Below are positions 1 to 64,000 of a stretch of DNA of 64,000 nt, one piece after another. The DNA is taken from NCBI GenBank assembly GCA_021372245.1, contig JAJFUV010000362.1, forward strand, positions 1 to 64,000. Direction: 5' to 3'. The notes under the pieces are model-generated. The model ran no database searches. It saw only the letters and a program-made list of their open reading frames with translations, and was not told the origin of the DNA. Origin of the DNA: Terriglobales bacterium (GTDB lineage Bacteria > Acidobacteriota > Terriglobia > Bryobacterales > Bryobacteraceae). Both the position numbers and the translations under genes were made by a program. The number at the start of each line of letters is the position of its first letter. Position 1 is the stretch's first letter.

Positions 1-239
1 GGCAGCAGAATGTGATTGCGCTCATGGGATGCTCTCTCTCCGCTCACCAAGAGAGACTACTCTCCCGCTTCAAGCGGATTATCTTGTTCCTTGACGGGGA
101 TAATGCCGGCGTCCAGGCGACAAGAGTTATCGCAGATCGGCTCGTGTGGTCCAGTTTCGTTCGGGCCGTGGAGATCACCGCGGGCAGGCAGCCGGATGAA
201 CTTTCGTCGGAAGAGATCCGAGGCCTTCTTCGGTTCTGA
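1..239 (+). CDS. C-terminal fragment of a Toprim-domain primase (partial, enters from the left edge)
   Basis: The reading frame is open from base 3 to the stop at 239, so the gene begins outside the window. The visible part shows the end of a Toprim domain: a V-x-ALMG-x-x-LS-x-x-Q stretch, then a hydrophobic strand ending in LFLDGDNAGVQAT, where the D-x-D acidic pair binds the catalytic metal in DnaG-type primases. The short remainder is typical of phage, plasmid or ICE primases that combine a CHC2 zinc finger with Toprim. Function inferred: synthesis of replication primers for a mobile element. A hairpin terminator follows at 257-283. The zinc finger, if present, lies outside the window. Confidence 0.75.
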   Translation, partial: QQNVIALMGCSLSAHQERLLSRFKRIILFLDGDNAGVQATRVIADRLVWSSFVRAVEITAGRQPDELSSEEIRGLLRF

Positions 240-256
240 GACCCGTCTGAATACCA

Positions 257-283
257 AGCCCCGCCTCATGCGGGGCTATCTTT
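257..283 (+). terminator. Probable intrinsic terminator
   Basis: An 8-bp perfect stem (AGCCCCGC / GCGGGGCT) with a 5-nt loop is followed by ATCTTT. It lies 18 bases after the primase stop codon, on the right strand to end that transcript. The rest of the gap to 505 shows no recognisable feature. Confidence 0.65.
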
Positions 284-504
284 GCTGCAACGTGATCCTC
301 ATTGAAGGTCGCGACCTTGGTAGCATCAGAGCCAAGATGAAGTGCCATTGCTGTTTCGCGAGGGCAGTATGCACTGAATGCGTACAATATAGTCATGTAT
401 TGGTGTTGTCTGGTACCCTTAGCCCCTTTCAGATCACACTATTGCCTTGACAGATGTGTAAGCCGCCCATATCATTGATCTTGATTACATGTTAACCAAC
501 GAAC

Positions 505-1401
505 ATGAGTAGAAGATCCGTTCTGGCTATTCTAACGCTCCTCCTGACGGCAGGCGGTATTCTATGGACCCAAACAACAAGGCCGTTATCACCCACTACA
601 ATCCCGAGCGCCCCACCCACCTGTGAGCCCAAAATCACTTGGTCAGGGCAGGCAATTCTCCCACCGGGTACGAACCCAGACCAGCGCCTCATCGCGACCC
701 TCTTCCCGGGCACTAGCTCCACGACTTCAGTGGCTTTCCGAAGCACCTGTCCATTAGCAAACGTTGGGGTTGAGATCACTCCATCTCTCAATGGGCTGGT
801 GGTCATCAGTCCAAACAGCTTTGCCTCCATCGTCCCGAACCAGGACTATCACCTCAGCTTGACGTTTACAGCACCTCCAGAATTTGTGCGCCGTGCATTT
901 GGAGGGACGATCCATATTCGCAACAACGGTATACCGTCGAAGACGTATAGCTTACCCCTTGAGATTGCGTTGAGGGCGGACTGGAGTGTCTTCATCCCTT
1001 CATCTGAAAAGTACAGCATAAACTACCCCGCCACAGATGTATCGGTATTTGAACTCCAGCCGGGCACCGTGTTGTTCAGGCCACAAGAAGGTGATTCACT
1101 GCTTGAAGTTCCGTATATCTTCATTAGCATGAAGCCTAACCCGGCTGGCAAGAACATCTTTGACTTCTATAAAGACCCAGATCAACCTGACCTACTAGCT
1201 CAATCGGGTGGGAACTATACTACTGGCACCGTTAACGGTGCGCTCTACTATATCTTCAATCCCACCATGTCTGAAGCTGGGATGATGGTCGTTGTCGTTC
1301 CACGCCCCGGCTATTTTCTTGAGTTGGACGTCAGCGGTGCGTCGTCTGAAACGCCTAGTGGTGTATTTGGTGCAATGCTTTCATCGCTGATGGTCGAGTG
1401 A
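505..1401 (+). CDS. Secreted protein of unknown function
   Basis: 298 aa. The N-terminus (Met-Ser-Arg-Arg, then a Leu-rich hydrophobic run to about residue 23) looks like a signal peptide or membrane anchor. The rest is Pro/Ser/Thr-rich and then beta-strand-rich, with no motif I recognise. Residues about 170-298 hold a segment with a PxPGYFLELD-like end that could form one globular domain. The stop codon overlaps the GTG start of the following M23-like gene, so the two are probably co-transcribed and may act together outside the cell. GC content is lower than in the core chromosome block, in keeping with the accessory setting. Confidence 0.6.
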   Translation: MSRRSVLAILTLLLTAGGILWTQTTRPLSPTTIPSAPPTCEPKITWSGQAILPPGTNPDQRLIATLFPGTSSTTSVAFRSTCPLANVGVEITPSLNGLVVISPNSFASIVPNQDYHLSLTFTAPPEFVRRAFGGTIHIRNNGIPSKTYSLPLEIALRADWSVFIPSSEKYSINYPATDVSVFELQPGTVLFRPQEGDSLLEVPYIFISMKPNPAGKNIFDFYKDPDQPDLLAQSGGNYTTGTVNGALYYIFNPTMSEAGMMVVVVPRPGYFLELDVSGASSETPSGVFGAMLSSLMVE

Positions 1402-3092
1402 GGAAGCGAGGTTTCATTATGCTGAGCTTCAAAGGAGTTTCGGCTTCTATTTTCTTTGTCTTTCTATATAGTCCATGGACTATAAGTGGGCAGGCCACGT
1501 TCCGTTTTCCAATCGACGGTGATAGGACGCCCACCCCAGGTGGGGAATTTGGCGTATTCACTAATACACGCTTGGGAGATATTCGGTATTGTGGGCAACA
1601 CCTGGGTGTCGATGTTGGGGCGGGAAGAGCCGGTACGAAAGTGTACCCGATGACTGCTGGAACGGTGAAAAGCGCTGGTATGATACGGGGTCTCGGATAT
1701 GCAGTAATCATTGATCACACTTTGCCGCAAGGAGACCCGGTGGGTCCGATCGTCACAGCAGTGTACTATCACATGAAGCCTCCAGCGACTCTGTTGACTA
1801 ACGGTGCTCCTGTAACACCCGAGACGTCAATAGGCTCGATTTCTGACGTACCGGGCGAGTATGGGACTGGCCCTGATCTACACTTTGGAATTCGAGCGCG
1901 TGTTTATGAGACTTGCGACGTCCGAACGGGACGATGGTTCTACCCAGGGTACACGAATATTTACAGTGATGCCAAGAACTGCGTTGGCGGAACACTTCAA
2001 TGCGATTCGACTGACAGCATTCATGGGGAGATCAGAGATGAATGGTTTCCCCCACTCGAATTCCTGCTCTCGCGAGAGAACACAGGACCACAGCCTTGCC
2101 CGCCCAATTTCTTCGACTCCTTCAGTCGGCAAGATGGACCAGTCGGCAATGGTTGGGTAGATTCAACCGGGAACGTGAACGGCAACCTCGTGATCCGCAA
2201 TGGCGCACTCAGTACGCCGGGGCCTGATGGGGGTGCGGGTATCTATAGACCGATTAATCTGTCTGGACCAGTCACAGTCTCCGCGACACTTACGCCAGGT
2301 AACGGGTATGGTGGCCTGTTAAACCGCTATGGTACCGGGGTTCTGTTTGGAAGCAACGGAGACCTCTCAAGTGGCTACGGCGTGTGGTTGTATCGAGCAG
2401 ATCAGAATTATTCAAACTCACAGGTGATTCTATTATTGAATGGCACAGAGCTTGCATCTGTCCCATCATCCTTTCAGTTTGGGGCGTCCGTTACAGCGAT
2501 GGTCACGTTCAGTCCAGACGGCAGCCTTAAAGGATCAGTGTCTGGAAGTGGAAGTATATTCAACTTTAGCTTTGGCCCGCGCACCATGGTACTTCCAGCG
2601 TCGAATATCATGATTAGTTTGGGGTTTCCCGATGGGCGGTCAAGCGTAATTACACATCCAACAGTGGATAATCTCATCGTCAGCTATTCGTGTAATCCAG
2701 GACCGCCTGAGCTTAATCTGGTGAAGGTAACCCCATTGCTGACCAACGGTAAGTACATGGCTCTGTCATGTAGTGATTTGCCGGATCCCCCCGCCGGCTA
2801 TGATTGGTGGTTATATAATCTGGCTCTTGAGATTCCGACATGGGATTGGAATTGGAGAGCCTTCCGTGCTGGTGGTTCGGGTCCGACAAAACCGTGCATT
2901 GATAACAACTATATATGGGATCTATCGAGTCCTGGATTGATCCCTAGTGATTCTGATGTGTATCTGTTGGTGTTTGCACTTAGTCAGTCTATTCCGGATC
3001 TTCCAGTGAAAGATGCGCACTATTGGCCAGGCAACAACCCAGTCTATTATGGCGTGGTGCATTGGAATGGCACCTCAGGCACTGTCAAGTGA
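1398..3092 (+). CDS. Secreted M23-like (LytM) protein with C-terminal LamG-like beta domain
   Basis: 564 aa from the GTG that overlaps the previous stop; ATG at 1419 is an alternative start. Hydrophobic residues 9-30 form a signal sequence. Residues about 60-170 resemble the M23 peptidase fold: H68-x3-D72 (metal ligands), H125 in YYHMK, and the segment GPDLHFGIR. In active M23 enzymes this last motif is H-x-H; here the first His is Asp160 while the metal ligand His162 is kept, so activity is doubtful. Residues about 235-430 look like a concanavalin/LamG jelly roll (DSFSRQDGPVGNGW start). The last 120 residues are unassigned. Likely role: binding or cutting peptidoglycan or another wall polymer outside the cytoplasm. 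Confidence 0.7.
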   Translation: MRKRGFIMLSFKGVSASIFFVFLYSPWTISGQATFRFPIDGDRTPTPGGEFGVFTNTRLGDIRYCGQHLGVDVGAGRAGTKVYPMTAGTVKSAGMIRGLGYAVIIDHTLPQGDPVGPIVTAVYYHMKPPATLLTNGAPVTPETSIGSISDVPGEYGTGPDLHFGIRARVYETCDVRTGRWFYPGYTNIYSDAKNCVGGTLQCDSTDSIHGEIRDEWFPPLEFLLSRENTGPQPCPPNFFDSFSRQDGPVGNGWVDSTGNVNGNLVIRNGALSTPGPDGGAGIYRPINLSGPVTVSATLTPGNGYGGLLNRYGTGVLFGSNGDLSSGYGVWLYRADQNYSNSQVILLLNGTELASVPSSFQFGASVTAMVTFSPDGSLKGSVSGSGSIFNFSFGPRTMVLPASNIMISLGFPDGRSSVITHPTVDNLIVSYSCNPGPPELNLVKVTPLLTNGKYMALSCSDLPDPPAGYDWWLYNLALEIPTWDWNWRAFRAGGSGPTKPCIDNNYIWDLSSPGLIPSDSDVYLLVFALSQSIPDLPVKDAHYWPGNNPVYYGVVHWNGTSGTVK

Positions 3093-3299
3093 AGCAGGGT
3101 GTCGCGGGGGTAGTTGAGCCGGAGTTCTTGCGGAACATGAGCACGGACAAGAAGAAGCGGATCGCACCAGTGACCGAGAAGGCGTTGAGCTGAAACTCAT
3201 GTCAGCCTGACGACGTTCGATCAGATTCTCGGCTTGAACGTACGCGTCTTGTCAACCCAGGTTGACGTCCTACGGTGAGTGGCAATAGTCCGTTGGGAG

Positions 3300-3440
3300 T
3301 TAAGTGGCAGAGGGTTTCCAGTTTGCGGGCAGCAGTTCATCCAGGGCGTTGGGGGGATGCTCTGCGATGCGGTCGAGCACGTCGCGGAGGTAGGCCCTGG
3401 TCGGTCGGCTGAACCGAAGGTTGTGGCTTCTTATGATCTT
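3300..3440 (-). pseudogene. C-terminal remnant of an IS66-family transposase
   Basis: On the minus strand an open frame ends at the stop at 3300-3302 and reads RAYLRDVLDRIAEHPPNALD followed by ELLPANW. This is the conserved tail of IS66 TnpC transposases (AYLRDVLxRIxxHPxNRxxELLPWNW). No catalytic domain and no other IS66 gene is present, so it is a decayed insertion. The rest of the 3093-3523 gap (about 430 bases) shows no other gene; a short plus-strand frame near 3110-3190 is not recognised. Confidence 0.75.
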
Positions 3441-3523
3441 CTTCTTGGTTTATAAATCGACCCCAAACAAAGGAAAAACCGAGTCAGCTTGCGAGAGTAA
3501 GACTTGTTGTATGTAGAGGCAAG

Positions 3524-5164
3524 TTAAGACGCCGGTTCCAACTCATCAACCGGGGTGCATTTTCTTGATCTTCTTCGAACACGCTTTTTGGGAGTCTCTT
3601 TTGAGTCATCTTCTCCCTTCATGACGCGCGCAAAGTCTTGTATTTCTTGGTACAGTTGGTTCCAACTGTTACTAGTGAAGGGCACCAGAGTTGATTCGTC
3701 GCGTGCAAAATCACCCAATGTGTTGAAGAGAAGCCCTAGTTGGGCGGTTCGAATGTTTCCGGCCGTGAATCCGACCGGAAATATCAAGCGTTGGAACCGG
3801 GAGCGGATCGAAGGCGAAAGAGAGTTCCACGTATCAAGGAGGGCATGGAGAGGCACCGCGATTTCCTGAAGGCGGCTGCGGATATCAGCCGTGCTGAAAG
3901 GGGCTTGCTTTGGTGTAGCTTCGATGGCCTGTTCTTTCTCAGCAAGGACTGATTTGTGATTATTGAATTCTTCATCTGAGATGAGGCGCTGCGACCTCAT
4001 GCGAATAAGTTCCTGAAGTTCTTGCTTCAGATGATTCAGGGTACTACGGGTGAGCGTTCGCTTCGAGCGCAAGGTCTTCTCGCGTCCTTCAGCCGATTTT
4101 GCCGCTACTTCTCCGAGCTTGTCCAGGAGTTCCGTCTTCGGAGCAATCAGAGGTAGGTACTCCTTGAATTCCCGATGTGCTTTTTCTACGGGAAGGCCTT
4201 TCCCGCGCAGACTGCAGTTGTCGTTGTGGCAGTGGTAGTAAGGGTACCGTTTGGATCGGCCGCGAGAGAAGCTGGCGGTCAAGTATTGGCTGCACCCGTT
4301 GCAGCGCACGAGTCCCCGTAGGGGGAACTCTTCCCGGTGCCTGTGATGCGGCATGCACCTGCTCCGCTTCCTAACGAGTTGCTGTACACCGGCGAATTCA
4401 TCACGTGAGACCATGGGCACGTGATGGCCTTGGTATTCCTCTCCGGACCATGGATCGATGAGGATTCCCGCGTAGTATGGATTGCGGAATAAGTTGTCAA
4501 TGGATTGGTCACCGAGTGGCACGCCTTTGCGGCTGACGATTCCCCAGCTTTCCATGAGCCTTCGCATTTCTGCTTTTGTGTAGACGCCAGTGGCGAACTG
4601 GTGCCAAGCTTTTTGTAGGAGTCCAAAGAGAGATTCGTCCGGCTCGTCGGGTCTGTTCTTCTTTTCCCGAGCCACATGAGCACTCTTGTATCCCAAGGGC
4701 GGCTTCCAGGGGAAGATCCCTTCCTGGATTTTGCGTCTCATGCCCTGTACAGTTCGGGCGGCTCGGATATCGTTGTCGAATTGGGCGAAGCCGGCCAGAA
4801 TGGTCTCCATGAGCTTGCCCTCGGGTTTTGTATCAATCGGCTCGGTAACGGACACGATATCCACTCCGTACCTCTGAAGGGTGGCCTTGACACTGAAGTG
4901 GTCAGCGACGTTCCGAGCGAAGCGGTCAACCTTCCAAACCAGGAGCGTATTCACCCGCCCCTTGTTTTCACGGCAAAACTCGATCAGCGAAAGGAGCTCC
5001 GTGCGGTCGGCGAATTTTGCCGATTCACCCTGCTCGACGAATACTCGCAGCACGTGAATGTTTCGAGCATGGGCATACTCCTCGCAGGCAAGCTGTTGCG
5101 ATTCTAAGCTGGTGCCTTCCACCTGCTCTCTTGACGACACACGGCAATAGATGACTGCATTCAT
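3524..5164 (-). CDS. Large serine recombinase (resolvase + recombinase + zinc ribbon)
   Basis: 546 aa from the ATG at 5164, chosen because it directly precedes the canonical start MNAVIYCRVSSREQ; the open frame extends 16 residues further. The resolvase domain has the catalytic Ser in YCRVSSREQ, and the WKVDRFARN and FAQFDNDIRAARTVQG motifs. Next comes the Recombinase domain (IFPWKPPLGYK onward), a zinc ribbon (CNGCSQYL ... CHNDNC, residues about 300-330) and a C-terminal coiled coil with basic residues. This is the architecture of integrases of phages and integrative elements, which join attP and attB via a covalent Ser intermediate. It lies next to an ATPase/XRE/RuvC module and is the likely integrase of that element. 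Confidence 0.9.
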   Translation of the reverse strand: MNAVIYCRVSSREQVEGTSLESQQLACEEYAHARNIHVLRVFVEQGESAKFADRTELLSLIEFCRENKGRVNTLLVWKVDRFARNVADHFSVKATLQRYGVDIVSVTEPIDTKPEGKLMETILAGFAQFDNDIRAARTVQGMRRKIQEGIFPWKPPLGYKSAHVAREKKNRPDEPDESLFGLLQKAWHQFATGVYTKAEMRRLMESWGIVSRKGVPLGDQSIDNLFRNPYYAGILIDPWSGEEYQGHHVPMVSRDEFAGVQQLVRKRSRCMPHHRHREEFPLRGLVRCNGCSQYLTASFSRGRSKRYPYYHCHNDNCSLRGKGLPVEKAHREFKEYLPLIAPKTELLDKLGEVAAKSAEGREKTLRSKRTLTRSTLNHLKQELQELIRMRSQRLISDEEFNNHKSVLAEKEQAIEATPKQAPFSTADIRSRLQEIAVPLHALLDTWNSLSPSIRSRFQRLIFPVGFTAGNIRTAQLGLLFNTLGDFARDESTLVPFTSNSWNQLYQEIQDFARVMKGEDDSKETPKKRVRRRSRKCTPVDELEPAS

Positions 5165-5237
5165 TGCATTGTAATAAGTGAATAGCGTGAACGAGGTCTC
5201 GTTCAGTTGCAAATACTAGCGCGGGGCTTTGAAACTG

Positions 5238-5447
5238 TCAAAACTCAATACTGGGCAATTCCCGCGTCTTGTTCCTGGCAATATGCAAATCGAGCAGAAT
5301 GTCGCCCATTGCGTGCATCTCCTGTCGAAGTTGGCGAAGTTCGCCATCGGTGTAGTCGTTCGCCAACGGACCGAGGAAGGTTTTGAACTCTGCGAGTTCT
5401 GTATTCGAAGCAGGTACTAGTCTTGTTGTACGTCTTCTCTTCTTCAT
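5238..5447 (-). CDS. Small conserved-looking hypothetical protein upstream of the recombinase
   Basis: 69 aa from ATG 5447 (the frame is open to 5552 for a 104-aa version). It starts with a basic stretch (MKKRRRTTR), followed by an amphipathic helix-rich part (LANDYTDGELRQLRQEMHAMG). It sits 73 bases upstream of the recombinase on the same strand, so the two may be one transcript. I do not recognise a family. A role as a recombination directionality or regulatory factor would fit the position but is a guess. Its longer version would collide with the start region of the divergent ATPase gene. Confidence 0.45.
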   Translation of the reverse strand: MKKRRRTTRLVPASNTELAEFKTFLGPLANDYTDGELRQLRQEMHAMGDILLDLHIARNKTRELPSIEF

Positions 5448-5559
5448 GAGCCACAGGTTATCAGCCGCTCGCGAATACTGGGAGACTGACAGTCTGTCCA
5501 GCCTGGCAAGAATAGCCACCTCCTTTTTTTCGGCGGCCGCCGTACCCTTCACCGTTATT

Positions 5560-6933
5560 GTGACTACAGGCGATCAATCCAACTGGAACACCAAGAGGCC
5601 AAAAGGCGACAAGGCGCGGCCGACCATTTCAGCCGTACTTGAGGATGGCTCGCTCATCGAAATGCTCTACCGGCCGGAAGAGGGCCGTACGCTTCTATGC
5701 GTCTCCAAAGATGGTGAGGTTCGAGAGGAGCAGTATCTTGCCCTTAACGGGGAGAACCTGGTACCGTACTCGCCGAACAACAATTTACTTGCCCACGAAG
5801 TGGTTCTCTTCCCTTCGGAGCCGCTTGAGTACGGATCGACTCGGGAGCTTGTCGGAGAGATTCAGACTTTTATTCATGCGCACGTAGACATCTCGTCGCT
5901 CTTCGAACAGATCGCGAGCTATTACGTGCTCTTCAGTTGGGTCTACGACTCTTTCAATGAACTGCCATACCTGCGGGTCCGCGGGGATGCCGGCTCGGGC
6001 AAGACCAGGTGCCTCATCACTATCGGCTCCCTCTGCTACAAGCCGATCTTTGCCAGCGGCGCTTCCACGGTCTCTCCCATATTCCGCATCCTCGATTCTT
6101 TCCGGGGCACCTTGATCGTGGATGAAGGCGACTTCCGCTTCTCCGATGAGAGAGCTGACATTGTGAAAATCCTCAACAACGGCAATGCCGGGGGCTTCCC
6201 GGTGCTGCGCAGCGAGTCCCAAAACAACAAGGAGTTTTCCCCAAAGGCCTTCAGCGTCTTCGGCCCCAAGATCATTGCCACCCGTAACTACTTCGAAGAT
6301 CGGGCTTTGGAAACCCGGTGCCTGACGGAAGAGACCGGAGGCCGCAAGCTACGAAACGACATTCCGCTAAACCTCGGGAAGGAATGGAAGCTGGCAGCCC
6401 GGCAACTGCGCAACAAGCTCCTCATGTTCCGCTTCAAGAACTTCGGCAAGTGCGAGATCGACGCCAAGCTCATCGATCGCACCATCGAACCGAGGCTCGC
6501 CCAGCTTTTCGCACCCCTCCTTACCGTTATCGACGAACCTGTAGCCAAGGAACGACTCCTCGACCTGGCCCGTGACTATCACCGGGATCTCATTGCGGAG
6601 CGTAGTGCGGACGCTGAAGCCCAAGTACTCGAGGTCATCCGAGATCTTCTCTCCGAGTCCGAGGACGGGGTCGTTTCGGTAAAGAGAATTACCGCCTCAT
6701 TTGTCGAACGCCACGCTGATGACTATGACCGGAAGATCACCCCGAAGTGGATCGGCAGCCTTATCCGCAGGAATCTCCAGTTGCGGACACACAAAAGTCA
6801 CGGCATATTTGTGCTCTCCGCAACCGAGGCGCCCAAGCTCGACCGGCTATACGAGAAGTACGGGATAGAGGTGGCTGGCGAAGCTCTGGGGGCCACGGCG
6901 TCATGGCCGTCCATCGTGCAGCCGGATGGGTAG
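5560..6933 (+). CDS. Mobile-element ATPase (primase/helicase-type P-loop protein)
   Basis: 457 aa from GTG 5560; the open frame extends to 5383, but that part overlaps the divergent small gene and has no clear domain. A Walker A motif, RGDAGSGKTR, lies about 140 residues in; a Walker-B-like strand TLIVDEGDF and a sensor-like KIIATRNYFEDRALETRC follow. The C-terminal 100 residues look like a winged-helix DNA-binding part. This matches the helicase-like halves of DUF3631/DUF3987/D5-type replication proteins of integrative elements, without a primase domain. Probable role: DNA unwinding or replication initiation for the element. A G-rich repeat follows immediately after the stop codon. The start is uncertain. 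Confidence 0.65.
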   Translation: MTTGDQSNWNTKRPKGDKARPTISAVLEDGSLIEMLYRPEEGRTLLCVSKDGEVREEQYLALNGENLVPYSPNNNLLAHEVVLFPSEPLEYGSTRELVGEIQTFIHAHVDISSLFEQIASYYVLFSWVYDSFNELPYLRVRGDAGSGKTRCLITIGSLCYKPIFASGASTVSPIFRILDSFRGTLIVDEGDFRFSDERADIVKILNNGNAGGFPVLRSESQNNKEFSPKAFSVFGPKIIATRNYFEDRALETRCLTEETGGRKLRNDIPLNLGKEWKLAARQLRNKLLMFRFKNFGKCEIDAKLIDRTIEPRLAQLFAPLLTVIDEPVAKERLLDLARDYHRDLIAERSADAEAQVLEVIRDLLSESEDGVVSVKRITASFVERHADDYDRKITPKWIGSLIRRNLQLRTHKSHGIFVLSATEAPKLDRLYEKYGIEVAGEALGATASWPSIVQPDG

Positions 6934-6954
6934 ACTTGGGGACTTTGGGGACTT
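6933..6954. repeat. Left arm of a long inverted repeat, with internal direct repeat
   Basis: Directly after the ATPase stop there are two and a half copies of a GACTTTGGG-like unit (core GACTTTGGGGACTT). The reverse complement of nearly the same string lies at 7048-7069, 93 bases later. The rest of the gap between 6934 and 7278 holds no gene I can support. Confidence 0.7.
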
Positions 6955-7047
6955 CGTCAGTTGGACGTGAGACGCTGCTACTAAGTGTACGCGAGCCTGC
7001 GGTCAGAGCAACGGAGGTCTCTGTGCCAACTTCGGTGCGCGGGTGGA

Positions 7048-7069
7048 GGTCCCCAAAGTCCCAAAGTCC
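7048..7069. repeat. Right arm of the inverted repeat
   Basis: Reverse-complementary to 6933-6954 except for a few positions; contains CCCCAAAGTCCCAAAGTCC. The two arms could form a long-loop hairpin in RNA or single-stranded DNA. Confidence 0.7.
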
Positions 7070-7278
7070 ACCCGAGACCGAAACCATGAGAGTGGCCGGG
7101 AGGACTATCCACCGCTTTTGCACTACTTATACTCCGTTTGAAGGTGTTTAATTAAGGAGCGCACTTGTCTCTAATCTCTCCAGTCAGTCCGGCTATTGTC
7201 GCCTGCGGCAAGTTTTCCTGTCTTTGAAGCGTGCACCCATCGGCATACGATGAATGCACGTTTTGTTTGATTATCAAA

Positions 7279-7632
7279 ATGACAATACTTCTAACAAATT
7301 ACCTCCGGACATATCGCAAGCGAAGCGGCCTCACGCAGGACGAGGTCGCGTACTTGCTCGGCCTCGTGAGCGGTTCAAAGGTGTCGCGCTACGAGCTGTA
7401 TAGACGGATACCGAACTTGGAGACCGCCCTTACCTATGAGGCCATATTCAGGACACCTGTGCGGGAGCTCTTTGCGGGTCTTTTCGCGGAGGTTGAGAAG
7501 AAGATGCTCAAGCGGGTGGGTCGCCTTGGCAAGAAGTTCCTCGCCAAACCTGAAACGCCTCTTGTTAACGCCAAGCTGGAGGCTCTGGCCGTGATCCTCC
7601 GCGGAGGTCGCGCAACTGATAGAAAGCAATGA
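7279..7632 (+). CDS. XRE-family helix-turn-helix regulator
   Basis: 117 aa from ATG 7279; an upstream in-frame start at 7231 adds residues outside the HTH fold. Residues about 5-60 form a Cro/C1-type HTH: LRTYRKRSGLTQDEVAYLLGL ... KVSRYELYRRIPNLETALTYEAIF. The C-terminal half is Lys-rich and helical. The stop overlaps the ATG of the RuvC-like gene (ATGA), so translation is coupled. Probably the regulator of this mobile module. Confidence 0.8.
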   Translation: MTILLTNYLRTYRKRSGLTQDEVAYLLGLVSGSKVSRYELYRRIPNLETALTYEAIFRTPVRELFAGLFAEVEKKMLKRVGRLGKKFLAKPETPLVNAKLEALAVILRGGRATDRKQ

Positions 7633-8144
7633 GTACAGCCACATCTCGCATCAGAGTCCTGAGCATTGACCCCACCAGCCGGGGCTTCGGTTTTGCAGTG
7701 TTTGAGGGCGTCGATCGCCTGATCGACTGGGGAGTAGTACACGCGAAGGCGGGCCATCGTCAGTGCCTCAACCGAATCGAGAGACTTCTAGAGCGATATA
7801 AACCATGTACCTTGGTGATCGAGGAGACCAAACGCGGTTCGCGTCGCGGACCGAGGGCACAGCAGCTGTTGTTCTCAACCAAAAGGTTGGCCGCTAAGAA
7901 ACACGTGAAGTTGAGAGCTATACTGCACAGGCGGTTCCAGCAGCTCTTTTCGCAGACTGGCGCGACCACGAAACACCGGATTGCCCAAGTGATCGCTGAA
8001 CGGTTCCCCGAATTGGCACTGCATCTACCACCGCCACGGAAGCCGTGGAAAAGCGAGGCGGAGATGATGGCGGTGTTTGACGCAGTTGCGTTTGCTCTGA
8101 CCATTCTGGAACCGACGAGTAGCCAAGGACCGAAGTCGTTGTAG
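7629..8144 (+). CDS. RuvC-like RNase H-fold nuclease (Holliday-junction resolvase type)
   Basis: 171 aa. Strand 1 holds the first catalytic Asp in VLSIDPTSRGFGFAVF, the second acidic residue is in LVIEETKRG, and the third lies in the KSEAEMMAVFDAVAFAL helix: the D...E...D order of the RuvC superfamily. The length is close to RuvC. A basic stretch (RRGPRAQQL) may contact DNA. The gene is coupled by a 4-bp overlap to the XRE regulator and lies downstream of the ATPase, so it probably resolves junctions or cuts DNA during replication or excision of the element. Substrate not known. Confidence 0.7.
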   Translation: MSTATSRIRVLSIDPTSRGFGFAVFEGVDRLIDWGVVHAKAGHRQCLNRIERLLERYKPCTLVIEETKRGSRRGPRAQQLLFSTKRLAAKKHVKLRAILHRRFQQLFSQTGATTKHRIAQVIAERFPELALHLPPPRKPWKSEAEMMAVFDAVAFALTILEPTSSQGPKSL

Positions 8145-8324
8145 CCATCGGCCGGCAATCTACATCAGAAAAAGCCATCAACAGGAAGGACCCTTGCTTG
8201 ACACCTGCCTTTTCAGGGCTACGATCGGCCATTGGCTTCTGATTGATTCTAAAACCCTTAACCATCACTCTCGCCTCTGAACCGCCTCATTTGTTGGAAT
8301 GAAACGGAATGAACTCGGAATGGC

Positions 8325-9356
8325 CTATCGGACCATCCTGTCTACAATCTTCTTTTGCGACTCCGGAACAAACTGCCGATAGACATCCAGTGTTGCGCTT
8401 GCCTTCGCGTGCCGCATCAAAGCCTGGGCATCTTTCACGTCCTCTCCGGCGAGCTTCAGCCACGTCGCGAAGGACCGTCGCAGCACCTGCCAGTTGACCC
8501 AACCGATGCCCAACTTTCGCGCCGCTGGCTTGATGTGCCGCACCAGGACGTTGTTATCCCTCACCGGCATACCCTTCACCGGCGACTGGAATACCAAATC
8601 TTCCGGACCAGCGGACTTCAGCGCCGGATACTTACGGGTCCCTCTGCCGGCTTTGACCATCACCATCAAGGTCTTCAACCGTTGTATGCATTCGATCACC
8701 GTGCGATTGATGGGCAGTTTGGCGTTACTCGCCTCGCTCTTCGATGGCCCCCAATCCCCACGGCAGTAACGCTCCTCAATGGTTATAGACTCATCGTGCA
8801 CATTTTTTTACCGTAAACCAACCAACTCGCTCACCCGCAAGCCCGTGTGCACGGCCACGTAAACCATCGTGGCGTATGGCTCCGAGATCATCTCCGCAAG
8901 TAGCGAGAACTGCGGTCGCGTAATCCAGGGCTTCATCTTCTTGCCCTTTCCCCGATGAGGCAAGGAAACGCCCTCAACCGGATTCTTGACCAACAAGCCG
9001 TACCGGACGGCAGATCGCAGCACGCTGGACAAGACATCTCGCACCTTGTCCATCGATTCGTATTCCAACTTCGTCTGCCGGAATCCTGAGATGTAGCGGT
9101 CCACCGTCAACACGCTGATGTCCCGCAAACACAAGCTTCCGAACTGCGGGATCAGATAATTGTTGAGGACGTTAGCGGCGAAAATGAAAACCAGCGAGTT
9201 CTTCAGGAGTGTAAGCGCCTGGGTGTCGGATACATCACGTTTACAAAGGCGGGGGACTACGACACCTTTGACACCGTGGTTGACGCCTGACCTAGGGACC
9301 CCAATCCCTATGCGGTGGACAGATTCATCCGGAAACAAATCAGTCAGCACAATCAA
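8325..9356 (-). pseudogene. Tyrosine recombinase/integrase interrupted by an in-frame stop
   Basis: Two minus-strand frames in the same phase are separated only by a TAA at 8808-8810. Reading through gives HTGLRVSELVGLR-stop-KNVHDESITIEERY, where relatives have Trp at the stop. The N-terminal half has the SAM-like core-binding domain and the first catalytic Arg (TGLRVSEL). The C-terminal half has WQVLRRSFATWL (box II Arg), LMRHAKASATLDVY and the nucleophile Tyr. The first 40 or so residues upstream of the core domain look scrambled. No functional single polypeptide is expected, although split halves could in principle be translated (GTG at 8801). Confidence 0.8.
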
Positions 9357-9651
9357 GACGAACTTCGGGAACTGCTGCGTTGAAGACAGCAGGGGGTGTT
9401 GGCTTCAGAAGTGCGTTCCGGCTGAGACTTGATCTGACACGGTTTATAGTTACCCAACACGAACATACGATGCACCTTTGCCTCCGGTCGGGCCCGGGCC
9501 ACCGGGAGCCAGATTAAAGGTTCCGGGTGAGGGATTACCAACCTGCAGAGTGGGAGAATTTCATCTGGCGTAGCCCGGGGAGCGAAGTCCTACCCTTCTG
9601 AATCCCACGCGCCGCCCGGCGAGTTCGAGCAAGGAACCAATCAACTACAGA
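9357..9651. other. Gap with no gene recognised
   Basis: Between the integrase pseudogene and the HipA-like gene. It probably contains the decayed 5' end of the integrase, but no frame here shows a recognisable motif. Confidence 0.5.
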
Positions 9652-10662
9652 TTAAGCTGAGCAACTGAATGCAGAAGACGTACGGCTACCCGCCACGACC
9701 TGATCGCAACGGCCTGGCAGGAAGTGGGCATGCTGGCATCTGAAATGTGACCCGGTGGGAACTGGTAGAGTCCATTCTTCGAAGGGGCTGTAAGCAGATG
9801 CTCGGAGAGCCTCGATCATGCGTGGCACAGATTTGCGTCTCTCCAGGAGTCGCCCAAGGAGGATTTCGAATGGTCGTGTTTCAATCTCCCATTCTGTAGG
9901 CACGAGGCGAACTAGAGACATGACGGCATGTTCGTCAACCGAGTCGATTGCCTCAAACCAAGGTTCAAAATCAGCCCAGGAACGAACAGCGCGATAGACA
10001 GCCTTGTCTCTATAAAGCCCGTACAGAGGAGCGTCCTCGAACGCCCAATGTTGACCACCGAAGGTATAGCCGTGGTCGATCATGCGGGCAAGGATACCCA
10101 TGTGACGAGGATGCGCAGACTGAATGCCTAGGTTAGTGCGGATATTCCCGCGAAAGAACACGGCCTGCCTGACATCAATATTCCCCAACCACTTGTCCAC
10201 TACAAGCATTCCGATGAAGTGGGACAAGTTGACGACCTGATCCAGCACCGTGGTAGGCAATAGGTCATAGACCGCGATTTTATTCGGATCCCCGGGATAA
10301 AGGGACCCAAAGTGATAGCCAGCGGGGACGGACTCCACCCTGTGGTGCAGCTCAATGCGAACGCCAGAATTACGTGAAAGCAGTTCGTCATCAACAAACA
10401 CAAGACTGAAATCGGCGGCAGAAAGGCCAAGGTGCCGTAGCAGAGCGGAAGCAGCCAACTCGTTCACTAGTGTGCGCTTCCCCTGCGGATTATTGAGGAA
10501 CTTCACCACGTGGTAGCACCCGTCGGAGGCGAACATGAGCTGCGACTGAGCACCGCCACGCATTCTTCTAAGTGCATTCACAGCCCTGATCCGAGGGCAG
10601 TGGTCAAGATTCACAAGGCCAGGAGGGTCAATCGGCCGCTTAAGTCGACGTTCCTTGTACAT
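9652..10662 (-). CDS. HipA_2-type protein kinase
   Basis: 336 aa, start supported by an AGGAG seven bases upstream of ATG 10662. The N-terminal motif RMRGGAQSQLMFASDGCYHV followed by VVKFLNNPQGKR is the glycine-rich/Lys segment of HipA-like kinases. VVDKWLGNIDVRQ and LARMIDHGYTFGG supply the catalytic and metal-binding Asp-containing loops. The C-terminal 25 residues are low-complexity and probably drifted. HipA relatives phosphorylate translation factors or other proteins; the target of this family is unknown. It lies downstream of a sigma-70-like gene on the same strand, 125 bases apart, with no HipB-like antitoxin visible. Confidence 0.75.
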   Translation of the reverse strand: MYKERRLKRPIDPPGLVNLDHCPRIRAVNALRRMRGGAQSQLMFASDGCYHVVKFLNNPQGKRTLVNELAASALLRHLGLSAADFSLVFVDDELLSRNSGVRIELHHRVESVPAGYHFGSLYPGDPNKIAVYDLLPTTVLDQVVNLSHFIGMLVVDKWLGNIDVRQAVFFRGNIRTNLGIQSAHPRHMGILARMIDHGYTFGGQHWAFEDAPLYGLYRDKAVYRAVRSWADFEPWFEAIDSVDEHAVMSLVRLVPTEWEIETRPFEILLGRLLERRKSVPRMIEALRASAYSPFEEWTLPVPTGSHFRCQHAHFLPGRCDQVVAGSRTSSAFSCSA

Positions 10663-10787
10663 TGGCGAACTCCTAGATGCACACGCACTGTCAGTGCTTC
10701 AAGCAAAGCGCGCAGTTGTTACCGTATCGGGCGAGCCACTCCTATGGAGTTATCTGCACTGGCTCCGCCAGACGTCGAAGATTATGA

Positions 10788-11423
10788 TTAGCTGATACCT
10801 ATACGGCGACACGCGATTCTGGCCATCGCGCGCCATTTCCGACAACGAAACTGACTTTCGCTAATACCCATCTCCGCACAGATCTGGACGGGATCTTGTT
10901 CCTCCAGACAGAACCGGGTGAGGATCTCGCGATCAGTGGGTTTCAATCGTGCGAGCCGTCGAAGTGCGACCTCTCGTTCTTCACCGGTTAGCATGTCTGA
11001 TTCCGGGCTCGGGGCTGAATCTGGCAACTCCATTTCTGCATCTGAAAGCGGAACCAGCCTTTGACGAGCAGTTATCCGACCCTTGATATCAGAGTAGATC
11101 ATACGCCTCACGACAACGGCGATGAAGCCAGGAAGGCAGTCGGGTTGGCGCACTCGGTCATGCAATATCGCATCAAGCACAGCAACGTATGCGTCGTGCA
11201 GATGGTCTTCCGACTCAGCCCAGAGACCTTGCCTTCGCAGGTGCCCCATGGATAGGTTTGCGATCAAAGTGTATAACATTTCCATGGCGCCCGGTACCTG
11301 ACTCCGAACACCCTCAAAGATGACCGATGGCGGTGCGCCATCCCAAGAAGACCCACACGACGGGGCAAGATCGGGCTCGCAACTGACGTCAAGAGAATCC
11401 AATGATAAGGCACTACCAGACAT
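10788..11423 (-). CDS. RNA polymerase sigma-70-family factor (ECF-like)
   Basis: 211 aa from ATG 11423, which has a good GGAGGAAG site; the frame continues upstream to 11612 without support. Residues about 60-130 (MEMLYTLIANLSMGHLRRQGLWAE... DAYVAVLDAIL ... GFIAVVVRRMIYSDIKGR) resemble region 2. Residues 165-211 (LARLKPTDREILTRFCLEEQ ... EMGISESQFRCRKWRAM) resemble region 4 with its HTH. The linker is acidic. It would direct RNA polymerase to a small set of promoters. The zf-HC2-like protein at 12612 could be a partner anti-sigma factor, but it is 1.2 kb away on the other strand. Confidence 0.75.
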   Translation of the reverse strand: MSGSALSLDSLDVSCEPDLAPSCGSSWDGAPPSVIFEGVRSQVPGAMEMLYTLIANLSMGHLRRQGLWAESEDHLHDAYVAVLDAILHDRVRQPDCLPGFIAVVVRRMIYSDIKGRITARQRLVPLSDAEMELPDSAPSPESDMLTGEEREVALRRLARLKPTDREILTRFCLEEQDPVQICAEMGISESQFRCRKWRAMARIACRRIGIS

Positions 11424-11870
11424 ATGAAACACTTCCTCCGCAGCAAACGCGGTTGTTATGACAAGTCCTTCCGTGTCGCTGCCAACGGCACGTTTCATCG
11501 CAAAGCAACACCGGAAATTGGATAGTAAAGATTTCGCGGTCGCCATCACGGTCGATTTCAAGGACATTTGCGGGTAGCAGCGCCAACGCTTCTGTCCAAT
11601 ATTGCGACGCATTCATTTAGAGGAAAAGCATCGTGACTCAGACATGATTGCAGTCGTAAACACGGACAACAACACGACGCTGTCCATACAGCCTAGAGAC
11701 CACCAATGGCAAACTAGGGGGAGCGGACTGTCCCTCTCTCTTCACGTACCGCGAGCTGGCACAGTCTTTCAGCGGTCATCCAGAACGCCAACGCTCCTCC
11801 CTTCTACCGCAAACAAGCGCAGACGGACGGGCGCACAGGTGCCGCCGGACTATCCTGTGAACTTCTCAGT
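11424..11870. other. Gap with no gene recognised
   Basis: About 450 bases upstream of the sigma factor gene. It should contain its promoter. Short frames are present on both strands but none has a motif or a good ribosome site. Confidence 0.4.
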
Positions 11871-12248
11871 TCACCCAACGCGGCGAGAATACTCGATGCG
11901 ATCTTGCTCCGACAGCACACGGAACGCACAACGCTTAAGTTCAAGACCTAGCAGTCGCTTTACTTCAAGACTGGGCACGTCACGACCAATATTTGGGGCC
12001 CAATGAACAACCAAGATCGCCTGGAGGACGTACCTGTCTATTACGCGTCTATCAAGCGCAGTGGGTCTCAAATAGCGACGAAACGTTTTGCGCCCATATG
12101 GTGCCAACTCACTCCACAGTCGAGTGAGGTGCGGAATGGGGTCACCGTTGGCGCGGTGGACTGAACCCGTGGACGTGCCAACTGTGCGATCCAAGTTCAA
12201 GGAACACCCATTCTCCTGAACAGCCTGACAAAGGGAATAATCTTCCAC
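11871..12248 (-). CDS. Hypothetical protein, unrecognised
   Basis: 125 aa, basic, with a helical C-terminal half (DVPSLEVKRLLGLELKRCAFRV). No family recognised and no clear ribosome site. The only support is an open frame with a believable mix of hydrophobic and charged residues. It could be a random frame or part of a decayed gene. Confidence 0.3.
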   Translation of the reverse strand: MEDYSLCQAVQENGCSLNLDRTVGTSTGSVHRANGDPIPHLTRLWSELAPYGRKTFRRYLRPTALDRRVIDRYVLQAILVVHWAPNIGRDVPSLEVKRLLGLELKRCAFRVLSEQDRIEYSRRVG

Positions 12249-12340
12249 GATTTAATAGCTCCGTCATGCTTTACAGACATAACAGGTTATCGTATACTAA
12301 GCGGTTTAATCAATATGGATTAAAAAAATAATCCGAGACA

Positions 12341-12496
12341 GTGCTCGAAGTGATCCCAGAACCTGGACGCAGATGTTCTTTGGTGTCGTATCGGGATGAG
12401 GGACTACATCGGATCCGGGCGGCGATGGCGGACAAGATACTTGACAGCAACTTCGACGCGATCGTTGCTGACGTTGGCCACGGCTTAATTGATTGA
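12341..12496 (+). CDS. Possible small protein (51 aa) or gene remnant
   Basis: From GTG 12341 the frame reads a protein-like sequence (VSYRDEGLHRIRAAMADKIL, then SNFDAIVADVGHGLID) that ends at TGA 12496. The alternating hydrophobic pattern looks like helix-strand-helix, but no family is recognised and no good ribosome site is visible. It lies in the otherwise empty gap 12249-12611. Confidence 0.3.
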   Translation: MLEVIPEPGRRCSLVSYRDEGLHRIRAAMADKILDSNFDAIVADVGHGLID

Positions 12497-12611
12497 GGGC
12501 GTTTGAGGTGGCCGCTCGTGAGGGAGGTGTTTGGCCGTATTCTTGGTTTGCAGTTGCCGAGGGGAAAGCGCGAACACCAATGGCTGTCGTGTCACCACGG
12601 TGCTAATCCGC

Positions 12612-12797
12612 ATGAACTGGACACATATCTGTGATGAGGATTTGGAGCGATACTACTTGGGCCAGGTGCAAGACGAGAAAGAACTGGCTCCGCTGGAGGA
12701 GCACATCCTTGCCTGCCCCTCGTGTGCGAGGCGGGCTGAAGATGTCCAAGATTACGTGGACACTATACGCATCGTTCTTATGAGTATCTCAGACTGA
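12612..12797 (+). CDS. Small zf-HC2-like (anti-sigma type) zinc-finger protein
   Basis: 61 aa from ATG 12612, which starts MNWTHICDEDLERYYLGQV. The motif H-I-L-A-C-P-S-C (HxxxCxxC) with an upstream Cys and acidic residues matches the zinc-binding anti-sigma fold of zf-HC2 proteins. No transmembrane helix follows, so it would be cytosolic. Similar short proteins are common in Acidobacteriota islands. A regulatory role towards the sigma-70-like protein at 10788-11423 is possible but inferred. Confidence 0.55.
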   Translation: MNWTHICDEDLERYYLGQVQDEKELAPLEEHILACPSCARRAEDVQDYVDTIRIVLMSISD

Positions 12798-13454
12798 TTT
12801 CAGGCGAGACGCCGAGCGCCTCTGCGAGCGAATTGTTGAGGTCCGAAGTAGCTTCGGATCAAGGTAAACCTCAATGATGGCGATAGAAAGATAGCACGAA
12901 ATAGACTTCGTAGGGTGCCGCGGGGTGTAGAATAGACGGTATCCATGATGTGAGAAAGGGCATCTCGGTCGAACTTTTTGGCACATAATGGGTGATGTTG
13001 TTAGGGCGCGGCAGGTGGGCGTCCCAAGTGAGTGGTTCTGTAGTGCGTGTGAATCGCTTATGAAGGTTCGTCAAAAGGTGGGACGAGAACGACAGGGTCC
13101 TTGTCGCATCGGTCGACCACCCTTCTTGCCTAGCGCCACTGGGGTCTGTTGTATTGCCTTGGTGGCTATGGGCAGATGGCAGTCTATGTTCGGCGGCTCT
13201 GACACTTGACGAGACCACCGTAAGTTTCAGCGGAGATGGCAACAGGTTCATGAACAACGCCAATCGATGGAACATGGGAGCCAGGGAGTTCACCACCAAC
13301 CCAACTCATCTTGCCGCTTGCCTAGCTGGGCCTTGGATGGCCAATTCGACTCCCGGTTCTGGCAACGAGTGCAGCAAGGTGAGGGCGACGGTAGCAAGCT
13401 CGGTCTATTTCAATGAGGTCATCACACCATCCCAAGCCAAGGATATGGTATAGC
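12798..13454. other. Gap with no gene recognised
   Basis: About 650 bases. The open frames here (for example 13154-13453 plus) give Trp/Cys-rich or low-information translations with no motif. I see no RNA gene or repeat. Confidence 0.5.
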
Positions 13455-13880
13455 ATGGAACGCCGCTCAGAAGTGCGCCTCGACGTTAATTATCCGGCCC
13501 GAGTGACCACGCTGGGGCCACACGCCATTCATTGCGCTGTCAATGTCCGCAATTTTTCCAGCCGGGGAATGAGGCTCTGGCTTCCGCAGACCGTCACTGC
13601 AGGCACAGGGATACGTGTTGACATTGACAACACCATGTATCTGGGGGAAGTGTGCTATTGCTCGGCCGAGGACAGCGGGTACTCCGTGGGAGTGATGGTT
13701 GAGCACATGTTAGGCGCGTTGAATGAGTTGGACCAACTGAACCGAAGCCTGTTCGGGGAGAGCGGAAATGGTCGCGAAGCTTCGGCGCCGGCTGTCGACC
13801 TACCGCCAACGTTGGAACACCGCGAAGCAGGGATACGAACAAGAGCAGGACCCACAGAAGAAGAATCACGATTCGACTAG
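13455..13880 (+). CDS. PilZ-domain protein
   Basis: 141 aa from ATG 13455, with AAGGA about ten bases upstream. It starts ERRSEVRLDVNYPARV, matching the RxxxR part of PilZ, followed by a beta barrel (NVRNFSSRGMRLWLP, where D/N-x-S-x-x-G is the second c-di-GMP motif, and GEVCYCSAEDSGYSVGV). It may bind cyclic di-GMP. The C-terminal 50 residues are Glu/Arg/Pro-rich and probably disordered. No partner gene is evident nearby. Confidence 0.75.
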   Translation: MERRSEVRLDVNYPARVTTLGPHAIHCAVNVRNFSSRGMRLWLPQTVTAGTGIRVDIDNTMYLGEVCYCSAEDSGYSVGVMVEHMLGALNELDQLNRSLFGESGNGREASAPAVDLPPTLEHREAGIRTRAGPTEEESRFD

Positions 13881-14253
13881 CCGTCCTTCCCTGCCGCAAC
13901 TCGGACTGGAGAATCCCGAGAAGACTTAGTTTGGCAAGTGGAGCTTTGCCGGGGGTACAGGGTCGTTTCCTTCTATTGAGCAAGCGCTCCCGAGATGCAG
14001 TGCCGGTGGCGTTGAACGATGGTCACGCACCTTGTTGGACTTAATAAACCTTGGAGGTCGGATCGCCCATGCCTTGAGGCGTCCGATCAGTGATTCGAGA
14101 CCATCGGATACTTTCAAAGCGTACTTGGCTGTCTCACAGCTCACGCCTTGCAAGGCGGTCCCGAGGTCGGAGGTAGAAAAAGGTCGTCCTCGATCTGCAG
14201 AAGCGAAACGGCAAACGTGCCGTAAGCCCGTGCACTAGTTGTAGATATAGTCC
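13881..14253. other. Gap with no gene recognised
   Basis: About 370 bases between the PilZ gene and the promoter of the conjugation operon. No coding frame, hairpin or repeat that I can support. Confidence 0.5.
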
Positions 14254-14283
14254 TTGACGTGGTACCAGGCGTTGGGGTACAAA
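14254..14283 (+). promoter_or_regulatory. Candidate sigma-70 promoter of the peptide/E2-E1/JAB operon
   Basis: TTGACG at 14254-14259 and TACAAA at 14278-14283 are separated by 18 bases. They lie about 85 bases upstream of the first gene of the operon. The match to the consensus is decent but unproven. Confidence 0.4.
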
Positions 14284-14366
14284 AGAAGAGAATAAAAAGA
14301 GAATATCCACAAACGAATCGACCCGGCGCGATCAGCAGCAAGGGATTTGTCGTCAGAGAGGGAAAA

Positions 14367-14504
14367 ATGATAAACACCATGGCCAAAGATGACCTGAGGG
14401 AACACCCACCGCATCCACCACATCCTCCGCACCCGCCACATCCACCGCATCCGCCTGGGCCACCGGACCCACCCAAGCCGCCCAAGGATCGCCCAGTGGG
14501 TTGA
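14367..14504 (+). CDS. Tiny His-Pro-Pro repeat peptide ending in Gly, first gene of an E2-E1/JAB operon
   Basis: 45 aa from ATG 14367 (purine-rich AGAGGGAAAA just upstream; ATG 14379 is an alternative). Residues 1-12 are polar (MINTMAKDDLRE); residues 13-30 are six perfect His-Pro-Pro repeats; residues 31-45 are GPPDPPKPPKDRPVG. It cannot form a beta-grasp fold and is expected to be an extended polyproline-type tail. Its stop codon overlaps the TTG start of the E2-E1 gene (TTGA), a strong sign that it is translated and coupled. The C-terminal Val-Gly resembles the small C-terminal residues that E1-like enzymes adenylate. It could be a conjugated modifier, a substrate or a tether. The function is not known to me. 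Confidence 0.7.
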   Translation: MINTMAKDDLREHPPHPPHPPHPPHPPHPPGPPDPPKPPKDRPVG

Positions 14505-16174
14505 CGCGGTTGGAACCTTGGTACAAGCGGTTACCTGAACGCCTCAACTACGAGCTCGAAGAGCTCCGTAGAGCTGGCATTGCCTTCGCACAGGACCAGG
14601 AAGCGCTGACGTGCGGAAAAATCCGTTTGACTGTCAATACAGCGTTCGACGGACAAGACTTGGCTCTCGTCGTCGAGTTCCCGGATTTTTACCCGTACTT
14701 CCGTTTCGAAGTCGCCGCGCCATCGCTCGATCTGCCGCGCCACCAACACCCCGTGAGTAAGTACCTCTGCCTGATTGGCCGCGCTACGCGCAACTGGAAG
14801 CCGAGCGACACCCTCGCAGCATTCATCGCGCAGCGCGTCCCGGCAACCGTTGCAGCGGCAAGCGGCGACCCTAGCGTTTCTGAGGAGCCTCAGGGCGAAC
14901 CGGCGACCGACTACTTCCGCTACGAAGCGAACAGCATCGTCCTCGTCGATACTGACTGTCGCGTGCCAGCCGGAATAGGTCGTGGACAACTGCTCTTGGG
15001 ACTTGAACAGGAAGATCTCACCAAAGCTCCACTCCGAGGGGCTGTTCTGCAAGTCCTGAATGGCGACGGCGAAACCTTATACAGCGCAGATCCTCGATTG
15101 GAGGCGCTCTACCAACATCGCTGGAAGATCCCTTGGTTTCGCCTGGCCGCGCCCCCACCCTGCGGTGACGCGAAAGAGGCGATGGCGGCGTTGCATGCTG
15201 CGTTTCCAAGTACGACGAACGCGTGGACGAAATACAAGGACAGCAAATCCAGTATTATCGGTGTCCTCTGTCCCGAAGAAGTCCAGTTCGGCACGGTGTC
15301 GGACGCGTGGGTCTTCGTCGTCCAAGTCCAAGTCGGCAAACGAAGCATCGGACCGTACTTTGCGCGAGCTGGCAGAGCAGGAATCGTGGACTTGGCATCC
15401 CGCATCCCCGAACTGCACGCTCTACGAGACAAGAAGATTGGCATCGTCGGGCTCGGGTGCGTCGGGGCCCCCAGCGCCTTGCACCTCGCACGTGCCGGCG
15501 TCGGCGAACTCCGGCTCATCGACCACGACTACATCGACCCTGGCACCGTCGTCCGGTGGCCCTTCGGTTTCCGCACCGCCGGGTGGCAGAAGGTGACCGT
15601 CGTTAAGGACTTCATCACACACCACTATCCATTCACGAGCGTCAAGGCTTGGGATCATCGGATCGGCGACCCCACCCTCGATGACGCGCGCGCCATGACC
15701 GAGTTCTTCGACGGGCTAGACCTGGTCTACGACGCGAGCACTGAGGAGGGCATCAACCACCTCCTCTCCGACTTGGCATGGGAGCGACGCATCACGTACG
15801 TCGTCATCTCAACAACGACCGGCGCTTGGGGCGGACGCGTCGTCCGCATCAAACCAGGCAGTACGCAGGGATGCTGGCAGTGCATGCTCCACGCAACGGA
15901 AGACAACCAATTGCCCACCCCACCAAGCAGCGGGGAGGGCATTCAGCCGATGGGCTGCGCCAACCCCACGTACGCAGCTGCAGGCTTCGACACGGAAGAG
16001 GTCGCACTCATGGGCGTACGCGCGGCTACAACTGCGCTGGCAACAACGTACCCGAACATCCCAGGAGACGTGGGCATCCTCGTCTTCCGCCACAATGATC
16101 CGGTAATTGTGTCACCACAGTGGCAATGGCACACACTCGCACGACACCCCCGGTGTCAACACACCCATACATGA
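14501..16174 (+). CDS. E2-E1 fusion (UBC-like domain + ThiF adenylation domain, Cap2-like)
   Basis: 557 aa from TTG 14501. Residues about 10-115 form an E2/UBC-like domain: FPDFYPYFRFEV, then HQHP and the likely catalytic Cys90 in KYLCLIG. Residues about 300-557 form a ThiF/E1 domain: nucleotide-binding GLGCVG (317-322) with acidic residues in LIDHDYIDP, a Zn-like C458-x2-C461, and GCANPTYAAAGFD, in which Cys486 is the likely E1 thioester Cys. E2-E1 fusions of this kind (Cap2 in type II CBASS, and relatives in Bil/Bub-type operons) adenylate a C-terminal carboxyl and pass it to a target. No CD-NTase or ubiquitin-like gene is adjacent; the upstream partner is the His-Pro-Pro peptide, the downstream one a JAB peptidase. 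Cytosolic. Confidence 0.85.
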   Translation: MTRLEPWYKRLPERLNYELEELRRAGIAFAQDQEALTCGKIRLTVNTAFDGQDLALVVEFPDFYPYFRFEVAAPSLDLPRHQHPVSKYLCLIGRATRNWKPSDTLAAFIAQRVPATVAAASGDPSVSEEPQGEPATDYFRYEANSIVLVDTDCRVPAGIGRGQLLLGLEQEDLTKAPLRGAVLQVLNGDGETLYSADPRLEALYQHRWKIPWFRLAAPPPCGDAKEAMAALHAAFPSTTNAWTKYKDSKSSIIGVLCPEEVQFGTVSDAWVFVVQVQVGKRSIGPYFARAGRAGIVDLASRIPELHALRDKKIGIVGLGCVGAPSALHLARAGVGELRLIDHDYIDPGTVVRWPFGFRTAGWQKVTVVKDFITHHYPFTSVKAWDHRIGDPTLDDARAMTEFFDGLDLVYDASTEEGINHLLSDLAWERRITYVVISTTTGAWGGRVVRIKPGSTQGCWQCMLHATEDNQLPTPPSSGEGIQPMGCANPTYAAAGFDTEEVALMGVRAATTALATTYPNIPGDVGILVFRHNDPVIVSPQWQWHTLARHPRCQHTHT

Positions 16175-16641
16175 CAGCATGGGTGGCCGAATCCGTGCTG
16201 CAGACGATGAGGAACGAAGCCCATCGACGTTTCCCCGTCGAGTCCGGCGGCGTCCTCATCGGCTACTGGGCCAAACAACAGGTCATCATCGTCGCGGCAA
16301 CCGCGCCCGGACCAGACGCGCATCACACGAGTGCAAGATACGTCCCGGACCAAGCACACGACGAACAACAAGTCGCGCAGGCCTACAACGCATCCAGACG
16401 ACGGTACATCTACTTGGGCGACTGGCACACGCATCCGAACCAAGACCCGTACCTCAGTGAGGACGACTGCCGCACCCTCGCACACATCGCCGCGCATGGG
16501 CCAGCACGTGCAACCGTCCCAATCATGATCGTCCTCGGCGGCGGCCCCAGCGACTGGTACGCCAAGGTATGGCGTTACCGCCACGGACGCTCGCGCCCAA
16601 TGCGGCTACGACTGTACGAGAAAGCCGGAGAGCCTTGGTAG
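16171..16641 (+). CDS. JAB/JAMM deconjugating peptidase (Cap3-like)
   Basis: 156 aa from ATG 16171, which overlaps the E2-E1 stop (ATGA); the open frame extends upstream to 16120. The JAMM zinc site is complete: Glu24 in VESGGVLIGYW, H86-x-H88 in GDWHTHPNQDPYLSEDD, then Ser96 and Asp99. Such metallopeptidases cut isopeptide or peptide bonds after a C-terminal Gly or Ala of ubiquitin-like proteins and, in Cap3, of CD-NTases. The expected role is to process or reverse the conjugation made by the neighbouring E2-E1 protein. The next gene is on the opposite strand and ends three bases later. Confidence 0.88.
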   Translation: MTAWVAESVLQTMRNEAHRRFPVESGGVLIGYWAKQQVIIVAATAPGPDAHHTSARYVPDQAHDEQQVAQAYNASRRRYIYLGDWHTHPNQDPYLSEDDCRTLAHIAAHGPARATVPIMIVLGGGPSDWYAKVWRYRHGRSRPMRLRLYEKAGEPW

Positions 16642-16643
16642 CC

Positions 16644-17051
16644 CTATGAACTGCAAATGGAGTCAAGGACGTGTCGCTTCCTTTCACCGCGTTCCCGCCG
16701 GGCAAGCGTGCTTGGGTCAACGCCCAGGCGTTTCGCCATTTCTTTTTGCGAGACGCCCTGAATCTTTCGAGCTTGTACCAGCTGGCCAGCCGGTGTTCGA
16801 GGTTCAGGAAGGGGGTCGTGGCCGAGGAATCCGATAATGGCCGGCCAGTGTCGGAAGGCGGGGGTGGTTGCGTTGTTTTCCCAGTTCCAAATGGATGATT
16901 CCACGACGCCGAGCCTTTGGGCGACATCGCTTTGGAGCAGCTGAAGATCAAGTCTCCGCTTCCGAATGTGGTCGCCCAGTGTTTTCAGTGCCTTGGGATA
17001 GGCATGGGAAAGAGGCCTTTGAGTCCGCAGGTGTACTTGGCAAAAAGGCAA
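16644..17051 (-). CDS. Tandem XRE helix-turn-helix protein
   Basis: Up to 135 aa. It contains two HTH units: TLGDHIRKRRLDLQLLQSDV (with RLGVVESSIWNWENN) and LVQARKIQGVSQKEMAKRLGVDPSTLARRERGE. This is a widespread small bacterial family that normally starts close to YPKxPKTLGDH. The only available start here is TTG 17051, which lies at the junction with the yifB fragment, so the first 18 or so residues are probably not native. The C-terminus after the second HTH (KRHVLDSICSS) also departs from the family. It is convergent with the JAB gene. It may be partly decayed. Confidence 0.65.
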   Translation of the reverse strand: MPFCQVHLRTQRPLSHAYPKALKTLGDHIRKRRLDLQLLQSDVAQRLGVVESSIWNWENNATTPAFRHWPAIIGFLGHDPLPEPRTPAGQLVQARKIQGVSQKEMAKRLGVDPSTLARRERGERKRHVLDSICSS

Positions 17052-17054
17052 CGC

Positions 17055-17524
17055 GGGGGTGCCGGTGCGGGTTTTACGGCGACGCCACGCACGAGTGCCG
17101 CTGCACGGGAGGGGAGATCCAACGGTACCTGGGCAAGATCAGCGGACCGTTGCTTGACCGCATCGACCTGCACATCGAGGTGCCGGCCGTCCCCTACGCC
17201 GAGCTGCGCGGCAAGGACGGCGGCGACACCAGCGCTGAGATTCGCGCGCGTGTGGAGGCGGCGCGCCACATCCAGCAGCGGCGTGGCTTTTACAATGCGC
17301 AGATTCCCCACGCCCCGCTGCGGAAGTTGTGCGCCCTGGACGATGCCGGCGAGCGCACCCTGGAACTGGCCGTCCGGCGCATGGGCCTGAGCGCCCGGGC
17401 CCACGACCGCATCCTTAAGGTAGCCCGCACCATCGCGGACCTGGGCAGCACCGAAAACGTGAGCGCGAAGCACGTGGCCGAGGCTGTGCAGTACCGCAGC
17501 CTCGACCGGACCTACATGATTTGA
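17055..17524 (+). pseudogene. yifB: Truncated yifB/comM (Mg-chelatase-like AAA+), 3' part only
   Basis: Translation from about 17058 reads CRCGFYGDATHECRCTGGEI, then QRYLGKISGPLLDRIDLHIEV, LRKLCALDDAGERTLELAVR and AHDRILKVARTIADLG. This is the conserved C-terminal third of YifB/ComM, a hexameric helicase for branch migration in transformation. The full-length protein is about 500 aa with an N-terminal Lon-like domain and a Walker A motif; both are missing, and homology starts abruptly at the zinc-binding loop (NPCPCG in relatives). The upstream sequence belongs to another gene on the other strand. The breakpoint marks a boundary of the accessory block. Confidence 0.85.
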
Positions 17525-17611
17525 TGCAAGTCCGGTGCCTCAACAACCGAAGCCGCCGGTTTAGTGTCACCGGTGGCCGAAGCCATTCGCTGCCGGCTGC
17601 CGGATCGCAAC

Positions 17612-18124
17612 CTACTTCTTCATCTGGTAAGCGTGCACCATCTTCGGCCTCCATTTCCGCGCCAGGGCCTGAGCTTCGGTGATTTGCTCGGGAGTCATCT
17701 TGCCAGCGGCCTCGTCACGCTTATCGGAGAATTTCTTTTGATCGGTTCTCCCAGCGCGAGAAGCCGCGAGGCTAAGCCACATGTGCGCTTGCACATAGTC
17801 CTTTGCAACCCCGTTGCCGTTGAAATACATGGAGCCGAGGTTGTACTGCGCGCGGGCGTGGCCCCTCTGGGCGGCCTCGCGGAACCAGCGGGCTGCTTCG
17901 GCGTCGTCTTGCGCTACCCCTACGCCCTGGGCGTACATGACACCGAGGTTGTACTGCGCGAGTTCGTGATCCCTGGTTGCCAGCCATTTCCACTCCCTCA
18001 CCGCCGTGGCATAGTCACCCCTGTTGTAAGCGTCCTGCGCCCGCATTGCCGCCGGCTGTGCACTCGAGGGCAGAGCTAACACGCCGCAAACCGATACGCC
18101 GCAAATCCAAACCTGCCAGTTCAT
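17612..18124 (-). CDS. Secreted Sel1-repeat (TPR-like) protein
   Basis: 170 aa from ATG 18124 (an in-frame start five codons earlier is possible). A signal peptide covers residues 1-24 (WICGVSVCGVLALPSSAQ). Two clear Sel1 repeats follow: AQYNLGVMYAQGVGVAQDDA with EAARWFREAA, and AQYNLGSMYFNGNGVAKDYV with QAHMWLSLAA. The C-terminus is a helix ending in Lys-Lys. Sel1 repeats mediate protein-protein contacts; expected location is the periplasm. The upstream stretch 18140-18529 (about 390 bases, divergent from the MscS gene) shows no other gene. Confidence 0.8.
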   Translation of the reverse strand: MNWQVWICGVSVCGVLALPSSAQPAAMRAQDAYNRGDYATAVREWKWLATRDHELAQYNLGVMYAQGVGVAQDDAEAARWFREAAQRGHARAQYNLGSMYFNGNGVAKDYVQAHMWLSLAASRAGRTDQKKFSDKRDEAAGKMTPEQITEAQALARKWRPKMVHAYQMKK

Positions 18125-18529
18125 GGCCAGCACCTCCATACGGACAGAGGCGCCTCCGACTTGAACGGATACCCTCGCCTGTCTATCATCGGAGCAACCT
18201 CCGTTCTTGCTGTTGATTGCAGAAGCAGGTCGAGCACGATTCTCAGCTTCGTGTTCCGGTACTTGGATACGCGCCGCGTGGACGAATCTGTTCTGCCGGA
18301 GTTGGTGGATGCTCCTGAAAAGGCCGGTTCAATCCGGACGGAGTTGGTCCGCTTCGTGTCAGCGTTTCAAGCCAGATGGTCCGCTTCTGTTTGGGCTCAC
18401 GAAGCTGAGTACCCAGGAATCCCAGTAAAGAATCCTAGGAGTATTCTACACGATGAACCTCGATAGCGAGCCGCGCGTCCACCGAGGTTCGGTTTGCGTC
18501 TGTGGCAATCGGATTACAATGAGAATCGA

Positions 18530-20431
18530 ATGCGGTTCGCTGCGTTTATCGCCGCCGTGCGGCGCCTCGGAACTGTTTGCGCCGTGCCGGCGCTGGCGGC
18601 ACTGCTTCTCGTCCAGGGCCCGGCGCTTCGAGCGCAGCGGCCACTCGAAGACCAGGATATTTTACGATACCTGAGCCAGACCATCGCCTGGTACCGGGAT
18701 GTAGCCGTCGTGGCGCAGTCTTCCTCCGATGCGAGGCAGGCAATCTTCGCCGACAGCCTGCGCCAGAGTTCCGCGGAGGCGGTCCGGCTGGCCTTCGAAT
18801 TCGCGCGCGCGCAGGCTGCGATCCCACGGGCCAGGGCTCCTGAGGCGGCGCCGCCCGGGGGCGCTCGAAGCCACACCTTGGCGCAATCGGCCGCGGCCGC
18901 GGAGCAGCGGGCGGAGCAGGCCCAGGCGCAGATCGAGCGGATCAACCAGCAATTGGAGACCTCCCCGCCACGCTTGCGCCCTCGGTTGCTGGCGTTGCGG
19001 AACGAGGTTACCAGCGAGGCTAACTTCGCCAAGGCGCGCCGGGATGCGTTGCGCAACCTCCTCGGTTTTTTGAGCGCCCCGGGCGAGGGTGGACTAGCGG
19101 CGAAGGTCAACGATCTGGAACGCACCATCCCGGAGGTGGGCAACGCCCGTCAGAAAGCCGCTTCCGCGCCCACGGCGAGTGTTCAAAGTGTTGCGCCGCA
19201 GGGCTTCAATCCGGAATCATCGGGCCTCGCCGGCCTCGCGACGGAGATCTTTTCCATCTACAGGGAGATGCGGCGGTTGGACCGCCTGGCCGAGGAGACG
19301 GACGCCCTGCGTCAGGCTGGTGAGGGACTCCGCGGGCCGCTGCGCAAGGCTTTGCGGGAGGTAATCCGCCAGGGTGACGCTACTACGCAGGCCCCGGAGT
19401 CATCCGACGTCGCGGCGTTGAAGGCACAGCAGAGTGAGATCGACGCACTGCTGGCACAATTCAAACAATTGTCGGCATCGACTGCACCGTTGAGCGAGCA
19501 ATCCACGCAGATCAACACCACTCGCGGCCGCATACTCGAATGGCGCGGCATGCTGGCCGAAAACCGTGACAGCACCTTGCGTTACCTTCTGCTGCGCGCC
19601 GGAATGCTGGCGGTGGCGCTCGGGCTCATCTTCGGACTCGCGGAACTGTGGCGCCATGCCACCATGCGCTATGTCCAGGACCTGCGGCGCCGCCGGCAGG
19701 TTCTGCTGTTCCGGCGGATTGTGGTCAGTTGCGCCGTCGTGCTGTTTATCGTCCTCAGTTTTGTCACCGAATTCGGGTCGCTGGCGACGTTCGCCGGGTT
19801 CTCGGCTGCGGGACTTGCGGTTGCCATGCAAAGCGTGATCCTGTCCATGGTCGCCTATTTCTTCCTCGTAGGGCGCTGGGGCGTTCGCATCGGGGACCGC
19901 GTGACAGTCTCAGGAGTGACGGGCGAAGTGGTGGATATCGGCCTGTTCCGGCTTTACCTGTTGGAGTTAGGCGGATCGAGCCCCACCCTCCACCCCACCG
20001 GGCGCATCGTGGTGTTCCCGAATTCGGTGTTCTTCCAGTCCTCGGCCCTGTTCAAGCAGGCTCCCGGGATCGATTACGCCTGGCGCGCCATCACCGTGCA
20101 GCTCCCCGCAGCGGCGGATTCCGCTGTGGTTGAACGGCGCCTTCTCGCCGCCGTCGAATCCGTCTATGAGGAATATCGCGAGGTTATAGAGCGGCAGCAC
20201 GGCACCGCGCAGTCACGGCTGAGCGTGACGACCGACGTGCCGCGCCCGGAGAGCCGCCTGCGGTTTGTCGACTCAGACCAGGAGATCACGATCCGTTATC
20301 CGGTCGAGATTCGCAGGGCTGCGGAGATCGATGGCCGTATAACGCGGGAAGTGGTCGCGCAGCTCGAAAAGGATCCGAAGCCTATGTTCGCGAGTGGCGG
20401 CGGGTACAAGATCCAGGTGACAGCCGGATAG
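18530..20431 (+). CDS. MscS-family mechanosensitive channel with long periplasmic coiled-coil domain
   Basis: 633 aa from ATG 18530 (the frame extends 12 codons upstream). Order: signal peptide (ending GPALRAQ), a long Ala/Arg/Gln-rich coiled coil (residues about 40-330), transmembrane helices near 360-380 and 405-425, then the pore helix and MscS core: GFSAAGLAVAMQSVILSMVA, then FFLVGRWGVRIGDRVTVSGV and the VFPNS loop, followed by the C-terminal alpha/beta part. Such large MscS relatives release solutes under hypo-osmotic stress. Transcription converges with the DHOD-like gene; the shared gap holds that gene's terminator. Confidence 0.85.
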   Translation: MRFAAFIAAVRRLGTVCAVPALAALLLVQGPALRAQRPLEDQDILRYLSQTIAWYRDVAVVAQSSSDARQAIFADSLRQSSAEAVRLAFEFARAQAAIPRARAPEAAPPGGARSHTLAQSAAAAEQRAEQAQAQIERINQQLETSPPRLRPRLLALRNEVTSEANFAKARRDALRNLLGFLSAPGEGGLAAKVNDLERTIPEVGNARQKAASAPTASVQSVAPQGFNPESSGLAGLATEIFSIYREMRRLDRLAEETDALRQAGEGLRGPLRKALREVIRQGDATTQAPESSDVAALKAQQSEIDALLAQFKQLSASTAPLSEQSTQINTTRGRILEWRGMLAENRDSTLRYLLLRAGMLAVALGLIFGLAELWRHATMRYVQDLRRRRQVLLFRRIVVSCAVVLFIVLSFVTEFGSLATFAGFSAAGLAVAMQSVILSMVAYFFLVGRWGVRIGDRVTVSGVTGEVVDIGLFRLYLLELGGSSPTLHPTGRIVVFPNSVFFQSSALFKQAPGIDYAWRAITVQLPAAADSAVVERRLLAAVESVYEEYREVIERQHGTAQSRLSVTTDVPRPESRLRFVDSDQEITIRYPVEIRRAAEIDGRITREVVAQLEKDPKPMFASGGGYKIQVTAG

Positions 20432-20453
20432 ATCTTGCCGCACTCGCGACACG

Positions 20454-20483
20454 AAAAAAGGGAGCAGTCCGTGGACCGCTCCC
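20454..20483 (-). terminator. Intrinsic terminator of the DHOD-like/nifJ operon
   Basis: Read on the minus strand: a GC-rich stem of about 10 bp with one mismatch (GGAGCGGTCC / GGACTGCTCC) and a 2-nt loop, followed by TTTTTT. It lies 27 bases after the stop codon of the DHOD-like gene. Confidence 0.75.
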
Positions 20484-20509
20484 CAAGAACTCATCAAAGG
20501 CGTGACTGT

Positions 20510-21517
20510 CTAGGAATTTGCTCCCACGACGTAGCTGCCGAGCACCTTCATGTAATTGGCTCGAAGGTACGCGGTGGGCTGCGCCACCGACTTCATGCTC
20601 ATGGAACCCTGCATCTGCTTGATGGATTCGTATTCGTGCTCTTCCATCCACTTCGCAAGGCCCTCGTTGAGCGTCTTGATGTGGCCGATGCCGTTCTGGA
20701 GCAGCGCTGAAGTCATCATGGCAACTTTGCCACCTGCCATCATAGACTTCAGAACGTCCTCGACGGTGTGGACGCCGCCGGTGATCGCCAGGTCGGCCTT
20801 GACGTGGCCGTACAGCGTGGCAGCGGCGTACAGCCGGAGCAGCAGTTCGCTGGACCGGCTGAGAGTGAGGTTCGGAACCACTTCGAGGGCTTCCAGGTCG
20901 TAATCCGGCTGGTAGAACCGGTTGAAGATCACCAGCGCGTCGGCGCCCGCTTTGTCCAGGCGCCCGGCGATGTTGGCGAACGAACTGAAGTACGGCCCCA
21001 GTTTGACAGCGACCGGGATGCGGACGCTGGCCTTGATGTGACTGACCAGTTCCACATAGAGGTCCTCGATATGGGAACCCACTGTTTCCGGGTTTACCGC
21101 AAGGAAGTAAATGTTAAGCTCAAGCGCGTCGGCGCCGGCTTCCTCAATCAGCTTCGCGTAGCGGATCCACCCCCCGGTGGAGACGCCGTTGAGGCTGCCG
21201 ATGACCGGAATGTCGACGGCTTCCTTCGCCTTGCGGATGTGCTCGATGTAGCCCTCGGGCCCGATCTGGAAAGTTTCCATGTCGGGGAAGTAGCTCAATG
21301 ATTCGGCGAAGCTCTCGGCCCCAGCCGAAAGGTTCCGGTCGAGGTCCTGGCTTTCCAGTGTGATCTGCTCTTCGAACAGCGAATGCAGGACCACGGCGGA
21401 GGCACCCGCATCCTCCATGCGCAGGACGTTACCGATGTCCTTGCACAGAGGGCCGGCGGAAACCACCAGCGGGTTCTTCAGTTTCAAACCGAGATAGCTA
21501 GTCGAAAGATTAGGCAT
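20510..21517 (-). CDS. Dihydroorotate dehydrogenase-like flavoprotein (PreA/PyrD family)
   Basis: 335 aa. The TIM-barrel signatures of class 1 DHOD-like proteins are present: [18 protein letters not shown] at the start, [47 protein letters not shown] and [20 protein letters not shown], the last being the FMN phosphate site. It starts seven bases inside the end of nifJ (overlap 21510-21517), so the two form one operon. In many anaerobic or facultative bacteria this protein is linked to NifJ rather than to pyrimidine genes, so a role in ferredoxin-linked electron transfer is more likely than pyrimidine synthesis. Cytosolic. Confidence 0.88.
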
Positions 21518-24500
21518 TCTTCACCTCCTGGGGGACTTCCACCGGATTCGTCCCGTTAGCGGGCATGTTGGCCCAGTGCTCGTACAACTTCCAGCGGCTG
21601 ATGACATCTTCCTGCGCTTCCTTCAGCAGGACTCTCGCCGCTTCCGGCTTGCTACGGGTCAACATCGAGTAGCGAGTCTCATTGTAAATGTACTTCTCAA
21701 GAGGCAGCGCCGGGGCCTTGGAATCAAGTTGCAGCGGGTTCTTGCCTTGCTTGATCAGATCCGGATTGAAGCGATACAGCGGCCAGTAGCCGCTCTGGAC
21801 AGCCGCCTTCTGCTGATCCAGGCCGTGGATCAGGTCGTAGCCGTGAGCGATGCAGTGGGAGTAGCAGATAAGGAGCGACGGCCCGTCGTAGGCTTCGGCT
21901 TCGAGGAATGCTTTCACCGTCTGCATGTCGCCCGAACCGAAGGCGACACGCGCCACGTAGACGCTGCCATAGGTCATCGCCATCATGCCCAGGTCCTTCT
22001 TGGGCATCGGCTTGCCGCCGGCTGCGAACTTCGCCACCGCGCCGCGCGGAGTGGCCTTGGACATCTGGCCACCGGTGTTGGAATAGACTTCCGTGTCGAG
22101 CACCAGCACGTTGACGTTGCGGCCGCTGGCGAGCACATGATCGAGTCCGCCGTAGCCGATGTCGTACGCCCAGCCGTCTCCGCCGAGGATCCACACGCTC
22201 TTTTTGACCAGCATGTCGGCCAGGGCGAGCAGGTGGCGCTCCTCGGTCGTCGAAGCACCGGCCAGCTTCTTCTTCAACTCCACGACGCGATCGCGCTGCT
22301 CGCGTAATGCAGTCTCGGTAGACTGATTGGCGTTGAGTAACTCGCCAACGAGGTTGTCGCCGATCTTCGACGAGAGCTTCGTCACGAGTTGGCGTGCGTA
22401 TGCGGTCTGCTGATCGGCCGCCAGCCGCAGGCCCATGCCGAATTCGGCGTTGTCTTCAAACAGCGAATTGGTCCAGCTAGGACCACGGCCATTGGCGTCG
22501 ACGGCATAGGGAGTCGTAGGCAGGTTGCCACCGTAAATCGACGAGCAGCCCGTCGCGTTGCACATCAGGGCGCGGTCGCCGAACAACTGCGACACCAGCT
22601 TGAGGTAGGGCGTCTCGCCGCAGCCGGCGCAAGCGCCGGAGAACTCGAACAGAGGCCGCAGCAGTTGGACGTCCTTCACTTGGTTGAAAGCCAGCACGCG
22701 ACGATCGGTGTCCTCAATGTTCTTGAAGAACTCCCAGTTGATCCGTTCGGACTCACGCAGCGGCGGCTGAGGCTCCATGTTGATGGCCTTGCGCTTAGTC
22801 TCGGTCTTGCTCTTGACCGGGCAGGCCTCAACGCAGATTCCGCATCCGGTGCAATCTTCCGGCGCGATCTGCAGGGTGTACTTCTGCTCCTTGAAATCCT
22901 TCCAACGGGCCGCGGTGCTCTTGAAGGTCGCCGGCGCCCCGTTGAGAGCGGCGGCATCGTACACTTTACCGCGGATGGTGCCGTGCGGGCAAACCAATAC
23001 GCACTTGCCGCACTGGATGCAGAGCTTCTCGTCCCACACCGGGATTTCGAGGGCGATGTTGCGGCGCTCCCACTGCGCGGTGGCGGTGGGGAAGGTGCCA
23101 TCCGGCGGCATGGCGCTGACGGGCAGATCGTCGCCTTCGCCGGCGCAAATCCGGGCCGTTACCTTCTGCACGAACTCGGGCGCTTCCTCAGGCACCGGAC
23201 GCCGCAAATCGAACGTGCTGGTGACCTGGGTGGGAACCTTTACTTCGTGCAGGTGGTCGAGAGCCGCGTCGACGGCGGCGTAGTTCTTCTGTACCACGGC
23301 TTCGCCGCGCTTGCCGTACGTCTTCTTGATGGCTTTCTTGATCTGCTCGATGGCTTCCTCGCGCGGAAGCACGCCGCTGATGGCGAAGAAGCAGGTCTGC
23401 ATGATCGTGTTGATGCGCACGCCCATGCCGGTGGCATCGGCGACCTTGTAGGCGTCGATCACGTAAAACTTCAGCTTCTTGTCGATCATCTGCTTCTGCA
23501 CGGTTCTGGGCAGGTGATCCCAGACCTCTTCGGGAGCGTAAAGGCTATTGAGAAGGAAGACGGCGCCCGGCAGTGCGTCCTTCAGGATGTTTAGGCGCTC
23601 CAGGAAGGTGAACTGGTGGCAGGCGATGAAGTTGGCCTTGTTGATGTAGTAGCTCGAACGGATATGCTTGGGGCCGAAGCGCAGATGCGAAACCGTGACG
23701 GCGCCGGCCTTCTTCGAGTCGTAGACGAAATAGCCTTGCGCCGCGAGGTCGGTTTCTTCACCGATGATCTTAATGGAGTTCTTGTTGGCGCCGACCGTTC
23801 CGTCCGAACCCAGGCCATAGAACAGCCCGCGGAAAGTCTTGGGATCTTCGGTGCAGAAGTCCGGATCGAAAGCCAGGCTGGTGTGGGTCACATCGTCGTT
23901 GATGCCGACGGTGAAGTGGTTCTTCGGCGCGCTCTTGGCGGCTTCGTCGAACACGGCCTTGACCTGCGCGGACGAGAAGTCCTTGGAGGAGAGGCCATAG
24001 CGGCCGCCGATCACGCGAGGCATGGACTTGAACGGAAGCTTGCCGGCGGCGCTGCCTTCCATCAAAGAAGTGACCACGTCTATGTACAGGGGCTCGCCCG
24101 TCGCGCCGGGTTCTTTGCAGCGATCCAGCACGGCAAGGGTCTTCACGGAAGCAGGCAGGGCGGCGAGGAAGTGCTCGACCGAGAACGGCCGGTACAGATG
24201 GACCTTCAACACGCCGACCTTTTCGCCACGCTCGGTGAGGTACTCGACGGTCTCGTGGGCGATGTCCGCGCCCGAGCCCATCATGATGATTACGCGCTCG
24301 GCGTCCGGCGTGCCCACGTAGTCGAACAACTTGTACTGGCGGCCGACGATGCTGGCGAACCGGTCCATGACGCTCTGCACGATATCGGGGCAGGCCAGGA
24401 ACCACGGGTTGCAGGCTTCGCGCGCCTGGAAGAAAACGTCGGGATTTTGCGCCGTACCGCGCATGATCGGGCGGTCGGGGTTCAGCGCCCGCTGGCGGTG

Positions 24501-25106
24501 CGCGGCGATAGCGTTCTCGTCGAGCATGGCCAGCATGTCTTCTTTGCTGAGCTGCTCAATCTTGGCTACTTCGTGCGAGGTCCGGAAACCGTCGAAGAAG
24601 TGCACAAAAGGAATTCGCGCTTCGAGAGTAGCCGCGTGGGCGATCAGGGCCATGTCCATGGCTTCCTGCACCGAGTTGGAACTCAACATGGCGAATCCCG
24701 TGCTCCGGCAGCTCATGACGTCGGAGTGGTCGCCGAAAATCGACAGCGCATGCGTGGCTAGCGTGCGCGCGGAAACGTGAATCACGGTGCTGCTGAGTTC
24801 GCCCGCGATCTTGAACATGTTGGGGATCATCAGCAGCAGGCCCTGGGAGGCGGTGAAAGTGGTTGAGAGGGAGCCGGCCTGGATCGCGCCGTGCAAGGCG
24901 CCGGACGCTCCGCCTTCACTCTGCATCTCGACCACCGTAGGTACGGTGCCCCACACATTGGGGATACCTTTTGCGGCCCATTCATCCGCCCATTCGCCCA
25001 TGTTCGAACTGGGCGTGATAGGGTAGATGGCCGCGATTTCACTGACGTTATAGGCGACGTACGCAGTCGCCTCGTTGCCATCAATTGTTACTTTTGGTCT
25101 GTTCAT
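21510..25106 (-). CDS. nifJ: Pyruvate:ferredoxin (flavodoxin) oxidoreductase
   Basis: 1198 aa, the full length of single-chain PFORs. It converts pyruvate plus CoA to acetyl-CoA and CO2, passing electrons to ferredoxin. Domains in order: an N-terminal pyrimidine-binding domain ([19 protein letters not shown]), domain II/III, the gamma domain, two 4Fe-4S motifs ([14 protein letters not shown] near residue 695 and [14 protein letters not shown] near 752), then the TPP domain with CAGCGETPY (about 823), [15 protein letters not shown] (about 975) and the [12 protein letters not shown] Mg/TPP motif. It is the first gene of an operon with the DHOD-like protein. The 236-base divergent gap to 25343 should carry its promoter. 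It suggests anaerobic or microaerobic capacity. Confidence 0.97.
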
Positions 25107-25342
25107 TTCGTTGGATGCGCCTATGATGAAGTACAGACTGCTCTGGTCGGAGTCCGTCTGCCGGGACGCGCGTCCCGCCTCAACTAGTATAGGATTTTTG
25201 CTCCGTTTTCGCTGGCCGGAAACGTCGATATACGACCGTTCAGGTCCAGCGGAAGGCGTCGTGAGAGCTTCGGCGCGATGGTGCTTGCCAAGCGCGGCTG
25301 TATTGAGTACATTTGTTCAGTCCGGAGGAAATCGACAACAAC

Positions 25343-25828
25343 ATGGCATTCTGTCCCAATTGCGGTACTCAAGTGGAAGGGAAGTTTTGCGGCAAGTGCG
25401 GTGCGCCCATCGGAGCCCCAAGTGCTCCTACTAGCGCGGGAGCGCCCGTACCCCCGCCACCCGCTCAGCCCGCCGCCGGCGGCATGACCGATAACGTAGC
25501 CGGAGCATTGTGCTATCTGCTCGGCCTGATCACGGGCATTCTGTTCCTTGCGCTGGCCCCTTACAACCAGAGCAAGTTTGTGCGTTTCCATGCTTTCCAG
25601 TCCATCTTTTTCAACGTGTTCTGGATCGCTCTGTGGATCGTCGAGATGATTCTGTCGGCGATTCTGCACACCATCCTGCCCTTTGGGGCCGGCCTGCTGT
25701 TCGCGCTTCTTGGACTAGTGATCTGGCTGGGCGGTTTGCTGATCTGGATCTTCCTGTTGTACAAGGCCTACTCAAACGAGAAGTACATGCTGCCGGTGAT
25801 CGGTGCATTGGCGGAAAAGCAGGCCTAA
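25343..25828 (+). CDS. Zinc-ribbon membrane protein with DUF4870/Tic20-like domain
   Basis: 161 aa from ATG 25343 (GGAGG lies 13 bases upstream). The N-terminal zinc ribbon CPNCGTQVEGKFCGKCGAP is followed by an Ala/Pro linker. Then comes a DUF4870-type part: DNVAGALCYLLGLITGILFL, then FVRFHAFQSIFFNVFWIALW, and a third hydrophobic region near the end; the Phe-His-Ala-x-Gln-Ser motif is typical. It is an inner-membrane protein of unknown role. It opens a run of four same-strand genes (25343-28650), two of which begin with the same type of zinc ribbon. Confidence 0.8.
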   Translation: MAFCPNCGTQVEGKFCGKCGAPIGAPSAPTSAGAPVPPPPAQPAAGGMTDNVAGALCYLLGLITGILFLALAPYNQSKFVRFHAFQSIFFNVFWIALWIVEMILSAILHTILPFGAGLLFALLGLVIWLGGLLIWIFLLYKAYSNEKYMLPVIGALAEKQA

Positions 25829-25893
25829 GAAACCCTGCCGCTGGCGGCGGCGTCCATTAAAGTTCGCGGTATTGTTGGCAAAGGAGAGCAATC

Positions 25894-26976
25894 ATGACAT
25901 GCTCGGGTTGTGGTGCGCCTATTGAGGCGGGCATGAAGTTTTGTATGCAGTGCGGTAAGCCGGCGCCTGCTCCACCGCCGCCACCCGCCGCCGCGGCAGC
26001 GAAGGTGAAGTGCACGTTCTGCGGGGCGGATGTGCCGCCCAACGTCAAATTCTGCATTGCTTGCGGCACCAGCGTGACGGCGAGCGCCGCGCCGCCGCCA
26101 CCTCAGCCGGCGGCTGGACCCACTCCGCCGCCTCTGCCGCCAACCCCGAAACCTTCCGTGGCCCCACCACCGCCCCCGGCGCCCACCGTGGCACCAGGCT
26201 GGCAGGCTGCGCCCGAGGCTCCGCCGGCGAAGAAGATGGGCCCGTTGGTCTTCATCCTCATCGTAGTGGTGGTGGCCGCGCTAGGCGTCGGCGGCTTTTT
26301 CGCATACCAGAAATTCCTGGTGCCTGCGCCGGCTCAGCCGCCTGTGGCTGCAGAACAGCCGGTGGCCGTCGAGCAGCCCCAGGCTGTAACTCCTCAGGCG
26401 GAGCAGCCACCCATGGGCGGCCAGCCGGCGGCATCCGGCTTCGAGCAACCCGCCCCACCGCGCAGCCCCGCTCCAATGAGCAGCCCGGCGCGCGGCGCGA
26501 AGCCTTCCTCGATGACACCGCCCAAAGCGGCGGCGTCCGCTCCCGTGGCAAGCACGCCTCCGACCGCGGCCCCCAGCAGCACGCCGTCCGCCGCACCCGC
26601 GCCGACTGCCACAGCTCCCGCCGCCGAACATCCGAAGCGCGTCGAGATTCTGAAGCCTGAGACGCCCATCCCTCAAGAGGCTCCGCGTCCGGCCGCGCAG
26701 CCGGCCAAAGCTTCTTACAGCGGCCCGCCAGCGGGTGTGATGTTGTGGTCGGGACAGTTGGACAAGAACGGTTCGGTCACCATCAACGGCAGGACGGCCT
26801 CCTTCGGAAACCTCACCGGCGAATTGCCGGGTGTGCCTGTAATGATCGAACTCGATCAGCGGGAGTTTGCGCTGGCTGAGGCCCCTGGTCCGTCCAACAA
26901 CTGGAAGCGGATCACGATCCGCAGCCGCAGCAAGCGTCATAGTGTGGTCACTATCAGATGGTCCATACTGAAGTGA
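25894..26976 (+). CDS. Double zinc-ribbon, Pro/Ala-rich membrane-anchored protein
   Basis: 360 aa with a good AAAGGAG site. Two zinc ribbons (CSGCGAPIEAGMKFCMQCG and CTFCGADVPPNVKFCIACG) occupy residues 1-55. A Pro-rich linker leads to one transmembrane helix (LVFILIVVVVAALGVGGFFA, about 118-138), then a long Pro/Ala/Gln-rich stalk (about 140-275) and a small C-terminal beta domain (VMLWSGQLDKNGSVTINGR onward). The ribbons would face the cytoplasm and the beta domain the periplasm. Function unknown; presumably a structural or sensing component linked to the neighbouring genes. Confidence 0.75.
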   Translation: MTCSGCGAPIEAGMKFCMQCGKPAPAPPPPPAAAAAKVKCTFCGADVPPNVKFCIACGTSVTASAAPPPPQPAAGPTPPPLPPTPKPSVAPPPPPAPTVAPGWQAAPEAPPAKKMGPLVFILIVVVVAALGVGGFFAYQKFLVPAPAQPPVAAEQPVAVEQPQAVTPQAEQPPMGGQPAASGFEQPAPPRSPAPMSSPARGAKPSSMTPPKAAASAPVASTPPTAAPSSTPSAAPAPTATAPAAEHPKRVEILKPETPIPQEAPRPAAQPAKASYSGPPAGVMLWSGQLDKNGSVTINGRTASFGNLTGELPGVPVMIELDQREFALAEAPGPSNNWKRITIRSRSKRHSVVTIRWSILK

Positions 26977-26987
26977 GGAGACAGATC

Positions 26988-27584
26988 ATGAAGAGATTCG
27001 CTGCGATTTTCGGTTTGTTGGGCGCGTGCCTGGCTGTGTCGGCCCCGAGGCTCGCGGCCCAGACGACGGTTCCCGAATCGGATTTTCGGGTGAAGCTGCT
27101 CGGCCCCTTGAGCACCAAGACCAGCCAGAAAGGCGACAAGATCACCGCCCAAGTGCTCAGCCCCCAGGAATTCAAGGGCGACACCATGGAAGGCAAGGTC
27201 ACTGAAGTGAAGACCAGCGGCAAGTTCAAGGGCCAGGCGGTGCTGAACTTCACATTCGAGACATTGCAACATGGCGGTCAGAGTATCGCCGTGCAGTCTT
27301 CGGTCAAATCCGTCACCAACTCCAAGGGTCAGCAGGATGTGGACGAAGAAGGCCGTGTAATCAAGAAGACTAACAATCTCGGCAAGGCCGCCATTGGCAC
27401 CGGCGTGGGCGCGCTGCTCGGCGGTATCATAGGCGGCGCGAAGGGCGCGGCCATCGGCGCCGGTGTAGGTGCGGCGGCTTCCGTCGTCATGATCCAAATG
27501 ACGGTGAAGGGCAATGCCGTGGATTTCGCTCCGGGTACTGAGTTTCTACTGTCGGTGAAGGAGGCCAGAAAGTCTGGCAACTAG
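26988..27584 (+). CDS. Secreted protein with C-terminal glycine-zipper segment
   Basis: 198 aa from ATG 26988 (GAGGAG upstream). A signal peptide covers residues 1-24 (ending RLAAQ). The middle is a beta-rich domain (VKLLGPLSTKTSQKGDKITA). Then a glycine zipper appears: AAIGTGVGALLGGIIGGAKG, AAIGAGVGAAASVVM. Glycine zippers insert into or associate with membranes. It starts 11 bases after the preceding gene. Related small secreted proteins are common in Acidobacteriota; the function is not known. Confidence 0.7.
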   Translation: MKRFAAIFGLLGACLAVSAPRLAAQTTVPESDFRVKLLGPLSTKTSQKGDKITAQVLSPQEFKGDTMEGKVTEVKTSGKFKGQAVLNFTFETLQHGGQSIAVQSSVKSVTNSKGQQDVDEEGRVIKKTNNLGKAAIGTGVGALLGGIIGGAKGAAIGAGVGAAASVVMIQMTVKGNAVDFAPGTEFLLSVKEARKSGN

Positions 27585-27615
27585 AACCCTCCCCACGCAT
27601 CCCGGCCGCGAAGGC

Positions 27616-28650
27616 TTGTGGCACATCCCGACCGTGCTGCGGCTGTCTGTTTCAGTGCTGCTTTTGGCCGGTCTCTCCGCCGCCCAGGTCCCGCGCGTCG
27701 GGATCATCGATTTCTACGGCGTCCGTAAGGTCAAGCTTGAGCGCCTGACCGAGGCCCTCGGTGTGCGCGTGGGCGATCCGATTCCCCCCTCCAAGAGCGC
27801 CATCGAGGAGAACCTGGAGAAGGTTTCCGGAGTGGTCCGGGCCCGCGTGGAGGCCGTTTGCTGCGATGCGGGCGGCGCTATCATTTTCGTCGGCATCGAA
27901 GAAAAGGGCGCGCCGCACTCGGAGTTCCGCCCCTTGCCGGCGAAAGATACCACCCTGCCGGCTCCCATCCTGGAGACTTATGCCCAGTTTCTGCGCGCGG
28001 TGGAGCAGGCCGCGCGGCGCGGGCAGACCTCGGAGGATTTCGTCGAGGGGCAGTCGCGTATGGTTGACCCGGCCTGCTACCAACTGCAGCAACAGCTAGG
28101 GATTCTGGCCGGCGAGCGCCTGGCCGAGTTGCGCGACGTGCTGCGCAATGCGGTCGACGACGAGCAGCGCGCCATCGCCGCGGCCGTTCTCGGCTACACG
28201 CCCAAGAAGAAGAAGGCGCTCGTAGTAAACGATCTCCAATATGCGTTGCAGGATAGCGGCGACTCGGTGCGCAGCAATGCGGCACGCTCGCTGGCCGCCT
28301 TCGCCGTCCTGGCTCGCGGCGATCCGGAGTCGGGCATCAAAGTTTCCGCCACATGGTTCGTCGAGATGCTGAACTCCATCGTCTGGAGCGACCGCCACAA
28401 CGCCTGCCTGGCGCTATTGCACCTGACCGAAGATCGCAACGCGGATGTGCTCGCACTGATCCGTGATCGAGCCTTGCCTTCGCTCGCCGAAATGGCACGG
28501 TGGAACAGCCTCAAGCACGCCTTACCGGCCTATATTCTGCTGGGACGCGCCGGCGGCATCGCGGAAGCGGACATCCACAGCGCTTGGGAGCGCGGGGATC
28601 GCGAGCAAGTGATCCGAAAAGCCCTCGGCGGCCGCGGCAAGCGCCGCTAG
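27616..28650 (+). CDS. Secreted protein with POTRA-like start and HEAT-like repeats
   Basis: 344 aa; the start is TTG 27616, with GTG 27634 as an alternative. Signal peptide to about residue 23 (LLLAGLSAAQ). The next 70 residues (IIDFYGVRKVKLERLTEALG ... KVSGVVRARVEAVC) resemble a POTRA-type alpha/beta module. From about residue 170 the sequence is helical with alternating pairs like HEAT or armadillo repeats (SVRSNAARSLAAFAVLA, HNACLALLHLTEDRN). Location predicted periplasmic. It closes the zinc-ribbon gene run; function unknown. Confidence 0.6.
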   Translation: MWHIPTVLRLSVSVLLLAGLSAAQVPRVGIIDFYGVRKVKLERLTEALGVRVGDPIPPSKSAIEENLEKVSGVVRARVEAVCCDAGGAIIFVGIEEKGAPHSEFRPLPAKDTTLPAPILETYAQFLRAVEQAARRGQTSEDFVEGQSRMVDPACYQLQQQLGILAGERLAELRDVLRNAVDDEQRAIAAAVLGYTPKKKKALVVNDLQYALQDSGDSVRSNAARSLAAFAVLARGDPESGIKVSATWFVEMLNSIVWSDRHNACLALLHLTEDRNADVLALIRDRALPSLAEMARWNSLKHALPAYILLGRAGGIAEADIHSAWERGDREQVIRKALGGRGKRR

Positions 28651-28711
28651 TCAGCCTATCTGAACAGCGTTTGGTTGCACTACAGCGGGTGCGTCTGATA
28701 TCCCTACCTTG

Positions 28712-30964
28712 ATGTTCCAGTCAATTTGGATTCGCCTCGCCGCCGGTTCGCTGGCGCTTACGGTTGCCGCCTGCGCAGCCGAACTGGCCCGCTGGGAGGC
28801 GGGCCAACCCTCGAAACAGACAGGGCTATCCGTGGTCTCGAATTCCGGATCGGTCATGCGGCCCGAAACCGTCGCGGGCGCCGCGGTGGTGCGCCTGGAG
28901 CCCAGTAAGGACTATTATTCGCGCGCCTCCTATGTCTTCAAGGTCACCCGCCCCGTAACCGGGCGCGCCTGGCTCGTCATCGAGTTCCTTGATCGCGGCT
29001 TCGGCGTGATCTCGGTTTCGCCCGGCGCGCGGGAAGCCCGCCGGTGGGGCACCGTGCGCGTTAACACGGGCCTGATGCGCCGCGCCACGGTGCAGTACGA
29101 TTCGGCGGCGGTCAAGGATGCCATCCACATCACGGGCCTGGATTACCTGCACGCCATATGGATCACGGACCAGCAGCCCCAGCTCGAGTACGCACCGTTG
29201 GTCCTGCCCGCGGTTAAGTTCGCCGTCGACGGCGAGCGCGTGGTGGCGGCGGCCGGGCATGTGCAGGACCGGAGTGAAATCGAGGAGGCCCTCGCCGGTC
29301 TGCGCAACGAACTGCCGCTGTTCCGGGCGCTCGGTTTCAACGGTGTGGAGAGTTACGTCCGCTGGGGTTGGGTGGAGACCAGGCGCGGCGTTTACGACTG
29401 GAGCTTTTACGACGCGATCGCGAACGAAATCGAGAAGCACGGCATGCGCTGGTTCCCCATGCTGCTCGCCGGTTCGGGCTACGCACTGCCCGATTGGCTG
29501 TACGACTCGAAGGACAACTTCGGATTCGTGTGCCTGGAGCACGGCATCACGCACGACACCCAGTCCATCTTCCAACCGTTTCAGACCGAATACGCCAGCC
29601 GCTTCATCCGCGAGTTCGGCGCGCGTTACGGCAACCGGAAGATGCTGCTGGGAATCCGCCTCGGGCCGAGCGGCGACTATGGTGAAGCTCAATATCCGGC
29701 CAAGGGACCTGGCTACCGCTTCCGCAATCATCACACGCACATCGGCTACTGGGCAGGTGACGAGTTGGCGCAGGCCGCTTTCCGTAAATATCTCGCTGCC
29801 CAATACAAAGACATCGGCGAACTGAACAAGGCGTGGGGAAGCCCATACAGTTCGTTCGATCAGATAAGGACTTTCCTGCCGGACACGGCGAAAACGCGGC
29901 GTCAGCGCGTGGATTTCGCCACCTGGTACTACGGCGAGATGAGCGCCTGGTGTGAGAAGTGGGCCGTCTGGTCGCGCGAAGCCATGCCGAACAAGGCGAT
30001 CCACCAATCCTCGGGTGGCTGGGGGCCGGTGCAGATCGGCACGGATTACAGCTATCAGGCCCGCAGCATGGCGAAAGTGAAGGGCGGCATCCGGCTGACC
30101 AACGAGAGCGACAACTTTCCGGACAATTTCACCATCACGCGCATGGCCAGTTCGGCCGCACGCTTCTACGGCGCGGCTCTGGGCTATGAGCCGGGCGGCT
30201 TCGGCTCCAAGCGAGGAGTGGTGGCTCGCCTGTACAATGCCGTGACCACGGGCGCCGTCCACCTTTTCTATTACGGCGGAAACCTCACGAACAACGATCA
30301 GGCCATTGACGCCTGGGCCCGGCTGGGGCCGATGCTCGACCAGAGAGCCAAACCCGCCATCGACGTTGCCACATTCTATCCCGACACGGCCATCAAGCTC
30401 GACGACGAACTGGTGCGCTACCGCTGGGGCTCGCCGTACTTCACCATGGCGCGCGCCCTGCGCTCGGAGATGGATTACGATTACGCGAGCGAGCAGATGA
30501 TCGCGGACGGCGCGCTAGACCGTTACAAGGTGCTGGTCTTCCTTTGGGGCAATGTAACGGAGAAGAGCGTGCTAGACCGCATCGACAAGTGGTTGCGCGC
30601 GGGCGGGACCATCATCTACTGCTACATGCCGCGCGGCTGGACGTCGACGGTGGAAGGCGATGAATCGATGATGCACCGCTGGGCCGCTGGCGATACGGGC
30701 AAGGGCAAGTTCATCGTCTATCCGGGCGACGCCGTGCCCCCGGAGTTCTACTCCGCATTCGTCCGCGACAAAGTCCGCACGATGCCCCAGGTGCGCGCCT
30801 CGATTCGTTCGGCGCTGGCAATGCGCAAGCCGGCGGATGTGTACTGGAGCGTGCTTGAAAACGGCAAGCTGGCGCTGCTGAACTTCTCCGATGACGCCGC
30901 CACGGTACGCCTGGAAAGCGGCAAGACGACCCGCGTCGGTCCCTACGAGATGGTGCTCGAATGA
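28712..30964 (+). CDS. Secreted GH42-like glycoside hydrolase (copy 1 of a tandem pair)
   Basis: 750 aa from ATG 28712. Signal peptide with an Ala-Cys-Ala end (SLALTVAACAAEL). An N-terminal beta domain of about 150 residues precedes a TIM barrel typical of GH42/beta-galactosidase-like enzymes: FNGVESYVRWGWVETRRGVY, DWSFYDAIANEIEKHG, ALPDWL, IRLGPSGDYGEAQYP. The C-terminal part has a glutamine-amidotransferase-like trimerisation domain (RYKVLVFLWGNVTEKSV, LDRIDKWLRAGGTIIYCY) and a short beta tail. Substrate unknown, probably a plant or microbial polysaccharide; acts outside the cytoplasm. Its stop overlaps the start of the second copy (ATGA). Confidence 0.75.
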   Translation: MFQSIWIRLAAGSLALTVAACAAELARWEAGQPSKQTGLSVVSNSGSVMRPETVAGAAVVRLEPSKDYYSRASYVFKVTRPVTGRAWLVIEFLDRGFGVISVSPGAREARRWGTVRVNTGLMRRATVQYDSAAVKDAIHITGLDYLHAIWITDQQPQLEYAPLVLPAVKFAVDGERVVAAAGHVQDRSEIEEALAGLRNELPLFRALGFNGVESYVRWGWVETRRGVYDWSFYDAIANEIEKHGMRWFPMLLAGSGYALPDWLYDSKDNFGFVCLEHGITHDTQSIFQPFQTEYASRFIREFGARYGNRKMLLGIRLGPSGDYGEAQYPAKGPGYRFRNHHTHIGYWAGDELAQAAFRKYLAAQYKDIGELNKAWGSPYSSFDQIRTFLPDTAKTRRQRVDFATWYYGEMSAWCEKWAVWSREAMPNKAIHQSSGGWGPVQIGTDYSYQARSMAKVKGGIRLTNESDNFPDNFTITRMASSAARFYGAALGYEPGGFGSKRGVVARLYNAVTTGAVHLFYYGGNLTNNDQAIDAWARLGPMLDQRAKPAIDVATFYPDTAIKLDDELVRYRWGSPYFTMARALRSEMDYDYASEQMIADGALDRYKVLVFLWGNVTEKSVLDRIDKWLRAGGTIIYCYMPRGWTSTVEGDESMMHRWAAGDTGKGKFIVYPGDAVPPEFYSAFVRDKVRTMPQVRASIRSALAMRKPADVYWSVLENGKLALLNFSDDAATVRLESGKTTRVGPYEMVLE

Positions 30965-33198
30965 TCCGCTCCGCCGTCCTCGCCGTCGTGGCGGCCGTGT
31001 CCGCGTGCGCGGCGGATTTGGCCTCCTGGACGGCAAGCGCGCCGGTGAAAGCGGATGGCATTGTCCTGAAAAGAACACCGGGGTGCCGCTGGCGAATCGA
31101 GAATGACGGCGGCGTGTCCATTTCACGGCTTCAGCCGGCGGATGATTACTACACGCAGGCGGAGTATGTGTTCTCCGTCGAGCGTCCCATCACCGGCGCG
31201 GCCTGGCTGGTGATTGAATTCCTGGACCGCGGCTACGGCCTTACATCCGTCACGCCGCGCGTCCCCGAGGCCGAGCAGTGGGGCATCGCGCGCGTCAACA
31301 CAGGCCGCCTCCGCCGCGCAGTGCTGCATTACCGGGCTGGCGCCCTGAAAGATGGCATCTGCATCGCCAACCTCGACTACCTGCATTCCGTGCGGCTCAC
31401 CGAAGACCGTCCCATGATCGAACAGGCGCCGCTGGTGGATCCGGCGGTGCGCTTCGAGCGCCCCTCGCAGCGAGTCATGCCGGCCGGCGGCGACTACCTG
31501 ACGCCGGAGCAGTTGCCCGAGATGCTGGCGGGGTTGCGTAACTCTCTGCCGCTGGTGCGCGCGCTCGGCTTCAACGGCATCGAGAGCTTTGTGCGCTGGG
31601 GATTCGCGGAGCGCCGGCGCGGCGTCTATGACTGGAGCTTCTATGACGCCATCGCGGCCGAAATCGAGAAGCACGGCCTGAAGTGGTTCCCCATGCTACT
31701 GGCCGGTTCCGGCTATGCGCTGCCGGATTGGATGTACCGTTCTAAGGACGATTTCGGCTTCGTGTGCCTGGAGCACGGGTTGCGCAATGACACGCAGTCC
31801 ATCTTCCACCCCTTTCAGGCCGAGTATGCCGGGCGGTTCATCAGGGAGTTCGGAAAGCACTACGGCGGGCGCAGCGTGCTGCTCGGCATTCGCCTGGGGC
31901 CGAGCGGCGACTACGGTGAAGCGCAATATCCGGCGCGCGGCCCCGGCTTCCGCTTCACCAAGAGTCACACGCACATCGGATTCTGGGCGGGAGACGAGCG
32001 CGCGCAGGAGGACTTCCGCGCCTGGCTGCGCGGCGCCTATCCGGACATCACCGCGCTGAACAAAGCTTGGGAAAGCCGGTACCGCTCCTTCGACGAAATC
32101 AGGACCTTCCTGCCCGATACCGCGCGCACGCGGCGCCAACGGCTCGACTTCGCCAATTGGTATATGGGCGCGATGAGCCTCTGGTGCGGGAAGTGGGCCG
32201 TGTGGTCGCGCGAAGCGCTGCCCGGCACTTCGATTCATCAGTCATCGGGTGGCTGGGGGCCGGTCGAGATCGGCACCGATTACAGCTACCAGGCGCGCAG
32301 CATGGCGCATGTCAAGGGCGGCATCCGGCTGACCAACGAGAGCGACAACTTCCCGGACAACTTCGCCATCACGCGCATGGCGTCCTCCGCGGCCCGCTTC
32401 TATGGTGCGGGGCTCGGCTACGAACCCGGCGGCTACGGCTCCAAGCGCGGCGTCGTGGCACGGCTCTATAACGCCATCACCACGGGCGCCGAGCACCTGT
32501 TCTACTACCACAGCAACCTGCTCGCGAACGATTACGCGACGGACGCCTGGCTGCGGTTGGGACCATTACTGGACCAGCGGTCGAAACCAGTCATCGATGT
32601 CGCCGCCTTTTATCCCGACACCGCCCAGAAACTCGACAACGACGTGCTGCGCTGGCGCTGGGCTTCGTCGTTCTTCACCATCGCGCGGGCGCTGCGCGCC
32701 GAGTTGGACTACGACTACGCCAGCGAGCAAATGATCGCGGACGGCGCGCTTGATCGCTACAAGATGCTGGTATTCCTGTGGGGATACATCACCGAGCGCG
32801 GTGTGCTGGAACGGATCGACAAGTGGGTGTGCGGTGGCGGCACGATCATCTACCCACTGATGCCGCGTGGTGCGATGCAGACAGTGGAAGGCGACACGTC
32901 CATCATGCAGCGCTGGCTGGCCGGCGATACGGGCAAAGGCAAGGCCGTGTTCTGGCGCGGCGATGCGATTCCGCCTGAGTTCTATGTGGCGTTCATTCGC
33001 AAACAATTGCTCGGCATGGATCAACTTCATCCGCGCCTGCGGGCCGCCCTGCGGATCGACCGGCCCGCGGGCGTCTATTGGAGTGTGCTCGAAAACGGCA
33101 AGCTGGCTTTGCTGAATTTCTCCGACGAAGCGGCGACCGTGCGGCTTGCGGATGGCAAGACCGTGCGGATTGCCCCGTATGAAATCGCTCTTGAGTGA
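30961..33198 (+). CDS. Secreted GH42-like glycoside hydrolase (copy 2 of a tandem pair)
   Basis: 745 aa, closely similar over the whole length to the preceding protein: same signal peptide plan, same barrel motifs (FNGIESFVRWGFAERRRGVY, IRLGPSGDYGEAQYP, IHQSSGGWGPVEIGTDYSYQ) and same C-terminal YWSVLENGKLALLNFSD block. The N-terminal third differs most, as expected when binding specificity diverges after duplication. Translationally coupled by a 4-bp overlap. Confidence 0.75.
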   Translation: MIRSAVLAVVAAVSACAADLASWTASAPVKADGIVLKRTPGCRWRIENDGGVSISRLQPADDYYTQAEYVFSVERPITGAAWLVIEFLDRGYGLTSVTPRVPEAEQWGIARVNTGRLRRAVLHYRAGALKDGICIANLDYLHSVRLTEDRPMIEQAPLVDPAVRFERPSQRVMPAGGDYLTPEQLPEMLAGLRNSLPLVRALGFNGIESFVRWGFAERRRGVYDWSFYDAIAAEIEKHGLKWFPMLLAGSGYALPDWMYRSKDDFGFVCLEHGLRNDTQSIFHPFQAEYAGRFIREFGKHYGGRSVLLGIRLGPSGDYGEAQYPARGPGFRFTKSHTHIGFWAGDERAQEDFRAWLRGAYPDITALNKAWESRYRSFDEIRTFLPDTARTRRQRLDFANWYMGAMSLWCGKWAVWSREALPGTSIHQSSGGWGPVEIGTDYSYQARSMAHVKGGIRLTNESDNFPDNFAITRMASSAARFYGAGLGYEPGGYGSKRGVVARLYNAITTGAEHLFYYHSNLLANDYATDAWLRLGPLLDQRSKPVIDVAAFYPDTAQKLDNDVLRWRWASSFFTIARALRAELDYDYASEQMIADGALDRYKMLVFLWGYITERGVLERIDKWVCGGGTIIYPLMPRGAMQTVEGDTSIMQRWLAGDTGKGKAVFWRGDAIPPEFYVAFIRKQLLGMDQLHPRLRAALRIDRPAGVYWSVLENGKLALLNFSDEAATVRLADGKTVRIAPYEIALE

Positions 33199-33258
33199 GC
33201 CGCGGCGCTTGTTTTCCGGCCGCCCGTTCCATTACTCTTCCCAATGAGGTGAACTACG

Positions 33259-35775
33259 GTGAAACTTCTTTCGCTGGCTGTAGCACTCGCTTCCGCGGCT
33301 TTCGCGGCCGAGCCCCTGACGCTGGTTGAGAACGGCAAGTCCACGTACTCGATCTGCCTTTCCTCGGAGGCTTCGCCTTCGGAAAGGCGCGGCGCCGCGG
33401 AGTTGCAGAAGTTCCTGCTGGAGATGTCGGGCGCGCAACTGCCCATCGTCACTGATGCCGGTAAGGTCAAGGGCAACCTGATCCTGGTGGGGCGCGGCAA
33501 GCTCACCGACCGGATGAAGCTCGGGATCGACTACACCAAGTTGGGCGACGAAGGCTTTGCGCTCAAGACGTCAGGCCGGCGCCTGGTAATTGCCGGCGGC
33601 CGCCTGCGCGGCACCATGTACGGTGTCTACACGTTTCTGGACAGGCTCGGCTGCCGCTGGTTCACCAGCCAAGTGAGCCGAATCCCGAAGACGCCCACCA
33701 TCCGCGTTCCCGCGCTCGACGAGTCGCAGACGCCGGCGTTCGAGTACCGCGAACCGTTCTTTACAGAAGCCTTCGAAAAGGACTGGGCGGCGCGCAACCG
33801 GATCAACGGCGCTTCGATGAAGCTGGACGACTCCACCGGCGGCAAGGTGACCTACTACCCGTTCGTGCATTCATTCAACCAGATGATTCCGCCGGAGAAG
33901 TACTTTAGTAGTCACCCGGAGTGGTTCTCACTCATCGACGGCGCCCGCCGCTCCGAACGCAGCCAGCTCTGCCTTACCAACAAGGAAATGCTCCAGGAGA
34001 GCATCAAGAACGTGCTCGAATGGATCCAACAGCATCCGGAAGCGCGCATCATTTCGGTTTCGCAGAACGACTGGACGGGCTGGTGCGAATGCGACAACTG
34101 CCGGCGCGTCGAGGAGGAAGAGGGCGGCGTCCACTCCGGGCCCCTGCTCCGCTTTGTCAACGCCGTGGCCGAAGAGATCGGGAAGAAGTATCCCGATAAG
34201 TTGATCGACACATTGGCCTACTGGTACACCGAAGATCCTCCGGCCAAGGTGCGTCCGCGCCCCAACGTGCGCATCCGGCTGTGCCCCATCGGGGTGTGCG
34301 AATCGCACCCTTACGAGAAGTGCCCGCGCAGCGCGTACTTCATGCGAAACCTGCGGAACTGGTCGAAGATCACCAATCAGCTTTACATCTGGCACTACAA
34401 CACCAACTTCGCCCACTACCTGCTTCCCTTTCCGGACTTCGATGAGTTGGCCGCGGACATCCCCATGTACAAGCGTCACGGTGTGGTCGGCCTCTTCCTG
34501 GAAGGCGCCTATCCACCGGAAGGCGGCGGTGAAAACGGGGAGCTGCGTTCTTACGTGATGGCACGTCAGCTCTGGGATACACGGACGGACGTCGACAAGG
34601 AAGTGAATGAGTTCCTGGAAGCGGTCTATGGGAAGGCGGCCAAACCCATGCGCGCTTACTACGATCTCATGCACCAGCAGGTACGCTTCGCGCCCGAAGG
34701 CCGGGGCCGGCACCTCTACATCTTCATGCACCCCAGGGCGAGTTATCTGTCGCGCGAGTTCCTGGACCGCGCCGCGGAACTCTTCCGCCAGGCCGACGCC
34801 GCCGCCGGCAACGAGGTGATCCGGCGGCGCGTGCGCCAGGCCCGGATATCCATCGATTACGCCAGGTTGATGCAGGACCGTGAATACGAGGTGCGCGGCG
34901 ATGTCTTTGCGCCTTCCGATCTCGACGGGCTGAAAAGCCGTTTTGCGGCGTTGTGGAGCCTGATTCGCAGCTACGGCTTCACGTCCATCCGCGAGAGCGC
35001 CAATCTCAAGCAGGATGAAGAAGGCTTCTATGCGCTGATGAAGCCTTACAAGATTTCGACCATCCAGAACTCCAACTGGACTGTACACATCGCGCCGGAT
35101 CTGAACGGACGGGTGGTGCGCATGATCGACAAACGCACGGGCCGCGACGCCCTCTACCGCGTAGATCCCGGCGAGCGGACCTATCCGAATGCAAGCGGCC
35201 TCGCGCTGAGCCTCTACCCGGATCATCACACCCGGCAGGCGTACGACATTGCCTGGACGGTGTCGGATGCCACGTCGCCGGACCGGTTGGTGCTGAAAGG
35301 CACTACGACCCAAGGGCTCACGCTGGAGCGTACGATCGGCTTCACGGTCGACGGGAAGCTGCTGCACACCGAAACAGTCGTCACCAACGCGGGCGACAAG
35401 CCCGTCGCTACAGCCATCCAGACCACTTGCCGGTTGGGCGCCGCCGATGCGGAAGATGCGATGGCCTCCTACCGCCGCCTGGATGGAACCGCGGGCCGGA
35501 AGGTCATGATCGAACCGGAGCGGGAGCCCGTGGGATCGGAGAACTATATCGGTCCACAGCGTTTAGACGGGGCTTGGAGGGCAACCAGCCGGCACGCCGG
35601 TTGCGCATGGATCGCGCGCTTCCCGAAAGATATCACCAATCGCTCCTACGCCAACTGGAACCTGCGGGATGACATGAGCATCAACTTCGGCGTCTGGAGC
35701 GACGCGAAAACACTCAAGCCCGGCGAAACCCTGCGCCAGGAGTTCGACTACGGTGTCGAGGCGCAGGGCAACTAG
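33259..35775 (+). CDS. Secreted DUF4838-domain protein (GH20/GH67-like fold)
   Basis: 838 aa from GTG 33259. A short signal peptide (LLSLAVALASAAFAAE) precedes a domain like the N-terminal alpha/beta domain of GH67/GH20 enzymes (ERRGAAELQKFLLEMSGAQL). Then comes the DUF4838 barrel: ISVSQNDWTGWCECDNCRRV is the conserved block, with LRFVNAVAEEIGKKYPDKLI after it. The C-terminal 250 residues form a beta-sandwich. DUF4838 proteins occur in polysaccharide-use clusters. It lies 60 bases after the GH42-like pair, on the same strand, and probably works on the same glycan. A strong hairpin follows the stop. Confidence 0.8.
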   Translation: MKLLSLAVALASAAFAAEPLTLVENGKSTYSICLSSEASPSERRGAAELQKFLLEMSGAQLPIVTDAGKVKGNLILVGRGKLTDRMKLGIDYTKLGDEGFALKTSGRRLVIAGGRLRGTMYGVYTFLDRLGCRWFTSQVSRIPKTPTIRVPALDESQTPAFEYREPFFTEAFEKDWAARNRINGASMKLDDSTGGKVTYYPFVHSFNQMIPPEKYFSSHPEWFSLIDGARRSERSQLCLTNKEMLQESIKNVLEWIQQHPEARIISVSQNDWTGWCECDNCRRVEEEEGGVHSGPLLRFVNAVAEEIGKKYPDKLIDTLAYWYTEDPPAKVRPRPNVRIRLCPIGVCESHPYEKCPRSAYFMRNLRNWSKITNQLYIWHYNTNFAHYLLPFPDFDELAADIPMYKRHGVVGLFLEGAYPPEGGGENGELRSYVMARQLWDTRTDVDKEVNEFLEAVYGKAAKPMRAYYDLMHQQVRFAPEGRGRHLYIFMHPRASYLSREFLDRAAELFRQADAAAGNEVIRRRVRQARISIDYARLMQDREYEVRGDVFAPSDLDGLKSRFAALWSLIRSYGFTSIRESANLKQDEEGFYALMKPYKISTIQNSNWTVHIAPDLNGRVVRMIDKRTGRDALYRVDPGERTYPNASGLALSLYPDHHTRQAYDIAWTVSDATSPDRLVLKGTTTQGLTLERTIGFTVDGKLLHTETVVTNAGDKPVATAIQTTCRLGAADAEDAMASYRRLDGTAGRKVMIEPEREPVGSENYIGPQRLDGAWRATSRHAGCAWIARFPKDITNRSYANWNLRDDMSINFGVWSDAKTLKPGETLRQEFDYGVEAQGN

Positions 35776-35800
35776 AGACCTGGCACTTCGCTAACTTATT

Positions 35801-35828
35801 GATGCGGCGCCTGTTCCGGCGCCGCATC
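35801..35828 (+). terminator. Strong hairpin after the glycosidase cluster
   Basis: An 11-bp perfect stem (GATGCGGCGCC / GGCGCCGCATC) with a 6-nt loop, 25 bases after the stop. No U-run follows, so it may be a Rho-assisted terminator or an mRNA 3'-end stabiliser. The rest of the gap to 36037 shows no gene. Confidence 0.5.
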
Positions 35829-36036
35829 GTCCCCATCACAATTATCTATTGGACGTGTGCCACCGGCCGCGATATTCTGGAGTCCAACAACGGGGATGAG
35901 TGTTTTCGGATTTGTAGGGCGACGCCCGAAAGTAGCACCTTCTGAAGCCGATGCATACCATTTAACTCGCGCATTTTCAAGTGATTAGTCCCGTATGCCG
36001 GGACCTGGCAGCCTGTTTCCATAGGAGGTCAAAACG

Positions 36037-36877
36037 ATGAAGCCCGTACTGTCCCAGGACGATTCACTCGAAACACGGTTTTTGCGGAATTCCCACCACG
36101 GGTACCTGATCGACATGGATGGAGTGATTCACCGCGGCTCCGAACCTATTGAAGGCGCAGCAGTTCATTTCTTACTTGGTGGAGAACGACATCCCGTACC
36201 TGTTCCTGACCAACAACTCCGCCTACACCCCGCTCGACGTGGTTGCCAACTTGAGGAAATTCGGGATCGAGACTTCCGAGGAACACGTCTACACTTCAGC
36301 GTTGGCGACGGCGGAATTCGTACACACGCAAAGGCCCAATGGCACCGCGTTTGTGATCGGCGAGGGAGGCCTTCTAAATGCCCTCAATGAAGTGAACTAC
36401 GCCATCAATCGCGATGCGCCGGACTATGTCATCGTAGGCGAGGGCCGAGTGTTGAACTTTGAACTCGTTGAACGGGCGCACCGGCTGATAGCCAACGGCG
36501 CAAACCTGCTTTCGACCAACAGCGACACCTGGTGCCCGACAGATTCCGGGCCGCGGCCGGGCTGCGGCGCCATCGTCGCCCTGCTAGAATCGGCTACCGG
36601 CCGCAAGGCCTACCACGTCGGCAAGCCGAACCCCTTCATGATGCGCGCCGCGCGGAAACGCATAAACTTGCGCACCGACGAAGTCATCATGATAGGCGAC
36701 ACCATGGACACGGACATTCGTGGCGCCACCGATCTGGGTTTCCGAAGCATCCTGGTGCTCACCGGCTCCACAACCATTGAAGCGCTGAAAGATTATCCGT
36801 TCGCGCCGACCTACGTTGCCCGCTCCATTGCCGATGTGGCCGGTGCCCGGCAGACGATGCAGCTCGAAGCGCAGTAA
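36037..36877 (+). pseudogene. HAD-IIA (NagD-like) phosphatase gene with a single-base frameshift
   Basis: Start ATG 36037 has a strong AGGAGG site. Frame 1 gives HHGYLIDMDGVIHRGSEPIEG, containing the DxDG nucleophile motif. Frame 2, entered about 36155-36165, continues QQFISYLVENDIPYLFLTNN and runs to VHVGKPN-like and GDTMDTDIRGATDLG motifs to the stop at 36877. Restoring one base in the GGCGCAGCAG region joins both parts into a standard protein of about 280 aa. Either the gene is recently inactivated or the base is a sequencing or assembly error. If intact it would dephosphorylate small phosphorylated metabolites. Confidence 0.85.
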
Positions 36878-37043
36878 ACGCTCTCTTTTGGTCTAGCCTT
36901 CCGGAAGTACTGGGCGTATTCTATGGACGGGAGGGTGTCCGTGAGGAGTTCGTTCTGCCGGCATGCCGTCCGCATCACCCGGGGCGGGTTCCTGTCTCCC
37001 GGGATCACGTCACAATTCGTGCATGTACAGGAAGGAGGCAACT

Positions 37044-38177
37044 ATGCCCTCGGACAGATTTGAATTCCGGGTTTCGTATGGGAAGCTTCTGTTCTGGCTG
37101 CTCATCACCCTGGTACCGATCGCCGTCGTAGGGCTGTACAGCCTGTCGCACAGCGAGAGTTCGCTGAGCCGGATGGTAGGCACACACTTTGCGAGCATTG
37201 CGGAATCGACGGCGGCGGAAGTTTCGCAGTTCATCCACGATTGCGTGGTCGACGCCGGTGTCATCGCCATCGAACCGGCCATTGTCAGTGCGGCCACCGA
37301 CGCCAACAAAACCTATGCGGGCATGACTGACGCCGCCTTTAACACCCGCGTGGCCGCGACCGAGAAGATCTGGAACACGCCAGCCGCCAACGCGATGGTC
37401 GAGCGGATCCTCTCCTCTCCCGCTTCAAAGCTCCTGCGGCGGCACCGCGAGCTCGACCGGCGCCTGCTGCGCATCACGGTCACCGACGAGCGCGGCGCCG
37501 TGGTCGCGGCTACCCACAAGACCATCGATTACTTCCAGGCCGACGAAGACTTTTGGCAGGCCATTTACGCCCACGGGCGCGGCGCGGTGAACCTGACCGA
37601 CGTTCTTTACGACGAGGTCACGAAGTCCCACTACATCGGGGTCGGCGTGCCTATCCTCGAGGAAGGATCCAACCGCTTCCTGGGTGCCGTGGACGCGCTG
37701 GTGGACATTTCAAGCCTCTTCCCAATCGTGAACCGGCAACAGGTGGGACCTACCGCGCGGACACTGTTGGTCAAAGGAGACGGCACGGTGATCGCGGGCC
37801 CCGGCATCAGCCTCGCGAACAGTATGAAGTCTAAGGAAGTCAACGCGTTGCGGGATGCGGTTGGCGCTCTCGAAGGCCGCCAGCCTGGCTACCTGGCGGC
37901 GGACGTGCAGGGCGGCGGGCGGCTGATGATGGGATACGCCGATACCGGGTTGAAGCGCGACTACCAGAACCTCGGCTGGCAAGTGATCGTCAGCCAGCAG
38001 GAGCCTGAGGCGCTCTCGCCAGTGCGCGGCGTCGCGCGCATGTTGGCTTTTCTGGTGTTGCTCTCGCTGGTCACGGTCATCCTGAGTGCGGTTTACTTCT
38101 CCGTCCACCGCCGGATCCCCATGGCGGAGATCGAAGAGTTGCACCCGCGAACGGAAACGCCCAGCGCGACCGAATAG
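37044..38177 (+). CDS. Membrane-anchored double-Cache sensor-like protein without output domain
   Basis: 377 aa from ATG 37044, chosen for the AGGAGG at 37030-37040 region. A transmembrane helix (LLFWLLITLVPIAVVGLYSL) is followed by a large periplasmic dCache-like domain (LLRITVTDERGAVVAATHKT, DYFQADEDFW, DVLYDEVTKSHYIGVGVPIL) and a second transmembrane helix (MLAFLVLLSLVTVILSAVYF). The cytoplasmic tail is only about 25 residues. Cache domains bind small molecules in chemoreceptors and histidine kinases; here no HAMP, kinase or methyl-accepting part follows. It may signal through a partner or be a truncated receptor. Confidence 0.8.
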   Translation: MPSDRFEFRVSYGKLLFWLLITLVPIAVVGLYSLSHSESSLSRMVGTHFASIAESTAAEVSQFIHDCVVDAGVIAIEPAIVSAATDANKTYAGMTDAAFNTRVAATEKIWNTPAANAMVERILSSPASKLLRRHRELDRRLLRITVTDERGAVVAATHKTIDYFQADEDFWQAIYAHGRGAVNLTDVLYDEVTKSHYIGVGVPILEEGSNRFLGAVDALVDISSLFPIVNRQQVGPTARTLLVKGDGTVIAGPGISLANSMKSKEVNALRDAVGALEGRQPGYLAADVQGGGRLMMGYADTGLKRDYQNLGWQVIVSQQEPEALSPVRGVARMLAFLVLLSLVTVILSAVYFSVHRRIPMAEIEELHPRTETPSATE

Positions 38178-38185
38178 GACTCCGG

Positions 38186-38659
38186 CTACTGTTGACGGTC
38201 GTAAATCTCGGTCCAGGTGAGTTCGCTCTCGGGACGTTTTAGGTGGACGTGGCGCGTGAGCATCTTGCCGTCCGCCGAGACGCTGGTTTCCGCAGTCTCG
38301 CTGAGCAGCGCGTCGTTTGAATGAAAAGTGGACGCGATCACGTTGCCCGGTTTGCGCACGTATACGATTTTGCCGTCGGCGAACGCGCCGTGTACGGTGT
38401 ACTCGCGCCCGTCGATGGCGCCCTCGAAGGAAAACTCGCGCCCCTCGCTGTCGGAGTCCACCACACGCCCCGAGTACTTCAGGGCCGGCTCGTTGTGTTG
38501 GATTTCAAGGATCACACTGGTGGGCTTGTTCACCTTGCCCCATTTTGACTTTCCGATGTTCAGCTTCCAGTTTCCGCTGATATCCGGAGCCTTGGAACCG
38601 CAGGCTGCCAGAGAGAGAAACATCGCCGCCACGACAAACACTCGCGTGTTGACAACCAT
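38186..38659 (-). CDS. Small lipoprotein of unknown function
   Basis: 157 aa from ATG 38659. A lipobox LSLAACGS places the lipidated Cys at about residue 20, so it is membrane-anchored. The mature part is beta-rich (DISGNWKLNIGKSKWG, then VILEIQHNEPALKYSGRVVD), like a lipocalin-type family common in Acidobacteriota. Its stop nearly meets the convergent Cache gene. Confidence 0.75.
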   Translation of the reverse strand: MVVNTRVFVVAAMFLSLAACGSKAPDISGNWKLNIGKSKWGKVNKPTSVILEIQHNEPALKYSGRVVDSDSEGREFSFEGAIDGREYTVHGAFADGKIVYVRKPGNVIASTFHSNDALLSETAETSVSADGKMLTRHVHLKRPESELTWTEIYDRQQ

Positions 38660-38720
38660 GGCTGTCACCCTCCTCGGTGTGTCATGCTGAGCTTAGTTTA
38701 GCTCTCTTCTGGAGGATCGG

Positions 38721-39692
38721 ATGCCCCGTTTGCCGGAAAGTCTCGACGCTGCTTTGCGTGCTTTTCAGGAGAGCAGAACCCTGTTGACCGCCATTGAACT
38801 CGACGTCTTCACGGCGATCGGCGGCGGCGCGCGAGCGGAAGAGGTGGCTTCGCGCATTGGCACGGACTCGCGCGCCACCCAGATGCTGCTGAACGCCCTG
38901 GTCGCGCTGGGCGCTCTCAACAAGCGCGACGGCGTCTACAGCAACACACCTGCCGCGGCCGAGCACTTCGCCTGCGCCGGCCGTCTTCCCCTGATGCACA
39001 ATGTCCATCTGTGGGACCGCTGGTCGCGGTTGACCGAATGCGTCCGCCAAGGAACGGCGGTGGACCTGGTGGACATCGAGAAGCGTGGCGAGGAATGGAT
39101 TGCCGCCTTCATTGCCGCCATGCAGCGCAATTCGCAAGAGGGCGCTCCCGCCGTCGTCGAAGCCGTGGACGCCTCCCGCGTGCGGCGCATGCTCGATGTG
39201 GGCGGAGGATCGGGGGCCTACTCCATCGCTCTCGTCCAAGCCAATCCCCATCTTCAAGCGGTCATCTTCGACTTGGAACCCGTGCTCGCGATCACGCGGA
39301 CGCACATCGACCGCGCCGGCCTCGCCACCCGCATCACAACGCGCGCCGGCGATCTGCGCACGGACGCTTACGGCGAGGGCTTCGACCTGGTCTTCATCTC
39401 CTCGATTTGCCACATGCTATCTCCGGCGGAGAATGTCAAGATGTTCCACAAAGCGCTGGCGGCGCTCAATCCGGGTGGCCGCATCGTCATGCGCGATTTC
39501 ATCCTGGAAGACGACAAGACCGCCCCCCGGCAAGCCGCCCTCTTTGCATTGAACATGCTGGTAGGAACGCGCGAAGGCTCCAGTTACAGCCGCTCCGAAT
39601 ACAAGAATTGGCTTGAACAGGCCGGCTTTACCGGTGTACATCACGTCGGCCTGCCGGCGCCCGCCTCCCTCATGATCGGCGTGAAACCTTGA
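38721..39692 (+). CDS. SAM-dependent O-methyltransferase family protein
   Basis: 323 aa with a good GGAGG site. The N-terminal winged-helix dimerisation domain (LLTAIELDVFTAIGGGARAE, EVASRIGTDSRATQMLLNAL) and the C-terminal Rossmann domain with motif I LDVGGGSGAYSIAL and the NPGGRIVMRDFILEDD post-motif follow the plan of the acetylserotonin/hydroxyneurosporene O-methyltransferase family. The substrate is unknown. It is convergent with the RidA-like gene. Confidence 0.85.
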   Translation: MPRLPESLDAALRAFQESRTLLTAIELDVFTAIGGGARAEEVASRIGTDSRATQMLLNALVALGALNKRDGVYSNTPAAAEHFACAGRLPLMHNVHLWDRWSRLTECVRQGTAVDLVDIEKRGEEWIAAFIAAMQRNSQEGAPAVVEAVDASRVRRMLDVGGGSGAYSIALVQANPHLQAVIFDLEPVLAITRTHIDRAGLATRITTRAGDLRTDAYGEGFDLVFISSICHMLSPAENVKMFHKALAALNPGGRIVMRDFILEDDKTAPRQAALFALNMLVGTREGSSYSRSEYKNWLEQAGFTGVHHVGLPAPASLMIGVKP

Positions 39693-39699
39693 GGCAGGG

Positions 39700-40461
39700 T
39701 CAGCATCCGCTTTCACTGAACACGATTTCGCGACGGCATCCTCTCACATCCATTTCGTACTCGATGGTTTCGATTGGCGGCCGCGCGTAATGCCAGGTAA
39801 GTCCACCAAGGGCCGCCGCGCCGACGTGCGGGAGAATCGGATCGTCGAGCAGCGCGTATACGTTGTGCACCGTGTAGATATCGACGGCGGTCGACTGCTC
39901 CCAACCCACGCTAAGCTCACGCAACCGTGCTTCCATCAAACTCAGGACGAAGCCCGCTTTATCGCGCAAGGCGCCGAGGGATGTTTCGCCGTGGCGCACC
40001 ACGTCGGCCGGATCGAGCGATCCCTCGGGCAGTTCGCCCGCGCCCGCGATCACGAACGTCGGCGCAGCGTCCGCTGAAGGCTCGGTGTAAGAGAAGCCGT
40101 AAACCGACGGCGTAGATTCAGCGGCGAATGCGGGAGCGACGTTTGTGCGCGCCACCGGGTTCAATCCGTCAACCAACATGTCCCAGTTCTGGAGCGTTTC
40201 GATGTAGCTCGCGTTGAACTCCGCAAAACCAGGAAACGTAAACGGACGGGGCGAACGCAATTCCAGCCCGCACAGCGCCTGCACGGGGCGCCCCTTCCGC
40301 TCCACGTGCGCCCGTGCGGCGCGCAGGCCCGCTTCGAGCGGCAAAGCCGGGAACAGGCGCGCATGTATGATCTCAAATCCTGCCAGCGCCGCAACTCCGC
40401 AGGAGTAAGGGGCAATGCCCTTCAAAAACGCATATCCGCCGCGGTTGTTCTCGATGAGCAT
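39700..40461 (-). CDS. RidA/L-PSP-like protein with extra N-terminal domain
   Basis: 253 aa from ATG 40461. The second half (TFVIAGAGELPEG ... ALRDKAGFVLSLMEARLREL ... VDIYTVHNVYALL) matches the RidA fold (YjgF/L-PSP) pattern of AGAGE and the long helix. The first 120 residues (NNRGGYAFLKGIAPYSCGVA) are a separate domain I cannot name. RidA proteins deaminate reactive enamines; the conserved Arg of active RidA is not obvious here, so activity is uncertain. The frame extends upstream to 40578 without a better start. Confidence 0.6.
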   Translation of the reverse strand: MLIENNRGGYAFLKGIAPYSCGVAALAGFEIIHARLFPALPLEAGLRAARAHVERKGRPVQALCGLELRSPRPFTFPGFAEFNASYIETLQNWDMLVDGLNPVARTNVAPAFAAESTPSVYGFSYTEPSADAAPTFVIAGAGELPEGSLDPADVVRHGETSLGALRDKAGFVLSLMEARLRELSVGWEQSTAVDIYTVHNVYALLDDPILPHVGAAALGGLTWHYARPPIETIEYEMDVRGCRREIVFSESGC

Positions 40462-40523
40462 GGTCGCCTCACCATGATATGATTTCACCCGGCTGGTTGT
40501 GATCACAATTGCAAGGAGTCGAC

Positions 40524-42623
40524 ATGCGCTCTCATCCCTTTCTGCTTTGCGCCATCTTGGCATTGTTCGAGGTTGCATGCCAAAAACCAGCGCCCTCGGT
40601 TGCCCCGCTCGAACCGATCCGTGAGCGCCCCAAATGGCTCAAAGACGGCATCGTGATGGTGGGCAACTGGGAGCCCCTCATCTTCCGCGAACGGCGCGGT
40701 GGACAGGCGGTCGACGAGCGCAAACTCTGGGAGGTGGAACACTCCGAACAGACCGTGATGAAGCTGAAGGCGCTCGGGGTAAACCTCATCATTCCGAGTT
40801 TGCACAAAGGCTTCGGACTCCGGGCGGAGGCCGAGGACATCGCCGCCACGCGGCGTCTGGCCGAGTTCGCCCACAAACACGGCATGCGCGTCGGCGGATA
40901 CATCGGCGCCACCATGGCCTACGAGACGTTCTTCTCCGAGGAACCCCGCGCGCGCGACTGGATCAAGGTCAATGAGTTCGGCCGGCCCATGTATTACAAC
41001 TCCGAGCAGACCTTCCGATACCTGGCCTGCCGCAACAACCCCGGCTACATGGAGTTCCTCAAGAAGGTGATGCGGCTGGGAGTCAAGGACCTGGGGCTGG
41101 ACCTCATCCATTTCGACCAGATGGAGATGTGGAGCGAACCGCGCTCGTGCCGCTGCGAATACTGCAAGCGCGCCTTCCGCGCGTTTCTGCGCGCGAACTA
41201 CAGCGATCCGCAACTCACCGCTCGCTTCGGCTTCGCGCGCCTGGACAGCATGGCGCCTCCACCCTTCAATGCGGTTTCGGGTGCCATAGGCATGGAAGAA
41301 TTGGTCAATCCGCTCATGCAGGAATGGGCGCGATTCCGCACCGCGTCGGTCACGCGCCATTACGCCGAATTCGATCATTACATCCACTCGCTCAATCCCG
41401 AAGTTGCGCTCGAAGGCAACCCGAATCTCAATTTCAGCCAGAACCTGGGCTGGCGCAACGGCGTCGATTACGGCACCCTGCTCGCGCACGGCGACATCGT
41501 CTGGAGCGAGGAGCCGAACTTCGCCGAGTGGACCGCGGACGGGCGCCTGGTCTCGAAGATACGATCGTTCAAGGCCGTGCGCTCCATGGGGAAGTCGCTG
41601 TTTCTTTACACCGGCCCCGGCTACACACAGCCGCAATCGCCCTCGCACCTGCTGCTGGCCGAGGCCATGGCGTACAACGACATGAATCTGGGCGACGTAG
41701 GCGCCGTGAATGCGGACGGCACCACACTCACGCCGGAAGCCAGGGACTACATCGACTTCTTCCACCGGCACAAGCGCGAGCTGGTGAACACTACCGAAGT
41801 GGCGGATGCCGCCGTGCTGCACTCGTTCGCTTCGGTCGAGTTCAATCCGGCCGTGTCGCTGGTCTCCAAGACGCTCGCCGAGCAGGTGCTCATTCAGTCG
41901 CGCATTCCCTTTGCGATGATCTTCGACCGGCACCTGGATCAACTCGACAAGTATAAAGTGCTGATACTGGCCGACCAGGACGCGCTCAGCGACGCCCAAT
42001 GCTCCCGCATCCGCGCCTTCGTCGCCGCGGGCGGTGGGCTGGTGGCCACCGGCACGAGTTCCATGCTCACGGAATGGCGCCTTCACCGATCGAAGTTCGG
42101 CCTGGCTGATGTGTTCGGAATCTCCGAGCCGCTCGCCGCGGACGCGCCGGCCAAGCCCATCCGCAGCCAGTACGGCAAGGGGCGCGTCGTGTACATCCCG
42201 CGCATCGAGCCTTCCATCGAGCCGCCGGACCCCGCCATGACCTACACATTCCCCAACGTTTACTGGACCCTGCCGCGGAATCACCGTGACCTGGCGGAGG
42301 CCGTGGGTTGGGCTGCCGGCGTAGATCTCTCCGTGCGCGTGGAAGCCCCCGAGTTCGTGACCATCGAACTGGCCGAGCAGAAAGCCACCGGGACCTGGCT
42401 GCTGCATCTGGTGAATTACAATCCTCCGCGGCCGCAGGCGAATATCCGCGCGCGTGTCCGTCCGCCCGCTGGCTTTGCGATCAAGCAGGCGAAGCTCGCA
42501 AGCCCCGACGGCAATGTGGAGCAGACACTCGCGCTTACCGCCGCCAGTGACGGCACGGCAGCCTTCACGATTCCCAAGCTGAAGGTATACGGCCTGGTAC
42601 TGCTCACCCTGGAGAAGCGTTGA
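40524..42623 (+). CDS. Lipoprotein glycoside-hydrolase-like protein with trimerisation-type domain
   Basis: 699 aa from ATG 40524 with AAGGAG just upstream. The signal peptide ends with a possible lipobox (FEVACQKP). The barrel (LKALGVNLIIPSLHKGFGLR ... HKHGMRVGGYIGATMAYETF ... GLDLIHFDQMEMW) resembles GH42/GH29-like hydrolases; a CRCEYC pair may bind metal. The later part (DKYKVLILADQDALSDAQCS, AAGGGLVATGTSS) is the amidotransferase-like trimerisation domain, followed by a beta tail. Expected to act on the cell surface or in the periplasm; substrate unknown. A long antisense frame over this gene is a shadow. Confidence 0.7.
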   Translation: MRSHPFLLCAILALFEVACQKPAPSVAPLEPIRERPKWLKDGIVMVGNWEPLIFRERRGGQAVDERKLWEVEHSEQTVMKLKALGVNLIIPSLHKGFGLRAEAEDIAATRRLAEFAHKHGMRVGGYIGATMAYETFFSEEPRARDWIKVNEFGRPMYYNSEQTFRYLACRNNPGYMEFLKKVMRLGVKDLGLDLIHFDQMEMWSEPRSCRCEYCKRAFRAFLRANYSDPQLTARFGFARLDSMAPPPFNAVSGAIGMEELVNPLMQEWARFRTASVTRHYAEFDHYIHSLNPEVALEGNPNLNFSQNLGWRNGVDYGTLLAHGDIVWSEEPNFAEWTADGRLVSKIRSFKAVRSMGKSLFLYTGPGYTQPQSPSHLLLAEAMAYNDMNLGDVGAVNADGTTLTPEARDYIDFFHRHKRELVNTTEVADAAVLHSFASVEFNPAVSLVSKTLAEQVLIQSRIPFAMIFDRHLDQLDKYKVLILADQDALSDAQCSRIRAFVAAGGGLVATGTSSMLTEWRLHRSKFGLADVFGISEPLAADAPAKPIRSQYGKGRVVYIPRIEPSIEPPDPAMTYTFPNVYWTLPRNHRDLAEAVGWAAGVDLSVRVEAPEFVTIELAEQKATGTWLLHLVNYNPPRPQANIRARVRPPAGFAIKQAKLASPDGNVEQTLALTAASDGTAAFTIPKLKVYGLVLLTLEKR

Positions 42624-42678
42624 GGGATGAAGCATCCGAGCCCCGAAATCGGCTAGGATATAGATAGCCACGCACTGC

Positions 42679-42768
42679 GGTGAGGTGCGAGAGTGGTTGA
42701 ATCGGGCGGTCTCGAAAACCGTTGACGGGGTGACTCGTCCCTGGGTTCGAATCCCAGCCTCACCGCCA
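42679..42768 (+). tRNA. tRNA-Ser (anticodon CGA)
   Basis: Acceptor arms GGTGAGG (42679-42685) and CCTCACC (42758-42764) pair fully, the discriminator is G and CCA is encoded. The anticodon loop CTCGAAA gives CGA, decoding UCG. A long variable arm (GACGGGGTGACTCGTC) and the T loop GGTTCGAATCC are present, as in class II tRNA-Ser. Confidence 0.97.
42741..42768 (+). other. Probable attachment site in the 3' end of tRNA-Ser
   Basis: A tyrosine integrase gene starts its coding end only 140 bases downstream, the classic arrangement for an element inserted in a tRNA 3' end. No second copy of this sequence is visible up to 64000, so the other end of the element lies outside the window. Confidence 0.5.
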
Positions 42769-42907
42769 TAAAACCAACAGCTTAGAGGCAATCTAGCCGT
42801 CCCCTCCCATTGGTCAGAATCCGCGAGTTGCAAACATTCTGCAAACGGACTCTTGGGCACTACGTGTGATTCCGAGGTATAGGGAGGGACGAAAAGGCAT
42901 GGTCGCG

Positions 42908-44074
42908 TCATACCACACAAGAGCGTTGTTTCTCCATTTCCTTCCTCAGGGCAGCGTCGATTCTGGCAGCCGCTTCTTCCTGCATTCCAGGCAGCACATG
43001 CGAGTACACATCAAGCGTGATGCCCACGGAACTGTGCCCCAGGCGTTCGGACACCACTTTAGCGCTGATCCCGGCCTTGAGGAGTTGCGTCGCATGAGTG
43101 TGACGAAGGTCGTGAAACCGTAAGCTGACGCCAATCCGCTTAGTGAACCTGAAGTAGAGAGCAGTGAAGGACTCGGGCTTCCAGATCTGACCGTCTGAGG
43201 CGCTAAGCACGAGATCGCTGTCCTGGTATACAGAATCAAGGGTCCTACGCTCGCTGGACTGAACTGACAGATGCCGGCGTAATTCCTCGAGAGAAAGCAG
43301 CGGCAGCGAGATGAGACGGCGTCCCTTAGCCGTCTTGGGCTCTTTGAACCTAATCCCTTCCCTGGTTTCCTCGACCGACCTCACTACCGCAAGTGTTCCT
43401 TTCTCCAGATCGAGATCGCGCCATCGAAGCGCCAGCAGTTCTCCTCGACGAAGTCCTGTCGTTACCGTAAGCAGGATCGGCAGGTAGAGTTTCGTGCCCA
43501 TCGCCGCCTTCAGCAGCCAGGCTGTCTCGGACTCGCTTAGGGCCTTCATCTCCTTCCGCTGGACTACGGGAGGCTCGACAGCATCTGCAGGATTTCTAAC
43601 GAGCATCTGCCATTTGACTGCCTGGCGGAGACTCTCTCTCAGGACCCTGTGATGGTGGAGAACCGTCTGAGTTGAGAGTCCGCCCTGCCTCTTGTCCAAC
43701 CTTCCAGATTGCAGCGCCTTCGAGTAATAAGCCTGAATGTGGAGCGGGGTCAGTTTGGCAAGAAGGATCGGCCCGAGGGCTGGAACCAAATGACGAGTAG
43801 CTATTTCTCGATATCGCTCGAACGTCTTGCCGCTTAGGTTGACCTTCACGGTCTCCAGCCACTTGGCCAAGTACTCCTCGACCGTAAGCTTAGCTGGCTC
43901 CACATAGGTGCCGATGTTCATCGAGTGGAGTATCTCAGCGAGTCGCTCCTCGGCCTTTTTCTTTAGCCCGTGGACCGTTTCCCACTTCTGCCTGCGCTTG
44001 CCATCTGGCCTAGGTTCCAGTTCAACGACGATCGACCACGACGACTTGCCGCGCTTTCGAATGTGACCCTTCAC
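42908..44074 (-). CDS. Tyrosine integrase of the tRNA-Ser element
   Basis: 388 aa from GTG 44074, chosen because GGGAGG lies about 10 bases upstream and the protein then starts VKGHIRKRGKSSWSIVVELE, the usual AP2-like arm-binding start. The catalytic set is complete: Arg in TTGLRRGELLAL, Lys region KTAKGRR, H-D-L-R in RFHDLRHTHATQLL, His in ERLGHSSVGITLDVY with the nucleophile Tyr. It inserts and excises the element by site-specific recombination. Its start overlaps the end of the next upstream gene by about 53 bases. Confidence 0.93.
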   Translation of the reverse strand: MKGHIRKRGKSSWSIVVELEPRPDGKRRQKWETVHGLKKKAEERLAEILHSMNIGTYVEPAKLTVEEYLAKWLETVKVNLSGKTFERYREIATRHLVPALGPILLAKLTPLHIQAYYSKALQSGRLDKRQGGLSTQTVLHHHRVLRESLRQAVKWQMLVRNPADAVEPPVVQRKEMKALSESETAWLLKAAMGTKLYLPILLTVTTGLRRGELLALRWRDLDLEKGTLAVVRSVEETREGIRFKEPKTAKGRRLISLPLLSLEELRRHLSVQSSERRTLDSVYQDSDLVLSASDGQIWKPESFTALYFRFTKRIGVSLRFHDLRHTHATQLLKAGISAKVVSERLGHSSVGITLDVYSHVLPGMQEEAAARIDAALRKEMEKQRSCVV

Positions 44075-45014
44075 GTGACCTTTCCTCCCTGTGTTGCTTG
44101 GCCTTATGTTCGTCGCAACAAAAAGTAGCATCTTCGTTTCGACCCTCCGGGTACACAGGTGATTTATGGGCAATCCACGTGTCACAGAAACGGCATTGGC
44201 TGAACTTTTGATTCACCGCTACCGAAAGCGCGAACTGGCTCCACAGGCATCCGATCAGGCTGATCGGGATGGAGAACGGAACAAGTAGGCTGTTTTCCGG
44301 TATGTAACAAAAGCCTCCGGCGGTCCCATGTTCGGCCAGTTTCCTGTTGAGGATCTTCATGAGCAACACCCTCCCCGCACCGACGTAGTCCCTGGCATCA
44401 ATGCATTGCTTGAGATCTGGTCCTGCCCAGGTCTGGACACCGAGTCTAGGGAGTCGAGATCCGGGATAGCTCGAAAAGACGATCATTGAATTCCTGAAGT
44501 CGATATGGTCCCTCAGGACCGACATCGAATCACTTCGGGAAGCTTCGTCAAGGGCCCGCCTAGATAGGCTTCGAGTCCTTCGCCTCTCACACGCCTGAAG
44601 GGCCTCCCAAAGGATGACTGCGTATGCCATCTGTTGAATCTCAACGCGCCAATCAACTTTGAGTTCGTAGGCATCCTCCGGTAGCTCTGGCCTCCGAGCA
44701 AGGCCAAGCAGTCCATACTCATTCGCAAAACGCTCGATTTGAGTGCGGATGGGGCTCAAGTCGGCGAACTTCCTGAATAGGCAAGGCTCCTCCTTCAGAG
44801 GACGAAACCGACGGCAGTGCACTGATTCAAGGCTGTCACCCACGAGGCACTGTTGGTTTGTCTCGACCGACTCCATTTTGCCCTTGACCGCCCTGCCTGA
44901 TACTCCTTCAACGCGCCGCCATCTATGAAACCTGGTGGTCCGCACGCGAATGCGGAAGCCCCCTTCACGAGTCTCCCATACGAAGTCGTCATTCCGGCTT
45001 CCGCAAATGACCAT
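44022..45014 (-). CDS. Hypothetical protein with C-terminal zinc-ribbon
   Basis: 330 aa from ATG 45014 (open to 45077). The central region is helical (EIQQMAYAVILWEALQACER). The C-terminal part has CRFCDTWIAHKS ... ATFCCDEHKAKQHREERSRE, a C-x2-C...C-x2-H-like arrangement close to the CGNR/SdpI-type zinc ribbons of DNA-binding proteins. It overlaps the integrase start. It may be a regulator of the element; family not recognised with certainty. Confidence 0.6.
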   Translation of the reverse strand: MVICGSRNDDFVWETREGGFRIRVRTTRFHRWRRVEGVSGRAVKGKMESVETNQQCLVGDSLESVHCRRFRPLKEEPCLFRKFADLSPIRTQIERFANEYGLLGLARRPELPEDAYELKVDWRVEIQQMAYAVILWEALQACERRRTRSLSRRALDEASRSDSMSVLRDHIDFRNSMIVFSSYPGSRLPRLGVQTWAGPDLKQCIDARDYVGAGRVLLMKILNRKLAEHGTAGGFCYIPENSLLVPFSIPISLIGCLWSQFALSVAVNQKFSQCRFCDTWIAHKSPVYPEGRNEDATFCCDEHKAKQHREERSREGSHSKARQVVVVDRR

Positions 45015-45129
45015 CAAGGGATGATAGCACCCATAGAAAGCTCTGTCCACTCCAATTCGTACGGATAGACATGGCAATCCGTTACAAGATGTCTTGCACT
45101 TGCACGGCCTTTCGCGGCATCATTGGCCC

Positions 45130-45363
45130 ATGACATATTCACCAACTCGACTCACTTACACAGTCACAGAGGCAAGTGCATTGCTGGGACTCAGCAGGAA
45201 CGCAACCTACATGGCAATACGCCGAAATCAGATTCCGAGTGTGAGGATTGGACGACGGCTTGTTATTCCTCGCCAGCAACTCGAAAGGACGCTCTTATGC
45301 ATGGCTGCTGCGGACTCACCCCGTTCCACAGTCAATGGGATGGAGGTGCCGAATGGCAACTAG
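45130..45363 (+). CDS. Excisionase-type helix-turn-helix protein
   Basis: 77 aa from ATG 45130. TYTVTEASALLGLSRNATYM then AIRRNQIPSVRIGRRLVIPR is the MerR-like HTH_17 domain of excisionases and AlpA regulators. It is divergent from the integrase side of the element and probably promotes excision or regulates integrase. It overlaps the next gene by 11 bases. Confidence 0.85.
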   Translation: MTYSPTRLTYTVTEASALLGLSRNATYMAIRRNQIPSVRIGRRLVIPRQQLERTLLCMAAADSPRSTVNGMEVPNGN

Positions 45364-45685
45364 CTCCTCACCTGACTGGTTCGAAGGCATGGAAGTTGCG
45401 CCAGATGGTTGGAATCCAATGTATAAGAAATACGTTAAAGCCCTCGTGAAATTTCGCACGCGTCGCGGCATGGCGCTTCGCGATTGTGCCTACCGGTTCA
45501 GGGGGAATGTGCGGGACGTTTTGCCTTGCCAGGTGCAGACCGGCGCGGGCCAGTATAGACAGCTCATCGACTTCGATGATTCGGAGGAGGCGGCGGCGTT
45601 TCAGCGGGCAGCCCTTGCCGCAATTGACCGGCATCTGGCGGCATCGTACCCGCCACCTGAGCCCGATGAAACCGCGGCGGGGTAA
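45353..45685 (+). CDS. Hypothetical element protein
   Basis: 110 aa from ATG 45353, which overlaps the excisionase stop. The first half is basic (YKKYVKALVKFRTRRGMALR); the second half has an acidic helix (DDSEEAAAFQRAALAAIDRH) and ends in Pro/Glu. The operon position (between xis and the replication-type ATPase) suggests a role in element maintenance. No family recognised. Confidence 0.6.
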   Translation: MATSSSPDWFEGMEVAPDGWNPMYKKYVKALVKFRTRRGMALRDCAYRFRGNVRDVLPCQVQTGAGQYRQLIDFDDSEEAAAFQRAALAAIDRHLAASYPPPEPDETAAG

Positions 45686-45737
45686 TTCCTCAGCTCGTGC
45701 GTGGTGAAGAGAAACCAGTGAAAGCTAGGAATGGTCT

Positions 45738-47078
45738 ATGTTTACTCGTTCAATCCTACCGACTTCGTGGCCAGAACCCCACACACTACTAGCGATCTCA
45801 AGCCCTGTGATGGGTATCGATGTTCGCGCTCTGCTTCCACGAGTGGCCGCCGCAGTTGTTCTCTCAGCTACGGCGGCATTGCAGGTGGCACCTGACCTCA
45901 TTGCAGTCCCGCTGATGGTCGTCTTGTCAGCCGCGCTTGGTCGGCGCGCCCTCATTAAGCCTAAACGGAACGCAGCTTGGCAGGTCGTCCCAAACTTGTG
46001 GGGCTATATCGTAGCGGGTTCCGGGTCCATGAAGTCGGCCTGCCTTCAGCTCGCGCTCTCCTGCCTGATAACACTCGAAGAGGAAGCAATCCGGACGCCA
46101 GGCAGTCGTCGTCGGTATCTGACGAACGATCCAACTACAGAAAAACTACTGGAGATACTCGTTGACAACCCTGCGGGAATACTGGTCTGGCGCGACGAGT
46201 TGACAGGATTCGTCGGGAATTTGAGCCGTAGGGGCCGTGAGGCTGACAGGCAGATGTATTCCGAAGGATGGCCTGGGAATCAGCCATTCAGTCAGGATCG
46301 AATCGGTAGGGGAACGATCCGAGTGCCGCGTCACTGCATATCGATCCTCGGAGGCATTCAACCCGATCCCTGGCAGGAGCTGTTGAAGGGTTCCGCCAAG
46401 GCTGGCATTCTCGGAGACGGCTTTATCCAGCGGTTTCAGATGGCTGTTTGGCCGGACCCACACAAGGACTATGTCTACGAGGACGAGCCTCCAGATGCCG
46501 AATCCGAGCAGCGTTTGGCCGCTGTCTTCAGGCGGATCGTCGCGATGCCGGCAGAAGACCCCGTGGAGTTTGGTTTTGACGACGACGCCCAGGAAATGTT
46601 CGTCGACTGGTTTGAGAAGCTTGAACGCCGCATTCGGAACGAGACGATGCCTGAGATCGTCCGGGAGCACATCTCCAAGTACCGCAGCCTCATGCCGTCG
46701 CTGGCTCTGATTCTGCACGTGGCAGAGAAAGAGGAGCACTCAACGCTCATACCACTTCATCGCGCAGTCCGGGCAATTGAATGGTGCAGGTACCTCGAAT
46801 CGCATTTGCCGAGGCTCTATTCCTGCGTCATCGGAAGTGCCAACCCGAGCGCCGAACTCCTCGCCGTACGGATCAAGGAGGGCAAGCTCGGACAGCGGTT
46901 TAGCATCAGGGAGCTATCCGAGAAGGGCTGGTCTGGCCTCAATACTCCGGGTAAGGTTCGTGTGGCTGTCAAGATTCTCGAAGATGCCGCATGGGTCCGT
47001 CAATTGCCCCGTGATCCTAACCAGGTTGGTCGTCCCTCGGAGGGCTATGAGGTGAACCCCCGCATTGCGGAGGTCTGA
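45738..47078 (+). CDS. DUF3987-like primase/helicase ATPase
   Basis: 446 aa. The Walker-A-like segment AGSGSMKSA lies at about residue 94, and WRDELTGFVGNL with SILGGIQPDPW are the later DUF3987 blocks (Walker B and sensor 1). The C-terminal winged-helix part (ELLAVRIKEGKLGQRFSIRE, LSEKGWSGLNTPGKVRVAVK) follows. Longer relatives carry a primase domain in front, which is missing here. It probably opens or replicates the excised element. A repeat with an inverted copy begins eight bases after the stop, as with the other ATPase of this window. Confidence 0.75.
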   Translation: MFTRSILPTSWPEPHTLLAISSPVMGIDVRALLPRVAAAVVLSATAALQVAPDLIAVPLMVVLSAALGRRALIKPKRNAAWQVVPNLWGYIVAGSGSMKSACLQLALSCLITLEEEAIRTPGSRRRYLTNDPTTEKLLEILVDNPAGILVWRDELTGFVGNLSRRGREADRQMYSEGWPGNQPFSQDRIGRGTIRVPRHCISILGGIQPDPWQELLKGSAKAGILGDGFIQRFQMAVWPDPHKDYVYEDEPPDAESEQRLAAVFRRIVAMPAEDPVEFGFDDDAQEMFVDWFEKLERRIRNETMPEIVREHISKYRSLMPSLALILHVAEKEEHSTLIPLHRAVRAIEWCRYLESHLPRLYSCVIGSANPSAELLAVRIKEGKLGQRFSIRELSEKGWSGLNTPGKVRVAVKILEDAAWVRQLPRDPNQVGRPSEGYEVNPRIAEV

Positions 47079-47085
47079 GAGGGAA

Positions 47086-47104
47086 TTTGCGGGTTTTGCG
47101 GGTT
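47086..47104. repeat. Direct repeat (TTTGCGGG twice), left arm of an inverted repeat
   Basis: Two copies of TTTGCGGG/TTTTGCGGG follow the DUF3987-like stop. The reverse complement of TTTTGCGGGTT lies at 47303-47313. The remaining gap to 47468 shows no gene. Confidence 0.6.
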
Positions 47105-47302
47105 CCGGCGCCGGGGCAGGGTAGGAGTTCACCAGACCTGAATCACATGATGGAACAAAGGGCAGGAAGTGAAATAGACACCGTGAGGAAGGTAGTCGAG
47201 CCTAAGATAATGACCATGACCGAGGCGTGCCGCTCGCTCGCGCAATATGGTCATACCTTGCCCAACTCGGGGATCGCGCCGCCCGGCCGAGAGGCCCCGC
47301 TA

Positions 47303-47313
47303 AACCCGCAAAA
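47303..47313. repeat. Right arm of the inverted repeat
   Basis: AACCCGCAAAA, exactly complementary to 47094-47104; spacing 198 bases. Confidence 0.55.
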
Positions 47314-47468
47314 GAGCCTTCTCGTGTTGCCAAAGCACGTAGGTCAGAGTCGAGCGCAGGTCAATAGAGACGTCGATGCCGGCCGAATGTAGCCCAAACC
47401 GAAGCCCTCGGCTCGGCGGGCAAGGTGAAAGTGCGTTAAGATGGCCACAAAAAGGAGCGTTGTTTCAG

Positions 47469-47930
47469 GTGGTGGAATTGCCGCATCTTGAGTTCGCATT
47501 TGTGACCGACAAGTCGTTGCGTTGCATCCTTACTGAGGAATATGCCGAGGCGACGCGGGCATATGAGGCGGGAGCGTACCTGGGCGCCATGGTCACCGCG
47601 GGCGCCGTGGCAGAAGGATTGCTCACTTGGGCGCTATTGACGCGCGAAAAGGAAGCTGTTGGGAACAAGAGCGCCATGCGTGACCGTAACGGCCAGTTAC
47701 TGCCCATCGAATCGTGGAACCTCACCAGCCTCCTCTTAGTCGCCCAAGACATCAAGCTGGTAGGCGAGTACGCATGCAAGGGATCCTGGGCTCTGAAGGA
47801 GTTTCGCAACCTCATCCACCCCTGCAAGCTGTTGGGCACCAGCGCGCGACCAGACGCCAGCCTAGCGCTGAATGCGATCACCGCGCTTGCCGAGCTCAAC
47901 CGGAGCCTCAAGGAACGCGTCGCCCTATGA
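47469..47930 (+). CDS. HEPN/DUF4145-like small helical protein
   Basis: 153 aa from GTG 47469 (AAGGAG 11 bases upstream). All-helical; YLGAMVTAGAVAEGLLTWAL and ALKEFRNLIHPCKLLG give the R-N-x-x-H motif at residues 113-117 that is typical of HEPN-like and DUF4145-like bundles. The spacing (R-x3-H) is shorter than the catalytic R-x4-6-H of HEPN RNases, so it is probably not a nuclease. The stop overlaps the ATG of the phosphatase remnant, so they were one unit. Role unknown. Confidence 0.65.
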   Translation: MVELPHLEFAFVTDKSLRCILTEEYAEATRAYEAGAYLGAMVTAGAVAEGLLTWALLTREKEAVGNKSAMRDRNGQLLPIESWNLTSLLLVAQDIKLVGEYACKGSWALKEFRNLIHPCKLLGTSARPDASLALNAITALAELNRSLKERVAL

Positions 47931-48372
47931 ACCACGATGATGCCGTCCTCATGAACTTCACATGGATCATCGAAGGCCAGCTCGCGGCATGCCGTGGGCC
48001 ACGCAACGACACCGACCTGGCGCTCCTCAAGAACGCAGGGGTTCGCGCCTTGGTCCGTCTTGCGCATGAGGAGGAAACTGGCATGACCACCACTGCGGTG
48101 TCCAGAGCGGGGTTGCGGGATTGCTACGAACCCGTCCCCGACTTCACGGCACCAACGCAGGCACAACTCGACCACACCACCCGCTTCATAAAGGATTCCA
48201 TGGAACGGGGCGAGCCCGTTGCAGTCTCGTTAGCGCCGGCATGACCGCCGAGCAGGCCATCGCCGCACTCATCGCAAAGCGCCCTGGCGCGCGAGAAATC
48301 CTCCACGTTCCAGGACAAGCAGCAGCTATCAGCGCGTTCGCAGGACGGCAAATGCTACGAAAGCAATCGTAG
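47927..48372 (+). pseudogene. Dual-specificity phosphatase-like gene with the catalytic loop deleted
   Basis: The N-terminal half (FTWIIEGQLAACRGPRNDTD, LALLKNAGVRALVRLAHEEE, RFIKDSMERGEPVAV) and the C-terminal half in another frame (LVSAGMTAEQAIAALIAKRP) are both clear parts of a small DSP. In intact relatives the H-C-x5-R loop lies exactly between them. Here about 50 bases are missing at 48220-48230, which removes the catalytic Cys and Arg and shifts the frame (stop at 48244). It is therefore inactive as a phosphatase. Confidence 0.75.
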
Positions 48373-48836
48373 GGCACCGGCCACCCCGATTCACGGTCGC
48401 GGATTCCGCGATAGATGAGCATATCGAGGGTCTAAAGTCGATGTTCCTCATGCTTGTCTGAACGGCAGGGTCGAACCAACTCCCGGAAACGTCTCCGCCA
48501 ACCCTGCGCCCCCTTTTCCACGCCTCCAGAAGGCCCTAGGACGCGTCGTCCAGACCGGGCCGGGCGCCGGGGGCCGGGCGGCAGGCGGACTGTGACAGGG
48601 CGCGTCGATGAGTCTATGCCCTCACTGACTATAACGGATTAGCTGTCGCTCCTTTGGCCTTGAATGATTCACCTCCATCACCTTGGACTCTTCAGGATGG
48701 AACCATCCTCTCGTCAAACGATGTATTTTCCATGCTCCAAGTGAGTCAGGCTGAGAATCACTTCGAGGAATTGCCCGTACCCAAGGGGAAGCTCCAACAT
48801 TCTCGGGAGAACAGTGGCGTTCGTTTCCACTGCAGG
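48373..48836. other. Gap with GC-rich repeat, no gene recognised
   Basis: No supported coding frame. It holds the left copy of the GC-rich inverted repeat (see 48531-48548). The downstream ends of the CBASS operon transcript fall here. Confidence 0.5.
48531..48548. repeat. Left copy of an 18-bp inverted repeat bracketing the defence core
   Basis: AGGCCCTAGGACGCGTCG occurs here and, in reverse complement, at 61128-61145 with no mismatch. Both copies are followed (in the same relative sense) by a diverged CCGGGC-rich stretch of about 40 bases, so they are members of one larger repeat. Confidence 0.8.
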
Positions 48837-49835
48837 CTAGGCTGGATTTGATTTCAGCGCTTGACTCTGTATCGAGAGGCAAGGCGTGAATGGGTCCGCA
48901 GCGCGATCAAGAAACCTTAAGCTGACGGTCTTCTCCTCGTGTCGGGCACGGTCAATACCCAACCCCTTCAGATCAGAGATCTGTCTCACGTCGTCAATGG
49001 AGAAGCGCGCCGTCTGCACTACTGGGTTCACCCGGTATGGTGACCTTCCGAGTAGGATCGCTGCTTGTTTTGCCGCCCCGTCGGCCTGTGCCTGCATGAA
49101 GAGCGGAACTAGCTTGTTCCGCCACCTCCATGCGCCGCCCCTTCTCCGTAGTTTCTCAGGCACGTGGAACGGCTCGTCTGTGGTCCCGATGTTCAACACG
49201 TCGATCTGGTTGGGCCGCTGCCCGATGTTCGCTATCGCTTCGATCACGCCGACCATGATCGGGTTGTTCGCCCAAACTCCGCCGTCGAGGTAGATCCTCC
49301 CATCGCCGATGTCGTGGGCGGGAAGATACGTCGGAGCCGCCGACGTCGCCAGCGCGACATCCACGCAGCGACGTAGGTAGTCCTGCTTGAAACGGTCGCA
49401 GTGCGCGGTCTTGAAAAGCGCGATGCTCCCATCGAGGACGTTGAATGCCGGAATCACCAGTCGCGTCCTCGAATTGCCCAACTTCCTATCGCCGAAGACC
49501 TCTTGTAGCGCCTCCCTCAGTGGAGCAGGATCATGTTTCCCACAGACCAGCCAGCGCGACCTGCGCCATGTCCGCACGTGAACACCGACCGAGGGGAAAA
49601 TCGTAGGTCCATGCTTGAGGTAGAAGCTGAGGATCTCTGATGCGGGCAGACCGAGGCCTAGCCCGATGGCGATGATACCCCCGGTGGACGTCCCGGTGAT
49701 CAGGTCGAAGTAGTCCGCCACCTGCTTGCCCGTCATCCGCTCGACCTCCGCGAGGAAGGATGCGCTGAACACGCCCTTGATACCACCGCCATCGAGGGCC
49801 AGAATCCTAAATGGTCGCTTTGAGTCAGTCGTCAT
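48837..49835 (-). CDS. capV: CBASS patatin-like phospholipase effector
   Basis: 332 aa. Patatin motifs: GGGIKG oxyanion loop (residues 16-21), nucleophile Ser50 in GTSTGG, catalytic Asp184 in LDGGVWANNP. CapV effectors degrade inner-membrane phospholipids when activated by cyclic GMP-AMP, killing the infected cell. ATG 49835 overlaps the stop of the E2-like gene. Last gene of a four-gene CBASS operon. The C-terminal 100 residues probably bind the cyclic nucleotide. Confidence 0.9.
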   Translation of the reverse strand: MTTDSKRPFRILALDGGGIKGVFSASFLAEVERMTGKQVADYFDLITGTSTGGIIAIGLGLGLPASEILSFYLKHGPTIFPSVGVHVRTWRRSRWLVCGKHDPAPLREALQEVFGDRKLGNSRTRLVIPAFNVLDGSIALFKTAHCDRFKQDYLRRCVDVALATSAAPTYLPAHDIGDGRIYLDGGVWANNPIMVGVIEAIANIGQRPNQIDVLNIGTTDEPFHVPEKLRRRGGAWRWRNKLVPLFMQAQADGAAKQAAILLGRSPYRVNPVVQTARFSIDDVRQISDLKGLGIDRARHEEKTVSLRFLDRAADPFTPCLSIQSQALKSNPA

Positions 49836-50257
49836 GTTGCTGGTTTCTCCGCACTCCTATGGTCAACACCGCCCCCGAGCCACTCCCCCGTCGCGCTCCA
49901 GATCTCGTAGTACATAAGCCAGAGCGAGAGCCAACTCACGATGGAAGTGGCGATCTTCATCTCCGATGTCCAGTCGGCGTTGGCGGGATAGTATAGGCAA
50001 GGTTCGTCGTCGGCGTAAGTGTGAGGTATCGACTCGTCCTTGTCGCGACGCCGGAGTTGGCCGTTCGGAACGAACACGCGTGGGCGGTGGCCGAATGCAT
50101 AGTGGATGATGACCCTGTATTCTCTGCTCAGGGGCGTGGGTTGAATAACCCCTCTGCAGATCAATTCACGCCCAGTCACTTCTGTCTGGAAAAGCGGGAG
50201 GTTGTTGCGCATCCAAGCTGCCTGTTCGCGGACGTTCAATCTGCGTTTACCGGTCAT
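49832..50257 (-). CDS. CBASS stand-alone E2-like conjugating protein
   Basis: 141 aa from ATG 50257, which overlaps the CD-NTase stop (TGATG). The family pattern of short type II CBASS E2 proteins is clear: VIIHYAFGHRPRVFV, then PHTYADDEPCLYYP with the likely catalytic Cys87, and WLSLWLMYYEIWSATGEWLGGG at the end. There is no E1 domain and no JAB gene in this operon. In related E2-only systems the E2 acts on the C-terminus of the CD-NTase; the CD-NTase here ends Phe-Phe-Gly-Lys-Ala. Confidence 0.88.
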   Translation of the reverse strand: MTGKRRLNVREQAAWMRNNLPLFQTEVTGRELICRGVIQPTPLSREYRVIIHYAFGHRPRVFVPNGQLRRRDKDESIPHTYADDEPCLYYPANADWTSEMKIATSIVSWLSLWLMYYEIWSATGEWLGGGVDHRSAEKPAT

Positions 50258-51390
50258 CAAGCCTTTCCGAAGAAGTTGTTGCGCGGAATGGCCAGCCCAC
50301 TAACCGCCGTTGTGATCGTCGCCGTCTTGGGGGCCACCAGCAATTCGCCTCTGTCGCGAAGTCCCCTCGTCAGACCACCGAAAGCACTCACAGCCTTGGT
50401 TGCGATGGAACTTCCGAACAGTGAACCAAGGCCCTTGCTGACATCGTCGAGTCCACGTTTTGCCAAGAGTGCGTCGAGTTGCTGACGGAAGTGCCGGATG
50501 TACCTCTTGAACTGGCTGTAGGTCTCCTCCGTCCAGCTGTCGGCGAAGTTCTCATCAGGGTTGGTTGGGTTAGGTATCGCAATGATCCCCGGAGTGGACT
50601 CGACCAGCCGTAGGATCGCGCTCACGGTATCGTCGAGGCAAACCGTTAGCGACTCCTGGCCCCGGTAGAAGGTGGCGGCCAGTGTGGTAAGCACTACCGA
50701 TCGCGCCGCCTCCGGGTTGCCATTGAAGAACGAGTCCCGGTGCCGCTTCAGCAGTTGTACGGTTCGCTGGAGGGGATACTTCATCTCGGAGGGCACTGGG
50801 CTTGGCAGGGGCCGCACATCTTTAGCCAAGTAGCCGAGCGCTCTGTGCGGCTGGTATCTGCAACGGTCGAAAAACCAGCTCGCGAAGCCGATTGGATTCG
50901 TTGGCATCCAGCATTCGAGCTTGCGGTCGGGCACCTTCACACAGGCTCCGCCGCGCCGTGGGTCTGGGCAGGCCGGAAGGATGTCCAGATGGAAGTTGCC
51001 CGCGTAGTTCAGCCTCAGGCAGCGCTTCTTCTTTTCCAGGATTTCCGTGTAAGTGCCGTGCTCGTTCAGCCTGCCAAAGACGAGGTCATAGACGACCAGC
51101 GGGTCTGCACCGCTGCAACCGTGAAGTTGGCACACAAGATCGAGGTCGAATTCTTCCCCAACCCAGGGCCGGTTAGTCGTTCCCAGCCGCATGCTGCCCT
51201 GCGGGTAGATCATCGGATGGAAGACCTGGAGTAGGCTTCCGTCTGCCGACAGCCACTCTCCGACAGCCTCGTACTTCTGTTTGGCGTCAGCGTATTGCGT
51301 GGGCGTGATTTGGAGCGCAATGCAGATCTGCTCGAGTAGTGAATCGAGTTGCCCCTGTCTGCTGTCGAGTGCAATTGCAGGATGCGCCAT
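50257..51390 (-). CDS. CBASS CD-NTase (cGAS/DncV-like nucleotidyltransferase)
   Basis: 377 aa from ATG 51390, supported by GGAGGA upstream; the frame runs to 51579 without a good start. The active site is complete: GS (65-66) in YPQGSMRLGTT, D82-x-D84 in EFDLDLV, and D136 in FHLDILPA. It makes a cyclic di- or trinucleotide on phage infection and so activates the patatin effector. The product cannot be told from sequence; a patatin partner suggests cyclic GMP-AMP. The C-terminus (NNFFGKA) resembles the conjugated tails of type II enzymes. Confidence 0.92.
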   Translation of the reverse strand: MAHPAIALDSRQGQLDSLLEQICIALQITPTQYADAKQKYEAVGEWLSADGSLLQVFHPMIYPQGSMRLGTTNRPWVGEEFDLDLVCQLHGCSGADPLVVYDLVFGRLNEHGTYTEILEKKKRCLRLNYAGNFHLDILPACPDPRRGGACVKVPDRKLECWMPTNPIGFASWFFDRCRYQPHRALGYLAKDVRPLPSPVPSEMKYPLQRTVQLLKRHRDSFFNGNPEAARSVVLTTLAATFYRGQESLTVCLDDTVSAILRLVESTPGIIAIPNPTNPDENFADSWTEETYSQFKRYIRHFRQQLDALLAKRGLDDVSKGLGSLFGSSIATKAVSAFGGLTRGLRDRGELLVAPKTATITTAVSGLAIPRNNFFGKA

Positions 51391-51412
51391 CGTTTCTCGT
51401 CCTCCCCCAGTG

Positions 51413-51700
51413 CTACCGGCACTCAGGCAGGCTGAGGAGGTTGTTGGGGTGTTCTCCGTCCGCCGTGGTCTTGAGATACTTGTTTCCGAGACGGCTGACG
51501 GCCACGATGACCCAGACTGTACTGCCATTGACCGATACATAGAATTGCCATCGTCCACTTTCAATTCCGGCGATCGCATCCTGTTGGGAGAGTTTCCACC
51601 TCGTTCCGTCTGGGTTTACGCCACCGACGTTGAGAATCCTCTCGTGCGGATTGGTCCGGTCGCTTTTGTTGATGCATCGAATCTGAATTTGTTGTGCCAT
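51413..51700 (-). CDS. DUF3892 protein at the head of the CBASS operon
   Basis: 95 aa from ATG 51700 (AAAGG upstream; TTG 51706 is an alternative). [20 protein letters not shown], then [20 protein letters not shown] and [20 protein letters not shown] match DUF3892. It is the first gene of the operon, 22 bases before the CD-NTase. Its function is unknown; the position suggests a link with the CBASS system or a separate role in the same transcript. Confidence 0.85.
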
Positions 51701-51770
51701 TTCCAATACCTTTCTGCTGACGCCTCAAAAGGGTCTGCAACTCCAGTATAGCATAGCATGTGAACAAATA

Positions 51771-51785
51771 TTCGCTGCCAGCGAA
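51771..51785. promoter_or_regulatory. Palindrome in the divergent CBASS/XRE promoter region
   Basis: TTCGCTGCCAGCGAA is a perfect 7-bp-arm palindrome around one base. It lies midway in the 146-base divergent gap between the CBASS operon (start 51700, minus) and the XRE gene (start 51847, plus), where an operator for the XRE regulator would be expected. Confidence 0.5.
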
Positions 51786-51846
51786 CAAAATAAATCAGGT
51801 CTTGCATATCTAATTGAAAAGGCTCAAGATAGAAGGTTGGTGACAC

Positions 51847-52254
51847 ATGGACACAGTAGGTAAGAGGATACGTAAGCTCAGGGAAGAAAAGAGGCTTACC
51901 CTCGATCAGTTGTCCGAGCGCACGGGCATCAGTAAGGGATTCCTCAGTGACGCAGAGAATGGAAACCGCAACATGAGTTCGCAGAATCTGCTCAAAATTG
52001 CGAACGAGCTAAACGCCTCGCTGGACTTCCTCCTGCGCGGTGCCGAAGTGGCACCGCCAAAACCCGAGCCGCTCACGATTCCGCCGGAATTGACTGAAGC
52101 CGCACGAGAACTCGACCTGTCGTTTGCGCAAACCGAAGCATTGCTCGCAGTGCACCGATCCGTTGTGGCACGACGATCGAACGAGGGACTCCGCACGCCC
52201 ACCGTGCAGGATTGGAAGGAGATGTACAAGAGCCTGAAGAAGTTCCTCGTCTAG
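51847..52254 (+). CDS. XRE-family repressor (CapH-like)
   Basis: 135 aa. The HTH covers residues 5-60 (GKRIRKLREEKRLTLDQLSE, then TGISKGFLSDAENGNRNMS). The C-terminal part is helical. It is followed seven bases later by an ImmA-like metallopeptidase. XRE plus ImmA-like pairs (CapH/CapP) control CBASS operons, the peptidase cutting the repressor on a stress signal. This pair is divergent to a CBASS operon and at the head of the type I R-M operon, so it may control both. Confidence 0.85.
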   Translation: MDTVGKRIRKLREEKRLTLDQLSERTGISKGFLSDAENGNRNMSSQNLLKIANELNASLDFLLRGAEVAPPKPEPLTIPPELTEAARELDLSFAQTEALLAVHRSVVARRSNEGLRTPTVQDWKEMYKSLKKFLV

Positions 52255-52261
52255 CGCCGCT

Positions 52262-53353
52262 ATGGATCGCCTTCACGCCCAGAAGATCTGGAAAATCGCG
52301 TCGGATTTGGGGCTTCCGCCGAACGGAGCGCCAGCCGACGCTATCCTCGGCTTTTGCGAAGACCGGGCGAAGGCTATGTTGTTCGACTTTCCGGAATGCG
52401 CATCGCCGTCTGAACTGCTCGACATCATGGCCGCTACGCTCGGCACTCGCTTCGAGGAGGTGCAAAGCGACGATGAACTCTTTGCGCTCCAGAGACAGTA
52501 CGTCTTGAGCGGCGAGTTGGGATTCACTTCGCTTGGTAAGGAACTCGAAGGCGAGTCGTACGGCGTGACCTTCCTCAGGATGGTGGCATGCACCGGCGAA
52601 CGGCCGTTCGTATCGGTGATTGATTGCCGAGGGAAGAAATCCCTCCGTTCATACTTCACGAAGTGGCACGAGATCGCTCACCTTCTGATTCTGACCGATC
52701 AGCAGAAAAGTGCGTACAAGCGCACGCATGGGTACGGCGCCAACAAAGACCCCGAGGAGACCCTCGTTGACTTGATCGCAGGCCACATGGGCTTCCTCCC
52801 CACTTTCCTATTGCCCGAGATCCGTGCGGATGTGTCATTCTCGGAGGTGGACCGGATCAGGCTCAAGCTCTGCCCTGAGGCCAGTTTCCAAGCGTCGGCC
52901 ATCGCGTATGCGAAGAATCATCGGCTCCCCTGTTTGCTCATTGAGGCGAAACTCGCTCTGAGAAAGGACGAGGAGGCGGAGACCTTTCAAGGTTGTTTCT
53001 CCTTCCACGATCCACCCACCCCTAGGCTCCGCGTGCAGATGGTCGTGCCGGGCGGTGATGCCAGGAAACATGGCCTCTACATTCCCAAGAACCATCGCGT
53101 ACCGGAGACGTCGGTTATTCACCAAGTCCACGATGGGCAGCAGGACTACGCTGTTGCTACCGAGTGCCTGTCATTTTGGAAGTCTTCGGATGGCAAACGC
53201 CTCGAAGCCTTGCCAGTCCGGATTGAGGCGCGCAAGTCGTTCGATGCTGTTCTTGCGCTGATCTCTCTGGCAGGCGATGGCCCACATCTTCAACGCGGCA
53301 CCCAGAAGAAACGAAATCCAGGTGGCACCCGCATCTTCGATGACAGTTATTGA
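52262..53353 (+). CDS. ImmA/IrrE-type metallopeptidase (CapP-like)
   Basis: 363 aa. The zinc motif H136-E-x2-H140 (KWHEIAHLL) is followed by a downstream acidic ligand in DPEETLVDLIAGHMGFLP. The C-terminal 150 residues (about 215-363) are a separate regulatory or sensor domain. Expected to cleave the neighbouring XRE repressor and thereby induce the defence genes. The HsdM gene starts three bases after its stop. Confidence 0.85.
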   Translation: MDRLHAQKIWKIASDLGLPPNGAPADAILGFCEDRAKAMLFDFPECASPSELLDIMAATLGTRFEEVQSDDELFALQRQYVLSGELGFTSLGKELEGESYGVTFLRMVACTGERPFVSVIDCRGKKSLRSYFTKWHEIAHLLILTDQQKSAYKRTHGYGANKDPEETLVDLIAGHMGFLPTFLLPEIRADVSFSEVDRIRLKLCPEASFQASAIAYAKNHRLPCLLIEAKLALRKDEEAETFQGCFSFHDPPTPRLRVQMVVPGGDARKHGLYIPKNHRVPETSVIHQVHDGQQDYAVATECLSFWKSSDGKRLEALPVRIEARKSFDAVLALISLAGDGPHLQRGTQKKRNPGGTRIFDDSY

Positions 53354-53356
53354 CCC

Positions 53357-55684
53357 ATGGACCAATCTCAACTCAACACCCTGACCAATTTCATCTGGAA
53401 CATCGCGGACGACGTTCTCCGCGACGTCTACGTCCGTGGAAAGTACCGAGACGTGATCCTGCCGATGACGGTGCTCCGCCGACTCGACGCTGTGCTTGAG
53501 CCAACCAAACAGACCGTGCTCGATATGAAGGAGGCGCTGGATCGCGAAAAAATTGCCAACCAGGACGACGCACTGCGTACCGCGTCAGGGCAAGCCTTCT
53601 ACAACACCTCTCCGTTCCTGCTCCGGGACCTCAAGTCCCGCGCCACCCAGCAGAAGCTCAGGGATGACTTCGAAGCATACCTCGACGGATTCTCTCCCAA
53701 CGTACAGGACATCCTGAGCAACTTCGAGTTTCGCAATCAGATACCACGCCTCTCGAAGGCGGACGTCCTCGGCCTCCTGATCGAGAAGTTCCTCGACAAG
53801 GACGTTAACCTTAGCCCTAATCCGGTCGGCGATCTGCCCGGGCTCGATAACCACTCAATGGGCACGATCTTCGAGGAACTGGTCCGCCGCTTCAATGAAG
53901 AGAACAACGAAGAGGCTGGCGAACACTGGACGCCGCGAGATGCGGTGCGGCTGATGTCCAACCTGATCTTTCTGCCTGTGGCCGATCGGGTCCAGTCGGC
54001 CACGTATCTTCTCTACGATGGCGCATGTGGAACAGGCGGGATGCTGACCGTGGCCGAGGAGACGCTGAAGCAGATCGCCCAAGAACACGGGAAACAAGTC
54101 GCCACCCACCTCTACGGCCAGGAAATCAACGCGGAGACCTATGCCATCTGCAAGGCCGACCTCCTCCTGAAGGGCGACGGCGAGGCGGCGGACAATATCA
54201 TTGGCGGCCCTGCACATTCCACGCTTTCCGCCGATGCTTTCCGGTCTCGCGAGTTCGACTTTATGCTCTCCAACCCGCCTTACGGCAAGAGTTGGAAGAG
54301 CGACCTCGACCGCATGGGGGGAAAGAAGGAGTTGAAGGACCCGCGCTTCATCATCAATCACGCGGACGATCCTGAGTACTCCTTGGTGACCCGTTCCAGC
54401 GACGGTCAGATGCTGTTCCTCGCCAACATGCTGAGTAAGATGAAGCACGACACGCCCCTCGGCAGTCGGATCGCCGAAGTGCATAACGGGTCGTCGCTCT
54501 TCACCGGGGACGCTGGCCAGGGCGAGAGCAATATCCGCCGATGGATCATCGAAAACGACTGGCTGGAAGCGATTGTCGCCCTGCCGCTCAACATGTTCTA
54601 CAACACGGGCATCGCGACCTATGTTTGGGTGCTCACGAACCGCAAGACCGAGCAGCGTAAGGGGAAGGTCCAGCTCATCGACGCCACCCAATGGTTTCAG
54701 CCCCTGCGAAAGAACATGGGGATGAAGAATTGCGAGCTTTCCTCGGACGACATCCAGCGAATCTGCCAGACCTTCCTGGCTTTCGAGCCGACGGAGCAGT
54801 CAAAGATCCTCCCCAACAAAGCGTTCGGGTATTGGAAGGTAAAGGTCGAACGCCCCCTCCGCCTCCATAGCCAGCTCAGTCGCAAAGCCATTGAGGCACT
54901 TCGCTTCGCTTCTGGCGATGAGAAGATCCGCTCCGCGCTCTACGAGAAACTTGGAGAGGACTTGTTCGAGAACCCCGGAAAGGTGCGGAAGCAGTTGGAA
55001 CAACTCGTGAACAACTGGGGCAACGGCGAAGATGAAGCCGAGGATGAAAACGGCAAGGGCGGCGGCACGCCGACGACCCTGCCCGAAGCGAAAAAGAAAA
55101 AGCTGCTCAGCGAGTCCACATGGAAGCGGGATTCCGCGCTGGTCGAGGCCGCTATCAAGCTCCGCGAAGTCCTTGGCGATGGACTGTTCGAAGATCACAA
55201 CGTATTCGTCGAGCGTGTGGACGATGCCCTCAAGAAGCTGAACCTCAAGCCCAGCGCCGCCGACTTGAAGGCCATCATCAATGCCGTGAGCTGGCGAGTG
55301 GAGCACGCCCCGCCCGTGATCAAGAAGACTCACAAGCCCGGAAGAGCTGAGGCCGATCCCCTGCGCGGCCTATTCGAAGCCGAAGTTGGTGGTAAAGCCT
55401 GTGTAGTGGAGCATGAACCCGACAGCGAACTGCGCGACTTCGAGCAGATCCCTTTGCTCGAGGAAGGCGGCATCGAAGCATTCATCAAGCGAGAAGTGTT
55501 ACCGTACACCCCTGACGCCTGGATCGTGGAAGACGACACCAAGATCGGATACGAAATCAGCTTCACCCGCCATTTTTACAAACCACCGCAACTCCGCACC
55601 CTCGCTGAGATCAGCGCAGACATTCGTGAGCTCCAGCAGGAAACGGAAGGACTACTGCTTGAGATCACCGGGGAGAATGCATGA
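53357..55684 (+). CDS. hsdM: Type I restriction-modification methyltransferase subunit
   Basis: 775 aa, long for HsdM. The N-terminal helical domain precedes the methylase core: SAM motif GACGTGGML (about residue 223) and catalytic NPPYGKSW (about residue 304), the signature of N6-adenine methylation. A C-terminal extension of about 200 residues with a Lys/Glu-rich coiled coil and a second small domain (EVGGKACVVEHEPDSELRDF) precedes the end. It works with HsdS to methylate the recognition site. It shares a 4-base overlap with hsdS. Confidence 0.95.
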   Translation: MDQSQLNTLTNFIWNIADDVLRDVYVRGKYRDVILPMTVLRRLDAVLEPTKQTVLDMKEALDREKIANQDDALRTASGQAFYNTSPFLLRDLKSRATQQKLRDDFEAYLDGFSPNVQDILSNFEFRNQIPRLSKADVLGLLIEKFLDKDVNLSPNPVGDLPGLDNHSMGTIFEELVRRFNEENNEEAGEHWTPRDAVRLMSNLIFLPVADRVQSATYLLYDGACGTGGMLTVAEETLKQIAQEHGKQVATHLYGQEINAETYAICKADLLLKGDGEAADNIIGGPAHSTLSADAFRSREFDFMLSNPPYGKSWKSDLDRMGGKKELKDPRFIINHADDPEYSLVTRSSDGQMLFLANMLSKMKHDTPLGSRIAEVHNGSSLFTGDAGQGESNIRRWIIENDWLEAIVALPLNMFYNTGIATYVWVLTNRKTEQRKGKVQLIDATQWFQPLRKNMGMKNCELSSDDIQRICQTFLAFEPTEQSKILPNKAFGYWKVKVERPLRLHSQLSRKAIEALRFASGDEKIRSALYEKLGEDLFENPGKVRKQLEQLVNNWGNGEDEAEDENGKGGGTPTTLPEAKKKKLLSESTWKRDSALVEAAIKLREVLGDGLFEDHNVFVERVDDALKKLNLKPSAADLKAIINAVSWRVEHAPPVIKKTHKPGRAEADPLRGLFEAEVGGKACVVEHEPDSELRDFEQIPLLEEGGIEAFIKREVLPYTPDAWIVEDDTKIGYEISFTRHFYKPPQLRTLAEISADIRELQQETEGLLLEITGENA

Positions 55685-57099
55685 TGATCGATGGCCTCAA
55701 GCCGTATGGCGACTACAAGAGGGCAGGACTGCCGTGGCTCGATGTAATTCCTGCGCACTGGGATTTGACTCCCAACCGAGCCCTCATGCAGGAACAAAGA
55801 GCCGTCGTAGGAGAACGAGCCGCAAGCTACACTCTCCTCTCTCTGACACTCGGTGGGGTCATTCCTCGCAACATGACTAACCCGAAGGGCAAGTTTCCCG
55901 CCGAGTTCAACACGTATAAGGTGGTCAAGCCTGATGACCTCGTATTCTGTCTGTTTGACATAGACGAAACACCGCGTGCTGTAGGCCACTCCAAACTGGA
56001 TGGCATGATAACTGGAGCCTACGACGTTTTCAGCCCACGGGCTTCCAGCGACTCTCGTTTCCTGTTCCATTACTATTTGTGGGTAGACCAAGGCAAACTG
56101 CTAAAGCCGCTGTACACTGGCCTTCGGAAGACGATTCAGATGGGGGTGTTTGCGAGTCTCAAGACGCCCAACCCTCCACCTGAGGAGAGAAATGCGATCG
56201 TTAGGTTCCTCGACCACGCGAATCACAAAATCGACGGCTTCATCCGGGCAAAGCGAAAGCTCATTGCGCTTCTGGACGAGCAGAGACAGGCGATCATCCG
56301 CCGCGCTGTGGCACGTGGCCTGAACCCGAGCGTCGCGTTGAGACCATCGGGAGTCCCGTGGCTGGGAGACATCCCTGTTCACTGGGAGACTTGGCGTGTC
56401 AGTCGGCTGGCTAAGATTGGGAACGGATCGACTCCATCGCGTGGTAAGCCAGAGTATTGGAATGGAGGCCGCTATCCCTGGTTGAACAGCTCTCACGTTA
56501 ACCGTGGATTGATCGATAGCTCGGATCAGTTTGTCACATCGACCGCCCTTCGCGAATGTCATCTTCCTCGCGTCCCAGCAAACAGCGTTCTGGTCGCGAT
56601 CACGGGTCAGGGAAAGACTCGCGGGATGTCTGCAATCTTGACTATCGACGCGACGATTAATCAGCACCTAGCGTACATCACCCCGAAGACTTCCATCGTT
56701 ACGCCCCGTTTTCTCCACTTGGCCCTTACCGCCGCGTACTCACCGCTCAGGGCCTTGAGCCAGGACTCTGGGAGCACAAAAGGCGCATTGACCTGCGAAG
56801 ATCTGAAGCGTTTCAAGATTCCTGTGCCAAAACTCGCCGAGCAGCGCCTAATAGCCGAAGCGATAGAACGCGATACGAGCAAAATAAGAAATGCTGTCGC
56901 TCGCATCGAGCGTGAAATCTCATTGACACAGGAATATCGGATGCGCCTGACGGCGGACATCGTGACAGGCAAGTTCGACGTTCGAAGCGCAGTGGCGACA
57001 TTGCCGGATGTGCCCGACGTTGCGGCGTCTTCACCTCACATTGCTGCGCCTGGCGGGGAGGTTCTGGAGGAATCCGAGATCGAGGAAATCGATGAGTGA
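55681..57099 (+). CDS. hsdS: Type I restriction-modification specificity subunit
   Basis: 472 aa. Two target-recognition domains, each starting with a GLPWLDVIPAHWDLTPNR- or GVPWLGDIPVHWETWRVS-type segment, are separated by the conserved coiled coil (PPEERNAIVRFLDHANHKID, IRAKRKLIALLDEQRQAIIR); a second copy of the coiled coil closes the protein. It determines the bipartite DNA site. The stop overlaps the hsdR start. Confidence 0.95.
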   Translation: MMIDGLKPYGDYKRAGLPWLDVIPAHWDLTPNRALMQEQRAVVGERAASYTLLSLTLGGVIPRNMTNPKGKFPAEFNTYKVVKPDDLVFCLFDIDETPRAVGHSKLDGMITGAYDVFSPRASSDSRFLFHYYLWVDQGKLLKPLYTGLRKTIQMGVFASLKTPNPPPEERNAIVRFLDHANHKIDGFIRAKRKLIALLDEQRQAIIRRAVARGLNPSVALRPSGVPWLGDIPVHWETWRVSRLAKIGNGSTPSRGKPEYWNGGRYPWLNSSHVNRGLIDSSDQFVTSTALRECHLPRVPANSVLVAITGQGKTRGMSAILTIDATINQHLAYITPKTSIVTPRFLHLALTAAYSPLRALSQDSGSTKGALTCEDLKRFKIPVPKLAEQRLIAEAIERDTSKIRNAVARIEREISLTQEYRMRLTADIVTGKFDVRSAVATLPDVPDVAASSPHIAAPGGEVLEESEIEEIDE

Positions 57100-60000
57100 T
57101 CGACCCGAAGTCCCGATCGCGGTCAAGCGCGAGCTTCTCTTCGAGTGTCGGTACCGATGCGCCTGCGACTGCGAGCCAGTTTCTCTTGAGAGATGCCACA
57201 TCGAGCCGTGGTGCAAGACAAAGGACAACAGCTTCGAGAATCTGGTTGTGCTTTGCGCGAACTGCCATACACGTTCCCACGCGGAGAACTGGCCGGAGGC
57301 TCAGCTTCGTCGATTTAAGGAATCGCCATGCGCACTTGAACGTGATCGCATGCCAGTTGTCTCGGCGGAACAAAAGGCAATGATCGACCTGATTGCGGCA
57401 AGACAGCCGGAGTCGATGACGCCGCGTGAGCGCGAGCGACTAGTGCGGATGGCCGCCGCCTACGCGTACGTCAACGTGCTCGATCTCAGGGTGTTGGATG
57501 TAGTGCAAGCCAACAGCTCATTGATTCGGCTGGAGATGCCGCGTTCAGCTGCCGAACGATTGATCCTGGGCTTCCAATCGCATGACCCGCGACTCATCTC
57601 GTTCCTTGATGAGTTCGCTGTTCCCCCAGGAGAAGGCAACATAGCGCAGCTAGCCGAGCGGATCGACTGGTCACCGCTCGGACCGGATGGCGGGATTAAG
57701 CTGATCGAGACGGCTCGGCCAACCTCGCCAGAGAAGCCACCTGTGACGAACGTCAAGGAAGAGGGTCTGGAGTCGCTGATCTTCAACTCAATGACCTGCT
57801 TCGGGTGGATTGGCGGAAAGAGCAGCGACTACGACCGTGAGTATGCCGTCGATCTGGGGCAACTCGCCGCTTTCGTGGAGGCCACACAGGAGGGAGTTGC
57901 CGCCGGGTTGGAGTTGCGCATTGACGGTCCTGTGCGCCGGAAGTTCCTGGCCCAACTGCAAGGCGAGATCACGCGTCGTGGCACCATTGATGTCCTGAGA
58001 AAGGGGATGAGCCATGGTAAGTACCACCTCGACTTGTTCTATGGCTCGCCCTCTCCGGGGAACGTAAAGGCGTTTGCCCGCTATGGCGCGAACCGCTTCA
58101 GTATCACGCGGCAGCTTCGGTACAGCCGTGAGGAAACGAAGCGTGCGCTCGATCTCGCGCTGTTCATCAACGGACTTCCTGTCGCAACCTTCGAGCTGAA
58201 GAACAGCCTCACCAAACAGACCGCCGAGGATGCCGAGGAGCAGTACAAGCGCGACCGCGATCCTCGCGAGACGCTCTTTCTGTTCGGGCGCTGCATCGTG
58301 CACTTCGCTATGGATGACCAAGAAGTGCGAATGTGCACGGCTTTGAGGGGGTCAAAGGGTATGGCGCAGGACTCCTGGTTCCTCCCCTTCAACCAAGGGT
58401 GGAACCATGGCGCGGGCAATCCGCCGAACCCATACGGCATCAAGACCGACTACCTTTGGCGGCGCATTCTCACTCCCGGCGGTCTCACTGAGATTCTGGA
58501 GAACTACGCCCAGATCGTTGAAGAGAAGAATGAGAAGACCGGGAAGAAGAAGCGGGTTCAAATCTTCCCCCGCTACCATCAGCTCGACGTGGTCCGCAAA
58601 CTCCTCGCCGATGCGGCGTGGTTCGGCGCTGGCAAACGCTATCTCGTCCAGCATTCGGCCGGCAGCGGCAAGTCGAACTCCATTGCGTGGCTCGCGCACC
58701 AACTGATTGGGCTGCGAAAGGACGGGAAGGAGGTCTTCGATTCGATCATCGTAGTGACGGATCGGAGGATCCTCGACAAGCAGATTCGCGACACGATCAA
58801 GGGCTTCGCCCAGGTGTCGTCGATCATCGGGGCCGTCAAGGAGGGTGAGGGCGAGTCCAAGACCCAACAGCTTTCGAACTTCCTCAAGCAGGGCAAGAAG
58901 GTCATCATCTCGACGGTGCAGACCTTCCCCTTTCTCCTGGACCGGATCGGGGAGGAGCACCGGGGGAAGAAGTTCGCCATCATCATCGACGAGGCGCACT
59001 CCAGCCAGGGTGGGCGTACAGCCGCCGCGATGAGCATGGCGCTGTCCGAGGCCGGGGCGGAACAGGAAGAGGAAACGCTGGAGGACAAGATCAACCGCAT
59101 TATCGAATCGCGGAAGCTCCTCTCCAACGCCAGCTACTTCGCCTTCACCGCAACTCCGAAGAACAAAACACTCGAAATCTTCGGCATCCCGTATCAGGTG
59201 GGCAACGAGGTCAAACATCGCCCGTTCCACAGCTACACGATGAAGCAGGCCATCCAGGAGGGCTTCATCATCGACGTGCTCAAGAACTACACCCCGGTGG
59301 ACAGCTACTACCGCTTGGCAAAGACCATCGAGGGCGACCCGGAATTCGATGTGAAGAAGGCACGGAAGAAACTGCGCCGTTACGTTGAAAGCCACGAGAA
59401 GGCGATCCGCGATAAGGCCGAGATCATGGTGGATCACTTCCTGGAGCAGGTCATCGGGCAGAACAAGATCGGCGGTCAGGCGCGGGCGATGGTTGTGACG
59501 GGCAGTATCCAGCGTGCCATCCAGTATTACTTCGCGTTCCGCGACTACCTGACTGAATCGAAGTGCCCGTACAAGGCCATCGTCGCGTTCTCAGGTGAGC
59601 CGGAGTACCAGGGTGAGAAGGTCACCGAGGCGAAGCTGAACGGCTTCCCCAGCGGCGACATCGCCGACCGAATTCAGGAGGACCCGTACCGGTTCCTGAT
59701 CTGCGCCGACAAATTCCAAACTGGGTACGATGAGCCGCTCTTGCACACCATGTATGTGGACAAGGTGCTTTCGAGCATCAAGACGGTGCAGACGCTGTCG
59801 CGGTTGAATCGCGCCCACCCGAAGAAGCACGACGCTTTCGTCCTCGATTTCCAGAACGACTCCGAGACCATCGAGAAAGCTTTCTCGGACTACTACCGCA
59901 CGACCATCCTCAGCAAGGAAACCGACCCGAACAAACTACACGCGCTCAAGGCCGACATGGACGCCTATCAGGTGTATTCGCCCGAGCAGGTGAATTCGCT

Positions 60001-60700
60001 GGTAGATCTATACCTGAACGGCGCGGACCGGGACCGCCTCGACCCGATCCTCGACGCGTGTGTCGCGGTATACGTGAACGATCTCGACGAGGATGGACAG
60101 GTTGATGTCAAGGGGAAGGCCAAGGCGTTCACGCGGACTTACGACTTCCTGTCCACGATCCTGCCGTACGGAATCCAGGATTGGGAGAAACTGTCGATCT
60201 TCCTGAACTTCCTCATTCCCAAACTGCCAGCCCCCGTCGAGGAAGACCTCGCCAAAGGCATCCTCGAAGCCATCGACATGGACAGCTACCGCGCCGAGAA
60301 GAAGGCGACTTTGGCAATCACCTTAGCAGACTCTAACGCGGAAATCGAGCCTGTTCCCGCTTCGGGCGGCGGGTACAAGCCCGAACCGGAGATGGACAAG
60401 CTCTCGAACATTCTGAAGGCATTCAACGACCAGTTTGGCGGTTTGTTTGCCGATCCGAAGCGAATGGAGAAGAGGATCACCGACGAGATCCCAACCAAGG
60501 TTTCCGCCGACCAAGCCTATCAGAACGCCAAGAAGAACTCGGACCGCCAGAACGCCCGAATCGAACACGACAAAGCGCTCAAACGGGTAATCACGGCACT
60601 CTTTACCGATGACGCTCAGCTGTTCAAGCAGTTTCAGGACAACGAGTCTTTCCGTCACTGGCTGACAGACACTATCTTCGGAATGACCTACGGACAATAA
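57092..60700 (+). CDS. hsdR: Type I restriction endonuclease subunit with N-terminal HNH domain
   Basis: 1202 aa from ATG 57092, overlapping the hsdS stop. Residues about 10-55 form an HNH nuclease: CRYRCACDCEPVSLERCHIE, then ENLVVLCANCHTRSH with the C-x2-C/HNH-like pattern. After a linker, the standard HsdR begins near residue 240 (GLESLIFNSMTCFGWIGGKS): nuclease motif with ELKNS near 366, Walker A SAGSGKS near 523, DEAH (IIDEAHSS) near 632, then helicase motifs through about 900. Standard HsdR lacks the HNH part. It translocates DNA and cuts far from the site; the added HNH could nick or cut on its own. Confidence 0.93.
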   Translation: MSDRPEVPIAVKRELLFECRYRCACDCEPVSLERCHIEPWCKTKDNSFENLVVLCANCHTRSHAENWPEAQLRRFKESPCALERDRMPVVSAEQKAMIDLIAARQPESMTPRERERLVRMAAAYAYVNVLDLRVLDVVQANSSLIRLEMPRSAAERLILGFQSHDPRLISFLDEFAVPPGEGNIAQLAERIDWSPLGPDGGIKLIETARPTSPEKPPVTNVKEEGLESLIFNSMTCFGWIGGKSSDYDREYAVDLGQLAAFVEATQEGVAAGLELRIDGPVRRKFLAQLQGEITRRGTIDVLRKGMSHGKYHLDLFYGSPSPGNVKAFARYGANRFSITRQLRYSREETKRALDLALFINGLPVATFELKNSLTKQTAEDAEEQYKRDRDPRETLFLFGRCIVHFAMDDQEVRMCTALRGSKGMAQDSWFLPFNQGWNHGAGNPPNPYGIKTDYLWRRILTPGGLTEILENYAQIVEEKNEKTGKKKRVQIFPRYHQLDVVRKLLADAAWFGAGKRYLVQHSAGSGKSNSIAWLAHQLIGLRKDGKEVFDSIIVVTDRRILDKQIRDTIKGFAQVSSIIGAVKEGEGESKTQQLSNFLKQGKKVIISTVQTFPFLLDRIGEEHRGKKFAIIIDEAHSSQGGRTAAAMSMALSEAGAEQEEETLEDKINRIIESRKLLSNASYFAFTATPKNKTLEIFGIPYQVGNEVKHRPFHSYTMKQAIQEGFIIDVLKNYTPVDSYYRLAKTIEGDPEFDVKKARKKLRRYVESHEKAIRDKAEIMVDHFLEQVIGQNKIGGQARAMVVTGSIQRAIQYYFAFRDYLTESKCPYKAIVAFSGEPEYQGEKVTEAKLNGFPSGDIADRIQEDPYRFLICADKFQTGYDEPLLHTMYVDKVLSSIKTVQTLSRLNRAHPKKHDAFVLDFQNDSETIEKAFSDYYRTTILSKETDPNKLHALKADMDAYQVYSPEQVNSLVDLYLNGADRDRLDPILDACVAVYVNDLDEDGQVDVKGKAKAFTRTYDFLSTILPYGIQDWEKLSIFLNFLIPKLPAPVEEDLAKGILEAIDMDSYRAEKKATLAITLADSNAEIEPVPASGGGYKPEPEMDKLSNILKAFNDQFGGLFADPKRMEKRITDEIPTKVSADQAYQNAKKNSDRQNARIEHDKALKRVITALFTDDAQLFKQFQDNESFRHWLTDTIFGMTYGQ

Positions 60701-61233
60701 GCGGCTTTTGGATGTGCACAGTCAGTTCACACCCTCGTCGAAGCCTGTGAAGCTAGTTCGGACTTGCTGACCTTCTTCGGTTCGTTACAGTTGCCGCATT
60801 CGTACGATATCGCCATTGGCATCGCCCCGAAACCGCACTTCTGGAGCCACTCGATTGGCGAACACCTGTGATGGTTCTAGCAGACCGGTAGAGAGAGTCC
60901 TGTAGCGTGGGAATCACATCTCAGGGAATGACTGTTAACCAACCCCTTCGTGATGTTCACTTCCACAAACAATGCCGATTCGAACGAGGGGAATTCTTAA
61001 TCCAGTGTTGGATGCGTCCCTCAACTATGCTTGGCACTGCCAACATTCAGCCGGCAATAAAAGCCATATTATGCTCATTACCCCTGGACGGCTTCGGGCG
61101 CGGCCGGGGGCCGCCGGGAACCGCAGTCGACGCGTCCTAGGGCCTGCCAGGGGCCTCCACGACCGCTTCTGCGCCTGGCCGGCCGGTGTGAGGCCCGACG
61201 ACCACCGGGCAGAGGTCAAAATGGTAATTCAAA
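60701..61233. other. Gap with GC-rich repeat, no gene recognised
   Basis: About 530 bases between the hsdR stop and the PLD gene (convergent). Apart from the repeat at 61128-61145, no feature. The hsdR frame stays open for 56 more codons past its stop (to TGA 60871), probably by chance. Confidence 0.5.
61128..61145. repeat. Right copy of the 18-bp inverted repeat
   Basis: CGACGCGTCCTAGGGCCT, the exact reverse complement of 48531-48548, inside a GC-rich stretch at about 61080-61160. Confidence 0.8.
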
Positions 61234-62448
61234 CTACGAATAAAAGACCGCGTCCATGAACGCAACCCGCCTACGCCAGATCTCTGACTCATCTGTGCGC
61301 TGCGGCATGCTTGATTGAAACCACGGAGCCGCATGAATGAGTTTCAGGAGCCGGATGTATCCATCAGGGCTTTGAAAGGTCGCCTGTGCAACACCAAGCG
61401 TCCTGGCTAGATTCTTTCTGACTGCGATGGAGGCCACAGTACAGTACAACTCAGGACGCACCAGGCAGAGAAGTCTGCTCCACACCTTCATGCTTGGCCC
61501 AAGACTTATGAGACGGTTCAAGGCCTCACGAAGGCGTGCCCAGTCGACGGGAGGACTGGGTGCCCCAATCGTGTTGATCGAATCAGAGATCGCCTGCCAT
61601 TGCTTCCTTGTCCCGTGTGCGAGAAGTCCCCGAAAGTGCCCAGATGCCGCCACGTGCCCTAGCCAACCGTACTCACCCATGCCGCCGATGATTCGACGCA
61701 GCTCTAGATCCTCGAAGTAGCTGGGTTCCCAAGGCAACGATAGTCGCTTCCCAGCGGCATCTAGGACCTCGAGGTACTCTTGCCTATTGCGTTTGAGGCG
61801 CTTCAGCCCGTCCACGACTTCCTTGTAGAACGTCTGCCAACTAGCATTACAAAGCCAGCTGCTGGACGAGATCTCGCTTTCGAACTGTCGAGGGCTTCTG
61901 ATCCGATTTTTCTTCTCTTTTCGCAGAGTCTTCTCGAACGTTGACCGATACTCCGCAATCCAATCTGATGTGGGTAGCAACGAGAACCGGTCCGAGTGCC
62001 ACTCGTTTAGCTGATCTTGCAGGGACTTCACCTGTGCCCGCTCGACGCGCTCAGGCAAGCCTTCAAGCAGTACATTGGCCTCACAGTTGCTATAGAAACC
62101 ACTGTAGGTGAAGTTCGAACTTCCTATGAAAATGGCAACCTCATGCGTGTTGCCGGAGGAAAAGAGGTACACCTTCGGGTGAAACAATCCAGCCTCTTGA
62201 CGAAAGATTCGCACGTCCGATCTAAGCTGCCGGAAGAATTCGATTGCGTCGGGGTGCGTGTGGTCGAAGGCCCTTCCCAGGGTAGCCATGATCTTTCCCC
62301 TAAAGGCCTCCAAATGACTATATGGGAGGACGTTACTCGGATCTCCACACCATGCAGTGGCAATGTGAAGGTGGGAGTAGTGACGGCAGCAACGCTCAAA
62401 CTCCTTCGTGAATTGTGAAATGGTGCTCAATAGAGTGAATCGCAACAT
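61234..62448 (-). CDS. Phospholipase D-superfamily protein
   Basis: 404 aa. The PLD motif appears once in LFHPKVYLFSSGNTHEVAIF, then IGSSNFTYSGFYSNCEAN (H-x-K-x4-D-like with GSSN-T and E). This is the restriction-enzyme/helicase-type PLD nuclease domain. The remaining 250 residues are an unassigned helical region (YGWLGHVAASGHFRGLLAHG). It starts two bases after the preceding gene's stop and is probably a nuclease of the element's defence or recombination module. Confidence 0.8.
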   Translation of the reverse strand: MLRFTLLSTISQFTKEFERCCRHYSHLHIATAWCGDPSNVLPYSHLEAFRGKIMATLGRAFDHTHPDAIEFFRQLRSDVRIFRQEAGLFHPKVYLFSSGNTHEVAIFIGSSNFTYSGFYSNCEANVLLEGLPERVERAQVKSLQDQLNEWHSDRFSLLPTSDWIAEYRSTFEKTLRKEKKNRIRSPRQFESEISSSSWLCNASWQTFYKEVVDGLKRLKRNRQEYLEVLDAAGKRLSLPWEPSYFEDLELRRIIGGMGEYGWLGHVAASGHFRGLLAHGTRKQWQAISDSINTIGAPSPPVDWARLREALNRLISLGPSMKVWSRLLCLVRPELYCTVASIAVRKNLARTLGVAQATFQSPDGYIRLLKLIHAAPWFQSSMPQRTDESEIWRRRVAFMDAVFYS

Positions 62449-62450
62449 GT

Positions 62451-62780
62451 TCAGCTCAATTCTCCAACGTGCGTCAACGAGTCCTTGGACAGATTACTAT
62501 TTCGGAGCAGGTTCAGCCATGCGTATCCCTGGCGATTCTTGTACTCGACGACCATCGTTCTGGTGGTGTGACATACCCCCGTTCTCCGCCCCAAGATGGT
62601 CAGGGAGGCGATCATGCAATCACGGCCATCCACCAAGCCATGCAGGATGACGAGTCCATGCTGATCGGTCTTGCCTGCGACTTCCTCAGCGCTCAGGTTC
62701 AGCTTCGCAGTCCTCCGTCTCAGAGTAGCCTGAAGTATATCGGTCTCTGACCTCGGTGAGTCGCTCGGGGCTAACTGCAA
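62451..62780 (-). CDS. Hypothetical protein upstream of the PLD gene
   Basis: Up to 109 aa. The frame overlaps the preceding gene by 95 bases, so the true start is probably internal and not ATG. The part after the overlap (GLVILHGLVDGRDCMIASLT, TTRTMVVEYKNRQGYAWLNL) is beta-rich and looks like a real small fold. Its stop is two bases before the PLD start. Not recognised. Confidence 0.4.
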   Translation of the reverse strand: MQLAPSDSPRSETDILQATLRRRTAKLNLSAEEVAGKTDQHGLVILHGLVDGRDCMIASLTILGRRTGVCHTTRTMVVEYKNRQGYAWLNLLRNSNLSKDSLTHVGELS

Positions 62781-63072
62781 TCTGTTCGCAGTCTGGGAAT
62801 CGAACCCAGGCCCATCTCCGTTTTCGGATGGGAGTCTCGTATATCGCCATCAGCATTCCCGTCCTGTTCTCCTTAGTCCGATCGTCGAACAATGAGACCA
62901 TGCAACCCATTCTCAGTCCGGTCTCGGGATCGACGTAACCTAACTCCCGTAACAGAGTATGGTTAGCTTCAAACATCGCGCGATTCAACCTGGGCCTGAA
63001 GAACGGGTAGTAGATGCCGTACTTGACGTTGTAATAGATCATAAAAAGAAATCTGTTCACCTTAGCGAGCAT
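62686..63072 (-). CDS. Hypothetical protein, unrecognised
   Basis: 128 aa from ATG 63072, which has a GGAGG about nine bases upstream; the open frame extends to 63138. It is aromatic- and Arg-rich (FLFMIYYNVKYGIYYPFFRP) at the start, then ELGYVDPETGLRMGCMVSLF and WAWVRFPDCEQIAVSPERL. Same-strand neighbours (ArdC upstream, small protein downstream) suggest one transcript. No family recognised. Confidence 0.6.
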   Translation of the reverse strand: MLAKVNRFLFMIYYNVKYGIYYPFFRPRLNRAMFEANHTLLRELGYVDPETGLRMGCMVSLFDDRTKENRTGMLMAIYETPIRKRRWAWVRFPDCEQIAVSPERLTEVRDRYTSGYSETEDCEAEPER

Positions 63073-63198
63073 CCAAATTGCCTCCGAATGTGGGTCCTGA
63101 AACAGTATGCACAATATCTCTCCTGATGTCCAGATCAAAGCATCTGAACTTCTGTTGTTCTTCGCTCCGCCTGCATCCGCTGGTTGTGCCGACGTGCT

Positions 63199-64000
63199 TT
63201 ACCAGTCCTTCCCACAAGCTCTTGATTGCTGGAATCGATCTTCTTTGACATCAGCAATCGAACTAGTTCGAGCCCTGAGAATATGGTCTGTCGCCTGGAA
63301 GATTCGCTGAGCGGCGTTCTCGGGGATGGTCTCACCTTCCAGCCAGTGCTGGATGTATCCCCTGGCCTCGGCAGCTCCGGGCAGGCGTAAGGTCTCACAA
63401 CAGATGAGTGCAACGGCCTCAGCCTCGACCTCCTTTAATGACCGCGAGATCTTCTCACCGTCTATCATCGGGCCTGATCCAATGTGGCCAAGAACGATAT
63501 GTGCCATTTCATGAAAGAGCGTCTTCCACGGCAGTGCAGCGAGTTGTGAGATAGCGATCTTCCGCTCCGTCGTGGCATAGCCTTGGCAGTTCCCATCGAG
63601 CATTGTGAATGGCTCCTCCTGAATCCCGAGTGTTGCCAGTGCAGCCTCACGGTCCCAGTCCGGAAGCGGTTCCGATTCATAGGCATTGCCCTCAGTCTGG
63701 GAGAGTACAAACCATCGGCTCCTATATACGAAGATGGTCCTGGCGCCAGCGTCGTCAGCGTTATTGGCGGCGGCGTCACCGGCAGCCTCGGCACGCCTCC
63801 GTTCCCACTCCTTGGCGTAGAGGGTAATGGGCATGCAGAGTGTCAGTGCCTTCTCGCCCTTCCGTACGTGCCGCCCCAGTTCCTTCCATCGCTGGAAGGT
63901 CGCGATGGGGCCTGGTTGAATACTACGAGCATGGCACTGGAGTAGTGCAAGGATCTGGTTCCCAAGCGAGTAGTTCCAGAACCTGCTGTAAGCCTCATGG
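63199..64000 (-). CDS. ardC: ArdC-type antirestriction protein (partial, runs off the right edge)
   Basis: The frame is open from 63199 to the window end (about 267 residues visible). The upstream part (YSRFWNYSLGNQILALLQCH, then QRWKELGRHVRKGEKAL) is the ArdC N-terminal single-stranded-DNA-binding domain, and the downstream part has the zinc protease-like H-E-x2-H (LFHEMAHIVLGH) with CQGYATTERKIAISQLAALP. ArdC protects mobile DNA from host restriction after transfer. It supports the view that this block is a transferable element. The first 20 or so residues lie outside. Confidence 0.88.
   Translation of the reverse strand, partial: HEAYSRFWNYSLGNQILALLQCHARSIQPGPIATFQRWKELGRHVRKGEKALTLCMPITLYAKEWERRRAEAAGDAAANNADDAGARTIFVYRSRWFVLSQTEGNAYESEPLPDWDREAALATLGIQEEPFTMLDGNCQGYATTERKIAISQLAALPWKTLFHEMAHIVLGHIGSGPMIDGEKISRSLKEVEAEAVALICCETLRLPGAAEARGYIQHWLEGETIPENAAQRIFQATDHILRARTSSIADVKEDRFQQSRACGKDW

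Follow-up and report, generated by a model that had tools for sequence, protein, structure and literature searches.

What does a bacterial E2-E1 enzyme carry when the gene directly ahead of it encodes only a short, Pro-rich peptide? The question is raised by an operon in the window, by which we mean the whole 64,000-nucleotide stretch analysed here. The peptide gene (14367..14504, + strand) translates to the 45-aa product MINTMAKDDLREHPPHPPHPPHPPHPPHPPGPPDPPKPPKDRPVG, which contains six HPP units and has the C-terminus KDRPVG-COOH, its final residues being Pro-Val-Gly; this is the proposed conjugated peptide. A Shine-Dalgarno-like GAGG (14358..14361, +) was located 5 nt 5' of its ATG in a start/Shine-Dalgarno scan. 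The original prediction, made from the DNA alone, held that an HPP peptide ending in Gly precedes an E2-E1/JAB pair and that its stop codon overlaps the enzyme start. Translation and domain searches confirm the first point, and the second is borne out by the TGA at 14502-14504 and the TTG start at 14501 of the 557-aa E2-E1 gene. Our principal reading, to which we assign a probability of roughly 0.68, is a three-gene reversible ubiquitin-like system that conjugates a Pro-rich peptide of ~40–60 aa, which is probably disordered and has (R/K)-x-Val-Gly at its end. The chemistry in this reading is inferred.

The enzymes of the operon carry the residues that such a system would use. The E2-E1 fusion (14501..16174, +) matches ThiF with E=1.3e-22 and Prok-E2_B with E=7e-5, the latter under the Pfam cut-off for the window member; Prok-E2_B is nonetheless matched by 33/55 family members at E<=0.01, with a best value of 4e-39. 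Cys90 of the E2 part (codon 14768..14770, +) and Cys486 of the E1 part (codon 15956..15958, +, in a GC..PTFTGA motif), which had been singled out as the key cysteines from the window sequence, are both invariant across 55 aligned homologs, as is His81. Arg301, Gly317, Gly319, Gly322, Asp343, Arg352, Lys364 and Asp411 are likewise invariant, several of them being ATP-site positions. An AlphaFold2 model of the fusion (mean pLDDT 90.5) shows a Cap2-like architecture: the top Foldseek match is Cap2 (7to3) over the whole chain (E=2.7e-25, TM 0.64, 606 columns), and full-length Cap2 chains rank first, followed by UBA5, ThiF, BubCD and MccB. VIA-align groups the E1 half with UBA5, MoeB and ThiF (Z 26–28). 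Profile searches with the sequence also rank Cap2 first among relatives of solved structure (5.9e-22), and they match the E2 part to UBE2L3.

The third gene encodes a JAB/JAMM peptidase (16171..16641, +; Prok-JAB E=1.8e-14). It probably starts with the ATG at 16171, which forms an ATGA overlap with the stop of E2-E1; an alternative start, the upstream GTG at 16120, would give a longer 173-aa ORF. A JAB gene is found in 69 of 71 loci, and 68 of the 69 family JABs have the JAMM motif, the remaining one (L056) being an alignment truncated before the end of the motif. The two Halomonas loci L028 and L075 have the peptide (tail HREVG) and E2-E1, and an adjacent JAB is absent.

The same short ORF accompanies the enzyme in almost every homologous locus. 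A tblastn search against plasmids yielded 12 records with full-length E2-E1 relatives (29–35% identity), and a short Pro-rich ORF lies directly 5' of E2-E1 in all nine plasmid operons inspected, ending in VG, or with GQQ after the V in Hymenobacter. Existing annotation misses almost all of the family: only one of these nine operons has the peptide called, and in Sphingobium the annotated enzyme start extends over it. Homologs were gathered with E1-domain motif patterns. The divergence of alignment A1 ruled it out as a seed for scanning genomes, and five of its members (A2) took its place. The profile-seeded scan of GTDB species genomes found 61 loci. Family loci occur in Bacteroidota, Alpha- and Gammaproteobacteria, Actinomycetota, KSB1 and Planctomycetota. 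Examining the upstream gene of E2-E1 homologs for short Pro-rich ORFs ending in Gly, the check suggested with the original prediction, was strongly positive, and the prediction withstood this attempt to refute it: such an ORF is immediately 5' of E2-E1 in 67 of 70 homologous loci. Of the remaining three, L069 and L071 are E1 fragments that have lost the E2 part, and L079 has a frameshifted peptide. Because the collection was seeded on the E1 domain, divergent E2-E1 members without a peptide could have been missed.

Chance does not account for the pattern. Six-frame translation of the 70 loci gave 9,495 ORFs of at least 35 aa, and none outside the slot upstream of E2-E1 was both Pro-rich and VG-ending; in the same test, 67/70 slot ORFs were VG-ending and 65/70 exceeded the Pro-rich cut. 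Additional RPVG-coding sites in the window's own genome were at chance level (7 vs 7 in a reversed control). Clustering of ORFs around the loci returned a conserved unit of peptide, E2-E1 and JAB, with no further conserved partner gene, and dereplication at 90% E2-E1 identity left 46 distinct peptide/E2-E1 pairs. Few members of the window's phylum have the system, which among 396 genomes was seen only in the window genome and one other (G227); a locus from this phylum found with a different query (L081) encodes the peptide MSSEKKPEHPNHPPHPEHPPKPDVPPGPPDPPRPPKHRPVG. Close relatives of the window genome gave just MoeB/ThiF-like matches, and neither the window protein nor alignment A1 retrieved relatives in scans of viral contigs. 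In an E1-domain tree most CBASS enzymes fall apart from the family, and two long-branch CBASS rows lie beside the actinobacterial members, so that monophyly of the family is not shown. Given its presence 5' of E2-E1/JAB in at least four phyla, the peptide is probably a protein tag of a new kind, attached by E2-E1 to other molecules.

What is conserved in the peptide is its C-terminus. The median family peptide has 49 aa, with 36.5% Pro, 14% Gly and 8% His, and the repeat units vary (HPP, EHP, NPPG, RPDNPG), which makes the HPP run incidental. The six HPP repeats first noted are thus present in the window peptide but are not conserved in the family, whereas the (R/K)xVG C-terminus is. The window's units, each read with its own codon triplet, do not form a simple DNA microsatellite, as Tandem Repeats Finder reports only a degenerate 9/18-bp array with 73–83% matches. 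Val-Gly was found in 67/67 peptides scored, preceded by P at -3 in 45 of 67 and by R (59), K (6) or G (2) at -4, a basic residue in 65/67. In the window this R-P-V-G motif, the proposed E1 recognition and activation tail, is encoded by 14490..14501 (+). Its Val and Gly each use all four codons across the family; this synonymous variation places the constraint on protein, and the possibility that the tail is a ribosome-binding site for E2-E1 was rejected on this ground. Selection on the reading frame is directly observed, with a pooled pN/pS of related pairs of 0.19 in frame, whereas the two alternative frames give 2.9 and 2.6. Peptides resemble one another in step with the identity of their E2-E1 proteins, both for the whole peptide (Mantel r=0.81, 0/2000 permutations) and for its last eight residues (r=0.57, 0/2000 permutations).

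The prediction that the peptide cannot adopt a beta-grasp fold is in line with the family composition, although fold was not measured, and disorder is probable from composition alone. Pfam and NCBIfam scans of the family peptides, and PADLOC for the window peptide, gave no match. The peptides of five Bradyrhizobium loci (L029, L030, L037, L060 and L066) are strikingly His-rich (HHDHHEHEKHHH) ahead of an RRVG tail, for which metal binding is possible. Separately, copper or cadmium genes lie near the Hymenobacter and Arthrobacter FB24 operons.

Two kinds of variant inform on the tail. In 7/67 peptides one or two residues follow the Gly (GQQ twice, GLL, GR, GQG, GQ and GAA), extensions that may be likened to those of ubiquitin-like precursors. 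In two Hymenobacter loci (L023:2992-3474 and L024:1602-2090), the slot encodes a 160–162-aa protein in which two DUF1508 (YegP-like) stretches are accompanied by a linker that ends in PPKDRQVG or PGDRPVG. As the tail caps a DUF1508 protein here, it is the common element, with an exchangeable part before it, which argues against a leader peptide or a ribosomally synthesized and post-translationally modified peptide (RiPP).

The content of the same slot in control E2-E1 operons bears on which molecule is activated. There it holds a cyclase, or in L094 a metallo-beta-lactamase (MBL)-like ORF, ending in Gly or Ala (...PKGFG, ...DTPQG, ...PGGFA, ...GGRHA, ...GGRFG, ...DSRYA, ...NSDYA and ...TGHYA), and a Pro-rich VG ORF was absent from all control operons scanned. 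Since control slots hold Gly/Ala-ending proteins and the CBASS cyclase is activated through its C-terminal Gly, the slot predicts the activated group, here the peptide. By analogy, this comparison with CBASS and 6A-MBL operons favours the peptide as the conjugated group, a role that remains unproven.

From these data we propose the following sequence of events. The peptide would be made first, translationally coupled to E2-E1, as the sequence evidence indicates. In members with extensions, JAB would trim the one or two extra residues and expose the Gly. The E1 would then adenylate the Gly carboxylate, recognizing the Val-Gly tail and the basic -4 residue, and load Cys486; we infer this adenylation from the conserved catalytic residues and the likeness to Cap2 and ThiF. 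The peptide would pass to Cys90 of the E2 and then to the amine of an unidentified target, and the conjugate may finally be cleaved by JAB, an inference from Cap3. Gene order and coupling are directly observed; the adenylation, the E1 and E2 thioesters, the isopeptide conjugates and the trimming or removal by JAB are inferred, without biochemical data. A Lys within the first ten residues, present in 51/67 peptides, could permit chains, but two peptides are without any Lys.

The alternative that survives best is a RiPP-type precursor, in which adenylation of the peptide C-terminus by the E1-like enzyme, like that of MccA by MccB, yields a modified peptide or toxin, and no protein is conjugated. 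MccB is among the structure and sequence matches of E2-E1, a tiny peptide gene just ahead of an E1-like adenylating enzyme is the microcin C layout, and a strongly conserved peptide tail would suit such a product. MccA, however, is a heptapeptide ending in Asn, and MccB has no E2 and JAB partners; the family keeps the E1 Cys, the E2 Cys and JAB, and these invariant cysteines, together with a JAB gene in 69/71 loci, are suited to transfer and deconjugation. The loci conserve neither an exporter nor another tailoring gene, and the tail is borne by a DUF1508 protein in two loci. We therefore think a RiPP unlikely.

Translational coupling allows a different account, namely that the ORF is a regulatory leader whose polyproline and C-terminal motif stall or couple ribosomes and so control E2-E1, with no function for the peptide itself. 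Polyproline can stall ribosomes, and overlap or close coupling of stop and start is seen at nearly all loci (spacing from -3 to +33 nt, except at two loci with uncertain starts). But Val-Gly stays C-terminal whatever the stop codon or the spacing, some members continue past it with unrelated residues, and two loci have a 160-aa DUF1508 fusion in place of the short peptide. The operon would then also lack a substrate for its E1, and a leader seems to us quite improbable.

Conservation of the tail would equally suit binding without chemistry. A non-covalent partner or pseudo-substrate occupying the E1 adenylation groove could keep E2-E1 inactive or guide it to targets, the conjugated protein being encoded elsewhere, and the operon itself encodes no target. 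Yet a free C-terminal Gly is precisely what E1 enzymes activate, and catalysis better fits both the precursor-like extensions (7/67) and the Gly/Ala rule of the CBASS slot, so that we also hold this explanation to be improbable. Finally, the idea that the peptide is an acceptor onto which something else is conjugated draws on the frequent N-terminal Lys but is very improbable, as two peptides lack Lys entirely, conservation falls on the C-terminus and not on the surroundings of a Lys, and the operon has no other conserved modifier candidate.

Integrases, LuxR pairs and M78 peptidases occur among the neighbours of the loci, and several copies are plasmid-borne. In Alteromonas (L062:1589-2446) a CapP-type M78 peptidase lies immediately 5' of the peptide gene, as with CBASS regulators; GajA is downstream in one Sphingobium locus (L032) and an AbiEi-like gene occurs in another locus (L064). 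These neighbours suggest a defence- or mobile-element-associated role, but the evidence is weak and scattered and does not prove it. A RES/Xre toxin-antitoxin pair lies divergently upstream in Sphingobium and Ensifer loci (L018:980-2067, and similarly in L045, L047, L048, L054 and L055). In the window, a HipA-like kinase (9652-10662, -; HipA_2, 1.5e-8) is upstream of the operon, and two recombinase genes are found to its left, one for a large serine recombinase and the other a broken tyrosine integrase (3524-5215, -, and 8325-9404, -). Just 3' of the operon is a C-terminal ComM/Mg-chelatase remnant (16868-17524, +; PF13335, 3.4e-31), the N-terminal part of which was not found in the window by motif scan; the operon may sit in an island inserted into comM.

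The known cargo of E1/E2 cascades is a beta-grasp modifier or, for CBASS, an entire enzyme attached through its tail. In the present family the carried group is apparently cut down to a free 40–60-aa Pro-rich tail, which tests how little a modifier needs. With its three small genes, the operon allows a direct test of this question, and it provides a compact module for orthogonal tagging whose recognition tail is defined. That disordered Pro-rich modifiers are widespread, matured, activated and conjugated by E1/E2 to phage or cellular targets, with JAB taking them off again, a ubiquitin-style tagging without the ubiquitin fold, is a broader proposal to which we give even odds. No published description of such a peptide was found in CC-licensed PMC papers; an earlier report elsewhere is not excluded.

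Among known systems, Pup is a short disordered modifier attached through its C-terminus, and the family peptide is similarly short, disordered by its composition and, as proposed, attached C-terminally, with no sequence relation claimed. Pup ends in Gly-Gly-Glu/Gln and its ligase is glutamine-synthetase-like, not E1/E2; a GGE or GGQ ending was found in 0/67 peptides, and PafA/Dop is not in the conserved unit, where the only partners are E2-E1 and JAB. Ubiquitin-like proteins share with the family a conserved C-terminal Gly, sometimes followed by a precursor extension. Bub/Bil and rows 6d and 6e of the Iyer 2006 table share the E1, E2 and JAB chemistry, and BubCD is among the structure matches, but their modifiers are beta-grasp Ubl proteins, none of which was found in the family loci.

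The 6A-MBL systems (Iyer 2006 row 6a; NCBIfam cap2_3) have related E2, E1 and JAB parts, and in the control locus L094 the gene ahead of E2-E1 is an MBL-like ORF with a terminal Ala. They differ in having a single E2-E1-JAB chain, whereas the family has a separate JAB gene and a peptide instead of the metallo-beta-lactamase. The window E2-E1 scores 66 bits with cap2_3 vs a cut-off of 320, and identity with 6A-MBL was rejected because JAB is separate and no MBL is in the conserved unit. Type 6c (Metal_CEHH) was also rejected: PF14455 on pNGR234a is at 395.7 kb and the operon at 252 kb, 144 kb apart, and PF14455 is absent from the Arthrobacter and Hymenobacter plasmids. The Iyer 2006 table enters NGR234a and 'Asp.' under 6b, from which we infer that the E2-E1/JAB genes were possibly noticed at that time, but not the peptide.

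The closest comparison is with type II CBASS, in which the cyclase is linked through its C-terminal Gly to Cap2 as a thioester and is conjugated, and Cap3 cuts after the Gly (PMC10097602); reversible conjugation and scarless release have also been demonstrated (PMC11153139). The modelled E2-E1 matches Cap2 over the whole chain and has both cysteines, the JAB gene lies downstream like Cap3, and in both systems the gene directly upstream encodes a protein with a C-terminal Gly/Ala on a flexible tail. The family unit nevertheless has no CD-NTase, SAVED or other effector: CBASS cyclase queries did not match any of 131 neighbour ORFs, PADLOC reported a cyclase in one of the neighbour ORFs, and no effector (phospholipase, SAVED and the like) is conserved among them. 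The conserved tail is also longer, (R/K)xVG, while CBASS cyclases vary in the residues before the last. With a conserved unit that lacks cyclase and effector, the system is not CBASS, although by inferred chemistry it works like Cap2/Cap3: where CBASS places a cyclase ending in Gly or Ala, the family has a free ~40–60-aa Pro-rich peptide.

Follow-up and report, generated by a model that had tools for sequence, protein, structure and literature searches.

A conserved proline-rich peptide gene beside Cap2-like E2-E1 and JAB genes: a candidate protein-tagging cassette in a Terriglobales bacterium

We found that a 64,000-nucleotide stretch of Terriglobales bacterium DNA, referred to here as the window, carries a cassette of three genes on the forward strand, in which a short peptide ORF is followed by an E2-E1 fusion gene and a JAB gene, and each junction is a stop-start overlap of 4 nt (Table 1). 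We regard the presence of the three genes and the conservation of their peptide as solid. We propose, with a probability of about three in four, that the cassette performs reversible protein tagging, in which the peptide would be attached to proteins and removed again by the JAB enzyme; both the conjugation chemistry and the targets are what we infer. The peptide itself is very probably the substrate of the E1 domain.

A previous sequence-only reading of this DNA had recognized the E2-E1 and JAB genes and their catalytic residues, which agrees with the Pfam matches and with the invariance of these residues in relatives. It had also stated that no ubiquitin-like protein accompanied them, and had missed the modifier-like peptide gene that lies directly upstream of E2-E1. 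Its statement that the region has no CD-NTase was upheld, as phmmer with five CD-NTases detected none at positions 6001-26000 of the window, and the PilZ and XRE flanking genes that it named were both confirmed by Pfam.

The three genes and their enzymes

Table 1. Features of the cassette, in positions of the window
Feature	Position	Strand	Basis
Proposed modifier gene, 45 codons	14367..14504	+	ORF; ATG 14367; stop TGA 14502-14504 overlaps E2-E1 start
E2-wing-E1 fusion, 557 aa, TTG start	14501..16174	+	Pfam ThiF and sub-threshold Prok-E2_B; AlphaFold2 model; Cap2 PDB match
Codon of E2 catalytic Cys90	14768..14770	+	Cys in 28/28 family rows
Codon of predicted E1 catalytic Cys486, motif GC-x-x-PT	15956..15958	+	Cys in 28/28 family rows
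JAB/JAMM isopeptidase, 156 aa, ATG 16171	16171..16641	+	Prok-JAB 1.8e-14; E, HxH, S and D invariant

The E2-E1 protein matched Pfam ThiF (1.3e-22) and Prok-E2_B (7.2e-5), the latter with 23.2 bits, slightly below the cut-off of 25.4 bits, and it was also matched by the PADLOC E1-E2 models (98.2 bits). Besides the two catalytic cysteines, Cys458/461, Cys552, the GxGxxG loop and Asp411 of the E1 were identical in 28/28 family rows, and His81 of the E2 was identical in 27/27 rows of a separate alignment. A structure prediction to be compared with Cap2 and BilD-like proteins had been proposed as a check, and the AlphaFold2 model (pLDDT 79.9, pTM 0.73) gave CBASS Cap2 as its best PDB match (7to3_A, E 7.4e-23, 610 alignment columns). 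Superposition of the whole protein on 7to3_A was poor (rmsd 30) because the placement of the domains differs or is uncertain. The E1 part alone aligned with UBA5, MoeB and ThiF at Z 25-27 and with MccB structures at Z about 24, and MccB was also among the PDB matches of the whole model; the VIA-align rows mostly span residues 290-557, so that this comparison bears on the E1 and not on the E2 or the wing.

In the JAB protein, the Glu, HxH, Ser and Asp residues were invariant among the family members and in CBASS Cap3. The ORF listing had placed its start at GTG 16120; we moved it to the ATG in Table 1, since from this codon the gene shares 4 nt (ATGA) with the end of E2-E1 and the resulting length fits the homologues. 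The NCBIfam Cap3 equivalog model reached 55.5 bits where its cut-off is 200, and judged by this profile the protein is Cap3-like and not a Cap3 equivalog. The JAB gene was present in 29/30 loci compared, the exception being a locus truncated by a contig end.

The upstream peptide and its conserved tail

The product of the first gene, MINTMAKDDLREHPPHPPHPPHPPHPPHPPGPPDPPKPPKDRPVG, is a proline- and histidine-rich peptide of 45 aa with HPP repeats and the C-terminal residues PPKDRPVG. Its gene has a second in-frame ATG at 14379, and its TGA stop sits within the TTGA start of E2-E1. The peptide had no family match in Pfam, NCBIfam or PADLOC. AlphaFold2, run with 20 family peptides, predicted an extended chain with no secondary structure (pLDDT 81, pTM 0.23), and hence no beta-grasp fold is expected for this peptide.

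The peptide is of low complexity, and its good conservation is limited to the last ~14 residues. For the final 14 codons, comparison of related loci in 48 pairs gave a pS of 0.404 and a pN of 0.084 in frame, a ratio of 0.21, whereas the shifted frames gave pN/pS values of 3.64 and 2.24 in the same pairs, which are not mutually independent, though the contrast is large. It shows that the tail evolves as protein, and by these substitution patterns the peptide ORF is a protein-coding gene under strong purifying selection.

A proline-rich ORF ending in glycine, or in VGQQ in one lineage, was found directly upstream of E2-E1 in 41/41 E2-bearing loci, namely 28 of the 31 loci of a profile scan, 11 plasmid loci, the window and a relative in its phylum. 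The scan accepted an ORF of at least 20 aa whose end fell from -250 to +60 nt relative to the E2-E1 start, with a final glycine and a proline content of 20% or more in the last 30 residues; an exception was made for L005 and L011, which are identical and end in VGQQ, and in several loci the E2-E1 start was placed by hand near the peptide stop. Such an ORF was present in 0/3 E1-only remnants (L035, L037 and L041), in which tblastn gave no match to the E2 part. It was present in 1/14 control operons, where it formed the end of a CD-NTase of CBASS (...KDTPQG), itself an expected Cap2 substrate. When all six frames of the loci were searched for ORFs of at least 20 aa with at least 25% proline in the last 30 residues and a final glycine, 44 of 11,821 ORFs qualified, and 33 of these 44 were the ORF at the operon start.

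After clustering of the E2-E1 proteins at 70% identity, the last peptide residue was G in 22/22 clusters (VGQQ being read without QQ), with V at -2 in 21/22 and R at -4 in 19/22. L012 aside, the peptides are 30-70 aa long, mostly 41-60, the L040 peptide having no ATG start and being counted from the preceding stop, and they contain ~35% proline, followed by glycine and histidine. The peptide of the divergent Clostridiaceae locus L026 is 30 aa and ends in YG. From its position, its conservation and its glycine terminus, the peptide is likely to be the modifier, one without a ubiquitin fold.

In L012, from a Hymenobacter metagenome-assembled genome, the position of the peptide is occupied by a 162-aa protein, which consists of DUF1508 (YegP-type; 1e-21, 2 stretches) and a tail ending PVNPPRVPGDRPVG. 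Over the best-matching segment, the E2-E1 proteins of this locus and of Hymenobacter psychrotolerans shared 50% identity. As the same tail ends a DUF1508 protein here, it suggests that the tail moves as a unit.

These observations bear on whether the first ORF is only a leader, which couples translation to E2-E1, with the true modifier coming from a gene at another genomic location. The 4-nt overlap and the shortness of the ORF would be expected of a leader, but coupling does not need an RPVG end, nor does it account for C-terminal amino acids conserved across phyla under strong purifying selection or for the transfer of the tail onto the DUF1508 protein. Moreover, the DNA pattern coding for PPxxRPVG followed by a stop occurred once in the window's genome, in the peptide gene, so that this search found no other protein with the tail, although the reversed-pattern control also had 1 match. 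We regard the leader explanation as very unlikely.

In antibiotic synthesis by the E1-like enzyme MccB, a short peptide is adenylated, and thus adenylation alone is no proof of protein tagging. The cassette could accordingly be read as a RiPP-like pathway, in which the E1-like enzyme activates the peptide C-terminus as MccB does on MccA (microcin C7), the JAB enzyme is a maturation protease and the peptide is the end product. This would agree with the high rank of MccB for the E1 domain and with a short peptide substrate encoded in the same operon. However, every intact member retains an E2 with His81 and Cys90, which would be superfluous for such a path, no transporter or immunity gene recurred among the 30 loci compared, and the same tail is carried by a folded-looking DUF1508 protein. 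A RiPP-like pathway is therefore unlikely in our view.

Relatives, E1 phylogeny and gene neighbourhood

When a plasmid collection was searched by tblastn, the query was covered to at least 80% in 12 records; the plasmid loci were taken from 9 of these 12 (not H7, H9 or H11), from H13 and from a second place in pNGR234a. The profile scan, made with one genome per species, gave 31 loci. In the window's phylum, one further genome had a relative (2/297 and 2/396 genomes, the window's genome being counted in both), with its E2-E1 gene cut by a contig end. By record title, the hosts belong to Pseudomonadota, Bacteroidota, Actinomycetota, Bacillota, Planctomycetota, KSB1 and Nomurabacteria, and this spread of names indicates a sporadic but wide distribution. 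Several copies of the cassette reside on conjugative plasmids. Scans of viral contigs found no relative, and in a phage collection tblastn yielded no more than three E1 matches, all weak and partial.

In an E1 tree of 41 rows, 27/28 peptide-linked rows formed one clade (99/98, stem of 0.91 changes per column), with L026 outside. Without three long-branch controls, the 27-row clade had support of 87/97, and all 28 rows lay on one side of a weak branch (59/64). The tree left out L005, L019 and L025 as identical or near-identical, the frameshifted L036, L039 and L040, the remnants L035, L037 and L041, L009 (split), L047 (contig end) and L060-L064, which were fetched later. CBASS Cap2 was not monophyletic in the E1 trees, in which its sample was thin (9 rows). 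Because the CBASS rows are few and do not form one group, the peptide-linked E2-E1 may, as far as the tree tells, have originated from some Cap2 lineage.

The tree also bears on whether the cassette is a degenerate type II CBASS, in which Cap2 and Cap3 have outlasted a lost CD-NTase and effector. The Cap2-like architecture, the best structural match and the score of the PADLOC E1-E2 models would all fit such a remnant. It is difficult to reconcile, on the other hand, with a separate E1 clade of 27 rows, an upstream gene of its own that is conserved, and active sites that are intact in divergent lineages. Moreover, a CD-NTase was absent from the loci tested save L014, where a SMODS CD-NTase, the sole one among the other family loci searched, lies on the opposite strand ~2 kb past the JAB gene. 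No SAVED-type protein was found by phmmer at positions 6001-26000 of the window. We consider a degenerate CBASS to be extremely unlikely. The sequence-only reading had favored a distinct conjugation system over a CBASS that lost its cyclase, and the separate E1 clade, the same three genes across several phyla and the retained catalytic residues speak for that view. It had named an E1 placed firmly inside CBASS Cap2, or catalytic residues lost in relatives, as evidence against it, and neither was found.

All-against-all BLAST of the ORFs around 30 loci indicated that E2-E1 (30) and JAB (29) alone recur across lineages. No fourth gene was common across lineages at these loci; besides E2-E1 and JAB, antisense shadows and a RES-Xre pair were seen in related loci, with RES-Xre pairs in two related locus groups. 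This bears on a possible sulfur carrier, for which the E1 would thiocarboxylate the end of the peptide to supply a biosynthetic route, with the JAB enzyme removing a C-terminal cap. ThiF and MoeB are strong matches of the E1 domain, and JAB and E1 pairs are known from such paths (PMC1779556), but no biosynthetic gene family recurs near the 30 loci, and a fused E2 with a catalytic Cys would be left unexplained. We give this explanation almost no credence.

It had also been suggested that the cassette lies in a defence-like block. In the window, the cassette lies beside recombinases and next to a broken yifB gene, and a HipA-like kinase is also among its neighbours, in addition to the PilZ and XRE genes. 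The neighbours of some relatives are suggestive. An XRE regulator and an M78/IrrE-type peptidase lie divergently upstream in L016, L022, L023 and L032, and L047 also has an M78-type match; HsdM/HsdS (type I restriction) adjoin L026, an OLD-like nuclease adjoins L016, and L014 has the CD-NTase described above. CapP is an M78/IrrE-type peptidase. The pairs of XRE and M78 peptidase beside some relatives resemble CapH and CapP, which are reported as DNA-damage-responsive controllers of immune operons (PMC13373217). A role of the cassette in phage defence or stress response is plausible, and we neither favour nor doubt it. Metal-resistance genes were seen near L005, L006 and L010; they carry no claim, since plasmids often bear such genes.

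Proposed tagging reaction and comparison with known systems

In the tagging that we propose, the first gene would give an extended proline- and histidine-rich peptide of ~45 residues with the conserved tail ...PPxxRPVG. The E1 half would adenylate its terminal glycine and then hold it on Cys486, and the E2 half would receive it on Cys90 and pass it to an amine, which in target proteins would most likely be that of lysine side chains. Removal would fall to the JAB enzyme, through cleavage of the isopeptide bond; this enzyme may also process precursors, of which the VGQQ form in Hymenobacter is an example. The cassette would thus parallel Cap2 and Cap3 of type II CBASS in its mode of action, with a stand-alone peptide replacing the cyclase as the conjugated species.

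In CBASS, it is reported that Cap2 forms a thioester with the C-terminal glycine of the cyclase and conjugates the cyclase mainly to lysines, and that, where an operon has Cap2 and Cap3, its cyclase terminates in Gly or Ala (PMC10097602). A Bacillus cereus cyclase was found to be conjugated to PspA, and Cap3 releases it scarlessly (PMC11153139). Of 13 control operons, 11 have a protein ending in G or A immediately before E2-E1, and in the remaining 2 this protein ends in G plus one residue (GFGR, MGGQ); the 14th control, L004, has another gene order and was left out of this count. These 13 proteins were 8 CD-NTases, 3 MBL-type proteins of 6A-MBL-like operons, with L043 called MBL-type by motif only as Pfam at 1e-3 gave no match, and 2 unclassified proteins. 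By its position and its ending, the peptide occupies the place of a Cap2 substrate.

Taken together, we lean towards the view that Cap2-like E2-E1 enzymes read only a short disordered C-terminal tail, and that the body attached to it is swappable: a cyclase in CBASS, a metallo-beta-lactamase-fold protein in 6A-MBL, YegP/DUF1508 in L012, or none. The body-less form would be a new class of modifier, a polyproline-like and often His-rich chain of ~45 aa, perhaps metal-binding, that is reversibly attached as a stress or anti-phage signal. Ubiquitin-style systems of E1, E2 and protease are usually tied to a folded beta-grasp modifier, and CBASS, which tags with a cyclase, was a surprise exception. 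If the tagging proposed here is true, the conjugation chemistry requires just a C-terminal peptide, and it accounts for what "orphan" E2-E1-JAB operons conjugate. For any Cap2-like enzyme, the upstream rule would predict the substrate from the adjacent gene, and the small tag would leave a distinctive mark in mass spectrometry. The cassette offers a minimal and readily rebuilt system for probing the role of conjugation in bacteria.

The cassette shares with type II CBASS an E2-wing-E1 fusion followed by a JAB gene, and an upstream protein that ends in Gly/Ala. It differs in that the upstream gene encodes a ~45-aa Pro/His-rich peptide and not a cyclase, that the E1 forms a separate clade, and that no CD-NTase lies in the operon and no SAVED-type effector was found near it. 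E2-E1 and JAB modules are also shared with 6A-MBL operons (row 6a of Iyer 2006; NCBIfam NF058523), the MBL-type upstream proteins of the three 6A-MBL-like loci ending ..SRYA, ..DKPMG and ..KPMGGQ. The JAB is fused to E2-E1 there, whereas separate overlapping ORFs are found here, and NF058523 scored 66.4 and 76.3 bits here against a cut-off of 320 bits. Iyer et al. set out the E2-E1/JAB operon types 6a-6e in 2006, with Rhizobium NGR234 in rows 6b and 6c; types 6d and 6e include beta-grasp proteins, and the passages of that article describing these types mention no proline-rich peptide (PMC1779556). In the open-licence literature, with subscription papers, preprints and supplements outside the scope, we found no description of such a peptide modifier.

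The Bub modifier is a beta-grasp ubiquitin-like protein. In Bil, the E1, E2 and JAB enzymes are reported to act on a small beta-grasp ubiquitin-like modifier (PMC11354881), and those of Bub on a small modifier (PMC13373217). Both systems have a separate E2 gene and a beta-grasp modifier, whereas in our cassette the E2 is fused to the E1 and the modifier is predicted to be fold-less; among the window proteins scanned, a subset of the window's ORFs, no ubiquitin-like gene was detected. MccA/MccB of microcin C7, of which the product is a peptide-nucleotide antibiotic, likewise uses an E1-like enzyme on a short genome-encoded peptide, but it has no E2 or JAB. Pup of actinobacteria is a disordered modifier that ends in GGQ/GGE and uses the PafA ligase, which is unrelated to E1-E2. 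The proposed modifier would resemble Pup in being disordered, while an E1-E2 pair would take the place of PafA.

Genes beside the module in the window

The yifB gene is broken, its C-terminal and N-terminal parts lying on separate contigs of the same genome, and one shared codon region (NP|C-x-CG) is where both parts break off. It suggests that an island was inserted in yifB, or that the assembly breaks at this point. The two HTH stretches of the XRE protein are seemingly an internal duplication.

Features in the window, on another contig of its genome (G000:C256) and at relatives' loci (L numbers)
Feature	Position	Strand	Remark
yifB (comM-type Mg-chelatase), C-terminal part	window 17048-17524	+	immediately right of module
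yifB, N-terminal part	G000:C256 15336-16427	-	different contig from window
XRE protein	window 16644-17051	-	two HTH stretches
Phage-integrase-like pieces over two ORFs, and HipA-like kinase	window 8325-9356 and 9652-10662	-	near module
Bradyrhizobium peptide	L015:5788-5964		N-terminal half strongly His/Asp-rich
DUF1508 (YegP-type) protein	L012:1602-2087		RPVG tail; replaces short peptide
SMODS-type CD-NTase with AGS_C sensor	L014:10283-11800	-	near cassette, opposite strand

Peptide variants and larger proteins with a tail

The Hymenobacter peptide (L005/L011) terminates in VGQQ and is possibly a precursor in need of trimming by JAB. The His/Asp-rich half of the Bradyrhizobium peptide is possibly metal-binding. 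The single plasmid pNGR234a carries two differing cassette copies, L008 and L064, with the tail types ..PPKHVG and ..PSHRPVG, respectively.

As to the DUF1508 protein, YegP-like genes adjoining capK/capS are mentioned independently in PMC13373217. In the 6A-MBL-like control operons L043, L065 and L066, the MBL-type proteins upstream of E2-E1 (that of L043 being so classed by motif alone, with no Pfam match at 1e-3) end in ..DSRYA, ..KPMGGQ and ..KPMG, and these C-termini suggest that the conjugated species there is the MBL protein itself.

Immunity-like neighbours in relatives

Besides the CD-NTase, an XRE regulator and/or an M78/IrrE-type peptidase lies divergently upstream of the peptide gene at five loci (L016, L022, L023, L032 and L047), and these genes resemble the known controllers of immune operons.
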